A stretch of 64,000 bases of DNA from Nitrospira sp. (GTDB lineage Bacteria; Nitrospirota; Nitrospiria; Nitrospirales; Nitrospiraceae): positions 280,996 to 344,995 of the forward strand of contig JAVYIN010000007.1 of NCBI GenBank assembly GCA_035968315.1, written 5' to 3'. The notes beneath the pieces were generated by a model that was not told the origin of the DNA, did not search any database, and saw only the letters and a list, made by a program, of their open reading frames with translations. This document shows positions 1-64,000 of this stretch, piece after piece; within the stretch, counting starts at the first letter, position 1; every line of letters starts with the position of its first letter. The position numbers and the translations under genes were made by a program.

Positions 1-120
1 GAAGAGCTGGCCACGGCGGCGCGAGACCTGGAAGGGGTCGGCTACGATCCCGATACGGTGAACGTGGCCCTGACCGCCCCGCCAAGCCCGATTGAATATC
101 ATCACTTTGGTTGTAAATAA
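1..120 (+). CDS. C-terminal end of an unidentified protein (partial)
   Basis: The window opens inside a gene. Frame 1 is open for 39 codons and ends at a TAA at 118-120. The visible tail is acidic then Pro-rich and ends in IEYHHFGCK. I do not recognise a family from this tail. Codon use (G/C-ending codons) matches the neighbouring genes, which supports real coding. The next gene, tatA, starts 355 bp later, so the two are probably not tightly coupled. Confidence 0.6.
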   Translation, partial: EELATAARDLEGVGYDPDTVNVALTAPPSPIEYHHFGCK

Positions 121-143
121 GGCGTGAGGGCCTGGCTCTGTTT

Positions 144-179
144 CCCCTCCTTCGTCAGGAGGGGCCAAGGGGAGGTCGA
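144..179 (+). repeat. Family A palindromic repeat, solitary copy
   Basis: The segment starts CCCCTCCTTCGTCAGGAGGGG, a GC-rich hairpin with an imperfect 8-bp stem, and ends GGGGAGGTCGA. Near-identical copies in the same orientation lie at 6804-6838 and 8936-8970, with inverted relatives at 6898-6931 and 9386-9420. The hairpin lacks a T-tract, so it is a REP-like dispersed repeat rather than a normal intrinsic terminator. Confidence 0.8.
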
Positions 180-240
180 ATGTTTCAGGGGGCTAATTGG
201 CTGGTGCGTCTCTCTTCCGCCCGATTTCCAATATTTTCCC

Positions 241-267
241 TTGACTTGCCATAGAGTTTTCTATAGC
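241..267 (+). promoter_or_regulatory. Weak sigma70-like promoter candidate
   Basis: TTGACT at 241-246 is followed after 15 bp by TATAGC at 262-267. The spacer is shorter than the usual 16-18 bp, and the site lies about 210 bp before tatA, so this is only a candidate. Confidence 0.25.
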
Positions 268-474
268 CTTCCCCCCGATTTAGGTATCAACCACCCATCT
301 TTCGTATGGGACGGCCGGTGAATCTAAATGCGGATGGGCAAGAAAGGCGTCACGTGCAAGATCTGAAGATCTGGCGGCAATCGGCCACCTTGTTCATCGT
401 CTCTTATCGCACGGCTCACCGGGCGCACCTGTCCGGCGCAGATCATTCTTCACGTTCATTATTGAGGTATTAAG

Positions 475-735
475 ATGTTCGGCTCATTCGGCTGGATGGA
501 GCTCATGCTGATTTTGATCATCGTGTTGATCATTTTCGGCGCCGGCAAATTGCCGCAGTTGGGCGAAGGGCTCGGCAAGGCCATCAAGGGATTCAAGAAG
601 ACCGTGCATGAGGCCGACGCCATCGATGTGACGCCGGGCGAGCCAGCGCCGCCCACGCAGATTGCCGCGCCGGCCCAGCCAGTGCCGCCACCGGCCGCGC
701 CGGTGCAGCAGAGCGAACAGGCGAAACAGGGCTAA
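475..735 (+). CDS. tatA: Sec-independent protein translocase subunit TatA
   Basis: This 86-residue protein has the TatA layout: a short N-terminal periplasmic stretch, one hydrophobic helix (about residues 8-22), the hinge motif FGAGKLPQLG, then an amphipathic helix (GEGLGKAIKGFKK) and a Pro/Ala/Gln-rich cytoplasmic tail. TatA oligomers form the channel-like element that moves folded twin-arginine substrates across the inner membrane. A second TatA/B-type gene follows at 838, separated by a family B repeat. No tatC is present in the window. The start is supported by GAGG upstream of the ATG. The TatA call is firm by motif; TatA versus TatE cannot be separated here. Confidence 0.93.
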   Translation: MFGSFGWMELMLILIIVLIIFGAGKLPQLGEGLGKAIKGFKKTVHEADAIDVTPGEPAPPTQIAAPAQPVPPPAAPVQQSEQAKQG

Positions 736-743
736 CAACAAAT

Positions 744-830
744 GGGCAAGTGGTTAGAGGCACGGGGCTAGTGGAAAACCATCTCATAGCTGGTACCCCT
801 CGCCTCTCGCCCCTCGCCTCGTGCCAAGGG
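744..830. repeat. Family B imperfect inverted repeat between the two tat genes
   Basis: The left arm (744-774, containing AGAGGCACGGGGCTAG) and right arm (795-830, containing CTCGCCCCTCGCCTCGTGCC) are imperfect inverted copies of one GC-rich unit. Related arms recur at 10113-10204, 10984-11094 and 56626-56693. It fills almost the entire gap between tatA and the next tat gene, so it is probably transcribed with them. Confidence 0.6.
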
Positions 831-837
831 TTACACG

Positions 838-1137
838 ATGTTTGGATTAGGCGCCGGCGAAGTGCTCATCATTCTCGTGATTGCGTTTCTGCTCTTTGGG
901 CCGAAGCAATTGCCGGAGGTGGGGCGGCAAGTCGGGAAGGCGGTCAAGGGATTTAAGGAAACGGCGGAAGACCTGCGGAAATCGGTGGAGCCAGAGCTCA
1001 ACATGATTCAGCAGGAAGTGAAGATGGTCGAGCAGGACTTCCAAGCCTCCATGAAAGAAGCCGAAGAAGAGATCAACGCCGCTGGCCAGAAGCCGGAGCA
1101 GGGCCAAAAGTCGATCAACGAGGCGAATCAGGTCTGA
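838..1137 (+). CDS. TatA/TatB-family translocase subunit
   Basis: This 99-residue protein starts with a single transmembrane helix (residues about 6-20), the hinge FGPKQLPEVG, and an amphipathic segment VGKAVKGFKE, followed by a long acidic helical tail (VEPELNMIQQEVKMVEQDF...). The N-terminal Gly-Ala-Gly-Glu with Glu at residue 8 and the extended charged helix are TatB-like features, while the hinge is shared with TatA. It could be the TatB receptor partner of TatC or a second TatA. It follows tatA by 102 bp, and in many genomes such pairs sit together. No TatC is visible, so the full translocase must be completed elsewhere. Confidence 0.9.
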   Translation: MFGLGAGEVLIILVIAFLLFGPKQLPEVGRQVGKAVKGFKETAEDLRKSVEPELNMIQQEVKMVEQDFQASMKEAEEEINAAGQKPEQGQKSINEANQV

Positions 1138-1142
1138 ATGAT

Positions 1143-1256
1143 TTAGGTAAGGGGTGAGTGTCGAGAGGAAAGAGGAAAGAGGAATAAGGAGGAGTGGAAC
1201 GCAAGTGCAAGGGTTCATCCTCTAGCCCCGTGCCCCAGGCCTCGTGCCTAGTCAGA
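1143..1256. repeat. Degenerate family B repeat
   Basis: The segment 1217-1254 contains TCTAGCCCCGTGCCCCAGG and CCTCGTGCCTAG, closely matching the family B arm seen upstream of the second tat gene. The opposite arm (about 1146-1169, AAGGGGTGAGTGTCGAGAGG) is poorly conserved. A purine-rich run (about 1163-1195) separates them. Only the right arm is convincing. Confidence 0.4.
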
Positions 1257-1348
1257 AACGAGATTTTACGAGCTAAAACGAACAGGGTCGTGTAGAAGTG
1301 TCGTCGAGAGGCAGCAGACGAAAGGGTGCAGGGAAGGCCCTTTCGGAA

Positions 1349-1375
1349 TGGCATCCAGGAAGTCGATGGATGCCA
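1349..1375 (+). promoter_or_regulatory. Leader hairpin upstream of the porin gene
   Basis: TGGCATCCA (1349-1357) and TGGATGCCA (1367-1375) form a perfect 9-bp stem with a 9-nt loop, about 92 nt before the porin ATG. The 1257-1466 leader has further short inverted repeats (for example AGCC...GGCT near 1426-1440) and no open frame of note. A structured leader could affect mRNA stability or translation of the porin; no known riboswitch class is recognised. Confidence 0.4.
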
Positions 1376-1466
1376 TCATAGTGGCAGTAGTTGGATCGCA
1401 AGTCGGCAGCCTGTCTGTGGGAGTGGAGCCACCAGGGGCTGTCATCCAATTCACAGGAGGAACGCT

Positions 1467-3032
1467 ATGAGAAGAAGCAAGGAAGCAGCAAAGTGGGTGC
1501 TGGCAGCGGCCCTATTGGGGGCGATGCCGGCGGGTCAGGCCTTGGCCGATCCGCCCGTGGCGCCGAAGGTGATCGATTCACCGACCAATGTCCCGCCGGT
1601 CCCCCGCGCGATGCCGGATCTGATTCCCTACTGGAATTTCGATCCGCCCAAGAGCCCCTTGTTCGACCTCAGCAAGCTCACCGTCTCCGGTGATGCGCGT
1701 GTTCGTGCAGAGTCCCGCAAGAACGGGAATTTCGGGCAGGATGGAAGAAAGAATGCGGATTCGTTCGTCCAACAGTGGGCACGGCTCGGCCTGAACTACG
1801 CCGTGTCGCAAGATGTGGATATGTTCACCCAGCTCCAGTATTCCAAGAACTGGGGCGGTGCCGGATCGTCCGCCGGAGCGGCAAATGATTCGGGGAACCA
1901 GATCGGAAGTCCCACAAATGTCAGCGGGACTACCACCACCGGCAGTGGCAGCGTTCTCGGTGTCCGCCAGGCCTTCATCATGATCCGCAACCTGGGTGTG
2001 GATGGATTGAGCCTGAAGGTGGGCCGTCAGTTGGTCGTGATGGGCAACCATCGTTTATTTGGTCACTTCGATTGGAACAATCAGGCCTTCTCGCATGACG
2101 GTATCACGATGCAGTACAACCAGCCCACCTATGAAGTCTGGGCTGGCTGGTTGCATGAAGCGAATTCTGATGCAACTACTTCTGGTGCGTCAGCCGGTGC
2201 GGTGAGTTCAGCGGCATCCGGCGGTGCCAATGCCGATCTTTTCTTTACACGCCTGGTTTTCAAGCCGATCGCTGGCTTGGCGATCGAACCACTCTGGGTG
2301 TGGCAGAACAACAAGACGGGCACAGCTACGACTGTGACTACTGCGCATGCTCCAGGGCAGAGCCGGCATACCCTCGGTGGCCGGGCCGCCTATCGGAATG
2401 GCATGTTTGACGGTACGTTTGAGAGCTATTGGCAGACCGGGCATTTTGATGCGGCCAATCAACAGAATATCAGCATCAATGCGGTCGCCATGGCGGTGGA
2501 AGGTGGTATCACGTTGCAGGATGTGCCAACCACGCCGCGCCTGGGCTTGGAGTTTAACTATGCCTCCGGCGATAACGGCACGTGTAATGCCACGACGAAC
2601 CCTTCGGGCTGTCAGGGTAATGCCAACACGTTTGAGAACCTCTATCCGACCAACCATATCGTCATGGGCTATGCCGACCGTATGGCCTGGCGGAACATGG
2701 TTGGGTATAGCGGAAGCGTGCAGTTGAATCCGACTCAGCAGAGCCACTTGGAAACCCGGTACTGGGTCTTCCGGAAGGCGAACCAGAACGATTGCTGGTA
2801 CACGGCGTCACAAGCCTGCCAGTCATCAGCGTCCACGACGTCCAATTCACTCTATAAGGAATTGGATGTGATCTACACCCTGTTCTTCAAGGGCAACAAG
2901 GTGGCCTGGCAGACCGGCTACTCCTACCTTTGGGCCGGCAAGGGCATGGATCAGATCGTGGTGGCTTCGGGTAATGGTCCGTCAGCGTTGAACTCGCAGT
3001 GGATGTACACCCAGTTGCAAGTCAATTTCTAA
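1467..3032 (+). CDS. Alginate-export-family outer-membrane porin
   Basis: The ATG at 1467 follows a strong AGGAGG (1456-1460 region) and begins a clear signal peptide: basic MRRSK, a hydrophobic core, and an AQALA-type cleavage site (GQALA/D around residue 27), giving a 521-residue precursor. An upstream in-frame extension to 1326 lacks a ribosome site and would bury the signal peptide. The mature part is a beta-barrel: alternating hydrophobic strands, a VSGDARVRAESRKNG start typical of alginate-export (PF13372-like) porins, Gly/Ser/Ala-rich loops, and a C-terminal strand ending in Phe (QLQVNF). The family forms outer-membrane channels; the substrate cannot be read from sequence. Loops contain two Cys pairs (CNATTNPSGC and CWYTASQAC), probably disulfides. 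Transcription ends at a strong double hairpin just downstream. Confidence 0.85.
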   Translation: MRRSKEAAKWVLAAALLGAMPAGQALADPPVAPKVIDSPTNVPPVPRAMPDLIPYWNFDPPKSPLFDLSKLTVSGDARVRAESRKNGNFGQDGRKNADSFVQQWARLGLNYAVSQDVDMFTQLQYSKNWGGAGSSAGAANDSGNQIGSPTNVSGTTTTGSGSVLGVRQAFIMIRNLGVDGLSLKVGRQLVVMGNHRLFGHFDWNNQAFSHDGITMQYNQPTYEVWAGWLHEANSDATTSGASAGAVSSAASGGANADLFFTRLVFKPIAGLAIEPLWVWQNNKTGTATTVTTAHAPGQSRHTLGGRAAYRNGMFDGTFESYWQTGHFDAANQQNISINAVAMAVEGGITLQDVPTTPRLGLEFNYASGDNGTCNATTNPSGCQGNANTFENLYPTNHIVMGYADRMAWRNMVGYSGSVQLNPTQQSHLETRYWVFRKANQNDCWYTASQACQSSASTTSNSLYKELDVIYTLFFKGNKVAWQTGYSYLWAGKGMDQIVVASGNGPSALNSQWMYTQLQVNF

Positions 3033-3057
3033 GAAGCTGACAAGCGGCATAGGGCTC

Positions 3058-3132
3058 GGGGCGAGAGGATCTCTCGCCCCAGCTGGATGATGAAACCCCG
3101 CCGAGGGCGATCCCCTCGGCGGGGTTTTTCTT
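3058..3132 (+). terminator. Double hairpin with intrinsic terminator after the porin gene
   Basis: A first hairpin, GGGGCGAGAG (3058-3067) with CTCTCGCCCC (3071-3080), is followed by CCCCGCCGAGGG (3096-3107) pairing with CCCTCGGCGGGG (3112-3124) and a TTTTTCTTT tail. The second is a textbook rho-independent terminator for rightward transcription. Confidence 0.93.
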
Positions 3133-3222
3133 TGCCCTCCGCCGCACACGCGCAATCCCATTCCTCCCTTTGTCTCTTCTGACGAACGCCTATGGATAGC
3201 CTGATGCCTTGGACTATCATAT

Positions 3223-3245
3223 GTTGACCATGATCGTTGACCATG
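3223..3245 (+). promoter_or_regulatory. Direct-repeat operator candidate before the Phd/VapC pair
   Basis: GTTGACCATG occurs at 3223-3232 and again at 3236-3245, a 13-bp repeat period, just upstream of the antitoxin gene. The TTGACC inside each copy could also act as a -35 element. Toxin-antitoxin operons are usually autorepressed at such repeats, so this is a plausible antitoxin binding site. Confidence 0.45.
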
Positions 3246-3285
3246 GTAGCTTGATGCCATGGGTACACAGCGAAAACGTTCTGAG

Positions 3286-3528
3286 ATGGAAGAGATTTCG
3301 ATCTCGCAATTCAAGGCTACCTGTTTGGCCGTACTTGATCGTGTGAAACGGACCAATAAGTCCATTCTCGTGCTCCGTAAAGGAGAACCGATTGCGCAAG
3401 TCACGCCGCCACCCCCTCCGGTCAAGCAACAGGCATGGCTTGGGTCACTCTCGGATACCGGCAAGATTCTTGGAGATATTATCACTCCGGTGTCCCCGCC
3501 TGAGGAGTGGGAAGCCTATCGAGCATGA
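3286..3528 (+). CDS. Phd/YefM-family antitoxin
   Basis: From the ATG at 3286 the protein is 80 residues. It begins MEEISISQFKATCLAVLDRV, the standard Phd/YefM DNA-binding beginning, then the VLRKGEPIAQV strand and a Pro-rich linker (PPPPPV) leading to a toxin-binding C-terminus (LGDIITPVSPPEEWEAYRA). Family members bind and neutralise the cognate toxin and repress their own operon. An in-frame ATG at 3259 would add nine residues; neither start has a strong Shine-Dalgarno, and family alignment favours 3286. The stop overlaps the toxin ATG (ATGA), so the two are translationally coupled. Confidence 0.85.
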   Translation: MEEISISQFKATCLAVLDRVKRTNKSILVLRKGEPIAQVTPPPPPVKQQAWLGSLSDTGKILGDIITPVSPPEEWEAYRA

Positions 3529-3920
3529 AGTTATTGCTCGATACCCATGTGTTTCTGTGGAGTGTTCTTGACCCCGATCAACTTGCCACGGAGATTCGAG
3601 CCGAATTAGAAAGCCCGGCTCATGAGTTGTGGCTCTCGCCCATCACGTTGTGGGAAGTGCATCTCTTGGCGGAGAAGGGGCGCATCCTTCTCAAGCCGGA
3701 TGCGCCACGATGGATTCAACATGTCCTCGAATCCATCCCGTTTCATGAGGCTGCTGTCACGCATGCCGTGGCTTTGATGAGTCGGCACATCGATCTGGCT
3801 CACCAAGATCCCGCCGATCGGTTTCTTGCGGCGACGGCCGCAATCTATGAGCTGACGCTTGTCACGGCGGATGAACGCCTCTTGCACTCGCATCAGTTCA
3901 AGACTCTGGCTGCGCGGTAA
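3525..3920 (+). CDS. VapC-type PIN-domain toxin ribonuclease
   Basis: The 131-residue protein begins MKLLLDTHVFLWS, the canonical PIN start, and has the acidic catalytic set at Asp6, Glu44 (TLWEV), Asp98 (DPADRFLAATA) and Asp116 (TADERL). These residues bind Mg2+ for RNA cleavage in VapC-family toxins. The ATG at 3525 shares an ATGA overlap with the upstream antitoxin stop, the standard coupled arrangement; a longer start at 3507 is unlikely because it precedes the PIN strand by six residues with no ribosome site. A Phd-type antitoxin paired with a PIN toxin is a common mixed configuration. The RNA target is unknown. Confidence 0.9.
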   Translation: MKLLLDTHVFLWSVLDPDQLATEIRAELESPAHELWLSPITLWEVHLLAEKGRILLKPDAPRWIQHVLESIPFHEAAVTHAVALMSRHIDLAHQDPADRFLAATAAIYELTLVTADERLLHSHQFKTLAAR

Positions 3921-3966
3921 GGGGGACGAGGCGCAATTTAGAAGATCGGGAGAAGATCAGAAATGA

Positions 3967-5469
3967 TCAGCGGCTGACATGGCCAAGCGGGATCGATTGC
4001 ACGCCCACGGTCGGGGGGAGTGCGGGCACGGTGACGGCACTGCCTCTGAGAGAGCGGAGCCACTCGCCGAGGGTCACGACGCCATCGTGGTCAAGATCGG
4101 CCTCCCCTGCCAGGCCTGAGAGCAGGCCCTGAAGCTGGGGCGCTGCGCCGGTCGATCTGGCAATCTGAATCACCGTGGCGGTGGACGGTCCAGATGCCCC
4201 GGCTAGATCGGCGGCCCAGTTGGGCGCCACGGGTTTCGCTTTCCCGTCTTTCGGCAGTGCGGCTCCCGTCAAGGGCGTATCAAGCACAGCGAGGGCCAGC
4301 TTGGCGCCCAGTTTCTGTACGCGGCTTTGCAGCCAGCGCAGCGAGATGAGCCTGGTGCGCGACGAAGCCGGTGTCCCGTCGTAGGGAATAAGCGAGATCT
4401 CGCCGGTTTTCGGGTCGGCCAGAGCCTGGCCGCTGAAATAGAACAACACGATCGAGTCCTTGTTGACCCGCTTGGGGAGCCAGGAGGTCAGGGCTTCTTC
4501 GATGTCCTCTTGGGACGCCAGTTCGTCTTGCAGCAGCAGGGTGTGATTCTCAGGCACCTGGAGCGAATGGTTGAGGAGGGACAGGGTGCCCTTGCTGTCG
4601 AAGGCAAGGCCCTCCCGCCAGCCGGCCCAGGGAGTCCGGTAGAGGCCCACGCCCACGACCACGGCGTAACGATCGGCCTCGTGGGTGCTCGCGGCAGGAG
4701 GTTGGACTGAGAGGGCAGGCGCTGCGGGAGGAGCTGCCACCGGCGCCGGATTTATGATTGGAGCCGAGGCCGTGGCGGCAGGGGGCGCTGCCGGAACTTG
4801 ATTGGACGCGACCTGCGTGACCGTGCCGGCCTGTGTCTTGGCGACGAGCTGTGCGACATACTGGGGAAACTGGTCGGCGAGCTGTTCCGTGGCGGTCTTC
4901 ATGACGTCATCTAAACTTTGCGTGGCACATCGGCTGCTTCCGCCGAATAGCGGAGTCCAGATACTGGCGGCTTCCGAATAGGTGAGCGGCGCGTCTGGCA
5001 GCGGATTCCCCTGAGGATCGTAAAAGATGGCGATGAGCTGGATATCGACCTGTGCGACATACCGGTCGTCCGCGCCGGTGCGCGTTTTGGCTGTCAGGGA
5101 TTGGTGCAGAAGCTTGATGGTGGCGGTGATGGGAATGGCGCCCGGCGCGGAGACCGGCGCGGGGGCTCCCGTTGTGTCCGCGATGGACATCTGGGCAAAC
5201 CGGACCCGGCCTGTCTCGTGAAAGGCTTGGACGAGGGCGTCTCCCAGCTTTCCTTTCCAGGCAACGTCAGCACAGGCCTGGTGTTCCAGGATGGCTGTTC
5301 GCACGGAGGGGTCGAAACTCAGGGCGACGGACGCGGGGATAAGCGGTTGCGATTGCCGCGCTGGCGCATCGGAGAGGCGTGGGGCTTTAAAATTGCTGCA
5401 TGCGGCCGTGACGCAGACGATGGCCCCTACAAGGGTTGTCAGGAGCAAGGGGGCAGGCCGCATCAACAT
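3967..5469 (-). CDS. Lipoprotein with inactivated caspase-like domain and EF-hand
   Basis: This 500-residue protein starts with a lipoprotein signal (hydrophobic stretch to VTAAC, lipidated Cys24). Residues about 40-215 form an uncharacterised domain; 217-262 is a Pro/Ala-rich linker. Residues about 267-430 match the caspase/p20-like fold: RYAVVVGVGLYRTP, a DSIVLFYFSGQAL strand and an ALAVLDTPLTG strand. In active caspase-like peptidases the motifs are FSGHG and DxC; here the His position is Gln348 and the Cys position is Pro399, so the catalytic dyad is missing and the domain is probably a binding or scaffold module. Residues 458-469 (DLDHDGVVTLGE) form a complete EF-hand-type Ca2+ loop. It is divergently oriented to another lipoprotein gene at 5628. 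Localisation should be periplasm-facing membrane. The fold assignment is by motif only. Confidence 0.75.
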   Translation of the reverse strand: MLMRPAPLLLTTLVGAIVCVTAACSNFKAPRLSDAPARQSQPLIPASVALSFDPSVRTAILEHQACADVAWKGKLGDALVQAFHETGRVRFAQMSIADTTGAPAPVSAPGAIPITATIKLLHQSLTAKTRTGADDRYVAQVDIQLIAIFYDPQGNPLPDAPLTYSEAASIWTPLFGGSSRCATQSLDDVMKTATEQLADQFPQYVAQLVAKTQAGTVTQVASNQVPAAPPAATASAPIINPAPVAAPPAAPALSVQPPAASTHEADRYAVVVGVGLYRTPWAGWREGLAFDSKGTLSLLNHSLQVPENHTLLLQDELASQEDIEEALTSWLPKRVNKDSIVLFYFSGQALADPKTGEISLIPYDGTPASSRTRLISLRWLQSRVQKLGAKLALAVLDTPLTGAALPKDGKAKPVAPNWAADLAGASGPSTATVIQIARSTGAAPQLQGLLSGLAGEADLDHDGVVTLGEWLRSLRGSAVTVPALPPTVGVQSIPLGHVSR

Positions 5470-5627
5470 CGGAATAAGATACCCGATCGTGTGGATGGAT
5501 ACAACGAGGATATTGGCTCAACCCCCTGGCTGGACCCGATCCGGCTCAGCCCAGCTTGACTGTTTGGTGAGGGGAGGAGGATGATTCATTTCGATGTCAT
5601 CCTGAGTCTTTCACCGGGAGGTCGGCT

Positions 5628-6386
5628 ATGGCGCTCGTGCGAGTAATGACCGCTGTGCTGTCGTGCAGTGCCTTCTTGTTTGCCGGGTGCAGTCAGCAGC
5701 CGCTCTCGCGCATCAGTCACTATGTGGGCGGCTCCGGTGAGCAGGCGCCTCTGGCGGTCTCTGTTCAACCGGCCTCAGTAAGCAGCCCGATCATGGCCGG
5801 GCTGTTGGTGATCAATGACACGTCCGCCGCAGGACCCGCCACTGCCTTATCCGATCGGGCCAAGGCTTTTCTCACGCATCAGGTCCGCGAGCGAGTCGAA
5901 GGAGCGACGCCGATTCATATTGCCCAGGTGCTTGCGGCGAATGGTTCCGCGCAGCCGCAAGGGCCGGACGCGCTGGTCAAGCTGGCGCGGGAGCAAGGGC
6001 TGACGCATCTCTTGGTCGCGCTCTTCTCCAGTGCCGAGTCCGAAGTGCCTATGTACCTTCCCCTCACGGGCGATCCGGAGCAGGGGGGCTCGCGTCCGGG
6101 GGTGCCGGGCTATGAAGCGGTCAATTATGCGCTGGCTGAATTGGCCTTGCTCGACACGGCGAGCGGGCAGGTCATCGCCCGGTCCGATGGACGGGCCTGG
6201 GCCAGGCTCAACCGGTTGAATGTGCCGATGGCGTCGAACGCCTACCCGGTGATTCATCGCTCGCTTCGCCCGGCGCCTATTTACCCGCCGGCCGCCGATG
6301 CCAAGGACGTCTTGCGCAGCCTGGCCGCCGATGAGGCCTTAGAGCAGGCCGCTTCCAAGCTGCAAGAGGCCTGGCCAAAATCCTGA
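5628..6386 (+). CDS. Predicted lipoprotein, function unknown
   Basis: The 252-residue protein has a lipoprotein signal ending LFAGCSQQ (lipidated Cys21) and a GGGAGG ribosome site before the ATG. The body contains an alternating alpha/beta region (SPIMAGLLVINDTS, AREQGLTHLLVALFSS, YALAELALLDTASGQVIARSDG) resembling periplasmic lipoproteins that share a fold with the beta-alpha nucleotide-binding or TPM-like regions, but I cannot name a family. It is divergent from the pseudo-caspase lipoprotein gene and about 120 bp before a small lipoprotein gene, so the three may form an envelope-stress or assembly group. That grouping is inference. Confidence 0.7.
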   Translation: MALVRVMTAVLSCSAFLFAGCSQQPLSRISHYVGGSGEQAPLAVSVQPASVSSPIMAGLLVINDTSAAGPATALSDRAKAFLTHQVRERVEGATPIHIAQVLAANGSAQPQGPDALVKLAREQGLTHLLVALFSSAESEVPMYLPLTGDPEQGGSRPGVPGYEAVNYALAELALLDTASGQVIARSDGRAWARLNRLNVPMASNAYPVIHRSLRPAPIYPPAADAKDVLRSLAADEALEQAASKLQEAWPKS

Positions 6387-6507
6387 TGCGCCTTCGCGGC
6401 CGCTCTCTCCATACGGACGCAGCCTGTCTTGTCCTTGACCTGGCCGGAGGCTCTCCACTATCCTGCCTCATCTGATCGAGGAGCCCCTCTCACGGCTGGA
6501 GGTATCT

Positions 6508-6762
6508 ATGCGCTGGTTTCATGTCCTGTTGGTGTTGTTGCTGGCGACTGCGTGGACGGCCTGTTCATCGACCCGCTGGGTGCATCCGACCAAGAAAGAG
6601 GAGTTTCTGACCTACGACTGGAATCAATGCGAGCGCGACTGGCTCAATCTGATGGCCACGAATCCTGGCATTGCGGGAATGGCTGATAATCAAGCGCTCA
6701 CGCGGCAGCGAATAGACCGCTGTCTGCAGAAAAAAGGCTGGCGGAAAATCGAGGAGGAGTAA
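6508..6762 (+). CDS. Small predicted lipoprotein
   Basis: The 84-residue product has a short basic start (MRWFH), a hydrophobic core and a lipobox WTAC (Cys19). The mature part is short, Trp- and charge-rich, with two Cys (NQCERDW and IDRCLQKKGWRKIEEE) spaced by about 30 residues that may form a disulfide. CTGGAGGT provides a good ribosome site. This pattern (C...CL..KGW) is seen in small outer-membrane lipoproteins of unknown function. No catalytic motif is visible. Confidence 0.75.
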   Translation: MRWFHVLLVLLLATAWTACSSTRWVHPTKKEEFLTYDWNQCERDWLNLMATNPGIAGMADNQALTRQRIDRCLQKKGWRKIEEE

Positions 6763-6803
6763 TTAAGAATATAGAAGGCGATTGCTGAAAGCCGAACTCA
6801 TTT

Positions 6804-6931
6804 CCCCTCCTTCGTAAGGAGGGGTGAGGGGAGGTCGAGGCTGTCGCCAGCCATGAGAGGCTTGTGTGTTCGTGCGCGGCGTGGTTGCTGTGAGCCTCTA
6901 CCCCTCCGTGCCTCCCCTTACAAAGGGGAGG
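6804..6931. repeat. Family A inverted repeat pair (REP doublet, no gene inside)
   Basis: A family A unit at 6804-6838 (CCCCTCCTTCGTAAGGAGGGG followed by GGGGAGGTCGA) faces an inverted relative at 6898-6931 (CCTCCCCTTACAAAGGGGAGG hairpin at 6911-6931), with about 60 bp between. The pair has the same ends as the DUF559-carrying unit at 8936-9420 and looks like a shorter, non-coding version. The surrounding 6763-7039 gap holds no gene. A GCTGAAAGCC motif just outside the left unit also recurs near the larger copy. Confidence 0.75.
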
Positions 6932-7039
6932 ACAGAACGGACATGGATCGCCGATGGCCGGTTGCCGATAGCTTTCTTTCTCCCTGCTCCTCTATACTTC
7001 CTGCGCAGTCATCGGTTTCATGCCAATCTGTAATGCCCC

Positions 7040-8896
7040 GTGGACCATCTCACTCGACAACTCAAAACACAGTTCAGCTTTGCGGAATTCCGGCCCGGCC
7101 AGCTTGAGGTGATTCAAGCGGTGCTGGCCCGGCGCGACGCGCTGGCGGTCATGCCGACCGGCCAGGGGAAATCGCTTTGCTATCAATTGCCCGCCACGCT
7201 GCTGCCGGGGTTGACGCTGGTTGTGTCCCCGTTGATTGCTTTGATGCAGGATCAGGTCGAGAGTCTGAAGCAGCGGCAGATCGCCGCCGCCGCCTTTCAC
7301 TCCGGCCTATCCGAGCCGGAGCGCGACAAGGTAATGCAAGCGTTGCATTTGCAACGGCTGAAGCTCCTGTATGTGGCGCCGGAACGGATGCAGCATGAGG
7401 GATTTCTCCGGATCCTGCGCTCCTGCCTCATTTCGCTGCTGGTGGTGGATGAAGCGCACTGCATCTCGCAATGGGGGCACGATTTCAGGCCCGATTACAT
7501 GAAGATCGGCCGCCTGCGCCGGGAACTCAATCAGCCGCCTTGTCTGGCGCTGACGGCGACGGCCACGACGCGTGTGCAGGCCGATGTATGTGAACGGCTG
7601 GCCCTGCGCGATCCGCTGAAGCTGGTGACGGGGTTCCGCCGGACGAATCTGGCCCTGTCCGTCCGCCCCTGCCAATCCATGCCTGACAAGCTGGGCGCGC
7701 TGCAGCGGCTGGTCCGCGCCTGTGAAACCGGCACGATCCTGGTCTATTGCGCCACCCGCCGGACGGTGGAGGAAGTGGCGAGCTGGCTGGGGCAGTCGCA
7801 GCCCTCGGTCGGCTATTACCATGCGGGCCTGTCCGATGACGAGCGGCGGCTGGTGCATGACGATTTTCGCCGGGGGGTGCTGCGCATTCTGGTGGCGACG
7901 AACGCCTTCGGCATGGGTATCGACAAGCCGGATGTGCGCCTCGTGGTCCATTTCGATATTCCCGGCAGTGTGGAAGCCTATTACCAAGAGGCCGGGCGGG
8001 CTGGGCGCGACGGATTGCCTGCCGCCTGCGTGGTGCTCTTCCACGAGCGGGATCTGGCGACGCAGGAGTATTTCATTCAGCAGGCGGGGAAAGATCCGTC
8101 GAGCGCCGACCGGGCGGAGCGCATGCGGACGTTGTTACAAGAGATGCTCGCCTATGTTGCGGTGCCGACGTGCCGCCAGCTCGCGATTCTGGATTACTTC
8201 AGCGATGAGGAAGAGCGGGCGCTGGGTCCCTGCGGTCTGTGCGACCGGTGTGCGACCGGCCAGCCGGCTGAGCCGGCGTTGATGGCGGATGATCAGGCCT
8301 GCGCGAAGGCGATTCTGGAGACGGTGTCCTGGTGCGAGGGGCGGTTCGGCGTCAGCCGCCTCGTTGAAATTTTGCGCGGGAGCCGCTCGAAGGCGATGGC
8401 CTCCTCTGGCGCCGAGCACTGCCCGACCTATGGCAGTTGCCGCGATCGTTCGAAGGTGGCGATGACGCGTCTGGTCAAAGAGCTGATCGACTCAGGTCAT
8501 CTGGCCGTCGAAGGGCAGGAGTACCCCACGCTGGATCTCTCCCGTCTTGGGCGTGAGGCCTTGAAGGGAATTGGCACGATCACCGTTCCGCCGTCCGATC
8601 CGGCGCAGCCTGTTTCACGGGCGAGCAAGCCGTCCGGCGAACGGCCCAAGACCATGGTCCTGCTCCGCGCCTCTCCCGGCGATGCCCAGCTCTATGAACG
8701 ATTGCGTCAGTTGCGGACGGCCCTTGCGGAGGAAGAAGGGGTGGCGCCCTTTGTGATTTTCCACGACAAGACGCTGCGCACGATCGCCAGCCATAAGCCG
8801 CTGACGGCGGCGGCCTTGCTGGAGATTCCCGGCATCGGCGACGTGAAAGTCGAACGGTACGGCCGCCGGGTGCTGGAGATTGTGAAAGGGGAATAG
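7040..8896 (+). CDS. recQ: ATP-dependent DNA helicase RecQ
   Basis: This 618-residue protein has all RecQ motifs in order: an aromatic-rich FAEFRPGQLEVI motif 0, Walker A MPTGQGKS (Lys44), DEAH box at 137-140 followed by CISQWGHDFR (aromatic-rich loop), SALTATAT-type motif III (LALTATATT), and C-terminal RecA-like motifs (YYHAGLSDDER, ATNAFGMGIDKPDVR, QEAGRAGRDG). A zinc-binding Cys cluster (CGLCDRC), RQC winged-helix region and a C-terminal HRDC domain (LYERLRQLRTALAEEEG... LLEIPGIGDVKVERYG) follow. RecQ unwinds 3'-5' in recombination and replication-fork repair. The start is a GTG at 7040 immediately preceding the conserved N-terminus; the upstream region has weak ribosome-site signal. It is flanked on both sides by family A repeats. 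Confidence 0.95.
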   Translation: MDHLTRQLKTQFSFAEFRPGQLEVIQAVLARRDALAVMPTGQGKSLCYQLPATLLPGLTLVVSPLIALMQDQVESLKQRQIAAAAFHSGLSEPERDKVMQALHLQRLKLLYVAPERMQHEGFLRILRSCLISLLVVDEAHCISQWGHDFRPDYMKIGRLRRELNQPPCLALTATATTRVQADVCERLALRDPLKLVTGFRRTNLALSVRPCQSMPDKLGALQRLVRACETGTILVYCATRRTVEEVASWLGQSQPSVGYYHAGLSDDERRLVHDDFRRGVLRILVATNAFGMGIDKPDVRLVVHFDIPGSVEAYYQEAGRAGRDGLPAACVVLFHERDLATQEYFIQQAGKDPSSADRAERMRTLLQEMLAYVAVPTCRQLAILDYFSDEEERALGPCGLCDRCATGQPAEPALMADDQACAKAILETVSWCEGRFGVSRLVEILRGSRSKAMASSGAEHCPTYGSCRDRSKVAMTRLVKELIDSGHLAVEGQEYPTLDLSRLGREALKGIGTITVPPSDPAQPVSRASKPSGERPKTMVLLRASPGDAQLYERLRQLRTALAEEEGVAPFVIFHDKTLRTIASHKPLTAAALLEIPGIGDVKVERYGRRVLEIVKGE

Positions 8897-8918
8897 GAAC
8901 GCTCTCAGCCGTCAGCGT

Positions 8919-9362
8919 TCAGCTCTCTTTTCTAACCCCTCCTTCGTAAGGAGGGGCTAGGGGAGGTCGAGTCTTTCCGTGCGGGGCCGCTGAAGTCGAG
9001 TTTATTGCAATGCGCTTGAGTAAGTCATTGAGGACACCGTCAAGGTTGCTGACCACGTCATGGTTCTGATAGCGAACGACTTGCAGCCCGAGCGACTCAA
9101 GATAGCGATCGCGCTGCTGATCTTTTTGAATCTGCTCGGCATCGGCATGATTGTCCCCGTCGATTTCGATGACGAGCGCCTGTTCTGGGCAGAAGAAGTC
9201 TACAATGTATGGGCCAATCCCATGCTGACGTCGGAACTTGAGCCCCTGAACTTGTCGTGCCCGCAGCTTCCACCATACCTGCTGCTCTGGACCGGTCATG
9301 GTAGAGCGTAGTTTTCGCTTGAGGCCAAGATAGTCTGCTTGTCCGCGTTTGGCTCTCGGCAT
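8919..9362 (-). CDS. DUF559-family endonuclease-like protein
   Basis: The 147-residue product has the DUF559/Vsr-like layout: an N-terminal helix TGPEQQVWWKLRARQ, then GLKFRRQHGIGPYIVDFFCPEQALVIEIDGD, with the restriction-fold acidic residues (DFFCP Asp, EIDGD Glu/Asp) and a final QVVRYQNHDVVSNLDGVL segment. Such proteins share the PD-(D/E)XK-like core of very-short-patch repair nucleases. The last residues, RPPLAPPYEGGVRKES, are translated from the family A palindrome at 8936-8970, so the gene runs into the repeat that bounds it. An inverted family A copy lies just upstream of its start (9386-9420). It is transcribed against recQ. Nuclease activity and any role in repeat mobility are unproven. 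Confidence 0.85.
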   Translation of the reverse strand: MPRAKRGQADYLGLKRKLRSTMTGPEQQVWWKLRARQVQGLKFRRQHGIGPYIVDFFCPEQALVIEIDGDNHADAEQIQKDQQRDRYLESLGLQVVRYQNHDVVSNLDGVLNDLLKRIAINSTSAAPHGKTRPPLAPPYEGGVRKES

Positions 9363-9420
9363 GACGCATTACCTCTCGGTCTTCTCTACCCCTCCTATCC
9401 TCCCCTTACAAAGGGGAGGT
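8936..9420. mobile_element. Candidate repeat-bounded mobile unit carrying the DUF559 gene
   Basis: The DUF559 gene is enclosed by family A palindromes in opposite orientation: 8936-8970 (CCCCTCCTTCGTAAGGAGGGG, then GGGGAGGTCGA) and 9386-9420 (CCTCCCCTTACAAAGGGGAGG core). Outside each end lies a further inverted motif of CAGC/GCTG repeats (CAGCCGTCAGCGTTCAGC at about 8907-8924 and GCTGAAGGCTGATGG at about 9437-9451). The 6804-6931 doublet has the same ends without a gene. This resembles an autonomous/non-autonomous pair, but no target-site duplication is proven. Confidence 0.5.
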
Positions 9421-9460
9421 ATTTCCTGAAAACTAATCGCTGAAGGCTGATGGATGACAG

Positions 9461-10078
9461 CTACTTTAGATTCCCCGCCTTGGCAAACCGCTCCTGAAGC
9501 TCCTGGTAGGTCTGTGTCACCGGGAATTGCGGGAATTCTTTGGGCAGATGATCGGGCGGTCTGAAGAAGAAGCCGGCGTCGGCTTCGCCGAGCATGGCGG
9601 TGTCGTTGTACGCGTCGCCCGCGGCCATGGTGAAGAAGTTCAGGCTCTTGAAGGCGGCGACGGAATGTTTCTTCTGATTCGGCATCCGCATATGGTGGGC
9701 GAGAATGTTCCCGCTGCCGTTGATTTCGAGCTGATTGCAGAACAAGGTGGGATAGCCCAGCTGGCGCATGAGCGGCAGGGCGAATTGATAGAAGGTGTCG
9801 GAGAGAATGATGACCTGGCAGCGCTCGCGCAGCCAGGTGACGAACTCCGGCGCGCCTTCCAGCGGGCCCATCTTTCCGATGACGTCCTGGATGTCGGCAA
9901 TGGTCAGCTTGTGCTCGTCAAGAATGGCCAGCCGGCGCTTCATCAGCTTGTCGTAGTCCGGCATTTCACGCGTGGTGATTTTCAGTTCTTCGATGCCGGT
10001 CTTCAGCGCGACGTTGATCCAGATTTCCGGCACGAGCACGCCTTCCAGGTCCAAACAGGCAATGACAGGCTTCTGCAT
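9461..10078 (-). CDS. thrH: ThrH-type phosphoserine phosphatase / homoserine phosphotransferase
   Basis: From the ATG at 10078 (preceded by GAGGGA) the protein is 205 residues, the usual ThrH size; an upstream in-frame start at 10117 adds an unconserved 13 residues. It is a HAD-superfamily phosphatase: motif I CLDLEGVLVPEIW (nucleophile Asp10 with Glu12 as seen in ThrH), motif II IILSDTF, and motif III/IV region AAGDAYNDTAML. ThrH dephosphorylates phosphoserine and can move the phosphate to homoserine, linking serine and threonine metabolism. It sits upstream of a YkgJ-type gene on the same strand with a family B repeat between them. Confidence 0.9.
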   Translation of the reverse strand: MQKPVIACLDLEGVLVPEIWINVALKTGIEELKITTREMPDYDKLMKRRLAILDEHKLTIADIQDVIGKMGPLEGAPEFVTWLRERCQVIILSDTFYQFALPLMRQLGYPTLFCNQLEINGSGNILAHHMRMPNQKKHSVAAFKSLNFFTMAAGDAYNDTAMLGEADAGFFFRPPDHLPKEFPQFPVTQTYQELQERFAKAGNLK

Positions 10079-10112
10079 GTTGTCTCCCTCTGTTGCGAGT
10101 TGAAAAATGTCT

Positions 10113-10204
10113 GGCAAGTGGCGAGGGGCACGAGGCTAGGGGTGAGGAGCGTGTTCCGACTATTTGCCATCGGCCCCTTGCCTCTCGCCTCGTGCTTCTT
10201 GCCC
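10113..10204. repeat. Family B inverted repeat
   Basis: The left arm at 10113-10144 contains GGCAAGTGGCGAGGGGCAC and GAGGCTAGGGG; the right arm at 10172-10204 (GCCCCTTGCCTCTCGCCTCG) is its imperfect inverse. The repeat spans the gap between the YkgJ-type gene and thrH and extends into the 3' end of the former, which therefore encodes a repeat-derived tail. Confidence 0.7.
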
Positions 10205-10969
10205 TTGTTGAAAGGCCTGGCTCAGAAACCGCCAGACTTTGTCGAGCGCGCGGTCGAGCAGCTGGGTGCCCTGCCAGCGGGGCTGATTCTCTTCGTGATG
10301 GCGTTCGGCCCAGTCCAATGCCGTTGCCAGGGGAATGAGCCGTGGCGGCGTGCCGGTCAACTCGCCCCATAGCAGGCTCAGGGCCGGCCCGATCCGCACC
10401 GGGACCGGGATGGGTTGAACCGCATTCGCCACGAGGTCTTGGCACCATTCGGCCGGTGAGGTGACCAGGAGCTCACGGCAGGCGGCCGGCCGCTGCTCAT
10501 AGATGGAGCAGACTTCCTGCTCCAGAAATGGGCAGGGCAGCTTGAGCGCGTAGTAGGCCCGATTGACCGGCTCCAGCGCGGCGTCATCCGGCGGGTTGGC
10601 CGATTCTCCCATTGCCAGCAAGTCGTTCCAGAGTCCCTGGGCCAGCAGCGCCGTCCTGGTGATGGCCAATCGCTGTGTGAGGCGCGCGCGTTCCTCGTCC
10701 GGCAAGGTGTGCACATAGGCGCGGAGGGCAAAGGCTTCCGGAGCCGAGACGGGCACGAGCATGCGGCAGCAGGCGGCACAGCCTTTTTTGCAGGAGATCG
10801 TGCTCCCGGCCGCGATGAGCTGCTGTTCTTCCAGCCCCTGCGCTTCTTCTCCCAACCGGCGCATCAACGGCACAATGGCCGAAACCGGCACGAAGCCGGT
10901 CGGGACCTCGACGGTGCTGGTGAGCCGTCCGGCTGGTGTGTTCAGGGCAATGTCGTATTGTTCGGTCAT
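10160..10969 (-). CDS. YkgJ-like cysteine-cluster protein
   Basis: The 269-residue protein has the YkgJ/FliB-type metal-binding Cys cluster CKKGCAACC (Cys60, 64, 67, 68) and downstream CPFLEQEVCSIYEQRPAACRE, the paired Cys set of this Fe/Zn-chelating family. Its biochemical role is not established. The last residues (EARGERQGADGK) are read from the family B repeat at 10113-10204, so the repeat appears to have extended the native C-terminus. The gene is just upstream of thrH on the same strand. A second YkgJ-type gene is present at 23926. Confidence 0.8.
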   Translation of the reverse strand: MTEQYDIALNTPAGRLTSTVEVPTGFVPVSAIVPLMRRLGEEAQGLEEQQLIAAGSTISCKKGCAACCRMLVPVSAPEAFALRAYVHTLPDEERARLTQRLAITRTALLAQGLWNDLLAMGESANPPDDAALEPVNRAYYALKLPCPFLEQEVCSIYEQRPAACRELLVTSPAEWCQDLVANAVQPIPVPVRIGPALSLLWGELTGTPPRLIPLATALDWAERHHEENQPRWQGTQLLDRALDKVWRFLSQAFQQGQEARGERQGADGK

Positions 10970-10983
10970 CGTACTTCGTACTC

Positions 10984-11094
10984 AGGCCAGGGGTGCGGGG
11001 CACGTGGCTAGAGAGGATAACACCTGCTGGATTGCATTCGGCCGTATTCTATCTCCGAGCTCTCGCCTCGCGCCCCTGGCCTCTTGCCAGCAGG
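10984..11094. repeat. Family B inverted repeat
   Basis: The left arm (10984-11012, GGCCAGGGGTGCGGGGCAC) and right arm (11060-11094, TCTCGCCTCGCGCCCCTGG) are imperfect inverses. The right arm also matches the 10113 and 56626 copies. It lies in the divergent gap between the YkgJ-type gene and the gene at 11212. Confidence 0.65.
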
Positions 11095-11211
11095 GACCGC
11101 TCGCCGCGCATTAGCGGCATCATAGAGAACCGTTTGCGCGATGGTCAACCGACGGGCTCTCTTGCCCCGGCCATCCGGAATCCCGATAATGCGGCAGGGG
11201 GAAGGCGAACC

Positions 11212-11598
11212 ATGTTGTCGGGTCATGTGATCGGACTCTTGAAAGAGTACATGCGGGATCTCGTGGAGCAGGCCAGGCAAGAGACGCAGGCGCAGGCGCG
11301 CTTTGGCTTTGCGACAACCGCCTATCGGCCGGACCAGGCGCTATCGGATTTGTTGGCGCTGCTCGACGACCGGATCGAGTCGGAAGGCGTGCAGGTGGGA
11401 TTGCCGGACGGGTTTCTCCACGATATGTGGACGTTGTGCAATGAGGCCGGTGCGTACGTGACGGATCGTGTGTATGTGGAGGCGAACGTCGATTCCGAAT
11501 CCAGCAGCACAGCCAGAACCAGGGAATTGACGTACCGCGCCTTGCTGGAATTCATCGAAGCGGGGGGCCGTGCGCCGTCGCTGGGAGGGGCCGCGTGA
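11212..11598 (+). CDS. Conserved-looking small protein, function unknown
   Basis: From the ATG at 11212 (preceded by GGGGGAAGG) the product is 128 residues, largely alpha-helical and acidic, soluble, with no signal peptide. Recognisable segments are an N-terminal helix (VIGLLKEYMRDLVEQARQE) and a C-terminal helix (TYRALLEFIEAGGRAPSL). A longer upstream open frame to 10936 is read through a family B repeat and is not credible. I cannot name a family. It converges with the ydcF gene. Confidence 0.65.
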   Translation: MLSGHVIGLLKEYMRDLVEQARQETQAQARFGFATTAYRPDQALSDLLALLDDRIESEGVQVGLPDGFLHDMWTLCNEAGAYVTDRVYVEANVDSESSSTARTRELTYRALLEFIEAGGRAPSLGGAA

Positions 11599-11621
11599 TG
11601 AGCCGGTTGGCGACGAGGCGC

Positions 11622-12437
11622 TTATAGTTTGCCTGCCAGCCGGTACAGGATCATGCCGGCCGTTTCCTCCGCCACTTCGGTTGTGCGTTGCAAGGCCCAG
11701 CTTGCCGGCAGGAGATCGAAGAGCGTGAGATCTTTCCAGGCGTCCATCACCCGGTGTTTGGCATGAAATCCACAGGCGTAGGGTGTGACGTGAAATCCCT
11801 GCTTTTCGAAGAGGGCGGTGGCGCGCCACAGGTGGCCGGCTGAGCTGACGAGCAGGATCGAGGCCTGTTCGCCGAGCAGCCGTTTGGTGCCCAGCGCATT
11901 TTCATAGGTGGTTCTGGCGTGATCATCGGTGAGGATGGCCGGTGCCGGGACCCCAAGCCGGATGGCCCACTCTTTCATGGTAGCGGGCTCCGTAGGGCCG
12001 GACCCGAAGAGACTGAGATCTCCGCCCGTGATGAGGAAGGCCGGTGCGAGCCCCTGGTGGAATAGGTCGGCGCCGCAGATGGTGCGCAGCCGCGACTCCG
12101 GCGAAAGCTCAATCGATGGCCGAAGCGTGCCTTTGTCGTGAATCCCCCCGCCGAGCACTACGATGGCCTGCGCAGGGGGAGCAGAGGGGCCGGGTTGATT
12201 CACGGGCCAGCTTTCGAGCAGGCTCGTGAGGGGTTTGGCCACGAGGGGGGTCGTGGTGAACAGCAGGGTGAGGCAGGTCATGGTCGCGGCCAGGCGGATG
12301 TGGCGCTGACGCGCCGGTGTGGCCGGGAGCCAGGCGAGGATGAGGGTGAGGCCGGCCAAGCCAACGACCCAGGTCAAGGGGTACACGCCGTACTTGACGA
12401 GTTTGTAGAGGACGAAGAAGAATGGGGTGAGTTCCAT
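11622..12437 (-). CDS. YdcF/ElyC-family membrane protein (DUF218)
   Basis: The 271-residue protein has two N-terminal transmembrane helices (about residues 5-35 and 48-66) followed by a DUF218 domain: AIVVLGGGIHDKG, RLRTICGADLFHQG, AFLITGGD, TYENALGTKRLL and ILLVSSAGHLWRA. The GGG and the TxENA motif are typical of the YdcF/SanA/ElyC family, which acts in envelope or peptidoglycan-carrier homeostasis in enterics. The role here is unproven. It is read convergently with the gene ending at 11598 and divergently from the EVE-domain gene. Confidence 0.88.
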   Translation of the reverse strand: MELTPFFFVLYKLVKYGVYPLTWVVGLAGLTLILAWLPATPARQRHIRLAATMTCLTLLFTTTPLVAKPLTSLLESWPVNQPGPSAPPAQAIVVLGGGIHDKGTLRPSIELSPESRLRTICGADLFHQGLAPAFLITGGDLSLFGSGPTEPATMKEWAIRLGVPAPAILTDDHARTTYENALGTKRLLGEQASILLVSSAGHLWRATALFEKQGFHVTPYACGFHAKHRVMDAWKDLTLFDLLPASWALQRTTEVAEETAGMILYRLAGKL

Positions 12438-12509
12438 AGAGGCTCCGTGTGATTAGGGCCGGTGGCCCAGCATATCTATCAGACGTCTAGTCAAGGGAGG
12501 ACAGCTCGC

Positions 12510-12983
12510 ATGGCTCCATCTCGGCGCTATTGGCTGATGAAATCGGAACCGTCGGTCTTTTCGATTGACGATCTGGCGCGCGGCCCCAATCGCAGCACCT
12601 GTTGGGACGGCGTGCGGAACTATCAGGCCAGAAATTATATGCGGGCCATGCAGGAGGGCGATCAGGTGCTGTTTTATCACAGCAATGCCACGCCTCCCGC
12701 GATTGTGGGAATAGCGGAAGTCATCAATACGGTCTATCCGGACCCGACTCAGTTTGAACGGTCGAACCAGCATTTCGATCCCAAGAGCGATCCCTTGAAG
12801 CCCCGTTGGGACATGGTCGAGATTCGGCATGTCCGGACATTCGCTGAGCCTCTCTCTCTGACGCGTTTGCGGGACGAGCCGGCGCTCAAAGGGATGGTGC
12901 TGCTCCAGAAGGGATCGCGGCTGTCCGTTCAGCCGGTGGCCGAAAAGGAATGGCGTCATATTCTGAACATGGCTGGGGCGTGA
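12510..12983 (+). CDS. EVE-domain protein
   Basis: The start is taken at the ATG at 12510, after GGGAGGACAG. The 157-residue protein matches the EVE/thymocyte nuclear protein fold: RYWLMKSEPSVFSIDDL, TCWDGVRNYQARNYMR, GDQVLFYHSN, PAIVGIAEV and a C-terminal WDMVEIRHVRTF. EVE domains bind modified bases such as methylcytosine-type nucleotides, and many are linked to restriction or RNA modification. It stands alone here, next to ydcF, with no visible nuclease partner, so it is probably the housekeeping type. Confidence 0.92.
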   Translation: MAPSRRYWLMKSEPSVFSIDDLARGPNRSTCWDGVRNYQARNYMRAMQEGDQVLFYHSNATPPAIVGIAEVINTVYPDPTQFERSNQHFDPKSDPLKPRWDMVEIRHVRTFAEPLSLTRLRDEPALKGMVLLQKGSRLSVQPVAEKEWRHILNMAGA

Positions 12984-13004
12984 CCCGGATCTGACAACCG
13001 CCTG

Positions 13005-13268
13005 TCAGTTGCGGGCTTTTCCTTCATCGAGATACCGGTGCTGCCAGTCCAGCCAGGCATGTCCGAGTTCATGGGCGAGAATATAGCGGCGCCGTGTCAC
13101 CGGGAGACGTTTGCGAATATAAATCGTCTTGGTTTCCTCGTCCCAGATCCCATCAGAATTGGAATCCTGCTTATCCATTTCGGCGTCCGTGAGTTGGCGG
13201 ACCGAAATGCGATAGCCGAACGGAAGAATAACTCGAGTCGGGATTCGCGTAATCACAACCTGCTCCAT
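13005..13268 (-). CDS. Small HExxH metallopeptidase-like protein
   Basis: The 87-residue product from ATG 13268 carries HELGHAWLDWQHRYLDEG (His66, Glu67, His70), the zinc-binding helix of M78/IrrE or M48-like metallopeptidases, and little more. Residues 35-46 (DSNSDGIWDEET) resemble a Ca2+-binding EF/dockerin-like loop directly ahead of a beta strand (TKTIYIRKRL). A GTG start at 13322 would add 18 residues. It is minimal in size for a peptidase and may be an inhibitor-binding or SprT-like remnant. It converges with the EVE gene. Confidence 0.65.
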   Translation of the reverse strand: MEQVVITRIPTRVILPFGYRISVRQLTDAEMDKQDSNSDGIWDEETKTIYIRKRLPVTRRRYILAHELGHAWLDWQHRYLDEGKARN

Positions 13269-13501
13269 CCAATATGGTGGCGGATGCCCCGGTGACCTGC
13301 TCAAATCAGGGGGACGCCCCACCCTCTTTCGTATCCTGCCGTTACAGTACCATAAAGCCGTTGCGGAGTGCCTGTCTAGTTATTGCTTATATATCAATGC
13401 TCTATGAGTGTTTTTGATGATCGTTTCAGGAACGGGAGGAGGGCAAGAGGGGGCTGGTCTACGGTTCCCCTTCGGAGGGATTTCGTGTATTATGCCGCGT
13501 C

Positions 13502-14257
13502 ATGGATCAGGCCATTATTGAAGAATTGTCAAAGGGATATCCCCACTCGGTCAGGCTGACCGAGGTCAAGGTGCGCGATCGCGGGGAAGTCAAGAAGCTC
13601 GATGCCGGAGAGTTGCCGCTGCATGTCGGCGACCGGGTCTTGCTCGAAGTGGATGGCGAAGTGACGTATGGGGTGGTCTATGCCGAGCCCTATCGCACGC
13701 CGTTCATTCCGCCGATGCGTGTCTTGAAACCTATCCTGCGCAAAGCCAGTTCGGAGGATGCGGCGCTGATTGCCCGGCTTGAGCGGCTGTCACACGAGGC
13801 CACCAGCTATTGTCGGGCGAAAGCCTCGGAGTTCAAACTCCGTCTGAAACTGGTTGAAGTGTTCGGCGCGCTGCAGCGGCGGCAGCTCACGTTTGTCTAC
13901 ACGGCCGACGATCGCATCGATTTCCGCGAGCTCGTGCGGGACCTGGCCCGGCGCTTTGGCGGCCGCATCGAAATGCGGCAGGTCGGTGTGCGTGAAGAAG
14001 CGCGGCGGCTTGGGGGCATCGATACCTGCGGGCTGGTCCTCTGCTGCGCGAGTTTTCTCACCGAAGTGAAGCCCGTGACGGTGAAGCAAGCCAGAACACT
14101 GGGCCTGCAAGTGGAAGACCCCCGGTTGCTCGGTGTCTGCGGGCGGCTCAAATGCTGCCTCATGTTTGAAATGATGGATGCGCAGGGCAATATCCCGCAG
14201 TCCGCGCAGAAGCTGATCACACCCACCAAGTCCAATCCCTCAACGATTACGTCCTAG
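13502..14257 (+). CDS. PSP1-domain protein RicT-like (YaaT)
   Basis: The 251-residue protein matches the RicT/YaaT PSP1 family: VRLTEVKVRDRGEVKKLDAG, GDRVLLEVDGEVTYGVV, a central helical region, FVYTADDRIDFRELVRDLARRFGGRIEMRQVGVREEARRLGG segments, and the Cys-rich motifs IDTCGLVLCCASFL and GVCGRLKCCLMFE. In Bacillus, RicT is part of a complex with RicA and RicF that carries Fe-S clusters and acts in RNA processing. In other phyla it often sits by DNA polymerase III genes, but no such neighbour is seen. The first ATG lacks a clear Shine-Dalgarno, so the exact start is less sure than the family. Confidence 0.92.
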   Translation: MDQAIIEELSKGYPHSVRLTEVKVRDRGEVKKLDAGELPLHVGDRVLLEVDGEVTYGVVYAEPYRTPFIPPMRVLKPILRKASSEDAALIARLERLSHEATSYCRAKASEFKLRLKLVEVFGALQRRQLTFVYTADDRIDFRELVRDLARRFGGRIEMRQVGVREEARRLGGIDTCGLVLCCASFLTEVKPVTVKQARTLGLQVEDPRLLGVCGRLKCCLMFEMMDAQGNIPQSAQKLITPTKSNPSTITS

Positions 14258-14454
14258 ATGCCGGTTTCTCCGAGTCATGCGAGAGCCGGAGTGAGCATGT
14301 GCTCTGCTCGTCTTGCCGAAGGGCATGGGCCGGTGAAACTTCCTGAATCGTTTTTCCTAGGGGCGACTCTAAGTAAATGGTATTTTATGCTGGCACCTCG
14401 GGCCTGCTGGTTCGGGGCGATGGTTTAACCATAATAATCAGGAGGTTGCGTGTG

Positions 14455-14973
14455 ATGAAAAAAGGACTGCTTGCCATCATGGCGGTGGCTGCAATTGGAT
14501 GTTCGGGGATCGCGCCCCAGAAGGCCGTCAGCGGGGAGCCGAAGTCCCCCGTCGAAGGGTTCGATATTCACGTGCAAGCGCCGCACATGATGCCGGATGG
14601 CACGCCGGGCGGCCCTTTCCATCATTATTGCAAAGGTATTTCGGATCAGATTTTCCAATGTTTGCTCTTCGAATCCACCGAGCCGAAAGCCAAGCTGGTC
14701 GCCATTGAGTATTTCGTCGCGAAGGATCTGACCCGCAAGCTGCCGGCCATTCAATGGCATCGGCATTTCCACGATCACAAGGTGGAAATTGCCACGGGCC
14801 GCGTGCAGATTCTGGACATGCCCGCGGACCAGGCTGCGAAGGTGGCGGAAGTCGCGGCAGGGACGGACGGCGTGATCTATCATCTCTGGCAGCATGGGCA
14901 GGAATTCCCGGATGGGACGGTGACCTTCCCGCAATCGCTCGGCCATAAGTTCCCTGGGCACTCTGACAAGTAG
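14455..14973 (+). CDS. DUF1264 (OBAP-like) lipoprotein
   Basis: From ATG 14455 (with AGGAGG at about 14440) the precursor is 172 residues with a lipoprotein signal ending AIGCSG. The mature region carries DUF1264 hallmarks: FHHYCKGIS, IFQCLLFES, AKLVAIEYFV, and HWHRHFHDHK-type His-rich segment (QWHRHFHDHKVEIATG), then IYHLWQHG. The same family includes plant oil-body-associated proteins; its biochemical role is undefined, though the conserved His/Cys set suggests a metal or heme-related site. It is the first gene of a rightward trio with a cytochrome c and a beta-barrel. Confidence 0.8.
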   Translation: MKKGLLAIMAVAAIGCSGIAPQKAVSGEPKSPVEGFDIHVQAPHMMPDGTPGGPFHHYCKGISDQIFQCLLFESTEPKAKLVAIEYFVAKDLTRKLPAIQWHRHFHDHKVEIATGRVQILDMPADQAAKVAEVAAGTDGVIYHLWQHGQEFPDGTVTFPQSLGHKFPGHSDK

Positions 14974-14986
14974 ACCGCATGAAACC

Positions 14987-15019
14987 GGCCGGTCCGTTCC
15001 ACGAAGGAACGGGCCGGCC
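14987..15019 (+). terminator. Strong GC hairpin between the DUF1264 gene and the cytochrome c gene
   Basis: GGCCGGTCCGTTCC (14987-15000) pairs with GGAACGGGCCGGCC (15006-15019), a 14-bp stem with one G-U pair and a 5-nt loop. There is no T-tract after it, so it is more likely an mRNA-stabilising or attenuating hairpin than a full stop. Confidence 0.55.
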
Positions 15020-15064
15020 CGTGTCTCAATCACGCAGAGAGCAACGAGTTCAGGAGGCTGGCGC

Positions 15065-15517
15065 ATGCGTCTGCCACGGGTGTATTGGAACGCGGTTGCG
15101 GTGCTGTTCTTGGCGGCCGGCCAGTGGAACGCACCGGTGTTCGGCGCCGACGAAGCCGTGCTGCGGCCTCGTGTGCCGGCCGATAAGATTGAAGAAGCGC
15201 GGACCTGGACGAATCCCTTTCCGGCCACCGAGGAGCATGTCGAGCAGGGCAAGACCTTGTTCCAGGGGAAGGCCTTTTGCGTGACCTGCCATGGGCGCGA
15301 TGGAAAAGGGCTGGGAGATATCGAGGGGCTGCGCGGCAAGCTCCCGCGCAATTTCACCGACAAGGTGTGGCAAGCGGCCCGAACCGATGGGGAGTTGTTC
15401 TGGATTCTCAAGAACGGGAGCCCCGGGACGGATATGGCGTCGTTTGTCCCGCTGATCCTCACCGAAGAAGAAGCCTGGCACGTCTTGCTCTACGTGCGGT
15501 CGTTTAGCCGTCCATAA
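15065..15517 (+). CDS. Periplasmic c-type cytochrome (class I)
   Basis: The 150-residue precursor has a signal peptide (hydrophobic core AVAVLFLAAG, cleavage near VFGA/D). The heme motif is CVTCH, followed by GRDGKGLGD, and a candidate distal Met ligand lies in the GTDMASFVPLILTEEEAWHVLLYVRSF segment, a standard mono-heme class I pattern. It can carry one electron in the periplasm. It is three base pairs from the next gene (outer-membrane barrel), so the two are co-transcribed. Reading the ATG at 15065 after GGAGGCTGGCGC is supported by spacing. Confidence 0.92.
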   Translation: MRLPRVYWNAVAVLFLAAGQWNAPVFGADEAVLRPRVPADKIEEARTWTNPFPATEEHVEQGKTLFQGKAFCVTCHGRDGKGLGDIEGLRGKLPRNFTDKVWQAARTDGELFWILKNGSPGTDMASFVPLILTEEEAWHVLLYVRSFSRP

Positions 15518-15520
15518 GGC

Positions 15521-16528
15521 ATGCGACAATCGGCGCGGCCATGGGCCGCCATCGCGCTGGCAGCCGTTCTCGGGTTCCCGTCCATTCCCGCCTGCGCCGA
15601 GTCCGATTGGTCGGCCATCGCCGGGAGCCGGATGACCTACACCGACGACGTCTTCCAGTTCTCTGCCTCACGCCGCCAAAAGTTCAGCGAAGATCCGAGT
15701 CAGCCGACCGTCGTTCCCACGGAAAAGAAAGCGGACGTCGTCTGGGACCCTTCGCTGGAAGTCGTTCGGACGTCGGCGAACGCCCTCGGCATCAATCAGA
15801 TTTCCGCCAAAGCGCACGGCTTTATCTATACGGACAACCCTGTTTTCAACCATGCCGACTACCGGCTTCAGATGAAGCAAGGGCTCTCGCCTGACACGAC
15901 GGTCCTGGTTCGCTACCGCTATGTGCCGAATATGTTTCTGGGGCCAAACTTCGAGCGGAGAACCGGCACGCGATCGATCCAGGACGAACGGGTGACGTCG
16001 CATACCGGGCGGATCGAATGGGAGCAGAAGCTCGGCGCCCGGTGGGTGGTCAGCCTGATCGGGCGCGGCGGGCTTCGGCTCTATAACGAGGCGTTTGCCG
16101 AGCGGGATACGCAATTCTGGGCGGCCGGTCCCCATATCTCCTATGTGCTGTTCGACCGGGTGACGGCGTCGCTGGGGTATCTCTTTGAGCGCGGGTATGC
16201 GGACGGGGCCGGGGATCTCCGCTTCAATGACGATGTGTCCTATCGGCAGCATGTCGCATCGGCTGGTGTCGATGCCGGTCTGACGGAGCATCTGTCTCTC
16301 CATCTCCTCTATCTCTATCGCCGGAAAGATTTCACCAGCGAGTTGGCCGGCGACACCCACCTCAATCGGCACGACGATACGCATCAGGGCGCAGCGGAGC
16401 TTCAATACCGTATGACCTCGGCGGCGCTGCTGACGGTGGGCGTGCAGCGCACCCAGCGTGTCTCCACGAGCGAGACGCGGAGTTTCCAGGATATGCAGGT
16501 GTCGATCGGCGGACAGTACCGATTCTAG
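15521..16528 (+). CDS. Outer-membrane beta-barrel protein, function unknown
   Basis: The 335-residue precursor has a signal peptide ending ACA/E and a repetitive amphipathic beta-strand pattern (LVRYRYVPNMF, VTASLGYLFERGY, LSLHLLYLYRRKD, LLTVGVQRTQRV) finishing SIGGQYRF with a terminal Phe typical of outer-membrane insertion. I cannot name a family. It starts three bases after the cytochrome c stop, so these are translationally close partners. Together with the DUF1264 lipoprotein it may form an envelope-spanning electron or metal handling unit, which is inference from operon layout. Confidence 0.8.
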   Translation: MRQSARPWAAIALAAVLGFPSIPACAESDWSAIAGSRMTYTDDVFQFSASRRQKFSEDPSQPTVVPTEKKADVVWDPSLEVVRTSANALGINQISAKAHGFIYTDNPVFNHADYRLQMKQGLSPDTTVLVRYRYVPNMFLGPNFERRTGTRSIQDERVTSHTGRIEWEQKLGARWVVSLIGRGGLRLYNEAFAERDTQFWAAGPHISYVLFDRVTASLGYLFERGYADGAGDLRFNDDVSYRQHVASAGVDAGLTEHLSLHLLYLYRRKDFTSELAGDTHLNRHDDTHQGAAELQYRMTSAALLTVGVQRTQRVSTSETRSFQDMQVSIGGQYRF

Positions 16529-16602
16529 CGGCGTGGCAGTGGGATGAGAGGCCCGGGGGATCTGCTACATGATTTCCTGCTCATAGGCGGTCGTGGCTTG
16601 CG

Positions 16603-16624
16603 GATATGCCAAATCTAGCATATC
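16603..16624. promoter_or_regulatory. Palindromic operator candidate for the HigBA pair
   Basis: GATATGC (16603-16609) and GCATATC (16618-16624) are perfect inverses separated by 8 bp, located just upstream of the toxin gene. This spacing fits an HTH antitoxin dimer binding adjacent major grooves and repressing the operon. Confidence 0.65.
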
Positions 16625-16648
16625 ATGTGAGCCATGCGAGGGGCTCAC

Positions 16649-16984
16649 ATGAAGCCGGTGCATTTTGTCGGATCTTCGCGGGAGGATCTCCGGGATCTTC
16701 CCGACGAAGCCAGAGAGACGGCTGGGCATCAGCTCTTCAAGGTGCAACAGGGGAAAGAGCCGGATGATTGGAAGCCGATGCCAACGGTTGGGAGTGGCGT
16801 CAATGAGATCCGAGTACAGGATGAGAGTGGGGCCTATCGAGTGCTCTACCTGGCGAAGTTTGAAGAAGCCATTTATGTGCTGCATGTCTTCGAGAAACGA
16901 TCTCAGAAGACCCCGAAAGGCGACATTCAGTTAGCCAAAGGGCGCTATGCTGATTTGTTGAAGTGGAGGAAGGAGCAAGGTTAA
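16649..16984 (+). CDS. RelE/HigB-family toxin (phage-derived Gp49-like)
   Basis: The start is ATG 16649 after GAGGGGC; the product has 111 residues. It matches Gp49-like HigB toxins: VHFVGSSREDLRDLPDEAR, LFKVQQGKEPDDWKPMPTVGSGVNEIRV, YRVLYLAKFEEAIYVLHVFEKRSQKTPKGDIQLAKGR in order. Members cleave mRNA on the ribosome. The stop TAA shares its last A with the ATG of the antitoxin (TAATG), giving coupled toxin-first order typical of HigBA. Confidence 0.92.
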   Translation: MKPVHFVGSSREDLRDLPDEARETAGHQLFKVQQGKEPDDWKPMPTVGSGVNEIRVQDESGAYRVLYLAKFEEAIYVLHVFEKRSQKTPKGDIQLAKGRYADLLKWRKEQG

Positions 16985-17340
16985 TGACACGCGCAACCGT
17001 GACCAAAGGCAGCGGGAATGTGTTCAGGGATTTGGGGTTCTCCGAAGAAAAATCCGCCGAACTGATTTTGAAAAGCAGTCTGCTGCAAGCGCTGCAAGAA
17101 ACGATAAAAGAGCGGGGGTGGAAGCAAGTCGAGGCAGCGGCGCAGTTGGGGATAGACCAAGCCAAGGTGTCAAAATTGTTGGCCGGGCAGATGGCGGGAT
17201 TTTCCATTGAACGGCTGGTTCATTTTCTCTCGCTGCTGGGGCAGGATGTCGAAGTCACAGTCCGAAAGGCTTCACGAGGGCAGCGACGCGGGACCGTACG
17301 GATGAAGATTGCCAAGAAGTTAGAAAGGGTTGCTGGGTAA
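16984..17340 (+). CDS. HigA-family XRE antitoxin
   Basis: The 118-residue product has an HTH of the XRE type (WKQVEAAAQLGIDQAKVSKLLAGQMAGFSIERLVHFLSLLG region) and N-terminal segment FRDLGFSEEKSAELILKSSLL that recurs in HigA-like antitoxins paired with Gp49-type toxins. It should neutralise the upstream toxin and repress transcription at the 16603-16624 palindrome. It is the last host gene before the integrated element, whose left repeat begins 240 bp downstream. Confidence 0.92.
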   Translation: MTRATVTKGSGNVFRDLGFSEEKSAELILKSSLLQALQETIKERGWKQVEAAAQLGIDQAKVSKLLAGQMAGFSIERLVHFLSLLGQDVEVTVRKASRGQRRGTVRMKIAKKLERVAG

Positions 17341-17497
17341 TACGAGGAATTTTGCTCAATCAACAGTATTCGTCGCGCTCTCCTGTCCCTTTGCCGATCA
17401 TGTTTGTTTGAAAGAAATATGGCGAAAACTTTCAAAGCGAGTTGGGCTTTGAAAGATCTTCTTCAGTATAGGTTCCAGGGGGAGAAGCAATCGGAAA

Positions 17498-17521
17498 GTC
17501 ACAGGAAATATTTTCTGTGAC
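17498..17521. repeat. 24-bp near-perfect palindrome
   Basis: GTCACAGGAAAT and ATTTTCTGTGAC are inverse with one mismatch. It lies outside the left attachment repeat, within the 240-bp gap that follows the HigA gene. It may be a transcription end or protein-binding site; no T-tract follows. Confidence 0.6.
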
Positions 17522-17580
17522 CCTCTACAGGGTGTCTACACCGCTCGGTGTCGGGAAAGAGGGGAGTTGTAAGTGCTTGT

Positions 17581-17629
17581 TTTTGGTGGGCCGTGTAGGG
17601 GTCGAACCTACGGCCCGCTGATTAAGAGT
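17581..17629 (+). repeat. attL: Left attachment repeat (partial tRNA-Lys copy)
   Basis: A 49-bp segment identical to 23664-23712, spanning the 3' acceptor, T-arm and part of the anticodon loop of the tRNA (minus-strand sense). It lacks the 5' half, so it is not a functional tRNA gene. The similarity extends weakly to the left (AAGTGCTTG at 17571-17579, also at 23652-23660). Confidence 0.95.
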
Positions 17630-17699
17630 GCTGCTTGTGGGGGTTGCTCAAGTCCTTGACGATTTGGGCAATCCCCGCTCTCCTCTAGGCGAATCGCAG

Positions 17700-17782
17700 C
17701 TTGTCCACTTGTCCCACCTTGTCCCTATTCATCGCACTTCAACCTGTTTTGTCGCTTCCGCTAACACTGGAATAACACCTCC
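17700..17782 (+). promoter_or_regulatory. Repeat cluster next to attL: candidate integrase arm sites
   Basis: CTTGTCC occurs at 17700-17706, 17708-17714 and 17718-17724, with an inverted copy at 17846-17852. Then CTAACACTGGAATAACACC (17761-17779) closely matches CTAACACCCTAATAACACC at 23603-23621 near the other end of the element. The paired motif at both ends suggests arm-type integrase or excisionase binding sites. The rest of the 17630-17932 gap holds no gene. Confidence 0.45.
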
Positions 17783-17932
17783 CCCCGTCATCGGCACACA
17801 CCCACCCATCAAGGGGCATGAGACTCATAAGCCTTGTGCGCCACGGGGACAAAAGGGACCGTATTGCCCCAACATCAAGGGCCAAGTATAATTTTAACCT
17901 CTTTGCTTTGGTTACAGAATGAAGAGGAATAA

Positions 17933-18400
17933 ATGCGCGGATGGTGTGGCTTTGTAGGGGTAATAATCGTTGTAGCTTTTTCTGGATGCGGGATGGCTGC
18001 TATCAATGACGGCATTAAGCAATATCATCGAGCCTCCGTCAATGTGAGCTTGGGGGACTCGAAAGAGAAGGTGTTGTCCGTTTTGCTAGTCACCCAGGAA
18101 GGCCTTCCAGCAGCTCAGAGGAGGCCACCTGAATCGTTTCGTAAGGACGGTGTACAAACAGATATTTATTACTTCAGAACGGGACCGTGGGCAGGGAATC
18201 AGGTCACCGATGATATGTTCACGCCATATGTTTTTGTCGATGGCAAACTTACATCCATTGGCTGGACAGCTTTGGGTGGCCCCAAGACGGTTTATAGGCC
18301 ACCCTCTCATCAAGAGACTGTGATTAACACTCCTTCTTCACCGACCACGACGACCTGTCAGCAGGGTCTAGCGGGAAGCGTGAACTGTTATTCATATTAA
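17933..18400 (+). CDS. Predicted lipoprotein, cargo of the island
   Basis: The 155-residue product has a lipoprotein signal ending FSGCGMAA (Cys19), with AGAGGAATAA just ahead of the ATG. The mature start VNVSLGDSKEKVLSVL resembles the early helix-turn of BamE/SmpA-type small lipoproteins, and the following region DIYYFRTGPWAGN, TPYVFVDGKLTSIGW is a compact beta-rich domain. The tail is Ser/Thr/Pro-rich with a CQQGLAGSVNC pair. Such small outer-membrane lipoproteins occur as cargo on integrated elements, sometimes altering the cell surface; here the role is unknown. Confidence 0.7.
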   Translation: MRGWCGFVGVIIVVAFSGCGMAAINDGIKQYHRASVNVSLGDSKEKVLSVLLVTQEGLPAAQRRPPESFRKDGVQTDIYYFRTGPWAGNQVTDDMFTPYVFVDGKLTSIGWTALGGPKTVYRPPSHQETVINTPSSPTTTTCQQGLAGSVNCYSY

Positions 18401-18602
18401 CCGCACCCGTACTCAACCTTCTTGATTACATCATCCCCTGGCGGCTCCCTCCATTTTCTGAACCAAGACGCCCATTGAAGGTGTGTGCTGGTCGCAGACC
18501 GAGATTGTTGGACAAAGGAGCGGGTTTGGCAGCGTTGGCTTCACCATCGTGAAATGCTAGTCTATCGTGCAATAGTCTATACGGATGGGTTGGGGCTGGG
18601 GT

Positions 18603-19364
18603 ATGCCAATCCACAAAAAGGAGTCAGTCAGAGAGTCCGTAGAAGACTGGTCTCCCCGTCGGTTCTACAATACTATGCGGAAGATCTTCCGACCTGTTCG
18701 TGAGAACCCAACCTGTCTCGTCGTGATTCCATTCCACTTGAATAGGCCATTGTTATCCAAAGAGTTTCGTGGGTGTGCTGAGCACTACATCACGGCTAGA
18801 CGTAAAGAATACCTTGCTCGGCTTTTTAGCAGCCAACAAGGGAGGCGTCCTCAAAGCCCCAAATCAGAACAATGGCCAGACCTCGAAGGGCTGGGTCTCT
18901 CTCAAGAAGAATTTTGGAATTATGAGACGCCCCTAGCGCAATTGTACTTTGCTGAAACGAAACAAGCACAGGCGCAAGCCAGACGCCAGGCAAGAGGGCT
19001 TGCCCAACGTGGACCAATTCGTGCGCGTCAAATGCTGAAGAACGTTGTTCTGAAAACACCTCAAGCAAAGCGCCGCTTTTCTGGTCTTGAGCTTTTGAAG
19101 CTAGTTGAGTATCGAGCCGAAAGGCAATTCGTATGGGCATTTCTACGAAAAGAGTCAGAGATGCAGAAAAACGATATAAAGAAGTCGCTACGGGGCTCGA
19201 CCACAGAAGACTTAGCTCGTGCCTATTGGTATCTTCGTTTGAGGCCTCAAGACATTGCCAATGGGCTTCGCTGTTCGTATCAAGCCGACAAAGACACCGC
19301 TGAAGAATTTGGGATCTCCGCCTCTGCCGTTCGCTCCCTCCTCAGTAAATCTTCCCGCCGATAA
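18603..19364 (+). CDS. Unidentified protein, cargo of the island
   Basis: An intact open frame ends at 19364. I choose ATG 18603, which follows GGGGCTGGGG; an in-frame ATG at 18585 adds six residues. The 253-residue product is basic and helical, with a Gln/Arg/Ala-rich central helix (KQAQAQARRQARGLAQRG) and a C-terminal segment DTAEEFGISASAVRSLLSK that looks like a short HTH. Base composition is lower in GC than flanking host genes. It has no family I can name. The 202-bp gap before it (18401-18602) holds no other gene. Confidence 0.55.
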   Translation: MPIHKKESVRESVEDWSPRRFYNTMRKIFRPVRENPTCLVVIPFHLNRPLLSKEFRGCAEHYITARRKEYLARLFSSQQGRRPQSPKSEQWPDLEGLGLSQEEFWNYETPLAQLYFAETKQAQAQARRQARGLAQRGPIRARQMLKNVVLKTPQAKRRFSGLELLKLVEYRAERQFVWAFLRKESEMQKNDIKKSLRGSTTEDLARAYWYLRLRPQDIANGLRCSYQADKDTAEEFGISASAVRSLLSKSSRR

Positions 19365-19491
19365 TCTTCAGGCCCCCCAGGGTCTGCGGCAACTCTCAAA
19401 ATAGACTGCCTCCAATCAGCTTCTGTAAAAAGTAAACAACAGCGCTCGATGTCGCGCAGTGTGCGTGTCGGGAAGCGTTAGGGGAGGCTGC

Positions 19492-19707
19492 ATGCCAGAT
19501 CAAGAAGACCAGTTGTTTACGAACGTGGAGGCTGCACATTTTCTGGGGCTGATGCCGGGCACCATTCGCAAGATGACATGGGCAGGCGAATTGCCAGCTG
19601 TGAGACCGACCGGCAAGAGAGCTGTTCGGTATCGTCGTTCTGACCTTGAGGCATTGTTGCGAATGCGAACCACGCCTATGGGCGGGAAACGTGGCGAGCG
19701 GCCATGA
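19492..19707 (+). CDS. Small HTH protein (excisionase/MerR-like)
   Basis: The 71-residue product from ATG 19492 (AGGGGAGG upstream) carries a winged-helix DNA-binding segment: LFTNVEAAHFLGLMPGTIRKMTWAGELPAVRPTGKRAVRYRRSDLEAL, the HTH_17/excisionase pattern. It may serve as a regulator or recombination directionality factor. Its TGA overlaps the ATG of the next gene (ATGA). Confidence 0.82.
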   Translation: MPDQEDQLFTNVEAAHFLGLMPGTIRKMTWAGELPAVRPTGKRAVRYRRSDLEALLRMRTTPMGGKRGERP

Positions 19708-20162
19708 CTGCGAATGATCTGTTGCGCCGTCTCGAAGTTGTTCGCCAACGTGGGACCGGTCGCTGGTCTGCACGATGTCCGGCGCATCCTGACAAATCCC
19801 CGTCCCTCTCCATACGCGAGTGTGATCGAGGGATTCTGATGCATTGCTTTAGCGGATGCACGATTGACGAGATCTGTGTGGCCCTTGATCTCAAAGTGTC
19901 CGATCTTTTCCAAGATGCGCCCGCCTCTCACACTGCCTACCGTGAACGAGTGCGGCGTACCCAGGAGCGAGAACGCAAGACACAACGCGATGAAGCGGAC
20001 GGCTTCACCGTTGACGCCCTCCGAGAAGCGGATTACTTCGTCCAATCACGTCAAGGGCTCGACATTTCTGGATGGACGAACGACCGCCTCAACAACGAAA
20101 TAGACGCGCTCGCCGAGGCGCATGCATTGCTATGGGCCGAGGAGCTTGCATCATGGATATGA
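19704..20162 (+). CDS. CHC2 zinc-finger primase-like protein
   Basis: The 152-residue protein starts with a CHC2-type zinc ribbon: RWSARCPAHPDKSPSLSI followed by MHCFSGCTIDEICVALDL, with Cys/His/Cys/Cys ligands as in DnaG-type primase zinc domains. The rest is charged and helical with no polymerase (Toprim) motif, so it is probably a truncated or split primase that recognises ssDNA templates. It is coupled by overlaps to genes on both sides (ATGA at 19704 and shared stop/start near 20160). Together with the DUF3987 protein it forms the element's replication module. Confidence 0.85.
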   Translation: MTANDLLRRLEVVRQRGTGRWSARCPAHPDKSPSLSIRECDRGILMHCFSGCTIDEICVALDLKVSDLFQDAPASHTAYRERVRRTQERERKTQRDEADGFTVDALREADYFVQSRQGLDISGWTNDRLNNEIDALAEAHALLWAEELASWI

Positions 20163-21529
20163 CGCTTGAAGATTCACGCAACCACTTTCGAACAGTCGTG
20201 CGGCGGGCGCAATCTGCCCTAGCTACTTTGCCCGATGAGATGCCGGACGTGTCCCCCACAGTACAGAGCGTTGCTGCTGGATGGCCGAGCCTCGACGATG
20301 CCGCCTTGCATGGCCTTGCTGGTGACGTTGTCCGGCTGATCGAACCGCACACAGAAGCCGACCCGGTTGCGTTGCTGGTGTCATTTCTCTCTGAGTTTGG
20401 AGCCATGCTCAACCGTGGGCCTAACTTGATCCTCGACGGCTCCTATCACCCCTTGCTCTTCTGGCCGGTGCTGGTCGGGCAATCATCGAAGAGTCGCAAA
20501 GGAACCGCCAGCCGACGGATTGAAACGGTTTTCACGCTTGCCGATGAGGGGTGGACCCGTGGCGAGTGTAAGGGGACACTCTCTAGCGGGGAAGGCCTTG
20601 CCTTTGCGGTGCGGGATGCGCAATTCAAAGAAGAGCCCGTGAAGCAGGGCGGGAAGCTAACTGGAGACATGCAGACGATCTGCATAGATAGCGGGGTCGA
20701 AGATAAACGGCTCTTTCTCGTTCAATCAGAGTTTGGCGCGGTGTTGAAGATCATGGCACGGGAAGGCAATTCCCTATCCGGTGTGCTTCGTGACGCCTGG
20801 GATGGATTGACGTTGGCTCCCATGACGAAGGCCAACCGAGTACGGGCTACGAATCCCCATATCGGCATCGTGGCCCATGTGACCCAAGATGAACTCTTGC
20901 GAAACCTGACGGATACGGAGACCGTCAACGGATTCGGGAATCGCTTTGTCTGGTTCGCGGTGCGCCGCTCGAAAGAACTCCCATTTCCTGGGAGCCCTTC
21001 AGAGTCCGACCTCTCAGCCGTTGCCACAACGCTCAGACGAGTCCTTCCCGTGGCCCGTGCCTGTGGAGAATTGACGCTCTCTGAGTCCGCCCGTGATGAA
21101 TGGAAGAGCCTCTATCACGATCTCTCAGCGGATCGCCCTGGCATGGCGGGAGCCTTGCTCGGACGGGCAGAGGCCCAGGTGATGCGGCTCAGTGGACTCT
21201 ATGCCGTCTTGGATGGATGCAGCGTCATTGATCGCATTCACCTCAAGGCCGCTCTAGCCCTCTGGCAGCATGGAGAAGCCTCAACCCGCATGATCTTCGG
21301 GGACTCCCTCGGTGATCCCGTGGCCGATACCATGTTCAAGGCGATACGTGTAAACGGCGAGCGGACAGACAGCGACCTCTCCGACCTCTTCAAACGGCAC
21401 AAAACAGCAGCAGAACTAGAGCGAGCCAAAGGTGTCTTGATTCAGGCTGGGCTAGCCCATCCGGTGACCATAGAGACAGAGGGACGGTCCCGTATTGTCT
21501 GGCGTGCAGGTGCGAAAAAAGCGAATTAA
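20153..21529 (+). CDS. DUF3987 protein (replication module)
   Basis: From ATG 20153 (GGAG upstream) the product is 458 residues. It matches the DUF3987 family found on plasmids, satellites and prophages beside primase zinc fingers: YHPLLFWPVLVGQSSKSRKGTASRR carries a P-loop-like GQSSKSRKGT stretch, later GTLSSGEGLAFAVRD, FLVQSEFGAVLKIMAREGNSLSGVLRDAWDG and NGFGNRFVWFAVRRSKELP. These suggest an ATPase/helicase-like role in element replication, not proven. The stop at 21527-21529 lies within a 30-bp imperfect hairpin of 9-bp repeats. Confidence 0.85.
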   Translation: MDMTLEDSRNHFRTVVRRAQSALATLPDEMPDVSPTVQSVAAGWPSLDDAALHGLAGDVVRLIEPHTEADPVALLVSFLSEFGAMLNRGPNLILDGSYHPLLFWPVLVGQSSKSRKGTASRRIETVFTLADEGWTRGECKGTLSSGEGLAFAVRDAQFKEEPVKQGGKLTGDMQTICIDSGVEDKRLFLVQSEFGAVLKIMAREGNSLSGVLRDAWDGLTLAPMTKANRVRATNPHIGIVAHVTQDELLRNLTDTETVNGFGNRFVWFAVRRSKELPFPGSPSESDLSAVATTLRRVLPVARACGELTLSESARDEWKSLYHDLSADRPGMAGALLGRAEAQVMRLSGLYAVLDGCSVIDRIHLKAALALWQHGEASTRMIFGDSLGDPVADTMFKAIRVNGERTDSDLSDLFKRHKTAAELERAKGVLIQAGLAHPVTIETEGRSRIVWRAGAKKAN

Positions 21530-21573
21530 GCGAAAGAAGGGGGCTTTTTTCGCTTTTCTCGCTTATTTCGCTC
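21510..21573. repeat. 30-bp imperfect hairpin built from 9-bp repeats, candidate origin or terminator
   Basis: Left units start at 21510, 21519 and 21528 (GTGCGAAAA, AAGCGAATT, AAGCGAAAG), and right units at 21549, 21558 and 21567 (TTCGCTTTT, CTCGCTTAT, TTCGCTCTA), each at exactly 9-bp steps and in opposite orientation. The arms 21510-21539 and 21544-21573 match at 24 of 30 positions around a GGGG loop, including a perfect 11-bp GCGAAAAAAGC/GCTTTTTTCGC pair. It follows directly after the replication genes and overlaps the end of the DUF3987 gene. A replication origin is a good alternative to a terminator. Confidence 0.7.
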
Positions 21574-21583
21574 TAGGAGGCAG

Positions 21584-21814
21584 ATGACCTATCTCGACAA
21601 GCTAAAGCAACTCACTCAGCGCCTTGATACCGACCGCGCTCTTCAATCTGGCGATTGGATCGAGTGGCAACGAGCCGACGACCTGACCCAGCAAATTGGC
21701 GAGGGTGATTTCATTCACGTCGATGATACTGGAACTCGATGGGCGTTCGGGAGCGTTGGGGAGAGCTGGGAGGCGGTGAACATGAAGTTCGTAACTGGGT
21801 CAGGCCATGAATAG
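21584..21814 (+). CDS. Small hypothetical protein of the island
   Basis: This 76-residue acidic product follows a strong CTAGGAGG ribosome site. It has the segments DWIEWQRADDLTQQIGEGDFIHVDDTGTRWAFGSVGESWEAVN, probably a small beta-rich fold, and no hydrophobic segment. I cannot name a family. Its stop overlaps the next gene's start by 8 bp, so it is part of the operon. Confidence 0.6.
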   Translation: MTYLDKLKQLTQRLDTDRALQSGDWIEWQRADDLTQQIGEGDFIHVDDTGTRWAFGSVGESWEAVNMKFVTGSGHE

Positions 21815-22004
21815 CCAGAGTAAGACGGTGATTTCTTCTGCCACCGATACGTGGGTAGGTGAGCCGCAGTTGCGGGACTACCTCCAGATGAGTGCCAGCA
21901 CCATACGCCGTCTACGGAAGCGTGGGCTGCCCTCTGTAGGGCGGGATCGATTGAGACGGTATCACCTGGCCACAGTCTTGATATGGCTGGCTGAACAGGC
22001 CTAG
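21807..22004 (+). CDS. Small HTH protein of the island
   Basis: The 65-residue product has a helix-turn-helix core, EPQLRDYLQMSASTIRRLRKRGLPSVG, followed by DRLRRYHLATVLIWLAEQA, the layout of AlpA/excisionase-type or HTH_17 proteins with the short wing. It overlaps the preceding gene by 8 bp. Confidence 0.7.
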   Translation: MNSQSKTVISSATDTWVGEPQLRDYLQMSASTIRRLRKRGLPSVGRDRLRRYHLATVLIWLAEQA

Positions 22005-22068
22005 CGCAGTCAGAGCGAGTCAGGCTCTCTCATGTGGAGGGGGATGGGTCGGGCGAGGCGGAGAGAGA

Positions 22069-22287
22069 ATGCCAAAAGGAAAGGAACTGCGATCAATGCC
22101 ACGGCTTGTGTCGATTAAAGAAGCCGCCGTCTACACAGGGCTATCGCCCCATACGATGTATACGATGGTGAGCCAGCGCCGGATTCCCTTTGTGAAGCTG
22201 GGGCGGTTGGTTAAGTTCGATCTAGAGTTACTGGATAAGTGGATTCGGCAACAAACCGTGATGCCGATGCCGTCGAAACGAACCTGA
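22069..22287 (+). CDS. AlpA/excisionase-family HTH protein
   Basis: This 72-residue product has the HTH_17/AlpA pattern: LVSIKEAAVYTGLSPHTMYTMVSQRRIPFVKLGRLVKFDLELLDKWIRQ. AlpA-like proteins control excision and early gene expression in satellites and prophages. The ATG follows GGAGAGAG; an internal ATG at 22096 would remove nine residues. It is a plausible recombination directionality factor for the integrase. Confidence 0.85.
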   Translation: MPKGKELRSMPRLVSIKEAAVYTGLSPHTMYTMVSQRRIPFVKLGRLVKFDLELLDKWIRQQTVMPMPSKRT

Positions 22288-22294
22288 GTTCTAC

Positions 22295-22322
22295 TTGACA
22301 GACCGTTCCGTTATAGAGGAAC
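22295..22322 (+). promoter_or_regulatory. Promoter and operator candidate ahead of the XRE gene
   Basis: A consensus TTGACA at 22295-22300 is followed by a GTTCC/GGAAC inverted repeat (22305-22309 and 22318-22322) around TTATAGA. The -10 element is not clear. The palindrome would suit binding by the adjacent XRE repressor. Confidence 0.4.
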
Positions 22323-22331
22323 ATATTACCG

Positions 22332-22538
22332 ATGCTACGGTTACGTGAAATTCGAGAAGGAAAGGGGGTGAGCTTACGGGCGCTCAAGAAAGCGTCCGGG
22401 GTCGCGGTGTCCTCATTGGCTTTGTTTGAAGCTGGGAAGGGGGACCCGCAATTGAGCACCTTGCGGAAGCTGGCAAAGGCGCTCAACGTGACCGTAGCAG
22501 AGTTGATCGGGGAACGGGCGCTCAAGAAAGGAGGCTGA
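22332..22538 (+). CDS. XRE-family transcriptional regulator
   Basis: The 68-residue protein is almost entirely an XRE HTH: LRLREIREGKGVSLRALKKASGVAVSSLALFEAGKGDPQLSTLRKLAKALNVTVAELIG. It probably represses the element's integration genes. The stop is 4 bp from the integrase ATG, so the two are coupled. A GTTCC/GGAAC palindrome lies ahead of its start. Confidence 0.88.
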   Translation: MLRLREIREGKGVSLRALKKASGVAVSSLALFEAGKGDPQLSTLRKLAKALNVTVAELIGERALKKGG

Positions 22539-22542
22539 GTCT

Positions 22543-23661
22543 ATGGGACTCACGAAACGGAAGGATGGGTGGTACGTGGAGTTTCGTATCGCAGACGACG
22601 GCAATACGCTAACTCTCGCTCCTCCAGGTAGTGTGGGCAAGTTGAAGCGGTGGAAGGTTGGGTGTTCCAACAAGGCTGTAGCGAAGCAACAAGAGGCATT
22701 GATAAAAACAGAGCTGATGAAATGCGCAGTAAAGAGCCCCAAGGCTGTTTCCAAACCGTTTGAGCAATGGGGGGAGGAATACCTCAAACTTGAGGCGGTA
22801 AAGGTGCTCAGTACCTATAAGGACAGGGTGGATTCTGTGCGACAGCAACTCATCCCGTTCTTTGGGAAAAAGTCCCTGGCGGAGATTACTCCTGCTGATG
22901 TGGAGGCGTTTCGAGGGCAACGAGTGCTGTTACATCGGAAGAAGGCCCCCGCTATTGCAACGATTAATGCCGATCATGCAACGCTCAAACACATGTTCAG
23001 CATTGCTGAAAGGCGTGGCTTGGTGCTCAGTAATCCGGCCAAGAGAGTCCCATTACCTGACCCAGGCAATGAGAGGGACCGCGTATTGAGCGCTGAGGAA
23101 TGGACTCGACTGTATAACGCCGCCGCCGACCACTTAAAGCCTATTCTCCTGATCGCCTACCAGCTTGGTATGCGTTGGGGGGAGATTATGAGCCTCACCT
23201 GGGATTGTGTGGATCTCCAGAGAGGTTTCCTGCGGATTCTAGGCGCTAAGTGTAAGACAGGCGAGGGAAGAACGATTCCCCTTACGCCAGAGGTAAGGGA
23301 TATGTTCAATAAGTTGGCAAAGGTGCGCCATCTCAACACTAACCATGTTTTTCTCTACGAGGGGGAGCCGATTCAGCGGGTTAAACGGTCATTCATGACC
23401 GCCTGTAGGAATGCTGGCATGACGGACCTGCGCTTTCACGATCTTCGGCACTGTGCCGCAACCAATCTCAGGCGAGCTGGCGTGGATACAGTGACTGCTA
23501 TGAAGATCGTGGGGCACAAGTCAGAGAAGATGCACCGCCGCTACAACACTGTCTCTGAAGAGGATTTAACGAAGGCTGCGGGGAAGCTGAACACGTATCT
23601 TTCTAACACCCTAATAACACCACCAGAATCATCCCACCAACTTACATCTGCAAGTGCTTGA
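22543..23661 (+). CDS. int: Tyrosine recombinase (integrase) of the island
   Basis: The 372-residue product has an N-terminal arm-binding-like domain, a core-binding SAM-like region (SKPFEQWGEEYLKLEAVKVLSTYKDRVDS...), and a catalytic domain with the full tyrosine-recombinase set: Arg211 (GMRWGE), Lys238 (KCKTGEGRT), His299 and Arg302 (HDLRH), His325 (GHKS) and nucleophile Tyr334 (HRRYNTV). It ends 3 bp before the attR repeat at the tRNA-Lys 3' end, the standard placement. It should integrate and excise the element at that tRNA. Confidence 0.96.
   Translation: MGLTKRKDGWYVEFRIADDGNTLTLAPPGSVGKLKRWKVGCSNKAVAKQQEALIKTELMKCAVKSPKAVSKPFEQWGEEYLKLEAVKVLSTYKDRVDSVRQQLIPFFGKKSLAEITPADVEAFRGQRVLLHRKKAPAIATINADHATLKHMFSIAERRGLVLSNPAKRVPLPDPGNERDRVLSAEEWTRLYNAAADHLKPILLIAYQLGMRWGEIMSLTWDCVDLQRGFLRILGAKCKTGEGRTIPLTPEVRDMFNKLAKVRHLNTNHVFLYEGEPIQRVKRSFMTACRNAGMTDLRFHDLRHCAATNLRRAGVDTVTAMKIVGHKSEKMHRRYNTVSEEDLTKAAGKLNTYLSNTLITPPESSHQLTSASA
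23603..23624 (+). promoter_or_regulatory. Right-end copy of the candidate arm site
   Basis: CTAACACCCTAATAACACC (from 23603) lies within the integrase 3' end and agrees with the 17761-17782 copy at 18 of 22 positions, in the same orientation. Being near both ends of the element, it may bind the integrase N-terminal domain or an accessory factor. Confidence 0.4.
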
Positions 23662-23663
23662 TT

Positions 23664-23742
<79 letters not shown>

Positions 23743-23800
23743 ACCTAGGTATGTACGGTGCGGAAATGTGCGGCGGTTATATCCCTTGCCTGCTTGCTGG

Positions 23801-23877
23801 TGGTGCGCCTGACAGGATTTGAACCTGTGGCCCTCAGCTCCGGAGGCTGATGCTCTATCCAGCTGAGCTACAGGCGC
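23801..23877 (-). tRNA. tRNA-Arg (CCG anticodon)
   Basis: On the minus strand the gene starts GCGCCTGTAGCTCAGCTGG, the anticodon arm TCAGC-CTCCGGA-GCTGA gives anticodon CCG, the T-arm is ACAGGTTCAAATCCTGT, the acceptor is a 7-bp pair and CCA is encoded. It sits 58 bp from the tRNA-Lys. Confidence 0.97.
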
Positions 23878-23925
23878 TCCCGCAAGCAAAGAGTGGCTAC
23901 CATAGCACAGGAGAAAAGACTCTGT

Positions 23926-24573
23926 CTAGGCGGTGATTGATCTAGTTTTGTGGGGTTTTTCGGGCAGAAAAGCATAGGGGAGGAGGAGTTCTTCTCCCTC
24001 TGCGGATTCCGTTTGTTGCAGGGCCGCCAGTTGCTCGGCTTCTTCTCCGGCCAGCTGCTCTTCTTCTTGGCGAAGAACCGGAGAGAGTCGAATGATAGGA
24101 ATAGCCGTTTGTATGTCGCACGCGCCCTCGACCGTTCCGGCCTCTTCCGACGGGATTCCCATGGACCGGCAAGTGAGGGGGCGAAAGGCGTAGACGGCGC
24201 AGTGTCCGTCAGCATCAAGTGCCGGACAGGGCAGATCGGCGAACTGCTCCACGAGCTGTTCGACCAGCGGATCGGGCCAGTGATCGAGGAAGGGTGACGC
24301 GGCGAGTTGCGGGAATGCTGCCTCCATGGCAGCGGCTTGAGCGCTGGCTTTTTCTTGAATGGCATGGCGTTGGCGGTCAGAGAGTTGGCGCAGGCCGCGT
24401 TGAATTTCTGCGCGGTCCAGAAGGGTAAGGGGAAAGGGGCCGATGCAGCAGCGGCAGCAGCCGGCGTGACAGGGTACTTGGCCTAAGAGCGCCGCCGTGG
24501 CCCGCTCGAACCACCGGGACGTTTTTTGCGAAAGTGTGGAGGGGCGCACCGCCGGTGGAGGCGTAGAGGCCAC
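23926..24573 (-). CDS. Second YkgJ-like cysteine-cluster protein
   Basis: The GTG at 24573 is chosen because it follows an AAGAGGA ribosome site at the end of the preceding gene; it gives a 215-residue product. The core is VPCHAGCCRCCIGPFPL, then DLPCPALDADGHCAVYAFRPLTCRSMGIP, the YkgJ-type Cys sets. A GEEAEQLAALQQTE helical tail follows. It is downstream of the 24579-25136 gene, five base pairs away, so the two are coupled. A paralogue is at 10160. Confidence 0.8.
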   Translation of the reverse strand: MASTPPPAVRPSTLSQKTSRWFERATAALLGQVPCHAGCCRCCIGPFPLTLLDRAEIQRGLRQLSDRQRHAIQEKASAQAAAMEAAFPQLAASPFLDHWPDPLVEQLVEQFADLPCPALDADGHCAVYAFRPLTCRSMGIPSEEAGTVEGACDIQTAIPIIRLSPVLRQEEEQLAGEEAEQLAALQQTESAEGEELLLPYAFLPEKPHKTRSITA

Positions 24574-24578
24574 GAGGG

Positions 24579-25136
24579 CTAATCCTCTTGGGGTGCCATA
24601 TCGACGATCAGATCGCCCTTGGGGGAGTAGAAGCCCTGGTCGTCGATCTGCACGATGCCGTTGCACTGATCCTGATAGAACTCCAAAATCCAGCCGTTGA
24701 AATCATAACCTTCGTCGGTAATATCGGCTTTGGAGAAGCGGGTGGTCAAGATGAACCGCGAGCGGGTGACATATTCCTGCGCCAGTGTGGCTTCAACATC
24801 CTCATAGGCGGTCAGGAGATCGACGAATTGTTTCTGCTCCTGCTTGAATACATCTTGATAGCTCCCCCGGTCGCGGACGCAAAAGAGCTGGACCGGCTGG
24901 CGGTCACGGTGATAGCCCAAGGCAATTCTGACCCACGCCCATTCATCGAGCGCGGCCTCGTCGATGTTGGACGGGACGATCGGCGTTTGGCCGCGGGCTT
25001 TCAGGAAATCGATCAACAGCCTGAGCGGCGGCGAGTTTTCTTTCTGGCAGAACACGCGGGAATAGACAAAGGTTTCAGCCTGTTCGGATGACGATGGCTG
25101 TGCCGCTGCCGGAAGAATCGGGAGTTCCTTGCCCAT
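24579..25136 (-). CDS. Conserved-looking protein of unknown function
   Basis: The 185-residue product starts MGKELPILPAAAQPS and continues with an alpha/beta body (ETFVYSRVFCQKENSPPLRLLIDFLKARGQTPIVP, WAWVRIALGYHRDRQPVQLFCVRD, GIVQIDDQGFYSPKGDLIVDMAPQ). It has no signal peptide or membrane segment. It is acidic and I cannot name a family. It directly precedes a YkgJ-type gene on the same strand, so they may share a role. Confidence 0.6.
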   Translation of the reverse strand: MGKELPILPAAAQPSSSEQAETFVYSRVFCQKENSPPLRLLIDFLKARGQTPIVPSNIDEAALDEWAWVRIALGYHRDRQPVQLFCVRDRGSYQDVFKQEQKQFVDLLTAYEDVEATLAQEYVTRSRFILTTRFSKADITDEGYDFNGWILEFYQDQCNGIVQIDDQGFYSPKGDLIVDMAPQED

Positions 25137-25277
25137 GACAATCCTTTCGCGCCGGTCAGCGTAGGGGAGCGAACGCTCGGCTGCCGGCGAATCTGGAGGC
25201 TACTCTACCCCTGGGTGTCTTGGAACTGCAAGAGGGCCTCATCGGCTGTTCTCCACGCCAGACGGGCGCTTTTCCCG

Positions 25278-25306
25278 TTGACAGCCTGGAGACTCTTGGC
25301 TACACT
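25278..25306 (+). promoter_or_regulatory. Sigma70 promoter for the HU gene
   Basis: TTGACA (25278-25283) is separated by exactly 17 bp from TACACT (25301-25306). This would give a leader of about 130 nt ahead of the HU gene, with a perfect 8-bp hairpin GCATCAGG/CCTGATGC at 25330-25337 and 25347-25354. The 25137-25442 gap otherwise holds no gene. Confidence 0.8.
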
Positions 25307-25442
25307 CTCGCGGGTTTTAGCGGTATCCCGCATCAGGGCTTGGTTTCCTGATGCACGACTTTGAGTCAGGGCGTTTGCAAGAGAGGCGAAGCAACATCGA
25401 GTCTGTGTTCTTACTTTCTCTCACTTCCAAGGAGGTTCTCGA

Positions 25443-25730
25443 ATGGCAAAATCAATGACGAAGTCGCAGATCGCCGATTACATGGCCCAGAAGACCGGCT
25501 TGACCAAGAAGGCCGCCGTCCAGATGATGGACGATTTCGCCGCCTTGGCCTATCGTGAAGCCAAGAACGTGTTCACGGTGCCGGGCATCGGCAAGCTGGT
25601 GTTGGCGAACCGCAAGGCCCGCATGGGTCGGAACCCGCAGACCGGCGAACCGATCAAGATTCCAGCCAAGCGTGTGGTGAAGTTCCGCGTCGCGAAGGTG
25701 GCGAAGGACGCAATCCTCGGCAAGAAGTAA
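25443..25730 (+). CDS. HU-family DNA-binding protein
   Basis: The 95-residue protein has the HU/IHF pattern: a helical dimerisation half (SQIADYMAQKTGLTKKAAVQMMDDFAALAYREAK) followed by VFTVPGIGKLVLANRKARMGRNPQTGEPIKIPAKRVVKFRVAK, containing the GRNPQTG arm motif with the intercalating Pro. It bends DNA in nucleoid architecture. A strong AAGGAGG is upstream, a consensus promoter is 165 bp away, and a terminator follows, so this is a monocistronic gene. Confidence 0.95.
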   Translation: MAKSMTKSQIADYMAQKTGLTKKAAVQMMDDFAALAYREAKNVFTVPGIGKLVLANRKARMGRNPQTGEPIKIPAKRVVKFRVAKVAKDAILGKK

Positions 25731-25807
25731 CAGGATTTCCGTCTGGCGCCGATGCAGCGCCATGGCCATTCTCCGGCTTCATCCGCTGCAGATGACGACA
25801 TACGAAC

Positions 25808-25844
25808 GGGCCGGTTTCCATCGAGGAAGCCGGCCCTTTTCTTT
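25808..25844 (+). terminator. Intrinsic terminator after the HU gene
   Basis: GGGCCGGTTTCC pairs with GGAAGCCGGCCC (one G-U pair), loop ATCGA, followed by TTTTCTTT. It is a strong rightward rho-independent terminator. Confidence 0.9.
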
Positions 25845-25860
25845 GTCTGCCGCCGGCATG

Positions 25861-26136
25861 TTAGACGTGCGAGGGCCCCAGGCCGCTTCCCCCCATCCCG
25901 TCGTGACCGACCAGCCGAATGGCGTCCCCGTCTTGTACCAGGGAATCTTCGCTCGCAATGCGCTTATTGATCGTGACCAGCACTTTCTTTTCGCGCAGGA
26001 GCTGCAACAAATGGCGGAGCTGCACGCCTTGGCGCTGAATGACTTGCCGGACGGACATCGACGCCGGAATTTCGCAGGCCAGATCGCGTTCTCCGTCGGC
26101 GGTTTGCAGTTGGCCTGTGAGCATGATGGTCACCAT
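25861..26136 (-). CDS. ThiS/MoaD-like beta-grasp protein
   Basis: The 91-residue product has the small ubiquitin-like pattern MVTIMLTGQLQTADGERDLACE, PASMSVRQVIQRQGVQLRHLLQLL, VLVTINKRIASEDSLVQDGDAIRLVG, with the conserved DGD turn before the final strand. It has a GG pair at residues 82-83, but the chain runs on for eight residues (SGLGPSHV), whereas ThiS and MoaD end in GG. It could be an unprocessed sulphur-carrier precursor or a domain used structurally. It faces the HU gene and is divergent from the next gene. Confidence 0.7.
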   Translation of the reverse strand: MVTIMLTGQLQTADGERDLACEIPASMSVRQVIQRQGVQLRHLLQLLREKKVLVTINKRIASEDSLVQDGDAIRLVGHDGMGGSGLGPSHV

Positions 26137-26191
26137 GGGCGGGCGGCTCCTTTGTTTCTATGACGATAGTTCAGCTGCTCGGGCGCGGACG

Positions 26192-26220
26192 TTGACTCGG
26201 TGGCGCGGTCCACCGATAAT
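26192..26220 (+). promoter_or_regulatory. Near-consensus promoter giving an almost leaderless mRNA
   Basis: TTGACT (26192-26197), a 17-bp spacer and GATAAT (26215-26220) predict a transcription start at about 26227, only three bases before the ATG at 26230. No Shine-Dalgarno lies between, consistent with leaderless translation. Confidence 0.75.
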
Positions 26221-26229
26221 GGCCCCGTT

Positions 26230-26637
26230 ATGCAATCGCTCGATCTCAACAACCCAGGGATGCCGGATCTCCAGTTTGTGCTGTTTGTGTCGGCGCTCTG
26301 TACCTCTGATCTCGACTCGCTGAATATTCCCCCTGAGGTTCGTACGGCCATTTTCGACCGGTGCTGGGCGCTCATCCATACCGATCCGCCTCCCACGCGC
26401 CGGCAGGAACGGGTGCTGGATCTTCGCTACGGCGACGACCTGACCTTGGAGGCCTGTCTGGAGGCCATCCGCTCGATCTTGCGAGAGGCCGGTATTCATA
26501 CCATTACCTGGGACCATCCGCCCAGCGAACCGACGCGGTCCAGCACGCCAGCCGCTCAGCCGCTGATTGACCGTCTGCAGCAACTGTACCCCGAAGGGCC
26601 CGATATTGTCGATCCGGCAGGTGGCCATGCAGATTAA
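26230..26637 (+). CDS. Small unknown protein upstream of rfbC
   Basis: Starting at ATG 26230 (likely leaderless), this 135-residue product has a helical body: PDLQFVLFVSALCTSDLDSLNIPPEVRTAIFDRCWALIHTD followed by a variable Pro-rich region and LIDRLQQLYPEGP. It has two Cys and no signal. No family is recognised. Its last 11 bp overlap the rfbC start, so both are probably expressed together. A longer start at 26200 would place the ATG within the promoter spacer. Confidence 0.65.
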   Translation: MQSLDLNNPGMPDLQFVLFVSALCTSDLDSLNIPPEVRTAIFDRCWALIHTDPPPTRRQERVLDLRYGDDLTLEACLEAIRSILREAGIHTITWDHPPSEPTRSSTPAAQPLIDRLQQLYPEGPDIVDPAGGHAD

Positions 26638-27187
26638 GGCCACTCCGCTGGCCGGCTTGTTGCTCATCGAACCCGTGCTCTGGCGGGATGCGCGCGGGGC
26701 CTTCGTGGAGACCTATCATCAGGCGCGCTATCGGGAGGCCGGTATTGCCACTCCGTTTGTTCAGGACAACTTTTCCTGGTCGCAGGCGAATGTCCTCAGG
26801 GGATTGCATTACCAGCTCACCCATCCTCAGGGAAAGCTGGTGATGGCTGTCGAGGGGCGGGTGTTCGATGTGGCGGTCGATATTCGGAAGGGATCGCCGA
26901 CTTTTGGACAGTGGTACGGAGTGGAATTGTCCGCCGACAATGGCCGGCAACTCTATATCCCCCCGGGGTTTGCCCATGGATTTTATGTGCTGAGCGAGCG
27001 GGCGGGGTTTCTGTATAAATGTACAGACTACTACGCGCCATCGGATGAGCGGGGCATTCGGTGGAATGATCCCGGCTTGGCCATCGACTGGCCGGCCCTG
27101 AATCCGCTGGTATCGGCAAAAGATGCGGCGTACAAGACCTTGGCGGAAGTCGAGCGCGATCTCCCGCAGTGGTCCGGAGCGTCATGA
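26627..27187 (+). CDS. rfbC: dTDP-4-dehydrorhamnose 3,5-epimerase
   Basis: The 186-residue protein matches RmlC/RfbC: IKATPLAGLLLIEPVLWRDARGAFVETY, QDNFSWSQANVLRGLHYQ (catalytic His61), VEGRVFDVAVDIRKGSPTFGQWYGVELS, QLYIPPGFAHGFYVLSE and FLYKCTDYYAPSDERG (Tyr130, the acid residue). It converts the 4-keto-6-deoxy sugar in dTDP-rhamnose synthesis. The other rml genes are not in this window, and no sugar operon adjoins, so the pathway is scattered. The gene overlaps its upstream neighbour by 11 bp. Confidence 0.95.
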   Translation: MQIKATPLAGLLLIEPVLWRDARGAFVETYHQARYREAGIATPFVQDNFSWSQANVLRGLHYQLTHPQGKLVMAVEGRVFDVAVDIRKGSPTFGQWYGVELSADNGRQLYIPPGFAHGFYVLSERAGFLYKCTDYYAPSDERGIRWNDPGLAIDWPALNPLVSAKDAAYKTLAEVERDLPQWSGAS

Positions 27188-27291
27188 GCCTTCTGGCCCG
27201 TTGATCCAGCGCGGCGGCTATGTTATACGGCCTAGGCGAATAACCGGGCAGACAGTCAGCACCAATCGATTCTTACGGAGGAGGACGGATA

Positions 27292-27720
27292 ATGGGAAAC
27301 AGTTTGAAGGGGACCAAGAGCCACGAAAATTTAAAGCACGCGTTTGCCGGCGAGTCGCAGGCAAACCGGCGCTATCTGTACTTCGCGCGGCGCGCGGATA
27401 TTGAAGGGTATCCCGATGTGGGCGGATTGTTCCGCGACACGTCTGAAGCCGAAACCGGCCACGCCTTCGGCCACCTCGATTTCTTGAAGGAAGTCGGCGA
27501 TCCGGCCACCGGGGTGCCGATCGGCAATACCGAAGCCAATCTCAAGTCCGCCATCGAGGGCGAGACCTACGAATATACCCAGATGTACCCGGGCATGGCG
27601 AAGACGGCGCGGGACGAAGGGTTTGCCGAACTCGCCGAGTGGTTTGAGACGCTGGCCAAAGCGGAGCGCTCCCATGCCAATCGGTTCCAGAAGGGACTCG
27701 ACAGCCTGAAGCAGGGCTAA
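27292..27720 (+). CDS. Rubrerythrin-like diiron protein (no rubredoxin domain)
   Basis: The 142-residue protein has the rubrerythrin ferritin-like pattern: [39 protein letters not shown] with the first ExxH-type ligands, [39 protein letters not shown] and [17 protein letters not shown]-terminal rubredoxin Cys4 site is absent, so this is the short 'erythrin' type. It reduces peroxide in many anaerobes and microaerophiles. It opens a module with a Fe-S oxidoreductase and a DUF3501 gene, though a terminator separates it from them. The ribosome site GGAGGAGG is strong. Confidence 0.92.
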
Positions 27721-27743
27721 TTGAAGTCTGACGGAACGTCTGT

Positions 27744-27788
27744 GAAGGGTGGATTGAGCTGAGGCTTGGTCCACCCTTCCTCTTTTCC
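27744..27788 (+). terminator. Intrinsic terminator after the rubrerythrin gene
   Basis: GAAGGGTGGA (27744-27753) pairs perfectly with TCCACCCTTC (27770-27779), a 10-bp stem followed by CTCTTTT. It should partly separate the rubrerythrin transcript from the following Fe-S gene. Confidence 0.85.
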
Positions 27789-27828
27789 GCCTTGTGTTCT
27801 CGCCTCTCATCGGGAGACAATACCGGCT

Positions 27829-29103
27829 GTGAAAGGTCTGAGCCTCATTAATCCCGTCGATCCGGCGCAGCTGGAGAAGGACACGTTGCGGATTTATGAA
27901 ATCTGCGACGGGTGCCGCCGCTGCTTCAACCTCTGCCCCTCGTTCAATACGCTCCTCGACGGCGTCGATCGGCATGACGGCCATGTCGAGCAGGTCATGG
28001 CCGCCGAGCATCAGCGGGTGGTCGACGAGTGCTATTACTGCAAGCTCTGTTACAACCACTGCCCCTATACGCCGCCGCATCAATACGCGCTGGACTTTCC
28101 CAAGCTCATGGTCTTGTGGAAGCAACGGTTTGCCGCGGAGCGGGGCGTGCGCTGGCGGGATCGTCTGTTAGTCCAGACGGATATAATCGGGCGCCTCTCC
28201 ACGATCGTGGCGCCGCTCACCAATTGGGCGTTGTCGCTTGGCGGCCTGCGTCAGGTGATGGAGCGGGTCCTGGGCGTGCATCGCGACCGCTGCATCATGC
28301 ACTTTTCATCGGACACGTTTGTGCGCTGGTTTCACCGCCGGCCCGCGCCGTCTCCCACCAAGCCGTCGCAGAAGAAGGTGGCGTTATTTGCCAGTTGCCT
28401 GGTGAACTACCAGGCCTCCGATGTGGGGAAGGCGACGGTGCAGGTGCTGGAAAAAAACGGCGTGCAGGTCGTGGTGCCGGATCAGCAATGTTGCGGGATG
28501 CCGTCCTTCGATCTCGGCGATGCGGTGGCGATGCAGAAAGCGGCGCAGGCGAATGTCTGTTCGCTGCTTCCGTGGGTCGAGCAGGGATACGATATCGTCG
28601 TGCCGGTGCCCAGTTGCAGTCTCATGCTCAAGCGGGAATATCCGGAATTGCTTGCCGGGGACGAACCCAAGACCGTCAGCGAACACACCTTCGATATCTG
28701 CGAATACCTGATGAAGCTGAAGCGCGAGGGGGCGCTCGCGACGGATTTTGTGAACAAGCCGGGCCGCGTGGCCTACCAGATTCCCTGCCACCTCCGCGAC
28801 CAGAACATCGGGTTCAAGTCGAAAGAGTTGATGGAGTGCGCCGGGGCGCAGGTCGAGGTGATCGAGAAATGTTCCGGTCACGACGGGTCCTGGTCCGCCA
28901 AGACGGAATTTTTCCCCCTCTCGATGACGATTGCCAAGAAGGCCGTGCGGGCCATCGAGCAAGCCCCTGCCGATCTTGTGGCGTCGGACTGTCCGCTGGC
29001 CGGGTTGCAGCTCGATCAGGCCGGCGCGTCGGCGCATGTTGGCGGGAAACCGGCCAAGCATCCCATCCAGATCGTGCGGGATGCCTACGGATTGCCATCG
29101 TAG
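27829..29103 (+). CDS. Fe-S oxidoreductase (GlpC / heterodisulfide-reductase-like)
   Basis: A GTG at 27829 follows GGGAGA; an ATG at 27766 would include the terminator tail. The 424-residue product carries two 4Fe-4S ferredoxin motifs: CDGCRRCFNLCP (Cys26, 29, 32, 36) and CYYCKLCYNHCP (Cys68, 71, 74, 78). It then has CCG-domain features: FASCLVNYQASDVG, DQQCCGMPSFDLGD, VPVPSCSLML, and IPCHLRDQNIG and EKCSGHDGSW. This matches the rubrerythrin-linked Fe-S protein that may pass electrons to the diiron partner. It sits between the rubrerythrin gene and DUF3501. Confidence 0.92.
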   Translation: MKGLSLINPVDPAQLEKDTLRIYEICDGCRRCFNLCPSFNTLLDGVDRHDGHVEQVMAAEHQRVVDECYYCKLCYNHCPYTPPHQYALDFPKLMVLWKQRFAAERGVRWRDRLLVQTDIIGRLSTIVAPLTNWALSLGGLRQVMERVLGVHRDRCIMHFSSDTFVRWFHRRPAPSPTKPSQKKVALFASCLVNYQASDVGKATVQVLEKNGVQVVVPDQQCCGMPSFDLGDAVAMQKAAQANVCSLLPWVEQGYDIVVPVPSCSLMLKREYPELLAGDEPKTVSEHTFDICEYLMKLKREGALATDFVNKPGRVAYQIPCHLRDQNIGFKSKELMECAGAQVEVIEKCSGHDGSWSAKTEFFPLSMTIAKKAVRAIEQAPADLVASDCPLAGLQLDQAGASAHVGGKPAKHPIQIVRDAYGLPS

Positions 29104-29144
29104 ACGTTGTGACGAGTGATCGGAAATAAGAGGGCGAGAGACGA

Positions 29145-29735
29145 ATGATGAAGCCATTGTTGCCAGAAGAGATGATCCCTGCCGCCGAGTATGAGCGGCA
29201 GCGGGAGGCGTTCCGCCGCCGCATCATTGCGCTCAAACAGCGGCGGCGTATGTCTATTGGCCCGCTGATCACGCTGGTGTTCGAGAATCGGGAGACGCTT
29301 CAGTTTCAGATCCAGGAGATGGTCCGCGTCGAGCAGATTGTTGATCCCGCGAAAGTGCAGGAAGAATTGGATGTGTATAATGCCCTTTTACCTGCGACGG
29401 GTGAATTGAGCGCGACGCTCTTGATCGAGATTACGGATGAAGCCAACATGAAACAGTGGCTCGATGCCTTTATGGGCTTGGATCACGGCCAGAAGGTGGC
29501 GATTGTGGCGGGGGATGAGCGGGTCTTTGGCGAATTCGAGGGCGGCCATAGCCATGAGACCAAAATCAGTGCCGTGCATTTCGTGCGGTTTCGGCCGACC
29601 GCTTCCATGAAGGCCGCGTTTGCCGATTTGCGCCAGCCGGTTTCGATGACGGTGCAGCATGGTGATTATCGGGCAGAGGCGCCGGTGTCGGGCAGTATGA
29701 GGGAAGAATGGCTTCTGGATCTTGCAGGATGCTGA
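29145..29735 (+). CDS. DUF3501 protein of the rubrerythrin module
   Basis: The 196-residue product matches DUF3501: MIPAAEYERQREAFRRRIIALKQRRRMSIGPLITLVFENRETLQFQIQEMVRVE, later AKISAVHFVRF and MREEWLLDL. It is routinely found with rubrerythrin and the Fe-S oxidoreductase. It is separated from the Fe-S gene by 41 bp. The last three codons and the TGA lie inside a family C repeat (29725-29849), so the repeat fixed its present C-terminus. Confidence 0.9.
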   Translation: MMKPLLPEEMIPAAEYERQREAFRRRIIALKQRRRMSIGPLITLVFENRETLQFQIQEMVRVEQIVDPAKVQEELDVYNALLPATGELSATLLIEITDEANMKQWLDAFMGLDHGQKVAIVAGDERVFGEFEGGHSHETKISAVHFVRFRPTASMKAAFADLRQPVSMTVQHGDYRAEAPVSGSMREEWLLDLAGC

Positions 29736-29849
29736 AAAATGCCGCCGGCTTCGTTCTCGGCTCGCAAGAATCCTCAACGTACTCCCAAGGGTACGCCTGC
29801 GGCCTTGCATAGCCTGCGGCCTTGCTGGATGGCCTGTTTGAGCATCCTG
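29725..29849. repeat. Family C repeat with terminal inverted repeats
   Basis: The ends CAGGATGCTGAAAAA (29725-29739) and TTTGAGCATCCTG (29837-29849) are inverse over about 13 bp. Inside are TTCGTTCTCGGCTCGC and the palindrome-like TACTCCCAAGGGTACG. This MITE-like unit fills nearly the whole gap between the DUF3501 gene and the next gene. The DUF3501 stop codon is the TGA in its left end. Confidence 0.75.
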
Positions 29850-29881
29850 ACAGCTATGACCATTGCGGATAGAGGATAAGC

Positions 29882-30634
29882 ATGTCTACAGTCTCACTCA
29901 TGAAGCGCATCGAGTTTTCGTCGTCGCATCGGTATGTCAAGCCGGAATGGGACGAGGCGAAAAACCGTGCGGTTTTTGGCGCCTGCTACAATCCGCCGGC
30001 CCATGGCCATAACTATATGCTCGAAGTGACGGTGGCCGGTGACGTGGATCCAAAGACCGGCATGGTCATCAACCTCTTCGACCTGAAGCGGGTGCTGCTC
30101 GATATGATCGAGGAGTTCGACCATAAGAATTTCAACCTGGACATGCCCTATTTCACCAGCCGGATTCCGACCTCGGAAAATATCGCCCGGGTGTTGTGGA
30201 GCAAGCTGGAGTCGCAGCCGGACATCGGGGCGCTGCACCAGATTCGCCTCTGGGAGGATGAAGATCTTTCGGCTGAGATCACGGCGGCGGGCGGGCCGGA
30301 TGTGGCCAGCGTCACCCGGCGCTATTCGTTCACGGCGGTGCTGGACGGGCATCAAGGGCACACCTGGGATTGTTTTGTCACGGTGCATGGCGCCATTGAT
30401 CCGGTCACCGGCATGGTGACGGACATCGGGGCGCTGGATCGGCTGATGCAAGCGCAGGTGCTGCAGCCCTTCGATCGGCGCCATCTGGGCGAGGTGCTGG
30501 GGATGTCGTCTCTCACGGGCGATCAGCTGGCCAAGGTGATCTGGGAACGTCTGGCCAGCCTGGTGTCCGGCGGGAGGTTGCAGAAAGTCAGCCTCGTCCA
30601 AACCCGTGATCTGACCTTCGAGTACGCCGGCTAA
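29882..30634 (+). CDS. Tandem 6-pyruvoyl-tetrahydropterin synthase-like (QueD family) protein
   Basis: The 250-residue protein is a fused duplication of a fold normally about 120 residues. The first half has MKRIEFSSSHRY (Zn ligand His16), FGACYNPPAHGHNYMLEV (Cys35; His41 and His43 ligands), VINLFDLKRVLLDMIEEFDHKNFN and an LWEDE segment: a complete QueD-type active site. The second half (TRRYSFTAVLDGHQGHTWDCFV..., then GMVTDIGALDRLMQ) keeps GHxGHTW but lost the first Zn His (S/T in its place). The first copy likely makes the queuosine precursor 6-carboxytetrahydropterin, the second may be a structural partner. It is not near other queuosine genes. Confidence 0.88.
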   Translation: MSTVSLMKRIEFSSSHRYVKPEWDEAKNRAVFGACYNPPAHGHNYMLEVTVAGDVDPKTGMVINLFDLKRVLLDMIEEFDHKNFNLDMPYFTSRIPTSENIARVLWSKLESQPDIGALHQIRLWEDEDLSAEITAAGGPDVASVTRRYSFTAVLDGHQGHTWDCFVTVHGAIDPVTGMVTDIGALDRLMQAQVLQPFDRRHLGEVLGMSSLTGDQLAKVIWERLASLVSGGRLQKVSLVQTRDLTFEYAG

Positions 30635-30709
30635 TTCGCCGCCGGTTCTTCCTGATAGACACTCAAGAATACATGACGCGGTGGGTCCGGAGCGGTGCGC
30701 GGGGCGGTC

Positions 30710-33490
30710 TTAGGGGTTGTTGTGCCCGTCCAGCACCGCTTTCACGGCAGACGACAGGCTGTTGATGGTAAAGGGCTTGGCCACAAAGGTGACCGACTGG
30801 CTGGAGATGCCTTTGCGCAAGAGTTCGTCTTCATTATACCCGGACATAAAAACCACGCGGAGAGTCGGCTGTTTGGCGAGCAGCTGTTCAGCGAGTTCGC
30901 GCCCGTTCATCCCCGGCATCATGATATCGGTTACCAGGAGGTGGATGGGACTTGCCGCGGCGGCCATCTGTTGGAGCGCCTCTTGGCCGTTCGGCGCCTC
31001 CAGGACCTGATAGCCCTGCATCGTCAGCATCTCCCGCGCGATCTCCCGCACGATGATGTCGTCATCGACCAGCAGGATCGTCTGCGTCGCCGCTTTTGGG
31101 AAATCCGGTTGCTCCACGATGCGTACCGCCTCTGTATCGACACGGGGAAAGGTCAGGGTAAAGGTCGTACCCTTGCCGAGGGCACTGATTGCCCCAATAG
31201 TACCTCCGCTTTGGGCCATAATGCCATAGACAGTTGCCAGGCCTAACCCGGTCCCTTTGCCGAATTCTTTGGTTGTGAAAAATGGTTCAAAAATGTGCGC
31301 TTGAACGTCAGGGCTCATGCCCTGGCCGGTGTCCCGAACGACTAACTGAACGGCCGGGGAGGGGCTGCTGACATTCGTCGTCTCGATGGCCAGCGTCCCT
31401 CCTGATGGCATGGCATCACGCGCATTGGTGGCGAGGTTCAGCAGAATTTGGTCGAGTTGTCCGGGGTCGGCGCTGATGATGCCGAGGGTGGGGGCCAGCG
31501 CAAGGGTCAGCCGGATATTTTCACCGAGGATTTGGGGAAGGATGTCGGCCATATTCTCGATGACGCCGTTGAGATTGAGCCGTTCCGGTTGAGCGATGTG
31601 TTGCCGGCCAAGCGTGAGGAGTTGTTTCGTGATCTTAGCCGCTTTTTGGCCTGTGGTTCGGACAGTCTCCAGCCGCTGGTAGAGCGGGCTCCAGGGTTCC
31701 ACTTGCTTGAGAAGCAATTCGACGTTGCCATTGATGCCGGTGAGCAGGTTGTTGAAGTCGTGCGCAACGCCGCCGGCCAAGCGGCCCACGGCTTCCAGCT
31801 TCTGCATTTGCTGAAGCTGTTCCTCCGTCCGTTTGAGGCTGGCCTCGGCCAGTTTGCGGTCGGTGATATCCGTGATGACTCCGATCATGCGGACAGGCCT
31901 GCCGGACTGGTCCCGGTAGATTTGTCCCCGGTCGCTCAGCCAATGCACGGTGTTGTCGGGCCAGACGGTGCGATATTCTTCGCAATAGAGCACATCGGAC
32001 TCGAGCGACTGCGTTAAGGCCTGGCCGACTCGCGCTCGGTCCTCCGGATGGATGGCCAGCAAGAATTCATCGAGCGTGGCATGTTGCGCGCCGGGCGGCA
32101 AGCCGAACAGCGGGCCGAGGGTATGGGAGTAGGTGGCGTGGTTGGCTGCGACGTTCCAGTCCCAGGCGCCCATGCGTGCCGTTTCCATGGCGAGGCGGAG
32201 GCGTTCCTCACTGTCTCGCAACGCGGCCTCTCCCTGTTTGCGTTCAGTGATGTCGCGGACAATGGCGATAAGGCGAGGCTGAGCCGTTCCCGATCCAAAG
32301 TATTGAAGGTTCACCTCCACGGGAAGATCTGCGCCGTTTTTCTTTCGATGGATGGTCGTGAAGGTCTGGATTCGTAATTGATTGCTAATGAGCGGGGCCA
32401 TCATTGTCCGGAATCCCGGCTCATCGAAGTCCGGCTTGAGGTTCAATGGCGTCATGCGCAGCAATTCTTCGCGGCTGTATCCCGTTTGCTGGGCAGCGCC
32501 CTCGTTCACGTAGCTGAATTGCAACGTCTGGGGATCGAAGATGAAGATCCCGTCCGCTGTGGAGTCCAGCGTGGCCAGCGCTTCGCGCGTGGCCAGCTCG
32601 GCCTGTTTCTGCGCGGTGATATCGCTGTAGACTCCCAGTATTCCTATAATCTCACGGGCGCTATTCCTCAGTGGAACTTTGGAGGTGCGGAGCCAAATCT
32701 GGCGGCCATCCGGTGTTGTTTGCGGTTCCTCAAAACTTAGCTTAGGCACGCCGGAATCCATGATGTGGCGATCATCGGCCTGATAGAGCGTGGCCTGCGC
32801 GTGCCACACGAGCTGCGAGTCGTCTTTCCCGATGAGCTGTTGGGGAGAGGCCAGGCCTGCATCATTGGCGAACTGTTGATTGCACCCGAGATAGCGTGAA
32901 TGGCGGTCTTTCCAGAAGATGCGAATAGGGGCGGTCTGGATCACAGACTGAAGGAGTTGGTGGGTCTCGTGCAGGGATTGTTCTGTCCGCGTGTGTTCGG
33001 CGAGTTTCTGTTGCAGCGCTGCTTGTACCTCGCGTATCTGTGCCGTCCGTTCATGAACCCGGTGTTCCAATTCGTCATGGGCGCGCTGCAGGGCTACGGC
33101 GGATTGTTTCCTCTCAGTCATATCGACGATCGACGTCAGTACGTGAAAGCCGTGGGGGAGTGGTACCGGATTCAACCCGATTTCGACGGGAAATTCAGTG
33201 CCGTCTTTGCGCCGCCCGTATAAGTCGCGCCCTTGCCCCATGGCGCGCACTGAGGGGGACGTGAAAAATGTGCGGAGATGGTCCGGGTGTTGTCTCCGGA
33301 AGCGTTCCGGGATCAGCGTGTCAATCGGCTGCCCGAGCAGCTCCTGCCGGGAGTAGTCGAATAGGCGCTCGACTTGAGTATTGACGAGTACGATCAGGCC
33401 TGTTTGGTTGACCAAGAGCATGCCGCTTGGCGCCGCCTCGAAGACGAGGCCGAACAGGTCGTCCGGTTGTGGGGCAAGGGCAGAATTCAC
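30710..33490 (-). CDS. Soluble multi-PAS hybrid histidine kinase
   Basis: The 926-residue protein has no transmembrane segment. Order: PAS (FGLVFEAAPSGMLLVNQTG..., about 10-125), a coiled-coil linker (ALQRAHDELEHRVHERTAQIREVQAALQQKL), three more PAS domains (IRIFWKDRHSRYLGCNQQF; TADGIFIFDPQTLQFSYVNEG; GAWDWNVAANHATYS), HisKA with phospho-His in VAHDFNNLLTGINGNVELLL, an HATPase (NLATNARDAMPSGG, GTGLGLATVYGIM) and a C-terminal receiver (ILLVDDDIIVREIAREML..., acceptor LVTDIMMPGMNG). It likely senses a cytosolic small molecule or redox state. It lies just downstream of another kinase gene on the same strand. Confidence 0.93.
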   Translation of the reverse strand: MNSALAPQPDDLFGLVFEAAPSGMLLVNQTGLIVLVNTQVERLFDYSRQELLGQPIDTLIPERFRRQHPDHLRTFFTSPSVRAMGQGRDLYGRRKDGTEFPVEIGLNPVPLPHGFHVLTSIVDMTERKQSAVALQRAHDELEHRVHERTAQIREVQAALQQKLAEHTRTEQSLHETHQLLQSVIQTAPIRIFWKDRHSRYLGCNQQFANDAGLASPQQLIGKDDSQLVWHAQATLYQADDRHIMDSGVPKLSFEEPQTTPDGRQIWLRTSKVPLRNSAREIIGILGVYSDITAQKQAELATREALATLDSTADGIFIFDPQTLQFSYVNEGAAQQTGYSREELLRMTPLNLKPDFDEPGFRTMMAPLISNQLRIQTFTTIHRKKNGADLPVEVNLQYFGSGTAQPRLIAIVRDITERKQGEAALRDSEERLRLAMETARMGAWDWNVAANHATYSHTLGPLFGLPPGAQHATLDEFLLAIHPEDRARVGQALTQSLESDVLYCEEYRTVWPDNTVHWLSDRGQIYRDQSGRPVRMIGVITDITDRKLAEASLKRTEEQLQQMQKLEAVGRLAGGVAHDFNNLLTGINGNVELLLKQVEPWSPLYQRLETVRTTGQKAAKITKQLLTLGRQHIAQPERLNLNGVIENMADILPQILGENIRLTLALAPTLGIISADPGQLDQILLNLATNARDAMPSGGTLAIETTNVSSPSPAVQLVVRDTGQGMSPDVQAHIFEPFFTTKEFGKGTGLGLATVYGIMAQSGGTIGAISALGKGTTFTLTFPRVDTEAVRIVEQPDFPKAATQTILLVDDDIIVREIAREMLTMQGYQVLEAPNGQEALQQMAAAASPIHLLVTDIMMPGMNGRELAEQLLAKQPTLRVVFMSGYNEDELLRKGISSQSVTFVAKPFTINSLSSAVKAVLDGHNNP

Positions 33491-33655
33491 TGGGTGCCTG
33501 CGTATATTGCGTTAGGCTCAACGGGGCGCTTGTGACGCCGATATTGAGCGCGGAGTCATAGCTGATTGACGACGGGGTTGATGTGGAGACGGGATTCCGC
33601 TCGCGAATAGATATCGGTTAGTAAGGCGGTTTTCTTGAGGTGTGCACCGGTAGCC

Positions 33656-35182
33656 TTAGCGCGCGGGGGAGGCTTTGAGAAGTTCCCGAACTTTCTCGAC
33701 GAGTGTGGTGGGCAGGAACGGTTTCTGTAAAAAGGCGGTGTCTTCGAGAATGCCGTTGGCCTGCAGCGTGTCGCCTCCATAACCGGACATATACAGCACC
33801 CGGGCTTCCGGCTTCATGGTTCTCACGCTTTCGATGAGCACCGTGCTCTTCATGCGGGGCATGATGACGTCGGTAATGACCAGATGGCAGGGGCCCTTGT
33901 GGACTTGCAGGCGTTGCAGGGCCTGCACGCCGTCTTCGGCCGCCAGCACCTGATACCCCTGGTCTTGCAGGACTGTCGAGATGAGCGCGCGGATGCTGTC
34001 ATCGTCTTCGACGAGCAGAATGGTTTCCTGTGCGGCCGCTGGCTTGGTGGCGATCGAGGCCACCGGCGCGGCGGCAGGCTCCCCCTCCACGCGTGGGAGG
34101 TAGACAGTAAATCGTGAGCCTTTCCCCGGCTGGCTGGCGACATCGATGTAGCCGCGGCTTTGCTTCAGGATGCCATAGACCGTGGCCAGGCCGAGTCCGG
34201 TGCCTTTGTCCGGGCCTTTCGTGGTGAAGAAGGGCTCGAAAATATGGGCCAGCGTGTCGGCATCCATCCCGCATCCGGCATCTTGGACGACGATTTTCAC
34301 GAAGGAGCCGGCGGTGGCGCCCGGATGCAGCCGGGTGAACGATTCGTCGAGCTCGGCGTGATCCGTTTCGATATTGAGCAGGCCGCCGTCCGGCATGGCG
34401 TCGCGGGCGTTGACCGCCAGGTTCATGATGATTTGTTCGAGCTGGACGGGGTCCATCAAGACATAGCCTGCCTCCGGGTGCAGGACCACGACCATCTGGA
34501 CATGTTCGCCGATCATCCGCTGGAGCAGATCTTCCATGTCGCGGATAGCCGTGTTGATCTCCAGTTCCTTGGGTTCGAATACCTGCCGGCGGCTGAAGGT
34601 CAGGAGTTTTTTCGTGAGCGCGGCGGCGCGCAACCCGGCCTGGCTGATCATGTCGATTTCCCGCGCCGCCGGATGGGTGCCCAGCTGCTGCATGACACGA
34701 TGGGCATGGCCGATCACGACCATCATGAGATTGTTGAAGTCGTGGGCGATGCCCCCGGCCAGCCGGCCCACGGCTTCCATTTTCTGCGACTGATGGAGCG
34801 CCTGTTCGGTGCGTTTGTGCTCGGTGATATCGGCGATCGTCTCGATGATGTGGGTCTGGCCTTCTGCGGTCGTGGCTTTCGACCAATGAACGAGGAGAAA
34901 CTGATTGCCCGGCAGCGGCACTTCGCTGGAAACGACCGCGCCGTGGTGCAGCGCTTCGGGCATCCGGCAAAAGTCGCAGGGCGCCGGGCATCCGGCGATT
35001 TTCTCATAACAGGCGCTTCCGGCGATATTGCCGAATTTGTTCAGCCCGGTCTCGTTCTGAAATTGCACGTGATGGGTGGCGGGGTCGATGACGGTGACGA
35101 TGACCGGCTGCGAGTTGAGCAGCGCCTGTGCATCGTACTGCGGGACGTTGGGCGACGGGGAGGAAGACGATGGTGACGACAT
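33656..35182 (-). CDS. PAS histidine kinase with receiver and Cys-rich PAS insert
   Basis: The 508-residue protein has an N-terminal PAS-like domain with a Cys cluster CYEKIAGCPAPCDFCRM that resembles the Cys4 motif of redox or Fe-S/Zn-binding PAS proteins, then HisKA (GIAHDFNNLMMVVIGHAHRVM, His in AHDFNN), an HATPase (AVNARDAMPDGG, GTGLGLATVYGILKQSRG) and a C-terminal REC (ILLVEDDDSIRALISTVLQD, acceptor LVITDVIMPRMKS). Layout is similar to the downstream kinase at 30710 but with a single sensor domain. It probably forms a small two-kinase cluster with it. The Cys motif suggests a redox or metal signal. Confidence 0.92.
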   Translation of the reverse strand: MSSPSSSSPSPNVPQYDAQALLNSQPVIVTVIDPATHHVQFQNETGLNKFGNIAGSACYEKIAGCPAPCDFCRMPEALHHGAVVSSEVPLPGNQFLLVHWSKATTAEGQTHIIETIADITEHKRTEQALHQSQKMEAVGRLAGGIAHDFNNLMMVVIGHAHRVMQQLGTHPAAREIDMISQAGLRAAALTKKLLTFSRRQVFEPKELEINTAIRDMEDLLQRMIGEHVQMVVVLHPEAGYVLMDPVQLEQIIMNLAVNARDAMPDGGLLNIETDHAELDESFTRLHPGATAGSFVKIVVQDAGCGMDADTLAHIFEPFFTTKGPDKGTGLGLATVYGILKQSRGYIDVASQPGKGSRFTVYLPRVEGEPAAAPVASIATKPAAAQETILLVEDDDSIRALISTVLQDQGYQVLAAEDGVQALQRLQVHKGPCHLVITDVIMPRMKSTVLIESVRTMKPEARVLYMSGYGGDTLQANGILEDTAFLQKPFLPTTLVEKVRELLKASPAR

Positions 35183-35350
35183 CCGCTAGGCCTCTGGAAA
35201 TGGGTGTGTTGCCAATGTCTTATTGCATGCCGAAAGGCCCGCCAGGTTTCGAGCTCATGCGGGCTCACATGACATTACTACATGTCTGTGGCCAGTCAAG
35301 CAGAAGGGCGATTCCGGGAGTGCCGCCGGCGCAACGCCTAGCCAGACGAA

Positions 35351-35680
35351 CTATTTGAGCAAATGGTCCGTGATCAGGGCGGCCAGCTCGGCCGGGTTTA
35401 CCACGCCTTCTCGGGTCAGGAGGAGGGCGCCGTTTGCAAAGAAGTGGGTCGTGGGGTAGGTCTCAAAGGTATGTGATTTTTTAATCTCGCGGCAGCGGCC
35501 TGGCACATGCATCTTGGCTTTTCCCACCTTGATGCCGGGAAACTTCGCGGCCGTTTCTTCCAGGATCGGATCGTATTGCTTGCATGGCTCACAGGTGGCG
35601 AGCCCATAAGCGACGACCGCCGCAGGGCTGTCGGTGAACTCTTTGTAGTTGTCGTCTCTGACGTCGAGGACCGTGCTCAT
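35351..35680 (-). CDS. Thioredoxin-family protein
   Basis: This 109-residue protein has a thioredoxin fold with AYGLATCEPCKQYDPIL (CxxC at Cys30 and Cys33) and a cis-Pro region YPTTHFFANG. The Glu-Pro between the Cys residues differs from WCGPC, so the redox potential probably differs. It is cytosolic, with no signal peptide. It is downstream of a peroxiredoxin gene on the same strand and may be its reductant. A hairpin (35706-35745) separates them. Confidence 0.88.
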   Translation of the reverse strand: MSTVLDVRDDNYKEFTDSPAAVVAYGLATCEPCKQYDPILEETAAKFPGIKVGKAKMHVPGRCREIKKSHTFETYPTTHFFANGALLLTREGVVNPAELAALITDHLLK

Positions 35681-35705
35681 AAGAAGCCCTGTGTGCTGAA
35701 TGGTG

Positions 35706-35745
35706 AGTGCTGAGGCTGGCGAGCAGGGCTCCCCAGCTCAGCACT
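35706..35745. repeat. Inverted repeat between the peroxiredoxin and thioredoxin genes
   Basis: AGTGCTGAG (35706-35714) and CTCAGCACT (35737-35745) are perfect 9-bp inverses, with an additional GTGCTGA copy at 35692-35698. It may be an mRNA processing or attenuation hairpin. Confidence 0.55.
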
Positions 35746-35757
35746 CAGGACGGATGA

Positions 35758-36228
35758 TTAGCTGAGTTTCGCGAGGGCGGCGAGAATGTCCTTATCCTCG
35801 CGGGCCACCTTGATTTCCTGCACCTTCACGTAGGCCACCTTGCCGTTCTTGTCGACAATGACGGTCGCGCGCTTGGAGCAGTTCAGCGGCTCGAAGTACA
35901 GGCCATAGGCCTTGGCGGTCGTCCGATGGACATCGGACAGGAGGCGGTGCTTGAGGTCCATGGAATCGGCCCAGGCCTTATGGGAGAAGAAGCTGTCGCA
36001 GCTAACGCCGAACAGCTCGGCATTGGCCGATTGGAACTTGGGGAAGTCGTCGGTCAGGCACTTGTTCTCACCCTGGCAGACCGGGCTCCAGTCCAGCGGG
36101 TAGAAGCAGAGGACGACGTTCTTCTTGCCCCGAAAGTCGCTCAGCTTCACGTCTTGCTGATCCTGGTCCTTCAGGTTAAAGTCCGGTGCTGTATCGCCCA
36201 CCTTGATTTCCGGTGCTACATCGCTCAT
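35758..36228 (-). CDS. Peroxiredoxin (AhpC/TSA family)
   Basis: The 156-residue protein has [32 protein letters not shown] (peroxidatic Cys51 in PxxxSxxC) and the later [22 protein letters not shown] segment. A second Cys57 near the active site could act as resolving partner, but the family variant also resembles the AhpE-like 1-Cys type. It reduces peroxides using thiol reductant, plausibly the thioredoxin-family protein downstream on the same strand. Confidence 0.93.
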
Positions 36229-36412
36229 TGCAGATCCTCCTTTGCGAACATCGCTGCGCTATATGGTGACGGAAATGAGCTCTCAGTTGGAGAGACCCCT
36301 ATGAAAACCTCGAACTTTGTACCTTGTGGTTTGAAAGCTTGTCAACGGACCTGAAGGCCTATGGGGCTAGGTCTCGTGCGCTAACCCCTCGAACTGATAG
36401 AAGATTTGCTTA

Positions 36413-37159
36413 TCATTGGAGTTCTCGAAACCCGATCATGCGCCCGGTTGGCGCCGTCGTCCGGTGATTGACGATCCGGATGGTGCGCCCTAATAGAGGC
36501 AGGCGAAAGGCCGTGCCGACTTTGGGCGATTGGCCGATGCGGAGCAGTTCATTGGCCGACTCGGTCAGCAAATCCTTTGCGGCGTTTTCGGAGAGGCCTT
36601 TCCCGTAGAACGTTTCAATTTCATCGAGGCCGAATTTGGTCAGGCCCAGCGTATGGCACCAGATCTGATCAGGCTTCGCGGCATCGTTATGGGTAATGGC
36701 GATGTGGTCGTCCACCAGGAAGCTGGCAAGGGTCCGGTTCTGCCAGTCGGACGGATTGAGATAGGCTTGGGTCGCGATGTCGTACGCCGTGCCTTGCGTC
36801 AAGAGGGTCAGACCGCGCGCGAGGCGGGCCGCAAAGAGCACGGTGTCGGGCATGTCGCGATTGGGCACGATGGAGGGGGCGATGGCCCCCATCTGGTCAT
36901 GTTCCCAGGCCATGTTTTTCACGATATCGGCGGTGTGTGTCGCGGGCAAGGGCATCACGACGTGCGCCGACCAGGGGCCATGCGTGGCCTGCCACGATTC
37001 CGGGGCGCCGGTCTCCGGCCGAATCACCAGAGGGCCGCCGTATTCCCGGTCATACCAGATCTTGAGTTCATCGGTGGCCGGGGCGGTGCCACGATAGCCG
37101 ATGAAATAGAGCGGGGGCCGTTTCGACGAGGGTTTCGGGGCTTTCTTCTTAATGCGCAT
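36413..37159 (-). CDS. Protein of unknown function coupled to typA (DUF4261-like?)
   Basis: The 248-residue product starts with a basic tail (MRIKKKAPKPSSKRPP) and carries LYFIGYRGTAPATDELKIWYDREYGGPL, MPLPATHTADIVKNMAWEHDQMGAIAPSIVPNRDMPDTVLFAARLARGLTLLTQGTAYDIATQAY and WCHTLGLTKFGLDEIETFYG. The last segment resembles DUF4261, which is weak. It starts 11 bp after the TypA stop, so it is probably co-transcribed. No catalytic motif is visible. Confidence 0.6.
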   Translation of the reverse strand: MRIKKKAPKPSSKRPPLYFIGYRGTAPATDELKIWYDREYGGPLVIRPETGAPESWQATHGPWSAHVVMPLPATHTADIVKNMAWEHDQMGAIAPSIVPNRDMPDTVLFAARLARGLTLLTQGTAYDIATQAYLNPSDWQNRTLASFLVDDHIAITHNDAAKPDQIWCHTLGLTKFGLDEIETFYGKGLSENAAKDLLTESANELLRIGQSPKVGTAFRLPLLGRTIRIVNHRTTAPTGRMIGFRELQ

Positions 37160-37170
37160 GGGAGCGTCCG

Positions 37171-39030
37171 CTATTTGCCTGATTTTTTGGCTCTGCGGCG
37201 TTCATCCGCATTGAGCAGCCGTTTGCGCAGACGCAGGTTCTGCGGGGTCACCTCAACCAGCTCATCCGGGCCGATGTATTCCAGCGCGAACTCCAGCGAC
37301 ATTTCCTTCGGAGGCGTGAGGACCAGGGCCTCGTCGGTCCCTGACGCGCGCATGTTGGAGAGCTGTTTTTCTTTGCAGACGTTCACGTCCAGATCTTCGT
37401 CCCGGCTGTTTTCGCCGATGACCATGCCGCGGTAGACGTCCACGCCGGGGCCGATGAACATGGTGCCCCGTTCCTGCACCATGAAGATGGCGTAGCCGGT
37501 GCTGGTGCCGTCTTCGCAGGCGACCAGGGAGCCATGCGGCGAGACCAGCAGATCCCGCTCTTCGGCCGGTTCGTAGGCGGCAAACACATGGTGCATGATG
37601 ATCGTGCCGCGGGTTTTCGCGAGCAGGATGTTCTTCAAGCCCATGATCCCGCGGGTGGGAATATGGTATTCGAGATGCATCTCGCTCGTGCCGACGTCGG
37701 AATGGATAAGGCGCATATGCCGCAGTTCCCCGCGGCGTTTGCCCAATTCTTCGATGACGGCGCCCTGATAGGTTTCCGGCACCTGGATGGTGAGTTCCTC
37801 GTAGGGTTCCGTGGCCTTGCCGTCGGCGTCGCGATGGATGATGACTTCCGGCTGCGAGACCTGGAGTTCGTAGCCTTCGCGCCGCATCTGCTCAATCAAG
37901 ACGCCGAGATGGAGTTCGCCGCGGCCGGCCACGAGGAACCGGTCCGCGCTGTCCGTTTCATTGACGCGCAGGGACACGTTGGTTTCCAGTTCCTTGAAGA
38001 GCCGGTCGCGCAGGTGGCGCGACGTGAGGTACTTGCCTTCCCGGCCGGCAAAGGGGCTGTTATTGACGGAGAAACTCATTTGGACGGTCGGTTCGTCGAC
38101 CGTCACGCGCGGAAGCGCGATCGGGTTTTCGGCGTCGGCGATCGTGTCGCCGATGCTCACTTCGTCGAGGCCGGCCACCGCGACGATTTCTCCCGCTTCC
38201 GCCTTGTCCGTATCGACTCGTTCCAAGCCGGAATAGACCGCCAGATCGGAAACCTTTCCGAGGGTTTGGGCGCCGTCTTTGCCCAGCAGCATGACGTTCT
38301 GCCGGCGGGCAATCGAGCCGGATTGAATCTTCCCGATTCCCATCTTGCCTTTGTAGGCGTCCTGCACGAGCGCGAGCACGAGAATTTGCAGCGGCGCGGT
38401 CGCATTGATGGCCGGAGCCGGGATCTTTTCGAGCACCGTATCCAGCAGCGGGGTGATGTCCGTGCCCGGTTTGTTGACGTCCAAGGTGGCTTGGCCCTTG
38501 ATGGCGGCCGCGTAGACGATCGGGAAATCGAGCTGCTCGTCGGTGGCGCCCAGGTGGACGAAAAGATCGAAGGTGCGGTTCACCACGTCGTCGATCACGG
38601 CATCGGGGCGGTCGATCTTGTTAATGACGACAATGGCCTTGTGTCCCAGCGCGAGGGCCTTGCGCAGCACGAAGGTCGTCTGTGGCATCGGGCCTTCTTT
38701 GGCATCGACGAGGATCAGCACCCCATCGACCATGCGCAGGGTGCGCTCCACTTCGCCGCCGAAGTCGGCATGGCCCGGCGTATCGACGATATTGATCTTC
38801 ACCCCTTTATAGGTGACGCTGGCGTTCTTCGCGCGAATGGTGATGCCGCGCTCCCGCTCCTGGTCCATCGAATCCATGATGCGCTCGCCCATATCGTCGA
38901 TTTTGCGATGGACGTGGGTCTGGCGCAGCACGGCATCGACGAGGGTCGTTTTGCCGTGGTCGACGTGGGCGATGATGGCGATGTTCCGGATATCGTTCCG
39001 GCGGTCGTGAGGGGCGCGGTGTTGTGTCAT
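37171..39030 (-). CDS. typA: Ribosome-associated GTPase TypA/BipA
   Basis: The 619-residue protein is a translational GTPase: G1 [15 protein letters not shown], switch [24 protein letters not shown] (G4), then EF-G-like domains and the BipA-specific C-terminal region ([28 protein letters not shown]... [31 protein letters not shown]). It binds the ribosome and aids stress and low-temperature ribosome assembly. The upstream side has a terminator for the GT2 transcript and the gene is followed directly by an unknown gene. Confidence 0.96.
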
Positions 39031-39051
39031 AGTCGTGGTCTTCTCTCGGTC

Positions 39052-39080
39052 AAAAAAAAGACGCCTCGACAGTGAGGCGT
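39052..39080 (-). terminator. Intrinsic terminator downstream of the GT2 gene
   Basis: On the minus strand ACGCCTC pairs with GAGGCGT (39061-39067 and 39074-39080) and is followed by an eight-base T-tract. It terminates the leftward GT2 transcript before typA. Confidence 0.9.
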
Positions 39081-39191
39081 AACAGCGCAGTATACAGGAA
39101 GCGGTTCCTATTACACAAGCAGACGGGAGTGGCGGGGTATTACACGTCCATCAGCCGCGGAAAACCGGTCGGCTGCCATGGCGGGATTGGG

Positions 39192-40598
39192 TCAGCGGGT
39201 TTGCCAGGCCGCTTTGCGGGTCATCGTGCCCCAGGCGGCTTTTTTCCCCCGCATCCATTGATAGAGCCCCATGAGTTTCCAGAGCGAGTTTAATTGGCGG
39301 TAGCCGAAGTTCTCGAGAATGGAGCCCAGAAACAGCAAGAGCACATGTTTGGGTTTCGGATAGACATGAAAGGAGATTTCTTCCAGGAAGAACGCGCTGA
39401 CGGACAATAAGATGCCCATGCTGATCGCGGCGAGCAGGAGGATGAGCCAGGTGTTGAATGAGACAAACCCGGCGATAAACCCAATGGTCACAAAGACGTA
39501 GCCGAAGATTTCGATGGCCGGGCCGAGCCATTCGAAGAAGACCATGAAGGGGAAGGCCAGCCATCCGACGGCTCCGCCTTTGGGATGGCAGAGCAGGTCG
39601 AGGTTGTGGGTGAGACTTTCACAGAGGCCCCGCTGCCAGCGCACGCGCTGGTGTTTGAGCGTCTTGAGGTCCTCCGGCGCTTCGGTCCAGCAGACCGGAT
39701 CGGGCGTAAAGGTAATCCGGTAGAGTTTGCCTGTGAGCCGCATGTGGCGATGGAGCCGCACAACCAGCTCCATATCTTCGCCGATCGTGTCGTGCCGGTA
39801 TCCGCCGATGCCGACGACGGTATCCTTGTGGAACAGGCCGAACGCGCCGGAGATGATGAGCATGGCATTGATGGGCGACCAGCCGAGCCGCCCGAAGAGA
39901 AAGGCCCGCAGGTATTCCACGATTTGAAAGAGCGCCAGCAGATTAGTGGGCAATCCCACTTTGGTCAGAAAGCCGTTGGTGACTTCACAGCCGTTGGCGA
40001 TGCGGACGGTTCCCCCGCAGGCGACCGTATGAGGATCGTCGAGGAAGGGCTGGACGACCAGCTGCAAGCTGTCGCGTTGCAGAATGGAATCGGCGTCGAT
40101 GCCGCAATACAGCGGATAGCGTGAGAGGTTGATGCCGGCATTGAGGGCGTCGGCCTTCCCGCCGTTCTCCTTGTCGATCACGCGCAGATTCGCATGGGCG
40201 GTGGAGTGGTACACGGTGCGGATCGGTTTGGTGGGGAGGCGCAGGTCATAGGCTTCAGGGAAGGGCACCAAGGCGAACTCATCGATCAGCACCGCCAGCG
40301 TGCGATCCTTGGATCCGTCGTTCACGACGATGATTTCAAATTCCGAATAGCTGAGCTGGAGGAGTGACCGCACGGACGCGGCGATGGTCGCTTCTTCGTT
40401 ATAGGCGGGAACCAGCACGCTGATTTGGGGTTCAAAGCCGGTGTAGCCGTGCGGCAGATTGGCGAGGGCCCGCTCTTCCATATAACTGCGGAGATGGACG
40501 GCGGCCACGAGGTCGAGCATCAAGTATCCCGCCGTCAGGCCGAGAAGATAGAGCAGGAACAGCCACTCACAGAGTGCGATGATGGTCTCAAGTCTCAT
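39192..40598 (-). CDS. Processive family 2 glycosyltransferase (exopolysaccharide synthase-like)
   Basis: The 468-residue membrane protein has the GT2 motifs of processive synthases: VLVPAYNEEATI, VVNDGSKDRT (Asp94 region), CGIDADS (Asp168, Asp170), TIGEDMELVV (Glu274/Asp275) and QRVRW (317-321) at the cytosolic active site. An N-terminal TM segment (about 7-35) and multiple C-terminal ones (about 345-415) form the translocation channel. It should polymerise a beta-linked glycan from a nucleotide sugar. The start ATG at 40598 overlaps the ATG of the divergent gene at 40597 in the sequence CATG. No cyclic-di-GMP PilZ domain is present in the chain. Confidence 0.9.
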   Translation of the reverse strand: MRLETIIALCEWLFLLYLLGLTAGYLMLDLVAAVHLRSYMEERALANLPHGYTGFEPQISVLVPAYNEEATIAASVRSLLQLSYSEFEIIVVNDGSKDRTLAVLIDEFALVPFPEAYDLRLPTKPIRTVYHSTAHANLRVIDKENGGKADALNAGINLSRYPLYCGIDADSILQRDSLQLVVQPFLDDPHTVACGGTVRIANGCEVTNGFLTKVGLPTNLLALFQIVEYLRAFLFGRLGWSPINAMLIISGAFGLFHKDTVVGIGGYRHDTIGEDMELVVRLHRHMRLTGKLYRITFTPDPVCWTEAPEDLKTLKHQRVRWQRGLCESLTHNLDLLCHPKGGAVGWLAFPFMVFFEWLGPAIEIFGYVFVTIGFIAGFVSFNTWLILLLAAISMGILLSVSAFFLEEISFHVYPKPKHVLLLFLGSILENFGYRQLNSLWKLMGLYQWMRGKKAAWGTMTRKAAWQTR

Positions 40599-41232
40599 GC
40601 TGTCTTATCGGTTCCGTATCCGCCTTGTGCGAACAGGACGAAGGTTTCGCCGGTCTGGCGCGTCCGGTGTTGTCCCCCGGCGTCGAGGCGGAGGCCCTGC
40701 GTCCGTCCTGGGGCTGGTGGTTTCAGCGCTCCTGCTCGCAACGTCTGTCGTCCAATCCATCGAGATTCCGCTCTCAGGCCCCATCCCCCCCTCGGTGCAG
40801 GAGATCGAGTTGTCCTATCTCGGAGAGCAGACAACCCCCTCCGTGACGCTCAACGGTCCTCCCGACACTACTCCGTCTCTTCCTTATCGGCCGTTTATGC
40901 CCGTTCTTGACTTGGTCCCGTTTCTGGAGCCGCCCCAGGTCTTTGGTCCTTGCCGGGGGGAGATTAGCCAGAAGGAAGGGGCGGTCTCGGTTGAATTGAC
41001 CGTTCATGAGGGGCAGAGGGGGCATTGCGGCCAGCGGATGGCCCTTCAGCCTGGCGGGGGCTCGCTGGACGTCCTCTCTTACGGCCTGGTGCATCTCCGG
41101 GGGCAGGCGGCCGGCCATGTCGTGCTGGCCGTGGAAGACCGGGCCTCGACGCGGCAGGAGGAGAGCGTGCCGCTGGCGGCGGTTACCGGATCGTTCGATC
41201 TGACGATCCCGTTGCGGTCCATCGGGCGGTAG
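40597..41232 (+). CDS. N-terminal part of an exported carbohydrate-active-like protein
   Basis: The frame starts with a very basic segment (RFRIRLVRTGRRFRR), then a hydrophobic stretch LGLVVSALLLATSVVQS, consistent with a signal or anchor helix. A beta-rich domain follows (SVQEIELSYLGEQTTPSVTLNG, LVPFLEPPQVFGPCRG, VSVELTVHEGQRGHCGQRM, AGHVVLAVEDRAS, FDLTIPLRSIGR) with two Cys likely disulfide-linked. A TAG at 41230-41232 then interrupts it in the middle of the domain, and the same frame continues at 41233. Start alternatives exist (ATG 40579 or internal starts near the hydrophobic stretch). The sense and antisense starts overlap, which is unusual for a divergent pair. Confidence 0.6.
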   Translation: MLSYRFRIRLVRTGRRFRRSGASGVVPRRRGGGPASVLGLVVSALLLATSVVQSIEIPLSGPIPPSVQEIELSYLGEQTTPSVTLNGPPDTTPSLPYRPFMPVLDLVPFLEPPQVFGPCRGEISQKEGAVSVELTVHEGQRGHCGQRMALQPGGGSLDVLSYGLVHLRGQAAGHVVLAVEDRASTRQEESVPLAAVTGSFDLTIPLRSIGR

Positions 41233-42264
41233 GTGGATGTGCGGCAGCTGACGGCGCTGGTCGTATTGACGGACGATCCGAGTGCACGCGTGGTGCTGGA
41301 ACAATTGGAATTGATTCAGGCGCCGGCCGCCGCGCCGCGGCCTATTCAGACCGGGTTTTGGGTGTGGGGCTACCGTGCGGCGGCGGCGGATCCGGAATCT
41401 GCGCTGGCGGCATGCCAACGTCAGGGGTGTTCACGCATCCTGATACAGATGCCGGCGTTGTCGGACGATGACGCGTTGTGGGCGGCCTATGCGCGGCTGT
41501 TCGTGAGGGTGCAGCAGGCCGGCATCGAGGCCCTGGCACTCGATGGGTATCCCGAAGCCATACAGGATCCGCGGCCGCTGGCACAGAAGATACGAAAGGT
41601 GCTGCATCTCATTGCCCCGCGCGCCCTGGCCGGCATTCAGCTTGACCTCGAGCCCTATCTGCTGCCGGGATTTTTTGGTGATGACTCGGGTCCGCGCCGC
41701 TACTTGGAGACAATCGATCTTCTCAAGGAGGTGATCGGAGGACGCACCAAGCTGTCGATGGTGATCCCGTTTTGGCTGACCGCGAAAACCGTCGGCGGCC
41801 GGCCGTTGGCCTACGCCGTCATGGATCGCGTCGATGAAGTGGCGGTGATGAGTTATCGGACAAATCTTGACGAACTCGCCGAAATTGCTGACGATACCTT
41901 GCGCTATGGGGATCTGATCGGAGCCCCGGTCTGGCTGGCCCTGGAGACGACGGTGTTGCCGGTTGAGCGCCGCGTGATCCTCACGCGAGCCCTCCGTCCC
42001 GACATGGCCGATGCGGTGCTCGATTATGACCGGCAATGGTTGGCCCTTGCGCCCGTCCCCTTGGCTGTGGCCGACGGCCATCGCCATGACTGGTATCGCA
42101 TCCATCACCGCATCACGGTCAGACCCGAGCGGCTCACGTTTGCCGGCCGTTCCAGGGCCGAGGTGGCTGCCGCGATACAGACGTTGCGGGAGACCCTGCC
42201 GCATCGCAGTTTCGCAGGAGTGATCATTCATGATCTCGATGGATTTCAGGCGCTCACGGAATAA
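41233..42264 (+). CDS. C-terminal part: TIM-barrel-like exported hydrolase-type protein
   Basis: This frame begins with GTG immediately after the amber codon of the preceding section and reads 343 residues. Its first residues (VDVRQLTALVVLTDDPSARVVLEQLELIQ) look like the continuation of the same beta domain. Then comes a barrel-like region: TGFWVWGYRAAAADPESALAACQRQGCSRILIQMP, GIEALALDGYPEAIQD, AGIQLDLEPYLLPGF, LSMVIPFWLTAKTVGG, VDEVAVMSYRTNLDELAEIAD and GVIIHDLDGFQAL. The DLEPY and the following acidic residues resemble a GH-like active site. It could be an independently initiated protein or the second half of a broken gene. Confidence 0.6.
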   Translation: MDVRQLTALVVLTDDPSARVVLEQLELIQAPAAAPRPIQTGFWVWGYRAAAADPESALAACQRQGCSRILIQMPALSDDDALWAAYARLFVRVQQAGIEALALDGYPEAIQDPRPLAQKIRKVLHLIAPRALAGIQLDLEPYLLPGFFGDDSGPRRYLETIDLLKEVIGGRTKLSMVIPFWLTAKTVGGRPLAYAVMDRVDEVAVMSYRTNLDELAEIADDTLRYGDLIGAPVWLALETTVLPVERRVILTRALRPDMADAVLDYDRQWLALAPVPLAVADGHRHDWYRIHHRITVRPERLTFAGRSRAEVAAAIQTLRETLPHRSFAGVIIHDLDGFQALTE

Positions 42265-44059
42265 GGCTGCCGGCTTCTTTTTGTTGCTGATCGCGTTGAG
42301 CGGTCTGGGCGGGCCGTGCGGTGTCGCCGCCGGGGCAGAGGCCAGATCCCATCCCGCCAGGCCGCGCCAGGCATTGGAACGGGCGAAACAGCTTGAGGCG
42401 GCCAAGCAGTATCCGGAGGCGCTCGCGGCCTATCGGGCCTACTTGGAGGCGCAGCCTGACAATGACGAGGTGCGCGCGACGGTTGCCAAATTGCTCGCAT
42501 GGCAAGGCCACTATGACGAAGCGGTGGCGTTGTATCGCGCGGTCGTGGATCGGCATCCGCTCGATCATGACAGCCGAATCGGCCTCGCGCGGGTGTTGGC
42601 CTGGCAGAAACAGTTCGCCGCGTCCCAGGAACAGTACGAACTGGTGCTGCGCGATGAGCCGCACAATGGTGAGGCCCTCACCGGCTTGGCGGACGTGTTG
42701 CTCTGGAGCGGGCATCCAGACCAGGCCGTGCCGTTTTACGAACAGGCGTTAGCCGCAACGGGCGACGCCGAGGTGGCAGCCCGCCTCCGCTCGTTGAAGA
42801 CGGACCTTGCGTCGGCACAGCCGCCGCCGTCCAGTCACGTGCCAGTTCAGACGGAGACGGCCCGTGTTCTCGAACTCGCCCGTGCGTTTGAAACGGAGGG
42901 CCGCTATCCGGAAGCGGCGGCCGCCTATCGCGAGGCCTTAGCTGTTCGGTCGGACGACGATGAGGTTCGCACGAGGCTGGCGCGGGTGCTGGCCTGGCAG
43001 GGAAACCATGCGGATTCGGCCTCGTTATATCGCGAGGTGCTGCGCCGGCATCCCGAGGATCAGGAATCACGAGTCGCGCTGGCCCGGGTGCTGTCCTGGG
43101 AGAAACAGTTTGGCGAGGCGCAACGGCTCTATGAAAAGGTATTGCAGGCCGATCCCCAGCATGTCGATGCCCGGCGGGGCTTGGCCGAACTGGCGCATTG
43201 GCAAGGGCATCGGGCGGACGCGCTGGCGCAGTACGAAGCGCTTGTCGCAGAGACGCACGATCCCGACATCGAACGGCAGCTTCAGGCCGTCAAATCCGAG
43301 CTCCTGGTTTCGCCGCAGGCGGCCGTCGGACAGGGATTGACCGGGTTGCGGCTGCCCTATCGCGATTATGCCAAAATCGGATACGGACATTATTCCTATA
43401 CCAAGGGGATTCCCAATGAGCGGGACTTCTTGTTTGAAGTGGCGAAACCGATCGGCGATCACACGCTGGTGGTGCGGGCCGAGCCGATCAACCGGTTCGG
43501 CGCTCACGATACGCCGGTTTCGGCCGAACTCTACAGTCCATTATGGCCGCGCGCTTGGGGCTATGTGGCGGCGCAGGGCACCATCAACCCCAGCTTCGCT
43601 CCCAATTACTCGTTTGTCGGCGACGTGCATCAGGGGCTCGGCGGCCTCCATTCGGCGTTAGCCCCGATCGAGGCATCGTTCGGGTACCGCCGCTTGAATT
43701 ACAAGAAGGACGACATCGATCTGCTCATGCCCGGGTTGACGATCTTTTTGCCGCTCAATGTCTGGCTTACGGAAAAACTCTATGCCATTCCCAACACCGG
43801 CGCGGTGACACTGTCGTCGCAGTTGACCTGGCGCCCGGCCGATCGCATGCAGGTGTTTGCTTCCGGCTCATTCGGAACCTCAGGTGAGCGGATTGTGGCG
43901 ACGCAGGACTTTACCCGCATCGGCAGCCGGACCATCCAGGGCGGCGTCATGGTGCCAATTAACGAACGGTTTTCTGCCGAGGCCTCCGGCTACTACGAAG
44001 ACCGGGGCCTTCTCTATGTCCGGCGTGGCGGGAACATGAACCTCATCTATCATTGGTAG
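42230..44059 (+). CDS. TPR protein with YaiO-type outer-membrane barrel
   Basis: The 609-residue precursor has a signal peptide (AGFFLLLIALSGLGGPCGVAAGAEA). Two blocks of TPRs fill residues about 45-340 (LERAKQLEAAKQYPEALAAYRAYLEAQPDN; LELARAFETEGRYPEAAAAYREAL and so on), and residues about 355-609 form a beta-barrel of the YaiO family (YAKIGYGHYSYTKGIPNERDFLFEVAKPIGDHTLV... ending MNLIYHW). AGGAG lies 9 nt before ATG 42230. It overlaps the preceding frame by 35 bp. The TPR-barrel pairing matches export of polymer made by a GT2 synthase. Confidence 0.9.
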   Translation: MISMDFRRSRNKAAGFFLLLIALSGLGGPCGVAAGAEARSHPARPRQALERAKQLEAAKQYPEALAAYRAYLEAQPDNDEVRATVAKLLAWQGHYDEAVALYRAVVDRHPLDHDSRIGLARVLAWQKQFAASQEQYELVLRDEPHNGEALTGLADVLLWSGHPDQAVPFYEQALAATGDAEVAARLRSLKTDLASAQPPPSSHVPVQTETARVLELARAFETEGRYPEAAAAYREALAVRSDDDEVRTRLARVLAWQGNHADSASLYREVLRRHPEDQESRVALARVLSWEKQFGEAQRLYEKVLQADPQHVDARRGLAELAHWQGHRADALAQYEALVAETHDPDIERQLQAVKSELLVSPQAAVGQGLTGLRLPYRDYAKIGYGHYSYTKGIPNERDFLFEVAKPIGDHTLVVRAEPINRFGAHDTPVSAELYSPLWPRAWGYVAAQGTINPSFAPNYSFVGDVHQGLGGLHSALAPIEASFGYRRLNYKKDDIDLLMPGLTIFLPLNVWLTEKLYAIPNTGAVTLSSQLTWRPADRMQVFASGSFGTSGERIVATQDFTRIGSRTIQGGVMVPINERFSAEASGYYEDRGLLYVRRGGNMNLIYHW

Positions 44060-44083
44060 GGCTCCGGCGGGTGGTCTGCCGGA

Positions 44084-45184
44084 CTACGCGGCGGAGAGGG
44101 GCGGCACCGTGATCAGGGAGGCTTCAATACGCTTGGCGACAAACGGTGTCAGGACTTTTCTGGCTTCCGTCGCCGGCAGGGTTTGCACGAGCGTCGAGAG
44201 TTTGTCGTCGGTCATCGACGGCAGCAGGGAGAGCGCTTCCGCGGCGCGGTAGCGCACCCACCAGTGGGAGTCCGTCAAGAGTCCCTTCAGCCGGTCTTCA
44301 TCTTCTTCGATGCCCATTTTCCCCAGCGCGGTGGCGGCTTGGACGCGGATGAACCATGTGGGATGGGTAAGGTATTGCCGCACGGTCGGGAGGTCGCGCG
44401 GATCGCTGCATTGTCCGAAGAGCGTCAGGCAGCTGGCCAGCACGTCTTCGTGCAGCGGCTGGCGGAGGAGCAAGGGACGGATCAGCGGCAAGGCGCGGTG
44501 GTTGCGAATGGACGCGAGGAATCGAATCAGGCGGGCCGCAATGACCGGCGGCGCGTGCTGGGCCGCTTCCCCGAGGGCGCGGGCGACGAGCTCGTCCCCG
44601 GCGTCCTGCAAGATCGCCAGGATTTTCAGCGGCGACCAATCCGCCCGTTGCGCAATCAGCGGGACTAAGGCGGGAATGGCGTGCGGGGCATCGATCCGTA
44701 CGAGGGCACGCGCGGCTTCGATCGAGAGAAAGGCGTTATCGGCGTGGGCCAGTTCGGCCAACTGTGTCCAGACGGAGGCATCTTTCAAGTGGCCGAGCGT
44801 GACGATGGCCAGCAGTTGCTGCCGCATGGTGCCTGTGGCAAGAAAGTGGCGCACGACCGTATCCATCCCGGTGCGGTGGATGATGGCACAGAGCTCCTCG
44901 GATGATTCTCCTTTGATGGATTCCTGCAGGTGATTCCAAAGATAGAGAAACAGGATCCGATCACGGGGATGAATGGAGGGAAGCGACGCTGGGGCTTCGA
45001 TGAGACTTTCTGCCAGGATCGGCCGCCAGACCGCGACCATGGCCTTGCGGCGCCGATCGGTCGCGGTGCGCAGGTGGCGAATGATGAGGGTCCACGTCAA
45101 CAGCACCAGGATCAGGGCATGGAGGATGAGCGTGGCGAGCCAGGCGATGTTATTGATGGAAGTTGATAGCGTGGTTTCAGCCAC
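44084..45184 (-). CDS. Membrane-anchored HEAT-repeat protein
   Basis: The 366-residue protein has one N-terminal TM helix (IAWLATLILHALILVLLTWTLII) and then a cytosolic region of HEAT-type repeats (AIVTLGHLKDASVWTQLAELAHADNAFLSIEAARALVRI; QAATALGKMGIEEDEDRLKGLLTDSHWWVRYRAAEALSLL). HEAT repeats serve as scaffolds. It is the last gene of a leftward phosphorelay operon and lies 25 bp from the converging YaiO-type gene, so it may tether the sensor system to polysaccharide synthesis. Such a link is inferred from position only. Confidence 0.88.
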   Translation of the reverse strand: MAETTLSTSINNIAWLATLILHALILVLLTWTLIIRHLRTATDRRRKAMVAVWRPILAESLIEAPASLPSIHPRDRILFLYLWNHLQESIKGESSEELCAIIHRTGMDTVVRHFLATGTMRQQLLAIVTLGHLKDASVWTQLAELAHADNAFLSIEAARALVRIDAPHAIPALVPLIAQRADWSPLKILAILQDAGDELVARALGEAAQHAPPVIAARLIRFLASIRNHRALPLIRPLLLRQPLHEDVLASCLTLFGQCSDPRDLPTVRQYLTHPTWFIRVQAATALGKMGIEEDEDRLKGLLTDSHWWVRYRAAEALSLLPSMTDDKLSTLVQTLPATEARKVLTPFVAKRIEASLITVPPLSAA

Positions 45185-45207
45185 GTCGGGCCCTCATGGT
45201 CCTGGCG

Positions 45208-45606
45208 TTAGACTGCCGGTTTGAGGAACCGGCTGAGGCGCGCGGAGAGCTCCCGAGGGTTGAACGGCTTCACCATATAGTCATTGGCGCCCGAGGCCAG
45301 GGCCTGTTGAATGTCGTGTTCGCTGGAATCGGCGGTGAGCATGATGATCGGCACCTGTTTCCATTCCGGTTTCTTGCGGATGTAGGGGAGCAATTGCAGC
45401 CCGCTCATATGCGGGAGCATGATGTCCAGCAACACCAGGTTGGGCGTCGGCATGGTGTCGATCAACTGCTGCGCCTGTTTCCCGTCCGGCGCATGGACGA
45501 CCTGGTAGCCGGACCGTTCCAGCAGGAAGCGCAGCAGGCTAGCCGTGTCTTCTTCGTCCTCGGCCATCAGCAAAGTGGGTTTGCCCGGTTGATGTGTTAC
45601 GCTCAT
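45208..45606 (-). CDS. Single-domain response regulator
   Basis: The 132-residue protein is one receiver: TLLMAEDEEDTASLLRFLLER, phospho-acceptor Asp61 in VLLDIMLPHMSG, VPIIMLTADSS and MVKPFNPREL. It has no output domain, so it works by protein contact or as a phosphate sink. It sits between the HPt gene and the HEAT gene on the same strand. Confidence 0.93.
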   Translation of the reverse strand: MSVTHQPGKPTLLMAEDEEDTASLLRFLLERSGYQVVHAPDGKQAQQLIDTMPTPNLVLLDIMLPHMSGLQLLPYIRKKPEWKQVPIIMLTADSSEHDIQQALASGANDYMVKPFNPRELSARLSRFLKPAV

Positions 45607-45635
45607 AGCTCCTCCGGCCTCGTCGAGGGTCGCAT

Positions 45636-45971
45636 TTAGTCGAACACGACCTGGACCTGTTCCAGGTAATGACCGAGTTGTGCCAGCTCGGCCTCAATGG
45701 TTGGGCTGGTTCCAGTTTTTGCCGCTTGCTCGATGACGGCCGCCATGGCCGTGACCCGGTCGAAGCCATAGCTGCCGCCGGCGCCCTTCATGCCATGGGC
45801 GACTTTCCTCACGGTCTCGAAATCCTGCTGCGCCAGGGCCTCGCGCATCGTGACCACTTCCTTTTTCCGGTTCGTCATGAATTTCGGCAGCAACGGTTCA
45901 AAATCCGCCTCGACATGGACGATCAAGGCCTCGCCAATGGTTGCCGGCTGGTTGGGGGGCATGGTGCTCAT
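45636..45971 (-). CDS. Free HPt-domain phosphotransfer protein
   Basis: The 111-residue protein is a helical HPt module with the phospho-His motif VAHGMKGAGGSYGF (His59), surrounded by helices (EVVTMREALAQQDFETVRK; AELAQLGHYLEQVQVV). It probably takes phosphate from the receiver domains of the two hybrid kinases upstream in the same operon, since neither kinase encodes an HPt. Confidence 0.88.
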   Translation of the reverse strand: MSTMPPNQPATIGEALIVHVEADFEPLLPKFMTNRKKEVVTMREALAQQDFETVRKVAHGMKGAGGSYGFDRVTAMAAVIEQAAKTGTSPTIEAELAQLGHYLEQVQVVFD

Positions 45972-46080
45972 CAGACCATCTCCTCATCGTAATCTTCATA
46001 GGGCCGGTTGAAAGGCGGAGCCGTGCCGCCCGCGCAATAATCGTTTCGGCCTTTTCTAAGAATGACGCAAGCGGCGTCCG

Positions 46081-46584
46081 TTACGAAGCCTTTTTCGTTT
46101 TTTTGCGCTGGGGAGCCGGGCTCTGTTTCGTGATCCGCCGCCGGGGAGGGGCAGGGGACTCCGCCCCGACACAGGCCAGCTCTGGTGCGGGCTCGGTTGC
46201 CGCTTCGAGGCTTGGAGAAGGCAGCAGCCGGTGTACCGTTTCAACCAAATCCTGGAAGCCGGGCGTTTTCACGACATAGGCATTGGCCCCTTCGGCCAGC
46301 GCCCGCTCGATGTCCGGTTGATAATGATCGGCGCTGACCATGACGATCGGGACATGCTGCCAATCAGGATTCCGGCGCAATCCGGCGAGCAATTCAAATC
46401 CATTGACATAGGGCACGACAACATCGAGCAGGATCAGCGCCGGCGGCAGCGTGGTTTCAATGAGACAAACCGCCTGGCGGCCATCGGCGGCCCGCACGAC
46501 GGCATAGCCTGCGCGCTCAAGGGTGGCCTGAAGGAGTGCGCCGGTATCGGGTTCGTCTTCAACGCACAGAATTGTACGAGACAT
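46081..46584 (-). CDS. Response regulator with basic C-terminal tail
   Basis: The 167-residue protein is a receiver with acceptor Asp54 (LILLDVVVPYVNG), IVMVSADHYQPD and AYVVKTPGFQDL, where the usual Lys-Pro is Lys-Thr-Pro. Residues after about 120 form a Pro/Lys/Arg-rich tail (RRRITKQSPAPQRKKTKK), which may bind nucleic acid or membrane. No HTH is visible. It lies between the first hybrid kinase and the HPt gene. Confidence 0.9.
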   Translation of the reverse strand: MSRTILCVEDEPDTGALLQATLERAGYAVVRAADGRQAVCLIETTLPPALILLDVVVPYVNGFELLAGLRRNPDWQHVPIVMVSADHYQPDIERALAEGANAYVVKTPGFQDLVETVHRLLPSPSLEAATEPAPELACVGAESPAPPRRRITKQSPAPQRKKTKKAS

Positions 46585-46683
46585 CGATCGGCCCTCCTTC
46601 GCCTTCGCGTAAGGGTGCGCGAGGGAGACTGAAGTGGTTGGTGCGCGAGGTGCGTTGGTGTGGTTTCTCAGCCATGGCTCCAG

Positions 46684-49600
46684 TTATGCGGCTTTTTGAT
46701 GAGACGGCACAGTGGTATGTGTGCGAATCGCCTCCAGCAAGACTGTTTTCTTTATCGGTTTGGTCAGGTGCGCACTACAGCCGGCGGCCAGGCTTTTCTC
46801 GATATCGTCCTGAAAGGCGTTCGCCGTGAGGGCGATAATGGGCGTTGGTGTTCGTTGGTGCTCCTGTTCCCAGGCCCGAATGGCGGCTGTCGCGGCATAG
46901 CCGTCCATGACCGGCATCTGAATATCCATCAAAACAAGGTCGTACTGCCCTGCTTTGAATTTGTTCACGGCGTCCACTCCGTTTTCAGCCATGTCCAAGG
47001 CAATGGGGCGATGTTTCAGGAAGAGCGCGATTACCTCGCGGTTGTCCTCCAGGTCTTCAACCAGCAGGATTCGCACCCTCCCAGCTGGGAGAGGATCAGG
47101 CGCCGGGGCCGGGGCCGGATCGGATGGAGGCATCGGTAATGCCACCGTCGGCGCATTCACAAGAGCGCGCATCTGGTCGAGCAAGATGGTCCGGCGGATG
47201 GGCTTGGTGGCGTGGGGGTAGGCCGTGGCTTCGGTTGTGCCGGGCTTGCGCGGATCCGAGGTCAGCATCAGGATTGGAACGGGCGTCCAGTCGGAGGACG
47301 CCTGGATCTGCCGGGCCAGTTCATAGCCGTCCATGCCGGGCATCTGGCTGTCGAGGACGAGCAAGTCCAGTGCGTGCGTGTCCGTGTGAAGTTGCTGGAG
47401 GCGGGCCAGCGCGGCCGGTCCATTCTCCGCTTCGACAATTTCCCCACCGGCGCGGGTGACCAGTTCTCGGACGATCAGACGGGTGGTGTCGTTGTCATCG
47501 ACCATCAGGATGCGCCGTCCTGCCAGGCCGGCGGCCCGCGGTTTTTCCGGTGCGATTCCGTTTGTGGACGGTGGAAGCCGGAGGAGTACGTGGAAGGTGC
47601 TGCCCTGCCCGGCGGCGCTATTCACCCAAATTTGGCCGTCCATCATTTCCGCGAGACGCGCGCTGATGCTCAGGCCGAGCCCGGTGCCGCCATATTTCCT
47701 GGTGGTGGAGGAGTCGACTTGAGTGAAGTCTTCGAAGATGACCTGGCATTTGTCGTCCGGAATCCCGATGCCGGTATCGGCCACGGTCAAGTGGATCACA
47801 TCCGGGAGGTTGCGTGAACGGTCCGGCTCGACCTGCACGACGATGCGGCCCTGCTCGGTAAATTTGAGGGCGTTGTTGAGCAGGTTGGCCACAATCTGCC
47901 GGACGCGGGTCGGATCGCCAAGGACCAGATCGGGGACTGCCGGGTCGATATGGGCGACCAATTCAAGCCCCTTCGCATGGGCGCGGACCGCCATCAGTTC
48001 GGCGGTGCTTTCGATGAGGTCGCCAAGGTCGAATGGAATCGTTTCCAATTCGATGTGACCGGCTTCGATCTTGGAGAGATCCAGGATGTTGTTGATGAGA
48101 TCGAGCAGGGCATGGGCTGCCCGGCTGAAGCGCCGGACATAATCGGCCTGCCCTTCCGTCAGCGGCGTGTCGGCCAGGAGTTCGGCCATGCCGATGATAG
48201 CATTCATGGGGGTGCGGATCTCATGGCTCATCGTGGCGAGGAATTCGCTTTTGGCGCGGGTGGCCGCGAGGGCGCGATCGTGGGCCTCCGTCAACTCCTT
48301 GTTGCGCTCTTTGAGAATGGCGCTGGCTGTGGCGAGTGCCAGCTCCGCGTGCTTGCGCTCGGAAATGTCCGTAAAGGCCACGACGGCGCCGGTCAGGGCT
48401 CCGTCCTCGTAGATAGGGCGGGCATCGATTTCGGTCGGGAAAGCGGTCCGGTTCTTTTTCCAGAAGACTTCTTCACTCAGCCGGCAGCCTTCTCCCGTCA
48501 GCACGACGCGCTCCAGGGCACAGGTGTCCGGCGGGTAGGGAGACCCGTCTTCGCGGGAATGGTGAATCATGGCGTGCATGGGCTGCCCGATGAGTTCGTC
48601 CACGGGATAGCCCAGCATGGCCGCTCCGGCCGGATTGACGAAGGTGCAGCGCCCGTCGCGATCGACGCCATAGAGCCCTTCGGCGGTGGATTCGAGCAGC
48701 AGCCGGATATTGCGATGCAGCTGCTCCCGTTCCTCCTGAGCCTGCTTGAGTTGAGTGATGTTGCGAATGGCGGACAGCACGTAATGACGGCTCTCGATGT
48801 CCACATGGCTGAGGCTGATCAAGACGGGAAATTCATGTCCGTCTTTGTGTTGCGCGACCAGATCGGACAGGCCTCCCATTGGCCTGGTGTACGGATGGGC
48901 GGCATAGTGAGCGCGGTGCGAGGGGTGCTGATGCCGGAACCGTTCCGGCATCAGCACTTCGACCCCCTGGCCCAGCAACTCATCCGGGCGATAGCCAAAT
49001 ACCGTTTCGACGACGTGATTGGCGTAGACAATGAGCCCGTCGCTGTTGGTCATGACAAAGGCGTCGGGGCTGGCATCCAAGACCTTCAGGAATCGGATTT
49101 CGGCGGTTTGCGCGCGCTGCTGTTCGGATCGGGCCCGTTCCCAGGCCCGGTTCAGGCTGGCGCTGCTCCAGAGTAAGAGCCCGATCAGGGGGAGAATGAT
49201 CGCGGAGCCGATCAATCCGATCCTGGCGATCTTGGTGCGAATGGGGATCAGGATATTTTCGCGGTCCACGCGGACGAGGATCGTCCAGTGCAGACCTCCT
49301 TGGGACTCAAGCTCTCTGGTCCGGGCATAGCCGGTGATCACCTCGACCTGCCGGCGGGGGAACAGTTCTTCGACATAGCCGGCGGGGCCTTGCTCGGCCA
49401 GCCGCGCGGAGGGCACGCCCAGCTGGTGCAAGTTGTGGAGGCCTTCTTCGCGCAAGAACGAATCGGCGAGGAGGTCGCCGGTGCTTGTCAGGAGTTGATA
49501 TTCCAGGTGCACGCTGGTTCCCCAGGTGCGCTGCAGGGCCATGATGGTCTGGATGAACCCATCCTCGAAGGCCGGTATGCCGATGCGGGCGAGGAGGCCG

Positions 49601-50124
49601 CCCTGCCACTCTCCCTGAGGGCCTTCCACTCGCGCCATGACGGTGAGGACCGAGGTGCCGTCGTCTGCTGCGCTCCGCGCCGTCTCCGTGACCATGCTGG
49701 ATGCTCCGTTGTGGAGAGCCTGCCATCCGGGGTCGCGGCTGAAGTCGCGGCCGAGCTGGGCGTCGTGCGTGGAGACGATCACGCGGCCCTGCCGATCGGT
49801 GAGTGAGAGCCAGAGGTAGTCGGGCGTGACCGATTCCAGGGCGCGCAGGGCCTCACGGCTGCGGGTGTGGTCTTGGGTTTGAACGGCCGGATTTCTGGCA
49901 AGAACCTGGACATTGTTCAGGCGTTCATGGAGCAGCAGATCCAGCTTGCCGGCGATGTCGATGGCGGCCATGGCCATGCCCTGTCCCGCATCCGCGATCA
50001 GCTGCTTTTCGAGCGCCCCGATCATGACGGCGCCGACAATCAGTGCCAGGATGGCGGTGGCCATCATGAGCCGGGGCAGCCAGCGGTAGGATAACGAATC
50101 GTCGTGGTGCGATTGCGGCGTCAT
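46684..50124 (-). CDS. Membrane hybrid histidine kinase with dCache-like sensor and two receivers
   Basis: The 1146-residue protein has TM helices near 18-37 and 305-327 flanking an extracytoplasmic sensor ([37 protein letters not shown]), two PAS domains ([45 protein letters not shown]), HisKA with [18 protein letters not shown], an HATPase ([16 protein letters not shown]), REC1 ([16 protein letters not shown]..., acceptor [13 protein letters not shown]) and REC2 ([15 protein letters not shown]..., [13 protein letters not shown]). It has no HPt. The ATG overlaps the previous stop by 4 bp. It is a paralogue of the next kinase. Confidence 0.93.
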
Positions 50125-53100
50125 GCGGCGGCCTGGTTCGATGGGGGTGTGAGATATTGGTCGAGGGCGGCCAGCAGGAGTTTCTTCTTGATCGGCTTCG
50201 TGAGATGCGCCGTGCAGCCGGCCGCCAGACTTTTTTCAACGTCCTCCTGAAAAGCGTTGGCGGTGAGGGCGACAATCGGGATGGGGGGGCGCCGTTGCTC
50301 CCGCTCCCACGCTCGAATCGCGGCGGTGGCGGTATAGCCGTCCATGACCGGCATCTGCATGTCCATGAGGACGAGGTCGTAGGTGCCGGAGGTGAATTTC
50401 TCCAGCGCCACCGCGCCGTTTCCCGCCGCGTCGAGAGCGTAGGCCGTGCCTTTCAAAAACAGCAGGATGACGTCCCGGTTGTCTTCGAGGTCCTCGGCCA
50501 AGAGGATGCGCCGCCTCGCAGGGCGTAGCTCTGGCAGAAGCGGTTCAGCCGGGGATCTGGGCGGTGGCGGCGCCGGACTGTTTCCCTGGGATGTCGCGGC
50601 GGCATCGTTGAGCAGCGCGGCGACGGCATTCACCAGCGTCGTCCGGCGGATCGGTTTGCCGAGGTATTTCTTGATCCCCAACGCCTGCGCATGTTCATGG
50701 CTTCCATTGCGGATGTCCGAGGTCAGCATGATCGCCGGGGTTGCGGCGAGCTCCGGCGAGGCGCGCATGGCTTCGGCGAGGGCAAAGCCGTCCATGCCGG
50801 GCATGCGGCAGTCGAGGATTACCAGATGAAACGGCGTGCCGTGCTTATGGGCGGTCTGCAGGGCGGCTAATGCCGTGGGGCCGTCGCCGGCTTCGGTCAT
50901 GAGGGCGCCGGCCTGGGAGAGGATTTCCAGGACCACGAGGCGGCTGGTGGCATTGTCGTCGACGACCAGGATCCGCTGACCGGAGAAGTGCGGAGCGGTC
51001 TTTTGGCCGGAGGGGATGTCCTGGATGATTTGGGGCAGCTGGACGGTGACATGCATAGTGCTGCCGGCGCCCACGGTGCTTTCTGCCCAGATACGTCCGC
51101 CCATCAGTTCCGCCAGCCGTTGGGAGATGCTCAAGCCCAGTCCCGTCCCGCCATATTTCCGGGTGGTTGACGAATCCACTTGGGTGAAGCTTTCAAAGAT
51201 GGTGTCGAGCTTGTCCGTTGGAATGCCGATGCCGGTGTCGGCAACGGAGAAGTGAATCCGGCTGGATTCGTGCGGGGCGCCGTCCGGCTGGACGCGGACC
51301 ACGACGGTGCCCTGTTCGGTAAACTTGATGGCGTTGCCCAGGAGGTTGATGAGAATTTGCTGGAGGCGCGTGGGGTCGCCCATGACGAGCGGGGGGATGT
51401 CCGCCGCCACATAGGTGATCAATTCCAGACCCTTGAGTTGCGCCCGCACGGCCATCAGTTCCCCGGTGGTCTCGACGAGTTCCCGCAGGTCGAACGGCAG
51501 GGATTCCATTTCCAGATGGCCGGATTCGATCTTGGACAGGTCGAGAATGTCGTTGATCAGGCCCAAGAGGGAGTTCGCGGCCCGGTTGAAGCGGTCCACA
51601 TAGCTGGCTTGCTCTTCGGTGAGGGGCGTTTCCTGCAGCAGATCGGCCATGCCGATGATGGCATTCATCGGGGTGCGGATCTCGTGGCTCATCGTCGCGA
51701 GGAAGGCGCTTTTGGCCTGGGTGGCGGCCAAGGCTTGATCCCGCGCCTGTTCGAGCTCGCGGTTCTGTGTCTCAAGGCTGTCCGCGGCGATCCGCAACGC
51801 CTCTTCCGACTTTTTGCGCCGGAGGGTATTCCGGTAGGACTGGAGAATGTTGGCGCAGGTTTGCAAGAAGGGATCGAGATATTCAATGAGCGAGGGCGGA
51901 TAGCCGCCCGGCCGGTTGGCCACGGCGATCACGCCGATGATGCGCGTGCCTTCGAGGAGCGGCAGCCCGAGAAAGCTCCGGCAGAACAGAGTGTCTGCGG
52001 CGGATGTCTTGCCGGGCAGGTCCGGCTCGGTCTTATTGATGAGCACCGGCTGGCCGGTGGCCAGAATCTGTTCGATGTACTGGAGCAAGGGCGGCTCTTG
52101 AAGCCTGCGGCTCCAGTCCCGATGCTCGATGGGAGCTGTTCCCGGACGGGGCTGGCAGGCCATGGCGTGCGGGTGCAGAACGGGCGGCCCCTCAGAGGAC
52201 GCCACGAATTCGCCGATCAGGCCGCAGTCGCTGCCCGTGAGGGAGCGGAAGCGGTTCACCAAGCTCGCAAAGACGGTGTCGGCGCCGGTTGCTGCAATAA
52301 AGGCTTCCTGCACCTCGGAAATTGCGGAGAGCAGCTCCTGCTGCGCCTCGGCCTGTTGGGCGGCGTGCTTGAGCGCGGTGACGTCTTTGGCGATGCCGAG
52401 AAATCCTGTCAGGGTGCCGGTTGGATCGCGTACGGCGGTGACGACTAAGCTGACGGTGATGCGGTCGCTATCCTTGCGGAGATAGGTCCATTCCCGCTCT
52501 TCATAGCCCCCGAGCCGTGCCGCTTCGACCAGCACGTCGAAGCCTGCCAAGGGCCGTCCAAACCGTTCGGAGAGCTCGCGCCCGCGCGAGTCGATTTCGG
52601 CGGGCAGGTGAAAGTCGATGAGGGTGGACTGGCCGATCACCTCATCGCAGCGATAGCCCAGCATGCGCTCCGCGCCGAAGTTGAACAGCGTCACGAGCCC
52701 CTGCGGATCGGTGGCGATGATGCCGATTTCCGTGGCGGCATCGAGCACCGTTTGCAGCCGCGCCCGGGTCTCGGCGATTTCTTCCAGCGCGGACTTTTGC
52801 GGGGTGATGTTGCTGGCGGTCCAGATGAGCCACTGTTCGGCGTGATGCCGTTCCGGGAGAATGCCCAGGGAGGTTTCCGTCCAGATGGCTTGTCCGGATT
52901 GTGTCTGGCCGACCAGGTCGCCATGCCAGTGCCCCTGTTTCTTGAGGATGGGAAAGAAGGTCGTCTCCAGTTTGGCGATCCACTCGGGGGTATAGAGCTT
53001 AGTCCATGATTTCCCGATGAGATCGATGGGGCGGTAGCCGTGCATGGAGGCAAAGGCCGCGTTGACGAACGTGAACCGGCCGTCTTGTGTGAGGAGGGCG

Positions 53101-53684
53101 ATGCCTTCGGTGCCGTATCCCAATGCGAGCAGGAGCCGCTCGTGCATGGCTTGCGCCTGTTGCAGGCCGCGGGTGCTCGTGGTCAGCTGGCGCGTGCGCT
53201 GGCGGAGATCCAGCTGGCTCATGATCTGCCGGGCCAGGGCCGCGAGCGCCTGTTCCTGCTTGACGGTGAGATGCCGCGGATGTTGCGCGAGCAGACCGAG
53301 GGTGCCCAGCATATGCCCCTCTTCCGTCAGGATCGGGAAGCCGGCATAAAATCGTATGAAGGGGGCGCCCATCACCAGGGGATGGTTGGTAAATCGATGG
53401 TCGGCGAGGGTGTTGGGGACGATGACCGCCGGCTGGTGCAGGGTTGGATGGGCGCACAGCGACCGGTCTCTGGGCCATGCACGATCGGGCAGTCCAACCG
53501 TGGCTTTGAGCCATTCGCGATCCCGGTCGAGAAAGCTGATATAGGCGGTCGGGACGTCGCAGATATGCGCGGCCAGTTGGACGAGATCGTCGAATGCCTG
53601 GTCCGGTTCGGTGTCCAAAATGCCGTAGCGGAGCAGTGCGTCCAGCCGCTGCTGTTCATTGTGAGGCTTGGGGGCTGGTTTCAT
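50121..53684 (-). CDS. Cytosolic GAF/PAS hybrid histidine kinase with two receivers
   Basis: The 1187-residue protein starts with a GAF domain ([43 protein letters not shown]) and continues with two PAS domains ([45 protein letters not shown]), a second GAF region ([25 protein letters not shown]...), HisKA ([18 protein letters not shown]), HATPase ([16 protein letters not shown]), REC1 ([26 protein letters not shown]) and REC2 ([27 protein letters not shown]). No TM helix is present. It is the first gene of the phosphorelay operon and pairs with the downstream membrane kinase. Confidence 0.93.
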
Positions 53685-53981
53685 CGAGGACCGCTCTCTC
53701 CCACATGCGGCGGTAGCCGCAGGCGGCTGAGGATGTCATGCCGGACAAGACGCAGGGGCATGGACTTGCCCATTGGTTCCAGTGTGCTTTCTCGGTGGTT
53801 CCTGTGAATTCTTGAGCGGTTGAGCGTCAATAATGGCGGTCATTGTGATGGCTGGGAGGCCGAGACGGAGTTGGGCGCATCGCCTTGTGGAATCGGGGGC
53901 CTTGCTTGAGTTTTGCAGGATGGCATTGTAAGGTGACAGCACTATCCCGCCCTGTTTTCATTCCCTTAGGAGCGTGCGTGT

Positions 53982-56396
53982 ATGCCTGGCGACGACCGGT
54001 TCGTTGAGATTCATGAACAGCGCCCGCGCCGGATCTGGCGCTGGTGGCAGATTGCCCTGCTCAGTCTGCTGGCGCTGACGCTGGTGGGCGTCACGGCGGC
54101 GGCCGGGGTGGTCTGGCATTTTTCGCAGGATCTCCCGTCCCTGGATCTGCTTCAAAGTTATCAGCCCAGTTTGGTCACCACGGTCTATGCGGACGATCGC
54201 CAGCCGATCGGCCAGTTCTTCATCGAGCGGCGCATTCTGACTCCGCTGTCGGACATTCCGAAGACCCTTACGCAAGCCGTCATCGCCACCGAGGATGTCC
54301 GGTTTTTCGAGCATCCGGGGCTGGATTACATCGGCATTCTTCGCGCGGTCTGGACGAATATTCGCCATGGCGGAAGAAAGGTCGAAGGCGCGAGCACGAT
54401 TACGCAGCAGCTGGCCCGGTCGCTGTTTCTCTCGGCGGAACGCTCGTATGACCGCAAGCTGCGCGAATTGATCCTCGCCTATAAAATGGAAGCAGTGTCG
54501 TCAAAGGAACAAATTCTTGAGACCTACCTGAACCAAATCTATTTCGGCCAGGGCGCGTACGGGGTCGCATCGGCGGCGCAATCCTACTTCGGGAAAGAGA
54601 TCGGGACTCTGACGCTGGCGGAGTCGGCGTTTTTGGCCGGCTTGCCGAAGTCGCCCAGCCGCTTTTCGCCGTTTACGAATTACGAGCGGGCGAAGAAGCG
54701 CCAGGAGCATGTCTTGTCGCGCATGGAGGAGGCGGGATTCATTTCGGCGGCCGAGCGCGATGCGGCGATTGCCGACACCCTGAATTTCCGCCGGCCCGGC
54801 AGCGAACACATCGCGCCGTATTTCGTCGAGCATGTCCGCCAGCAACTCGTAGCCAAGTACGGCGAAACGAGTGTGTATAAGGGCGGGCTGCAAGTGTATA
54901 CGACGTTAAATTTGGAGATGCAGCGGGCCGCGGAGAAGGCCTTTCTCGCGGGCGTGCGCGATCTCGACAAGCGGCAGGGGTGGCGCGGCCCCAAAAAGAC
55001 CGTCGATGTGGCGTCGCTCCCGGCACCGGCCGCGCCGGCTCCCGATTCATCGCTCAAGCCGGGCGATCTGACGGAAGGAGTCGTGCTGAAGGTCGCCAAG
55101 GATCATTACGTCGTTCAGGTCGGGGAGGTGACGGCGAAGCTGGCATTTGACGACATGGCCTGGGCGAAACGTGTGTTGAAAGGGCCGGATCCGACCCAGG
55201 ATGCGGTGCTCAATGCGGATCTGAAAAAGCTCCTCACGCCCGGCGATGTGATCGAAGTCGGCGTGAAAAAGGTGGCGAAAGACGGCGTGCAGGTGGTGCT
55301 GGAGCAGACACCGCTCGTGGAAGGCGGGCTCGTGGCGGTCGATCCGCGGACCGGCGCCATTCGCGCGATGGTGGGCGGGTATGATTTCGCCCGCAGCGAG
55401 TATAACCGCGCCGTGCAGGCTCGCCGGCAGCCGGGCTCCGCGTTCAAGCCGGTGATTTATGCGACGGCGATGGGCCAGGGGATGAGTCCGGCCACGCAGA
55501 TTCTGGATGCGCCGGTCGTCTATGAACAGGAAGCGGAAGACAAGATCTGGAAGCCGGAAAATTATGGCCACAAGTTTCACGGCATGGTGACGCTGCGGGA
55601 TGCGCTGGCCCACTCCCACAACCTGGCGACGGTGCGGCTGCTGGATAAGGTGGGGATCCGGAACGTCATCGATTTTGCCAAAACGGTCGGGATCACCAGC
55701 CCGCTGCCCGCGGATCTGTCGCTCGGGTTGGGGTCCTCCTCGGTGGGGCTGCTGGAATTGACGTCGGTCTATGGCGTGTTTCTCAATCAAGGCACGAGGG
55801 CCGAGCCGTTTACGATCACGATGGCGCAGGACAATACGGGCAAGACGCTTGAGGTGATGGAGGAGCAGCCCCATGAAGTGATTGCCAAAGAGACGGCCTA
55901 TCTCATCACGAATATGATGGAAGATGTGGTGCAGAAGGGGACCGGGCAAGCGGCCAAGGCGCTGGGCCGGCCGATCGCCGGGAAGACCGGCACCACGAAC
56001 GATTATGTGAATGCCTGGTTCATCGGCGGCGCGCCGAATCTCGTGACCGGCGTGTATGTCGGATTTGACGACCGGCGTCCGTTGGGCGACGGGGAGACCG
56101 GCGCGCGTTCGGCCTTGCCGATCTGGATTCAGTTTATGAAAGAGGCGCTGTTGCAGCTGCCGGTGGCGCCGTTTGAAATCCCCGATGGCGTCATGTTTGT
56201 GAAAGTCGATCCTTCCACCGGGTTGTTAGAATCGGATCAGGGGCAGGACGGAGAGGGGAAGGGCACGGTGGAGTTGTTTGCCAAGGGCAGTGAGCCGACC
56301 CAGGCCGCGCCCCGCCGTCTCGACCCAACCGATTTTTATAAGCTGGATCAGATTCCGGAGGGACAGCCGGTGGGGGAGGGGGCCGCTCAGCCGTGA
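53982..56396 (+). CDS. Penicillin-binding protein 1A (bifunctional PBP)
   Basis: The 804-residue protein has an N-terminal TM helix (about 24-46), a GT51 transglycosylase (catalytic Glu104 in ATEDVRFFEHPG; GASTITQQLARSL; KIEQILETYLNQIYFGQGAYG-like region), an OB-fold insert (EGVVLKVAKDHYVVQVGEV), and a transpeptidase with PGSAFKPVI (nucleophile Ser), SHN (AHSHNLAT) and KTGTTND. It builds and crosslinks peptidoglycan. TTAGGAG lies before the ATG. It converges with iscX. The class A PBP1A architecture is unambiguous. Confidence 0.96.
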   Translation: MPGDDRFVEIHEQRPRRIWRWWQIALLSLLALTLVGVTAAAGVVWHFSQDLPSLDLLQSYQPSLVTTVYADDRQPIGQFFIERRILTPLSDIPKTLTQAVIATEDVRFFEHPGLDYIGILRAVWTNIRHGGRKVEGASTITQQLARSLFLSAERSYDRKLRELILAYKMEAVSSKEQILETYLNQIYFGQGAYGVASAAQSYFGKEIGTLTLAESAFLAGLPKSPSRFSPFTNYERAKKRQEHVLSRMEEAGFISAAERDAAIADTLNFRRPGSEHIAPYFVEHVRQQLVAKYGETSVYKGGLQVYTTLNLEMQRAAEKAFLAGVRDLDKRQGWRGPKKTVDVASLPAPAAPAPDSSLKPGDLTEGVVLKVAKDHYVVQVGEVTAKLAFDDMAWAKRVLKGPDPTQDAVLNADLKKLLTPGDVIEVGVKKVAKDGVQVVLEQTPLVEGGLVAVDPRTGAIRAMVGGYDFARSEYNRAVQARRQPGSAFKPVIYATAMGQGMSPATQILDAPVVYEQEAEDKIWKPENYGHKFHGMVTLRDALAHSHNLATVRLLDKVGIRNVIDFAKTVGITSPLPADLSLGLGSSSVGLLELTSVYGVFLNQGTRAEPFTITMAQDNTGKTLEVMEEQPHEVIAKETAYLITNMMEDVVQKGTGQAAKALGRPIAGKTGTTNDYVNAWFIGGAPNLVTGVYVGFDDRRPLGDGETGARSALPIWIQFMKEALLQLPVAPFEIPDGVMFVKVDPSTGLLESDQGQDGEGKGTVELFAKGSEPTQAAPRRLDPTDFYKLDQIPEGQPVGEGAAQP

Positions 56397-56400
56397 CGCG

Positions 56401-56613
56401 TTAGGATTTCGAGTCCTGGTATTCTTCGTGCCAGACCATCTGGATGCTTTCCAGAATTTTCTCGTTCGATTTCTTCGGATCGTCTTTGAAGTCCGGCAAG
56501 GCCACGATCCAGGCGTGCATATCGGTGAATCGGACCGTCAACGGGTCGGTGTCCGGGTGTTCCTCCACTAAACGAATCGCGATATCTTCCGTGTCATTCC
56601 ATTTCAGATCCAT
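56401..56613 (-). CDS. iscX: Fe-S cluster assembly protein IscX
   Basis: The 70-residue acidic protein matches IscX/YfhJ: MDLKWNDTEDIAIRLVEEHPDTDPLTVRFTDMHAWIVALPDFKDDPKKSNEKILESIQMVWHEEY in sections. It binds IscS and modulates sulphur transfer. It lies downstream of hscA on the same strand, separated by a family B repeat, and its end nearly abuts the converging PBP1A gene. Confidence 0.93.
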   Translation of the reverse strand: MDLKWNDTEDIAIRLVEEHPDTDPLTVRFTDMHAWIVALPDFKDDPKKSNEKILESIQMVWHEEYQDSKS

Positions 56614-56625
56614 GGGATTCTCCCT

Positions 56626-56693
56626 GGCGCGAGGCCAGAGGCACGAGGCGAGGGGGGCCTGTGTCTTTCCCTTCGCCTCTCGCCCCTTGCCTG
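56626..56693. repeat. Family B inverted repeat between hscA and iscX
   Basis: Left arm GGCGCGAGGCCAGAGGCAC with GAGGCGAGGGGG (56626-56658) and right arm CTTCGCCTCTCGCCCCTTGC (from about 56670) are imperfect inverses and match the other family B copies. It lies in the isc operon and ends just before the hscA stop. Confidence 0.65.
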
Positions 56694-56694
56694 T

Positions 56695-58515
56695 TTAGGT
56701 GATGTCGGAAACCTTCTTCCCTTGCAAGCTCCGTTTGAGGGAATCGTCCAGCATGGTGACGGTCAGGGTTTTGGCCGCTTGCTCCAGGTCGGCCATGCGG
56801 GCGCGGATGGCGCGGGGCTCGGTCCCGTCCTTGGCGGAGGCCAGGGCCGTGAGCGCGGTGCGCACGGCGGCGATGTCGTCTGCGGAGATGAGATGCCCGC
56901 CGTCTGCCAGGGATTTTTCTGTCGTGACGATCAAGGCGCTGGCGTCGAGCCGCGCTTCGATCAATTTGCGCGCGCTGACGTCGTCGGCGGCAAATTTGAA
57001 CGAGTCTTCGATCATGCGCTCCACTTCCTGATCCGACAACCCGTAGGAAGGCTTGACGTCGATGGACTGGCTCTGACCGGTCCGCATGTCGGTGGCTTTG
57101 ACGTTCAAGATGCCGTTGGCGTCGATGAGGAAGGTGACTTCGATCCGCGGCACGCCTGCCGGCAGCGGCGGGACTTTCAGGCGGAACCGGGCCAGGCTGC
57201 GGTTGTCTTTCGCCAGCTCCCGTTCGCCCTGGAGGATGTGAATGTCCACACCGGTTTGGCCGTCCACATACGTGGTGAACATTTCCTTGGCGCTGGCGGG
57301 GATGGTCGTATTGCGGCGAATCAGGCTGCTCATGACGCCGCCCATCGTTTCAATGCCCAGCGAGAGGGGCGTCACGTCGAGGAGGAGCATATCGGTGGTG
57401 CCGCCGCTGAGGATGTCGGCCTGTACCGCGGCGCCGAGGGCCACCACTTCGTCCGGATTGAGTTCGCAGTGCGGTTGTTTGCCGAAGAGGTCCTGGACGC
57501 GCTGGCGTACCAGCGGCATGCGGGTTGAGCCGCCAACCAGCACGACTTCGTCGATATCGGAGGGCGAGAGGCCTGCGTCCTTGAGCGCGAGGCGGCAGGG
57601 GCCGAGCGTGCGTTCCACCAGGGCGTGGCACAATGACTCCAGCTGATCGCGGGTCAGTTCTCGTGTGAACCGGCCCTTGCCTTCTGGAAGGTCGAGGGTG
57701 GCTGTCGTGGCAAGGGCTTCTGAGAGGCGGATTTTCGCCCGTTCGGCTTCGAGCCGGATGCCTTGCATGTGATCGGGATAGGCCGAGAGGTCGAGTCCGT
57801 ACTGCTGGCGAATGTCCGCCAGGAAGATATCCGCGATCAATTGGTCGAAGTCGTCGCCGCCCAAGTGGGTATCGCCGTTGGTGGCGAGCACTTCGAAGAT
57901 GCCGTTCTTGAGCTTGAGGATGGAGATGTCGAAAGTGCCGCCCCCCAGGTCATAGACGGCGATGGTGCCCTGGGTGCGCTGCTGCAGCCCGTAGGCCAGG
58001 GATGCGGCGGTCGGTTCATTGATGATCCGCAGGACCTCAAGGCCCGCGATCATGCCGGCGTCCTTGGTGGCTTGCCGCTGACTGTCGTTGAAGTACGCCG
58101 GGACCGTGATGACGGCTTTGGTGATGCTCTCCCCGAGAAAGGCTTCCGCCCGGAGCTTCAGTTCCTTCAGGATCATGGCGGAGATTTGCGGCGGCGAATA
58201 GGTCTTCTCGCCGAGCTTGATGCGGATGACTCCGCCTTTTTCGGTCAGGGTATAGGGGAAATAGGCGAGTTCGTGTTGCACATCGGCCAGGCCTTTGCCC
58301 ATAAACCGTTTCACGGAATAGACGGTGCGCTCCGGGTTCCTGGTCAGGTGTTCTTTCGCCGGATCGCCGACGATCAGGCCGTTGTCGGTCAGCGCGACGA
58401 CGGAGGGGACCATGGCCCGCTCATGACGGCCCGCGATGACGCGGGGCGTGCCCTGATCCATGTAGGCGACGAGCGAATTGGTTGTGCCGAGATCGATTCC
58501 AACAATGCGTGACAT
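56695..58515 (-). CDS. hscA: Fe-S assembly chaperone HscA (Hsp70)
   Basis: The start ATG at 58515 ([20 protein letters not shown]) gives 606 residues, the normal HscA size. Motifs: [54 protein letters not shown], and substrate-binding domain with [14 protein letters not shown]. It uses ATP to transfer clusters from IscU, recognised by LPPVK. The frame continues open upstream but that region overlaps hscB and is not coding here. It starts 5 bp after the hscB stop. Confidence 0.95.
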
Positions 58516-58520
58516 GGCAA

Positions 58521-59243
58521 TTAGGCGATGGTGGCGACGAGGTCGTTGACGATGTTCTTTACGTACGTGCGGTTGGACAGGATGTCCCGCATGGCTTTCA
58601 GAATGCGGTTGCGCTCGGCGCAGGCCTGTTCGGTGGCCTCGCCGCGGTCCTGCAGCGCATCCCATTGGCCGAAGAGCTCCTGAATCTGGGCTTCCATGTC
58701 CCGCTGCCGTTGCTCTAGCGTGGCGCGCTCGGATTGGAGCTGGGTACGGAGGGCGGCCGCCTCGCTCGAGGTCCGGTCGCTGGCGCGGAATTCGTCGAGT
58801 GTCTCTTGCAGTTCGAGGATTTCCTCGAAGAGGTCGGCCGGCGGTGTCGTGCGAATGTCTTTCACGGACCCGGCTTCCAGATCCAGCAGATATTCGGCGC
58901 GTTGAATCGGGTCCCGCAGCGTGCGATAGGCCGTGTTCAGCATGGCCGAGTTGCCAAGGCTGATGGTCTGCTCCGCATCGCTCTTGTTCTGATAGAAGTC
59001 GGGATGGAAGGCCCGGCTCAATTCGTAGAATTTGGCTTCCAGCTGTTGTGGATCGATGGACAAGCGGCGGGGAAAGCCGAAGCAGGTGAAGTAGTCCAGC
59101 TCCTTCGACACCGGCTGGACCTTCACGCACCGGTCGCAGAAGTATTCTCCCGAGACTTCGGATTGGCAGTGCCAGCACATGCTGCGGGCCATCTGCAGCT
59201 CGCGGCGGTCACTCGCGCTATGGATATGTCCGTGTCCGTCCAT
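58521..59243 (-). CDS. hscB: Fe-S assembly co-chaperone HscB with zinc finger
   Basis: The 240-residue protein has an N-terminal Cys4 site (MCWHCQ and FCDRC: Cys23, 26, 36, 39), as in eukaryotic HSC20 and some bacterial HscB, followed by a J-domain (ELDYFTCFGFPRRLSIDPQQLEAKFYELSRAFHPDFYQNKSD with HPD motif) and a C-terminal helical IscU-binding domain (IQRAEYLLDLEAGS...). It recruits HscA to IscU. The start may be ATG 59243 or 59192. It sits between iscA and hscA. Confidence 0.94.
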   Translation of the reverse strand: MDGHGHIHSASDRRELQMARSMCWHCQSEVSGEYFCDRCVKVQPVSKELDYFTCFGFPRRLSIDPQQLEAKFYELSRAFHPDFYQNKSDAEQTISLGNSAMLNTAYRTLRDPIQRAEYLLDLEAGSVKDIRTTPPADLFEEILELQETLDEFRASDRTSSEAAALRTQLQSERATLEQRQRDMEAQIQELFGQWDALQDRGEATEQACAERNRILKAMRDILSNRTYVKNIVNDLVATIA

Positions 59244-59256
59244 CGTATGATCTCAT

Positions 59257-59613
59257 TTACGCGGAGAACGACTCTCCGCAGCCGCAGGTCTTGTTGGCGT
59301 TGGGGTTCACGAATTTGAAGTTCCCGCCCATCAGGTCCTTGTGGTAATCCAGCTGGGTGCCCTGCAGATAGATCGCGCTCTTGGCATCCACAATGATCTT
59401 CACGCCGTCGAAATCGTAGACCTGGTCGTACTGGCCGATCTTCTCGTCGAAGTTGATGGTGTAGCTCAGGCCGGAGCAGCCGCCGCCCTTGACGCCCAGG
59501 CGCAGGCCGCCTTCTTCAATGCCCTGGACGTTGATCAGACGCTTAATTTCCTTCAGGGCCGCGTCCGTGAGCGTGATGACCGGGGTCTGGGCTTCCGTAT
59601 TCGTGGCGTCCAT
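59257..59613 (-). CDS. iscA: A-type Fe-S carrier IscA
   Basis: The 118-residue protein has GGCSGLSYTINF (Cys46) and the C-terminal CGCGESFSA (Cys110 and Cys112), the three ligands of HesB/IscA. N-terminal VITLTDAALKEIKRLI is typical. It carries and delivers clusters. It lies between iscU and hscB. Confidence 0.95.
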   Translation of the reverse strand: MDATNTEAQTPVITLTDAALKEIKRLINVQGIEEGGLRLGVKGGGCSGLSYTINFDEKIGQYDQVYDFDGVKIIVDAKSAIYLQGTQLDYHKDLMGGNFKFVNPNANKTCGCGESFSA

Positions 59614-59632
59614 AGTGCGCTCCCTTCTGCCG

Positions 59633-60016
59633 TTACTTGGAGTCAGCTTTCTTCTGGTAGTCGGCCAATGCCGCCTTGATCGCGTCTTCCGCCAGGACCG
59701 AACAGTGAATCTTGACCGGCGGCAGGTTCAATTCCTGGACGATGTCGGTGTTCTTGATCTGCTGGGCTTCTTCGATGGTCTTGCCCTTGAGCCATTCGGT
59801 GGCCAGGCTGGAGCTGGCGATGGCGGAGCCGCAGCCGAAGGTTTTGAACTTGGCATCGACGATCGTGTCGTTTTGGACCTTGATCTGGAGCTTCATGACG
59901 TCGCCGCACTCGGGCGCGCCGACCATGCCGGTGCCCACGCCTTCTTCGTCCTTCTTGAAGCTCCCCATATTCCGGGGATTGTTGAAATGATCGACGACTT
60001 TGTCACTGTATGCCAT
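59633..60016 (-). CDS. iscU: Fe-S cluster scaffold IscU
   Basis: The 127-residue scaffold has the ligands Cys37, Cys62, Cys105 with Asp39 (APECGDVM, FGCGSAIASSS, IHCSVLAED) and the HscA recognition motif LPPVK at 98-102. It accepts sulphur from IscS and iron, building 2Fe-2S clusters. Intact family features imply activity. Confidence 0.97.
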   Translation of the reverse strand: MAYSDKVVDHFNNPRNMGSFKKDEEGVGTGMVGAPECGDVMKLQIKVQNDTIVDAKFKTFGCGSAIASSSLATEWLKGKTIEEAQQIKNTDIVQELNLPPVKIHCSVLAEDAIKAALADYQKKADSK

Positions 60017-60043
60017 GGTGCGTCCTCCTCGTGACTATCTAGG

Positions 60044-61261
60044 TCAGTGGGCGGCCCACTGCACGGATTTCAAATCGACCCCTTCTTTCGCCATTTCATA
60101 CAACGGCGACATTTCACGCAGCTTGGTCACAATCTCAATAACCTTCTTGATCGTGTAGTCAATCTCTTCGTCCGTATTGAAGCGGCCCAGGCCGAAGCGG
60201 ATCGACGAGTGGGCGAGCTCGACGCCGACGCCCAGGGCCCGCAGCACGTAGGACGGTTCCAGCGTCGCGGAGGTGCAGGCGGAGCCGGACGAGAGGGCGA
60301 TGTCTTTCATGCCCATCAGGAGCGATTCGCCTTCGACATAGGCGAAGGAAATGTTCAGGTTGTGCGGCAAGCGCTGGGTCGGATGGCCATTGAGATAGCT
60401 TTCTTCGAGGGCTTTCATGATTTCGGCCTGCAACCGGTCGCGCATCGCGGTGAGGCGCGCCGATTCGGTGGCCATTTCCTGTTCGCACAATTCGCAGGCC
60501 TTGCCGAATCCGACGATCAACGGCACCGGCAGGGTGCCGGAGCGCATGCCGCGCTCGTGTCCGCCGCCGTCCATTTGCGCGGCGATCCGCACACGGGGGT
60601 TCTTCTTCCGCACATACAGGGCGCCGACGCCCTTCGGGCCGTAGATCTTATGGGCTGAGAAGGACATCAGATCGATGCCCATATCCTGCACATCGACGGG
60701 GATCTTGCCGACCCCTTGCGTCGCATCGCAGTGGAAGAGCACGCCCTTTTCCTTCGCGATCTTGCCGATCTCCTTGACGGGATTGATCGTGCCGATTTCA
60801 TTGTTGGCGAGCATCACGGAAATCAGGACGGTCTTGTCCGTGATCGCGTTCCGCACGTCTTCCGGATTCACCATCCCGTACTTATCCACGGGCAGATAGG
60901 TGGCGGTGGCCTTGCCCTTCGCTTCGAGGGCCTTGGCGGTGTCGATCACCGCGCGGTGTTCCGTGGACGACGTGATGATATGGTCGCCCTTCTCCTTGTA
61001 CATCTCCAGCACGCCCTTGATCGCCAGATTGTCCGATTCGGTGGCGCCGCTGGTGAAGACGATTTCTTTCGGATCCGCCTTGATCAGCTTGGCGATCTGC
61101 TTGCGGGCGTTCTCCACCGCTTCTTCCGCCGCCCAGCCGAACGCGTGGTTGCGGCTGGCCGCGTTGCCGAATTTCTCCACGAAATAGGGCAGCATGGCGT
61201 CGAGGACCCGTTGATCCATCGGAGTGGTGGAATGGTTGTCGAGAAATATTGGAAGCTTCAT
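60044..61261 (-). CDS. iscS: Cysteine desulfurase IscS
   Basis: From ATG 61261 (405 residues) it has [16 protein letters not shown], the PLP-Lys region [13 protein letters not shown] and the catalytic Cys loop [12 protein letters not shown]. It removes sulphur from cysteine for IscU. The start overlaps the iscR stop by 4 bp. An upstream in-frame extension belongs to the iscR reading and is rejected. Confidence 0.97.
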
Positions 61262-61731
61262 CGTGCGACTCCTTGTGCCGTGGAAGACTGAATCGTAATC
61301 AGGGGGGTGCCCCCCAGCATGTCCTGGAGCGTCATGTTGTTGAGGAGCTGATAGATGCTGTCTTGAACCTTGAGGAGCGGCGTGCGGATGTTGCAATGCT
61401 CCCGCTGAAGGCAGAGTTCGCCTTCTTTTTCATGGGAGCAATCCGTAATCCCCAATGGCCCCTCGATCCCTTCCAGAATCTGCGCGATCGTGATCTGCCG
61501 CGCGGTGCGGGCCAGGAGATAGCCGCCTTTGGGCCCGTTATGGCTTTCGATCAAGCCGTTCTTGGCGAGGGTCTGGAGCACCTTCGCCAACAGTTCGAGC
61601 GGGATGTGGTACTCTTCCGCGATTTCCTTCGTATTCACCACACGGCCGGGTGTCACATCGCCGAATTGCACCGAGGCGATATGCTGGAGAGCCATGAGGG
61701 CGTAGTCGGCTTTTTTTGAAATCTTCAACAT
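61258..61731 (-). CDS. iscR: Rrf2-family Fe-S regulator IscR
   Basis: The 157-residue protein has an Rrf2 winged HTH ([44 protein letters not shown]) and Cys ligands at 98, 107 and 113 ([17 protein letters not shown]), spacing 9 and 6 rather than the 6 and 6 of E. coli IscR. It presumably senses cluster status and controls the isc operon and the divergent ferredoxin gene through the palindromes at 61739-61789. Confidence 0.95.
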
Positions 61732-61736
61732 AGGTA

Positions 61737-61789
61737 TTGCCGATCAGCTAAGTCGGAGACTATAATGATCTCCGATCAATAAGGTCGGA
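61737..61789. promoter_or_regulatory. Shared iscR/fdx control region: promoter and two operator copies
   Basis: TTGCCG (61737-61742) and TATAAT (61761-61766) with an 18-bp spacer form a rightward promoter for the ferredoxin gene; TATAGT on the minus strand (61759-61764) can serve iscR. Two 19-bp palindromic copies lie at 61739-61757 (CCGATCAGCTAAGTCGG core) and 61771-61789 (CCGATCAATAAGGTCGG core), 32 bp apart, agreeing at 14 of 19 positions. They are good candidates for IscR sites and flank the overlapping promoters. A GGAGA/TCTCC inverse surrounds the TATAAT. Confidence 0.75.
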
Positions 61790-61866
61790 CTAAAGATACC
61801 ACGCAACTTTCTGGGCTGTCAACGGCTTATTCCAAAAAGTCATCGGGCAGAGAAAGGAAGAGGAAC

Positions 61867-62283
61867 ATGGGCGGGACGAACCCCTATATTGAGAAGGCAG
61901 AATATGAGCTTCCTAAGAAGCCGTACTCGATTACCTATATTGCGGCCGACGGGGATGTCACCAAGGTGACGGTGGATCCAGCCAAGATCCCTTACGGGGA
62001 GACAGGCCTTCCTGGCAGTATCCTGGACATCGCCATGGCCAACGGGGTGGAGTTGGAGCATGTCTGCGGAGGGGTCTGTGCCTGTTCCACCTGTCACGTG
62101 ATTGTGAAGCAAGGGTTGGAGAGCTGTAACGAGGGGACGGACGATGAGTTCGATCAGCTGGATGAGGCGCCGATGACCACGTTGCACTCCCGCCTCGGCT
62201 GCCAATGCGTGCCGAACGGCACCGCAGACATCGTGGTGGAGATCCCCGCGGTCAACAAAAACCTCGTGAAAGAGGGCCACTAA
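61867..62283 (+). CDS. fdx: 2Fe-2S ferredoxin (adrenodoxin type)
   Basis: The 138-residue protein has CGGVCACSTCHVIV (Cys67, 73, 76) and Cys112 in LGCQC, the C-x5-C-x2-C-x35-C pattern of Isc ferredoxins. GELEHV and SRLGCQC frame the cluster. It donates electrons for cluster assembly. In this genome it is split from the isc operon and reads rightward from the common control region. A GGAAGAGG precedes the ATG. Confidence 0.95.
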   Translation: MGGTNPYIEKAEYELPKKPYSITYIAADGDVTKVTVDPAKIPYGETGLPGSILDIAMANGVELEHVCGGVCACSTCHVIVKQGLESCNEGTDDEFDQLDEAPMTTLHSRLGCQCVPNGTADIVVEIPAVNKNLVKEGH

Positions 62284-62387
62284 CGCAGAGCGTCCGTGGC
62301 TCGCTGAATCCGCGGCGATTCTGTACAAGCCTTTTCTCTGCGTGCTATAGATACCGGCCTTTCCACCCCTATCCATGAGATGAACGC

Positions 62388-63800
62388 ATGACCCAAGTCC
62401 GCGTCCGTTTTGCGCCGAGTCCGACCGGATTCCTTCACATCGGGGGAGTCCGCACCGCGCTCTTCAATTGGCTCTTTGCCCGGCAGCAGGAGGGCGTCTT
62501 TATTCTCCGCATCGAAGACACCGATCAAAGCCGGTCCACCGATGAGTCGATTCACGCCATCATCGAGGGGATGAAATGGGTGGGGCTCGATTGGGATGAG
62601 GGGCCGTATCGGCAAACCGAGCGCATGGAGCTTTATCGCAGCCATGCCATGGCGCTGCTGGAGAAGGGCCAGGCCTATTGGTGTGTGTGCAAGGCCGAGG
62701 AACTCGAAGCGCGGCGGAAAGAAGCCGAGGCAAAAGGGCTGTCCCCACGCTACGATGGGCGCTGCCGGACTCTCGGAATCTCGAATCCGCCGGGCGATGC
62801 CGCGCTGCGTTTCAAAGCGCCGCAAGAAGGGCAGATCGTCGTCGATGATTTGATTAAAGGGAAGATCACGTTTGACAACAGCGCGGCGGACGATCTGATC
62901 ATTCTGCGGTCGAACGGCTATCCGACCTACAATTTCTCCGTCGTCGTCGACGATGCGTTGATGCAGATCACGCATGTCGTGCGTGGAGATGACCATCTGA
63001 CCAACACGCCGCGCCAGGTGCCGATCTTCCAGGCCTTGGGATTTCCCGTCCCGCAGTTCGGCCACTTGCCGATGATTCTGGGGTCGGACAAGGCCCGGCT
63101 GTCCAAGCGCCATGGCGCCACGTCCATCATGGCGTACAAAGACATGGGCTATTTGCCCGAGGCGATGGTGAACTATCTCGTCCGGCTGGGCTGGTCGCAC
63201 GGGGATCAGGAGCTGTTTACCCGGCAGGAGCTGATTGAAAAATTTTCCTGGAAGAACGTCCAGTCTTCTCCGGCCGTCTTCAATCCCGAGAAACTGCTCT
63301 GGATCAATGCCGAATACATCAAAACCAGCCCTCCGAGCCAGGTCGCGCAGGCCCTTGTCCCGCTGCTGGAAGCGGCCGGACTGCATGAACAGGTGAAGGC
63401 TGTATCGATGGAGTGGCTGGCGCAGTTGGTGGTGCTCGTCAAAGAGCGGGCGAAGACCATTGCCGAGATGGTGGAGTGGGTGCGACCTTACTTTGGCGAG
63501 GCGGTCGTCTTTGAAGAAGAGGCGGCCAAGAAATTTCTCACGCCGGCTATCGCGCCGGTGCTTGGCAAGTTGCTTGCGCGGTTCGAAGCCTTGCCCGCCT
63601 TTTCCAAACAGGCCTGGGAAGAGTCGTTCAAGACATTCGTGGAAGAAGAAGGCCTCAAAATGGGGCAGCTGGCGCAGCCGGTGCGGGTGGCACTGACCGG
63701 CAGGACCGCCAGCCCTGGGCTGTTTGAGGTCATGGAAGTCTTGGGCCGGGACCGGACTCTGTTCCGTCTTAGGCAAGGAATTGAACGGGCCGCAGTCTAA
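62388..63800 (+). CDS. gltX: Glutamyl-tRNA synthetase
   Basis: The 470-residue class I synthetase has FAPSPTGFLHIGGVRTALFN (HIGH-like HIGG), RIEDTDQSRS, and a KLSKR-type site KARLSKRHGATSIM, with C-terminal helical anticodon-binding domain. It charges tRNA-Glu and, if non-discriminating, tRNA-Gln. It is directly followed by a tRNA-Gln(CUG) gene. There is no zinc Cys cluster of the enteric type obvious, though CVCKAEELEAR is present. Confidence 0.97.
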   Translation: MTQVRVRFAPSPTGFLHIGGVRTALFNWLFARQQEGVFILRIEDTDQSRSTDESIHAIIEGMKWVGLDWDEGPYRQTERMELYRSHAMALLEKGQAYWCVCKAEELEARRKEAEAKGLSPRYDGRCRTLGISNPPGDAALRFKAPQEGQIVVDDLIKGKITFDNSAADDLIILRSNGYPTYNFSVVVDDALMQITHVVRGDDHLTNTPRQVPIFQALGFPVPQFGHLPMILGSDKARLSKRHGATSIMAYKDMGYLPEAMVNYLVRLGWSHGDQELFTRQELIEKFSWKNVQSSPAVFNPEKLLWINAEYIKTSPPSQVAQALVPLLEAAGLHEQVKAVSMEWLAQLVVLVKERAKTIAEMVEWVRPYFGEAVVFEEEAAKKFLTPAIAPVLGKLLARFEALPAFSKQAWEESFKTFVEEEGLKMGQLAQPVRVALTGRTASPGLFEVMEVLGRDRTLFRLRQGIERAAV

Positions 63801-63834
63801 TCGTACGAATTCTGCCAATAAACCCGCATCGATC

Positions 63835-63861
63835 TTGACGGAATCACAAGCCGTATATTAC
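63835..63861 (+). promoter_or_regulatory. Promoter candidate for tRNA-Gln
   Basis: TTGACG (63835-63840) is followed at 15 bp by TATTAC (63856-63861). The predicted start lies about 7 bp before the mature tRNA, consistent with a short tRNA leader, but spacing is suboptimal. Confidence 0.4.
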
Positions 63862-63874
63862 TGTGTGCGTCGGT

Positions 63875-63948
63875 TGGGGGATCGTCTAGCGGTAGGACGT
63901 CAGTCTCTGGATCTGACTACCTAGGTTCGATTCCTAGTCCCCCAGCCA
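63875..63948 (+). tRNA. tRNA-Gln (CTG anticodon)
   Basis: The 74-nt gene begins TGGGGGATCGTCTAGCGG and ends CCCCCAGCCA, keeping the U1-A72 pair and G73 discriminator typical of tRNA-Gln. The loop CTCTGGA gives anticodon CTG. The anticodon stem has a T-T mismatch at its inner pair. CCA is encoded. Confidence 0.95.
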
Positions 63949-64000
63949 AAATTTCCATCCTGTCCTAGCTCGACCATTCGCTTCCGTACCGCGCTGGGGG

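Follow-up and report, generated by a model that had tools for sequence, protein, structure and literature searches.

DUF559 nuclease genes adjoin intrastrand-triplex repeats across bacterial phyla and might define a class of mobile elements

What joins a small nuclease gene of Nitrospira to the GC-rich palindromes at its two ends is the question raised by the locus between recQ and a thrH-like gene, found in a 64-kb stretch of DNA that was analysed as a whole (hereafter the window). The original prediction, a reading of this DNA alone, had described a Vsr-like nuclease gene bounded by two inverted copies of one palindrome, termed family A, and had likened the arrangement to REP elements mobilised by RAYT transposases. 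The relevant features are as follows:

8936..9419, no strand assigned: whole gene-bearing element, 484 bp, both tails inward
8919..9362, minus strand: DUF559 nuclease gene, 147 aa, by profile match and AlphaFold model
8936..8967, plus strand: L end, triplex motif CCCCTCCT-TCGTA-AGGAGGGG-CTA-GGGGAGGT
9387..9419, minus strand: R end, triplex motif CCTCCCCTT-TGT-AAGGGGAGG-ATA-GGAGGGGTA, 25 bp upstream of the DUF559 start
6804..6931, no strand assigned: gene-less L-R doublet, 128 bp, MITE/REPIN-like, upstream of recQ
6804..6835, plus strand: L triplex motif of the doublet, by triplex finder
6899..6931, minus strand: R triplex motif of the doublet, by triplex finder
144..176, plus strand: solitary L triplex motif, by triplex finder
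7040..8896, plus strand: recQ helicase gene (context), with elements on both sides, a hot spot common to related genomes
9461..10117, minus strand: thrH-like phosphatase gene (context), facing recQ across the gap found filled, with a doublet or empty

The sequence bounding the DUF559 gene reads CCCCTCCTTCGTAAGGAGGGG (from 8936) on one side and CCTCCCCTTACAAAGGGGAGG (to 9419) on the other. The gene does lie between paired ends, but these are not copies of one palindrome, an option ruled out by the difference between the stems: L has CCCCTCCTT and R has CCTCCCCTT, each with a G-rich tail on its inner side that is the mirror image of the stem in question, and the two are never swapped for each other. 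Both types of unit have the same layout, namely a pyrimidine-rich stem, a loop of 3-5 nt, a complementary purine stem, a 3-nt gap and a G-rich mirror stretch. A triplex finder run over the 64-kb window recovered exactly five motifs, all perfect and all in L/R units, including those of the doublet at 6804-6931, which had been predicted to carry the ends of the gene copy, and the motif at 144-176, where a solitary unit had been noted. The genome contains 6 L units and 4 R units against 0 matches for a reversed-pattern control, and the doublet folds with a z-score of -5.3 relative to dinucleotide shuffles; an Rfam search of window positions 1-14000 recovered no known RNA family. The control patterns, the fold z-score and the locus statistics (see below) together rule out chance palindromes. 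Degenerate CTGTCAGC/GCTGAAAGCTGA-type repeats flank the elements (8900-8930, 9425-9460) and are present also at empty recQ-thrH gaps, representing another repeat family of the genus. Elsewhere in the window, the 3' end of a tRNA-Lys gene (23667-23742) supplies a 50-bp exact direct repeat that recurs at 17580-17629, and a tyrosine-integrase-like ORF (22543-23661) adjoins this tRNA, pointing to an integrated element with att sites that occupies 17580-23712 (~6.1 kb). Two tandem stretches of 71-74% identity (46734-48120 and 50171-51581), ~3.45 kb apart, suggest a duplicated gene pair.

Repeats of the BoxC/PIT/triplex type have been known since the 1990s, and to our knowledge no enzyme has been tied to their spread. 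By their sequence, the family A palindromes are intrastrand-triplex motifs (TMs) of this BoxC/PIT/TM-ECO class. TMs were defined by a pyrimidine-rich stem A, a complementary stem B and a third strand C mirroring B (G.GC, A.AT, T.AT), with a second loop of ~3 nt, and the five perfect motifs of the window all display this architecture; the L and R ends are assigned to the intrastrand purine-motif triplexes because their G-rich stretch mirrors the purine stem. Among asymmetric hairpins near DUF559 genes a mirror fits better in 62 cases and a direct copy in 20 (sign test p=4e-6), which rules out a third strand formed as a direct repeat. The known members likewise consist of a C-rich stem, a loop, a G-rich stem, a ~3-nt loop and a mirroring G-rich third strand, and in E. 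coli also occur as tandem inverted pairs. However, the window subtype, CCCCTCCTT / CCTCCCCTT, differs in sequence from that of E. coli, and the class was described as intergenic and lacking a mobility gene, whereas here it is tied to DUF559 genes. A published survey found TMs in 262 genomes, with 23 in E. coli K-12, and linked them to genome instability (Holder et al. 2015, PMC4666352); triplex formation in DNA was demonstrated for the E. coli motif (PMC4666352) and is predicted for the window's subtype. Four DUF559 genes (L003, L005, L006, L008) have another inverted hairpin, ATCACTCCCCCCTTGAGGGGGAGTCG, on their flanks, for which the finder reported no third strand.

The protein encoded between the ends matches the entire PF04480 domain (112.8 bits against a cut-off of 20.6, E=9e-33) and has the acidic and histidine residues conserved in the DUF559 family, in which E26, D55, E66, D68, G69, H72, D81 and R84 are invariant across 65 aligned sequences. 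It is the only DUF559 copy in its genome (G000, 3.11 Mb), and its nearest named relatives are from Nitrospiraceae. Foldseek searches with its AlphaFold model (mean pLDDT 85.9) recovered DUF559 from Neisseria (3hrl), Vsr (1vsr, 1cw0) and the homing endonuclease I-Bth0305I (3r3p), the last with E=2.3e-4 and a TM-score of 0.79 when normalised by target length; a profile match to I-Bth0305I was also obtained (E=0.0032). On the strength of model and profile the protein is a predicted nuclease of the PD-(D/E)XK/Vsr fold, in keeping with the Vsr-like nature originally proposed. Its E. coli relative YcjD was assigned to the PD-(D/E)XK superfamily long ago (PMC1189080), and the Caulobacter DUF559 protein VsrA, which acts in the DNA-damage response and is itself able to cause such damage, has been read as a nuclease of mismatch repair (PMC12907096). 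Codons 133-142 of the window gene (PPLAPPYEGG) fall inside 8936-8967, so that the repeat itself, on the opposite strand, encodes the C-terminus of the nuclease, as had been noticed at the outset.

The ends of the gene-bearing unit recur in gene-less form throughout the genus. In 40 regions fetched around R units in the window's genus nearly every R is paired with an L, mostly spanning 125-134 bp, with a few short forms of 78-115 bp. Such doublets always comprise one L and one R, tails inward and oriented as in the gene-bearing unit, which itself spans 484 bp in the window and 456 bp in another genome (G065) with the same ends; the prediction that doublets carry the ends of the gene copy thus extends across the genus. 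To judge from these shared ends, the gene-bearing unit is the putative autonomous copy and the doublets are its miniature derivatives. Genomes of this genus usually have a single DUF559 copy, so the gene-bearing unit appears to multiply poorly.

Orthologous places were found in different states in different genomes. The recQ-thrH gap holds the gene in four genomes (G000, G025, G065, G095), a 128-bp doublet in another (G094) and neither in several other relatives. The closest relative (G014), whose RecQ is 92% identical, lacks the doublet that the window has upstream of recQ. On the 5' side of thrH, G094 carries a second DUF559 subtype with its own motifs where G030 is empty, and at a further locus (L216) three genomes have the filled state and others the empty one. 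The original prediction had named empty sites and target duplications as the signs to be sought in related strains: pairs of filled and empty sites exist at these four places, and no target-site duplication was seen, adjacent direct repeats being no more frequent than expected by chance (79/500 shuffles reach the observed value). Three aligned filled/empty loci yielded no exact junction because the intergenic DNA of the empty sites is too diverged. Complementarity of the outer flanks shows a weak excess (23/500 shuffles reach the value), and certain flanking letters recur, with T at -2 before L in 33/40 and A at +2 after R in 31/40; T-T before L and A-A after R are recurrent, giving a pyrimidine|purine context. 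Comparison between genomes supports the view that these units can move.

The association of DUF559 genes with TMs extends far beyond this genus. Eighty DUF559 loci, taken in order of their similarity to the window protein and hence not a random sample of the family, were drawn from 84,980 species genomes; they span Nitrospirota, Proteobacteria, Bacteroidota, Planctomycetota, Chloroflexota, Cyanobacteria, Patescibacteria, Myxococcota and others. Among the 76 with enough flanking sequence for statistics, 67 have a TM within 250 bp, as against 13/179 other ORFs of the same loci (p=7e-38), and 32 have TMs on both sides within that distance, as against 0/179 (p=5e-20); stricter and laxer definitions of the TM gave a similar contrast. 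Inverted-repeat scores of at least 30 were obtained at 33/76 DUF559 loci and at 0/400 random intervals from these loci. An adjoining TM was found at 18/24 Nitrospirota DUF559 genes (the window's included), 15/24 having one on both sides, and at 6/14 DUF559 genes on viral contigs. None of 30 true Vsr genes (PF03852), the closest of the familiar relatives, and none of 5 distant DUF559-like domains within very long ORFs had one. Palindrome-free flanks are therefore not the rule among related DUF559 genes, and the REP-like framing of the original prediction applies to DUF559 genes generally rather than to the window alone.

In a survey of 146 genomes of the window's order, which are phylogenetically non-independent, a strong DUF559 gene was present in 19/23 of those that have four or more TM-ECO-type motifs versus 27/123 others (p=5e-8), and in 9/10 versus 27/122 when the motif-rich genus g3 was left out. 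One reversed-pattern motif control, not independent because the motif is nearly mirror-symmetric, was swapped for a full-motif pattern. In 10 TM-poor genomes 15/49 TMs are found no more than 250 bp from a DUF559 gene (0.014 expected), and the CCTCCCCTT palindrome is present in 5/5 genomes of the genus that possess the window's DUF559 subtype versus 5/74 others. Two TM-rich genomes (G057, G121) lack an intact DUF559 gene and a third (G108) has only a fragment, and the sequences of TMs and of DUF559 proteins are weakly correlated (Mantel r=0.15, 13/5000). The association as such is firm and close to certain. In open-access PMC text, the literature naming DUF559 and that on intrastrand triplexes in bacteria do not overlap.

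Roughly one in four of the 80 loci has its DUF559 domain inside, or joined to, a long host ORF, with the stems of the motifs translated. The hosts include HsdM (L077, L078, L084, L100, L105), HsdR (L089, L096, L101, L104), a Type ISP enzyme (L103), a UvrD-type helicase (L065), a zinc carboxypeptidase (L070), PriA (L116), MetH (L106) and the C-terminus of a GATase_5 protein (L094); HsdS and HsdM of relatives are also hosts (L005, L008, L011, L012). The MetH, PriA, HsdM, HsdR and Type ISP proteins are split in frame: MetH aligns to the solved enzyme through residues 9-406 and 551-675, which flank the insert, and the insert of PriA precedes the helicase core. A nuclease gene in frame within essential-type proteins such as MetH and PriA, with no intein, is unusual in itself. 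Insertions of this kind concentrate in hsdM, hsdR and hsdS of unrelated bacteria, in similar loops. One Nitrospira locus (L091, Nitrospira sp. DGJ02_3_Bin65, 2309-4648) has DUF559 in an apparent intein of an N6/N4 DNA methylase, with repeat-type peptides nearby.

In E. coli the DUF559 gene is ycjD (1351407-1351760, minus strand), of whose queried region at least 80% was found in one place in 3,333/5,426 genomes. TM-ECO number 9 of the Holder table (1351239-1351204) lies 168 bp past its stop codon, and, much as at the end of the window gene, a degenerate stem takes in the last codons of ycjD (...SPSP-stop). In two inspected strains (L202/L203 versus L178) an efflux operon, known as eefRABCD (PMC12817139), replaces ycjD and its TM between fabI and sapF. 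At alx-sstT (L199 versus L204/L205) some strains have a triplex doublet shortened by 75 bp between its two CCCTCTCCC copies, so that the remaining hairpin has no third strand; excision is ruled out here, the change being a deletion between the CCCTCTCCC direct repeats. TM doublets of E. coli change by ordinary deletion between short direct repeats.

These features recall several known systems. The REPtron, in which a RAYT gene is accompanied by GTAG REPs and REPINs, is alike in outline, with the gene of one enzyme family between inverted hairpin repeats and with dispersed gene-less doublets of fixed size, which in the window's genus are mostly those of 125-134 bp. Yet its enzyme is an HUH tyrosine transposase rather than a PD-(D/E)XK Vsr-like nuclease such as DUF559, its repeats bear a GTAG tag in contrast to the triplex third strand (CTA-GGGGAGGT, ATA-GGAGGGGTA), and in-frame insertions bearing a nuclease gene are a feature of DUF559. 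The likeness to REP/RAYT systems originally drawn therefore stands for the inverted gene-less doublets and falls for the repeats, which are BoxC/PIT-class triplex motifs, not GTAG REPs; membership of the RAYT/GTAG REP group is ruled out by both the tag and the enzyme, which is unrelated to RAYT. Homing endonucleases of the EDxHD type, such as I-Bth0305I, have a homologous catalytic domain and insert into conserved genes; in contrast, the window gene is free-standing, in no intron or intein, and the DUF559 element has inverted triplex ends and gene-less derivatives. The Rickettsia palindromic elements (CGTC REPs) similarly place palindromes in frame in coding genes with no enzyme known, but differ in repeat sequence and tag (PMC3733652). 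Vsr has the fold of DUF559 (1vsr, 1cw0) but its true genes lack adjoining TMs, as noted above. Relative to classical MITEs and insertion sequences, filled and empty sites are present and a target-site duplication is lacking.

That the unit is a dispersing element appears likely, and it might well be a compact selfish element of mobile type, in which a DUF559 gene between inverted TMs specifies the cognate nuclease of those ends. The sequence comparisons are best read with DUF559 as the acting enzyme, a view favoured with somewhat better than even confidence. At its widest, with a rough probability of 0.55, the proposal is that of an undescribed class of mobile elements, present in many phyla including E. 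coli, whose DUF559 nuclease would recognise an intrastrand triplex, copy any segment between two such ends, account for the origin and spread of BoxC/PIT/TM repeats and insert in frame into host genes. The reading as a selfish element is favoured because TMs adjoin nearly all sampled DUF559 genes and no true Vsr gene; because gene-bearing and gene-less units have the same two unlike ends in a fixed arrangement; because filled, doublet-only and empty states occur at one orthologous place; and because many unrelated loci have a copy, in some cases in frame in a conserved host gene. RAYT transposases are thought to serve REPINs, and by analogy DUF559 would mobilise its own copy together with gene-less L-R doublets with matching ends. 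A TM might fold on single-stranded DNA at replication, on the lagging-strand template or at a stalled fork, upon which DUF559 could nick or cut at or beside the folded end. The L-R unit might then be copied elsewhere via repair or template switching, preferably into a pyrimidine|purine context and with no duplication formed. Against this count the lack of a target-site duplication or exact junction, the usual single DUF559 copy per genome in the genus, the TM-rich genomes with no intact DUF559, the ordinary deletions in E. coli doublets, the weak correlation between TM and DUF559 sequences, and the repair role ascribed to VsrA (PMC12907096).

A different, distinctly less probable view is that DUF559 is a homing-type nuclease, kin to the EDxHD enzymes, which spreads by target cutting and recombination, the TMs being cut sites or repair footprints rather than transposon ends. 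The kinship in fold and profile to I-Bth0305I, the apparent intein of the Nitrospira DNA methylase and the repeated insertion into the same loop of HsdM and HsdR in distant bacteria all fit this view. Classical homing, which needs a site-specific empty allele, would not be expected to yield gene-less doublets with both ends at many sites or TMs at hundreds of places. It is rather unlikely that TMs are fragile sites gathering foreign DNA, with DUF559 as one cargo among several and with a separate role in repair or restriction. In its favour, TM loci are rearranged among E. coli strains (Holder et al. 2015, PMC4666352), ycjD alternates with eefRABCD between fabI and sapF, and VsrA is part of a DNA-damage response (PMC12907096). 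However, TMs favour DUF559 over both neighbouring ORFs (67/76 versus 13/179) and Vsr genes (0/30), the ends lie on both sides in a defined orientation, and in TM-poor genomes the TMs sit at the DUF559 gene itself. That a RAYT or similar transposase moves the TMs with DUF559 as a passenger is very improbable: no enzyme is known for the CGTC REPs, which other transposases have been suggested to mobilise (PMC3733652), but transposase- and integrase-like genes were never found beside TMs (Holder et al. 2015, PMC4666352), and in the loci examined, where RAYT genes were not systematically searched, only DUF559 lies repeatedly between the ends. Least probable of all, the repeats would be terminators or regulators of DUF559, close to it for functional reasons and not mobile, as their good folding and frequent position at gene ends might suggest, but purine-motif triplexes cannot arise in RNA and PIT elements showed neither promoter nor terminator activity (as reported in PMC4666352), and copies in frame inside genes and common gene-free doublets speak against this.

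Thus the mobile-element reading, with DUF559 as the nuclease of the triplex ends, suggests by comparison of sequences that DUF559 might be the missing agent in the spread of BoxC/PIT/triplex repeats, which mark unstable loci in more than 260 genomes of the published survey. The specific, phylum-wide link makes DUF559 a candidate enzyme, and the question can be tested in E. coli K-12 with ycjD and the 23 motifs listed for that strain. If it is true that the enzyme acts on triplex DNA, DNA would have a further, novel means of moving, and a tool might come of it.
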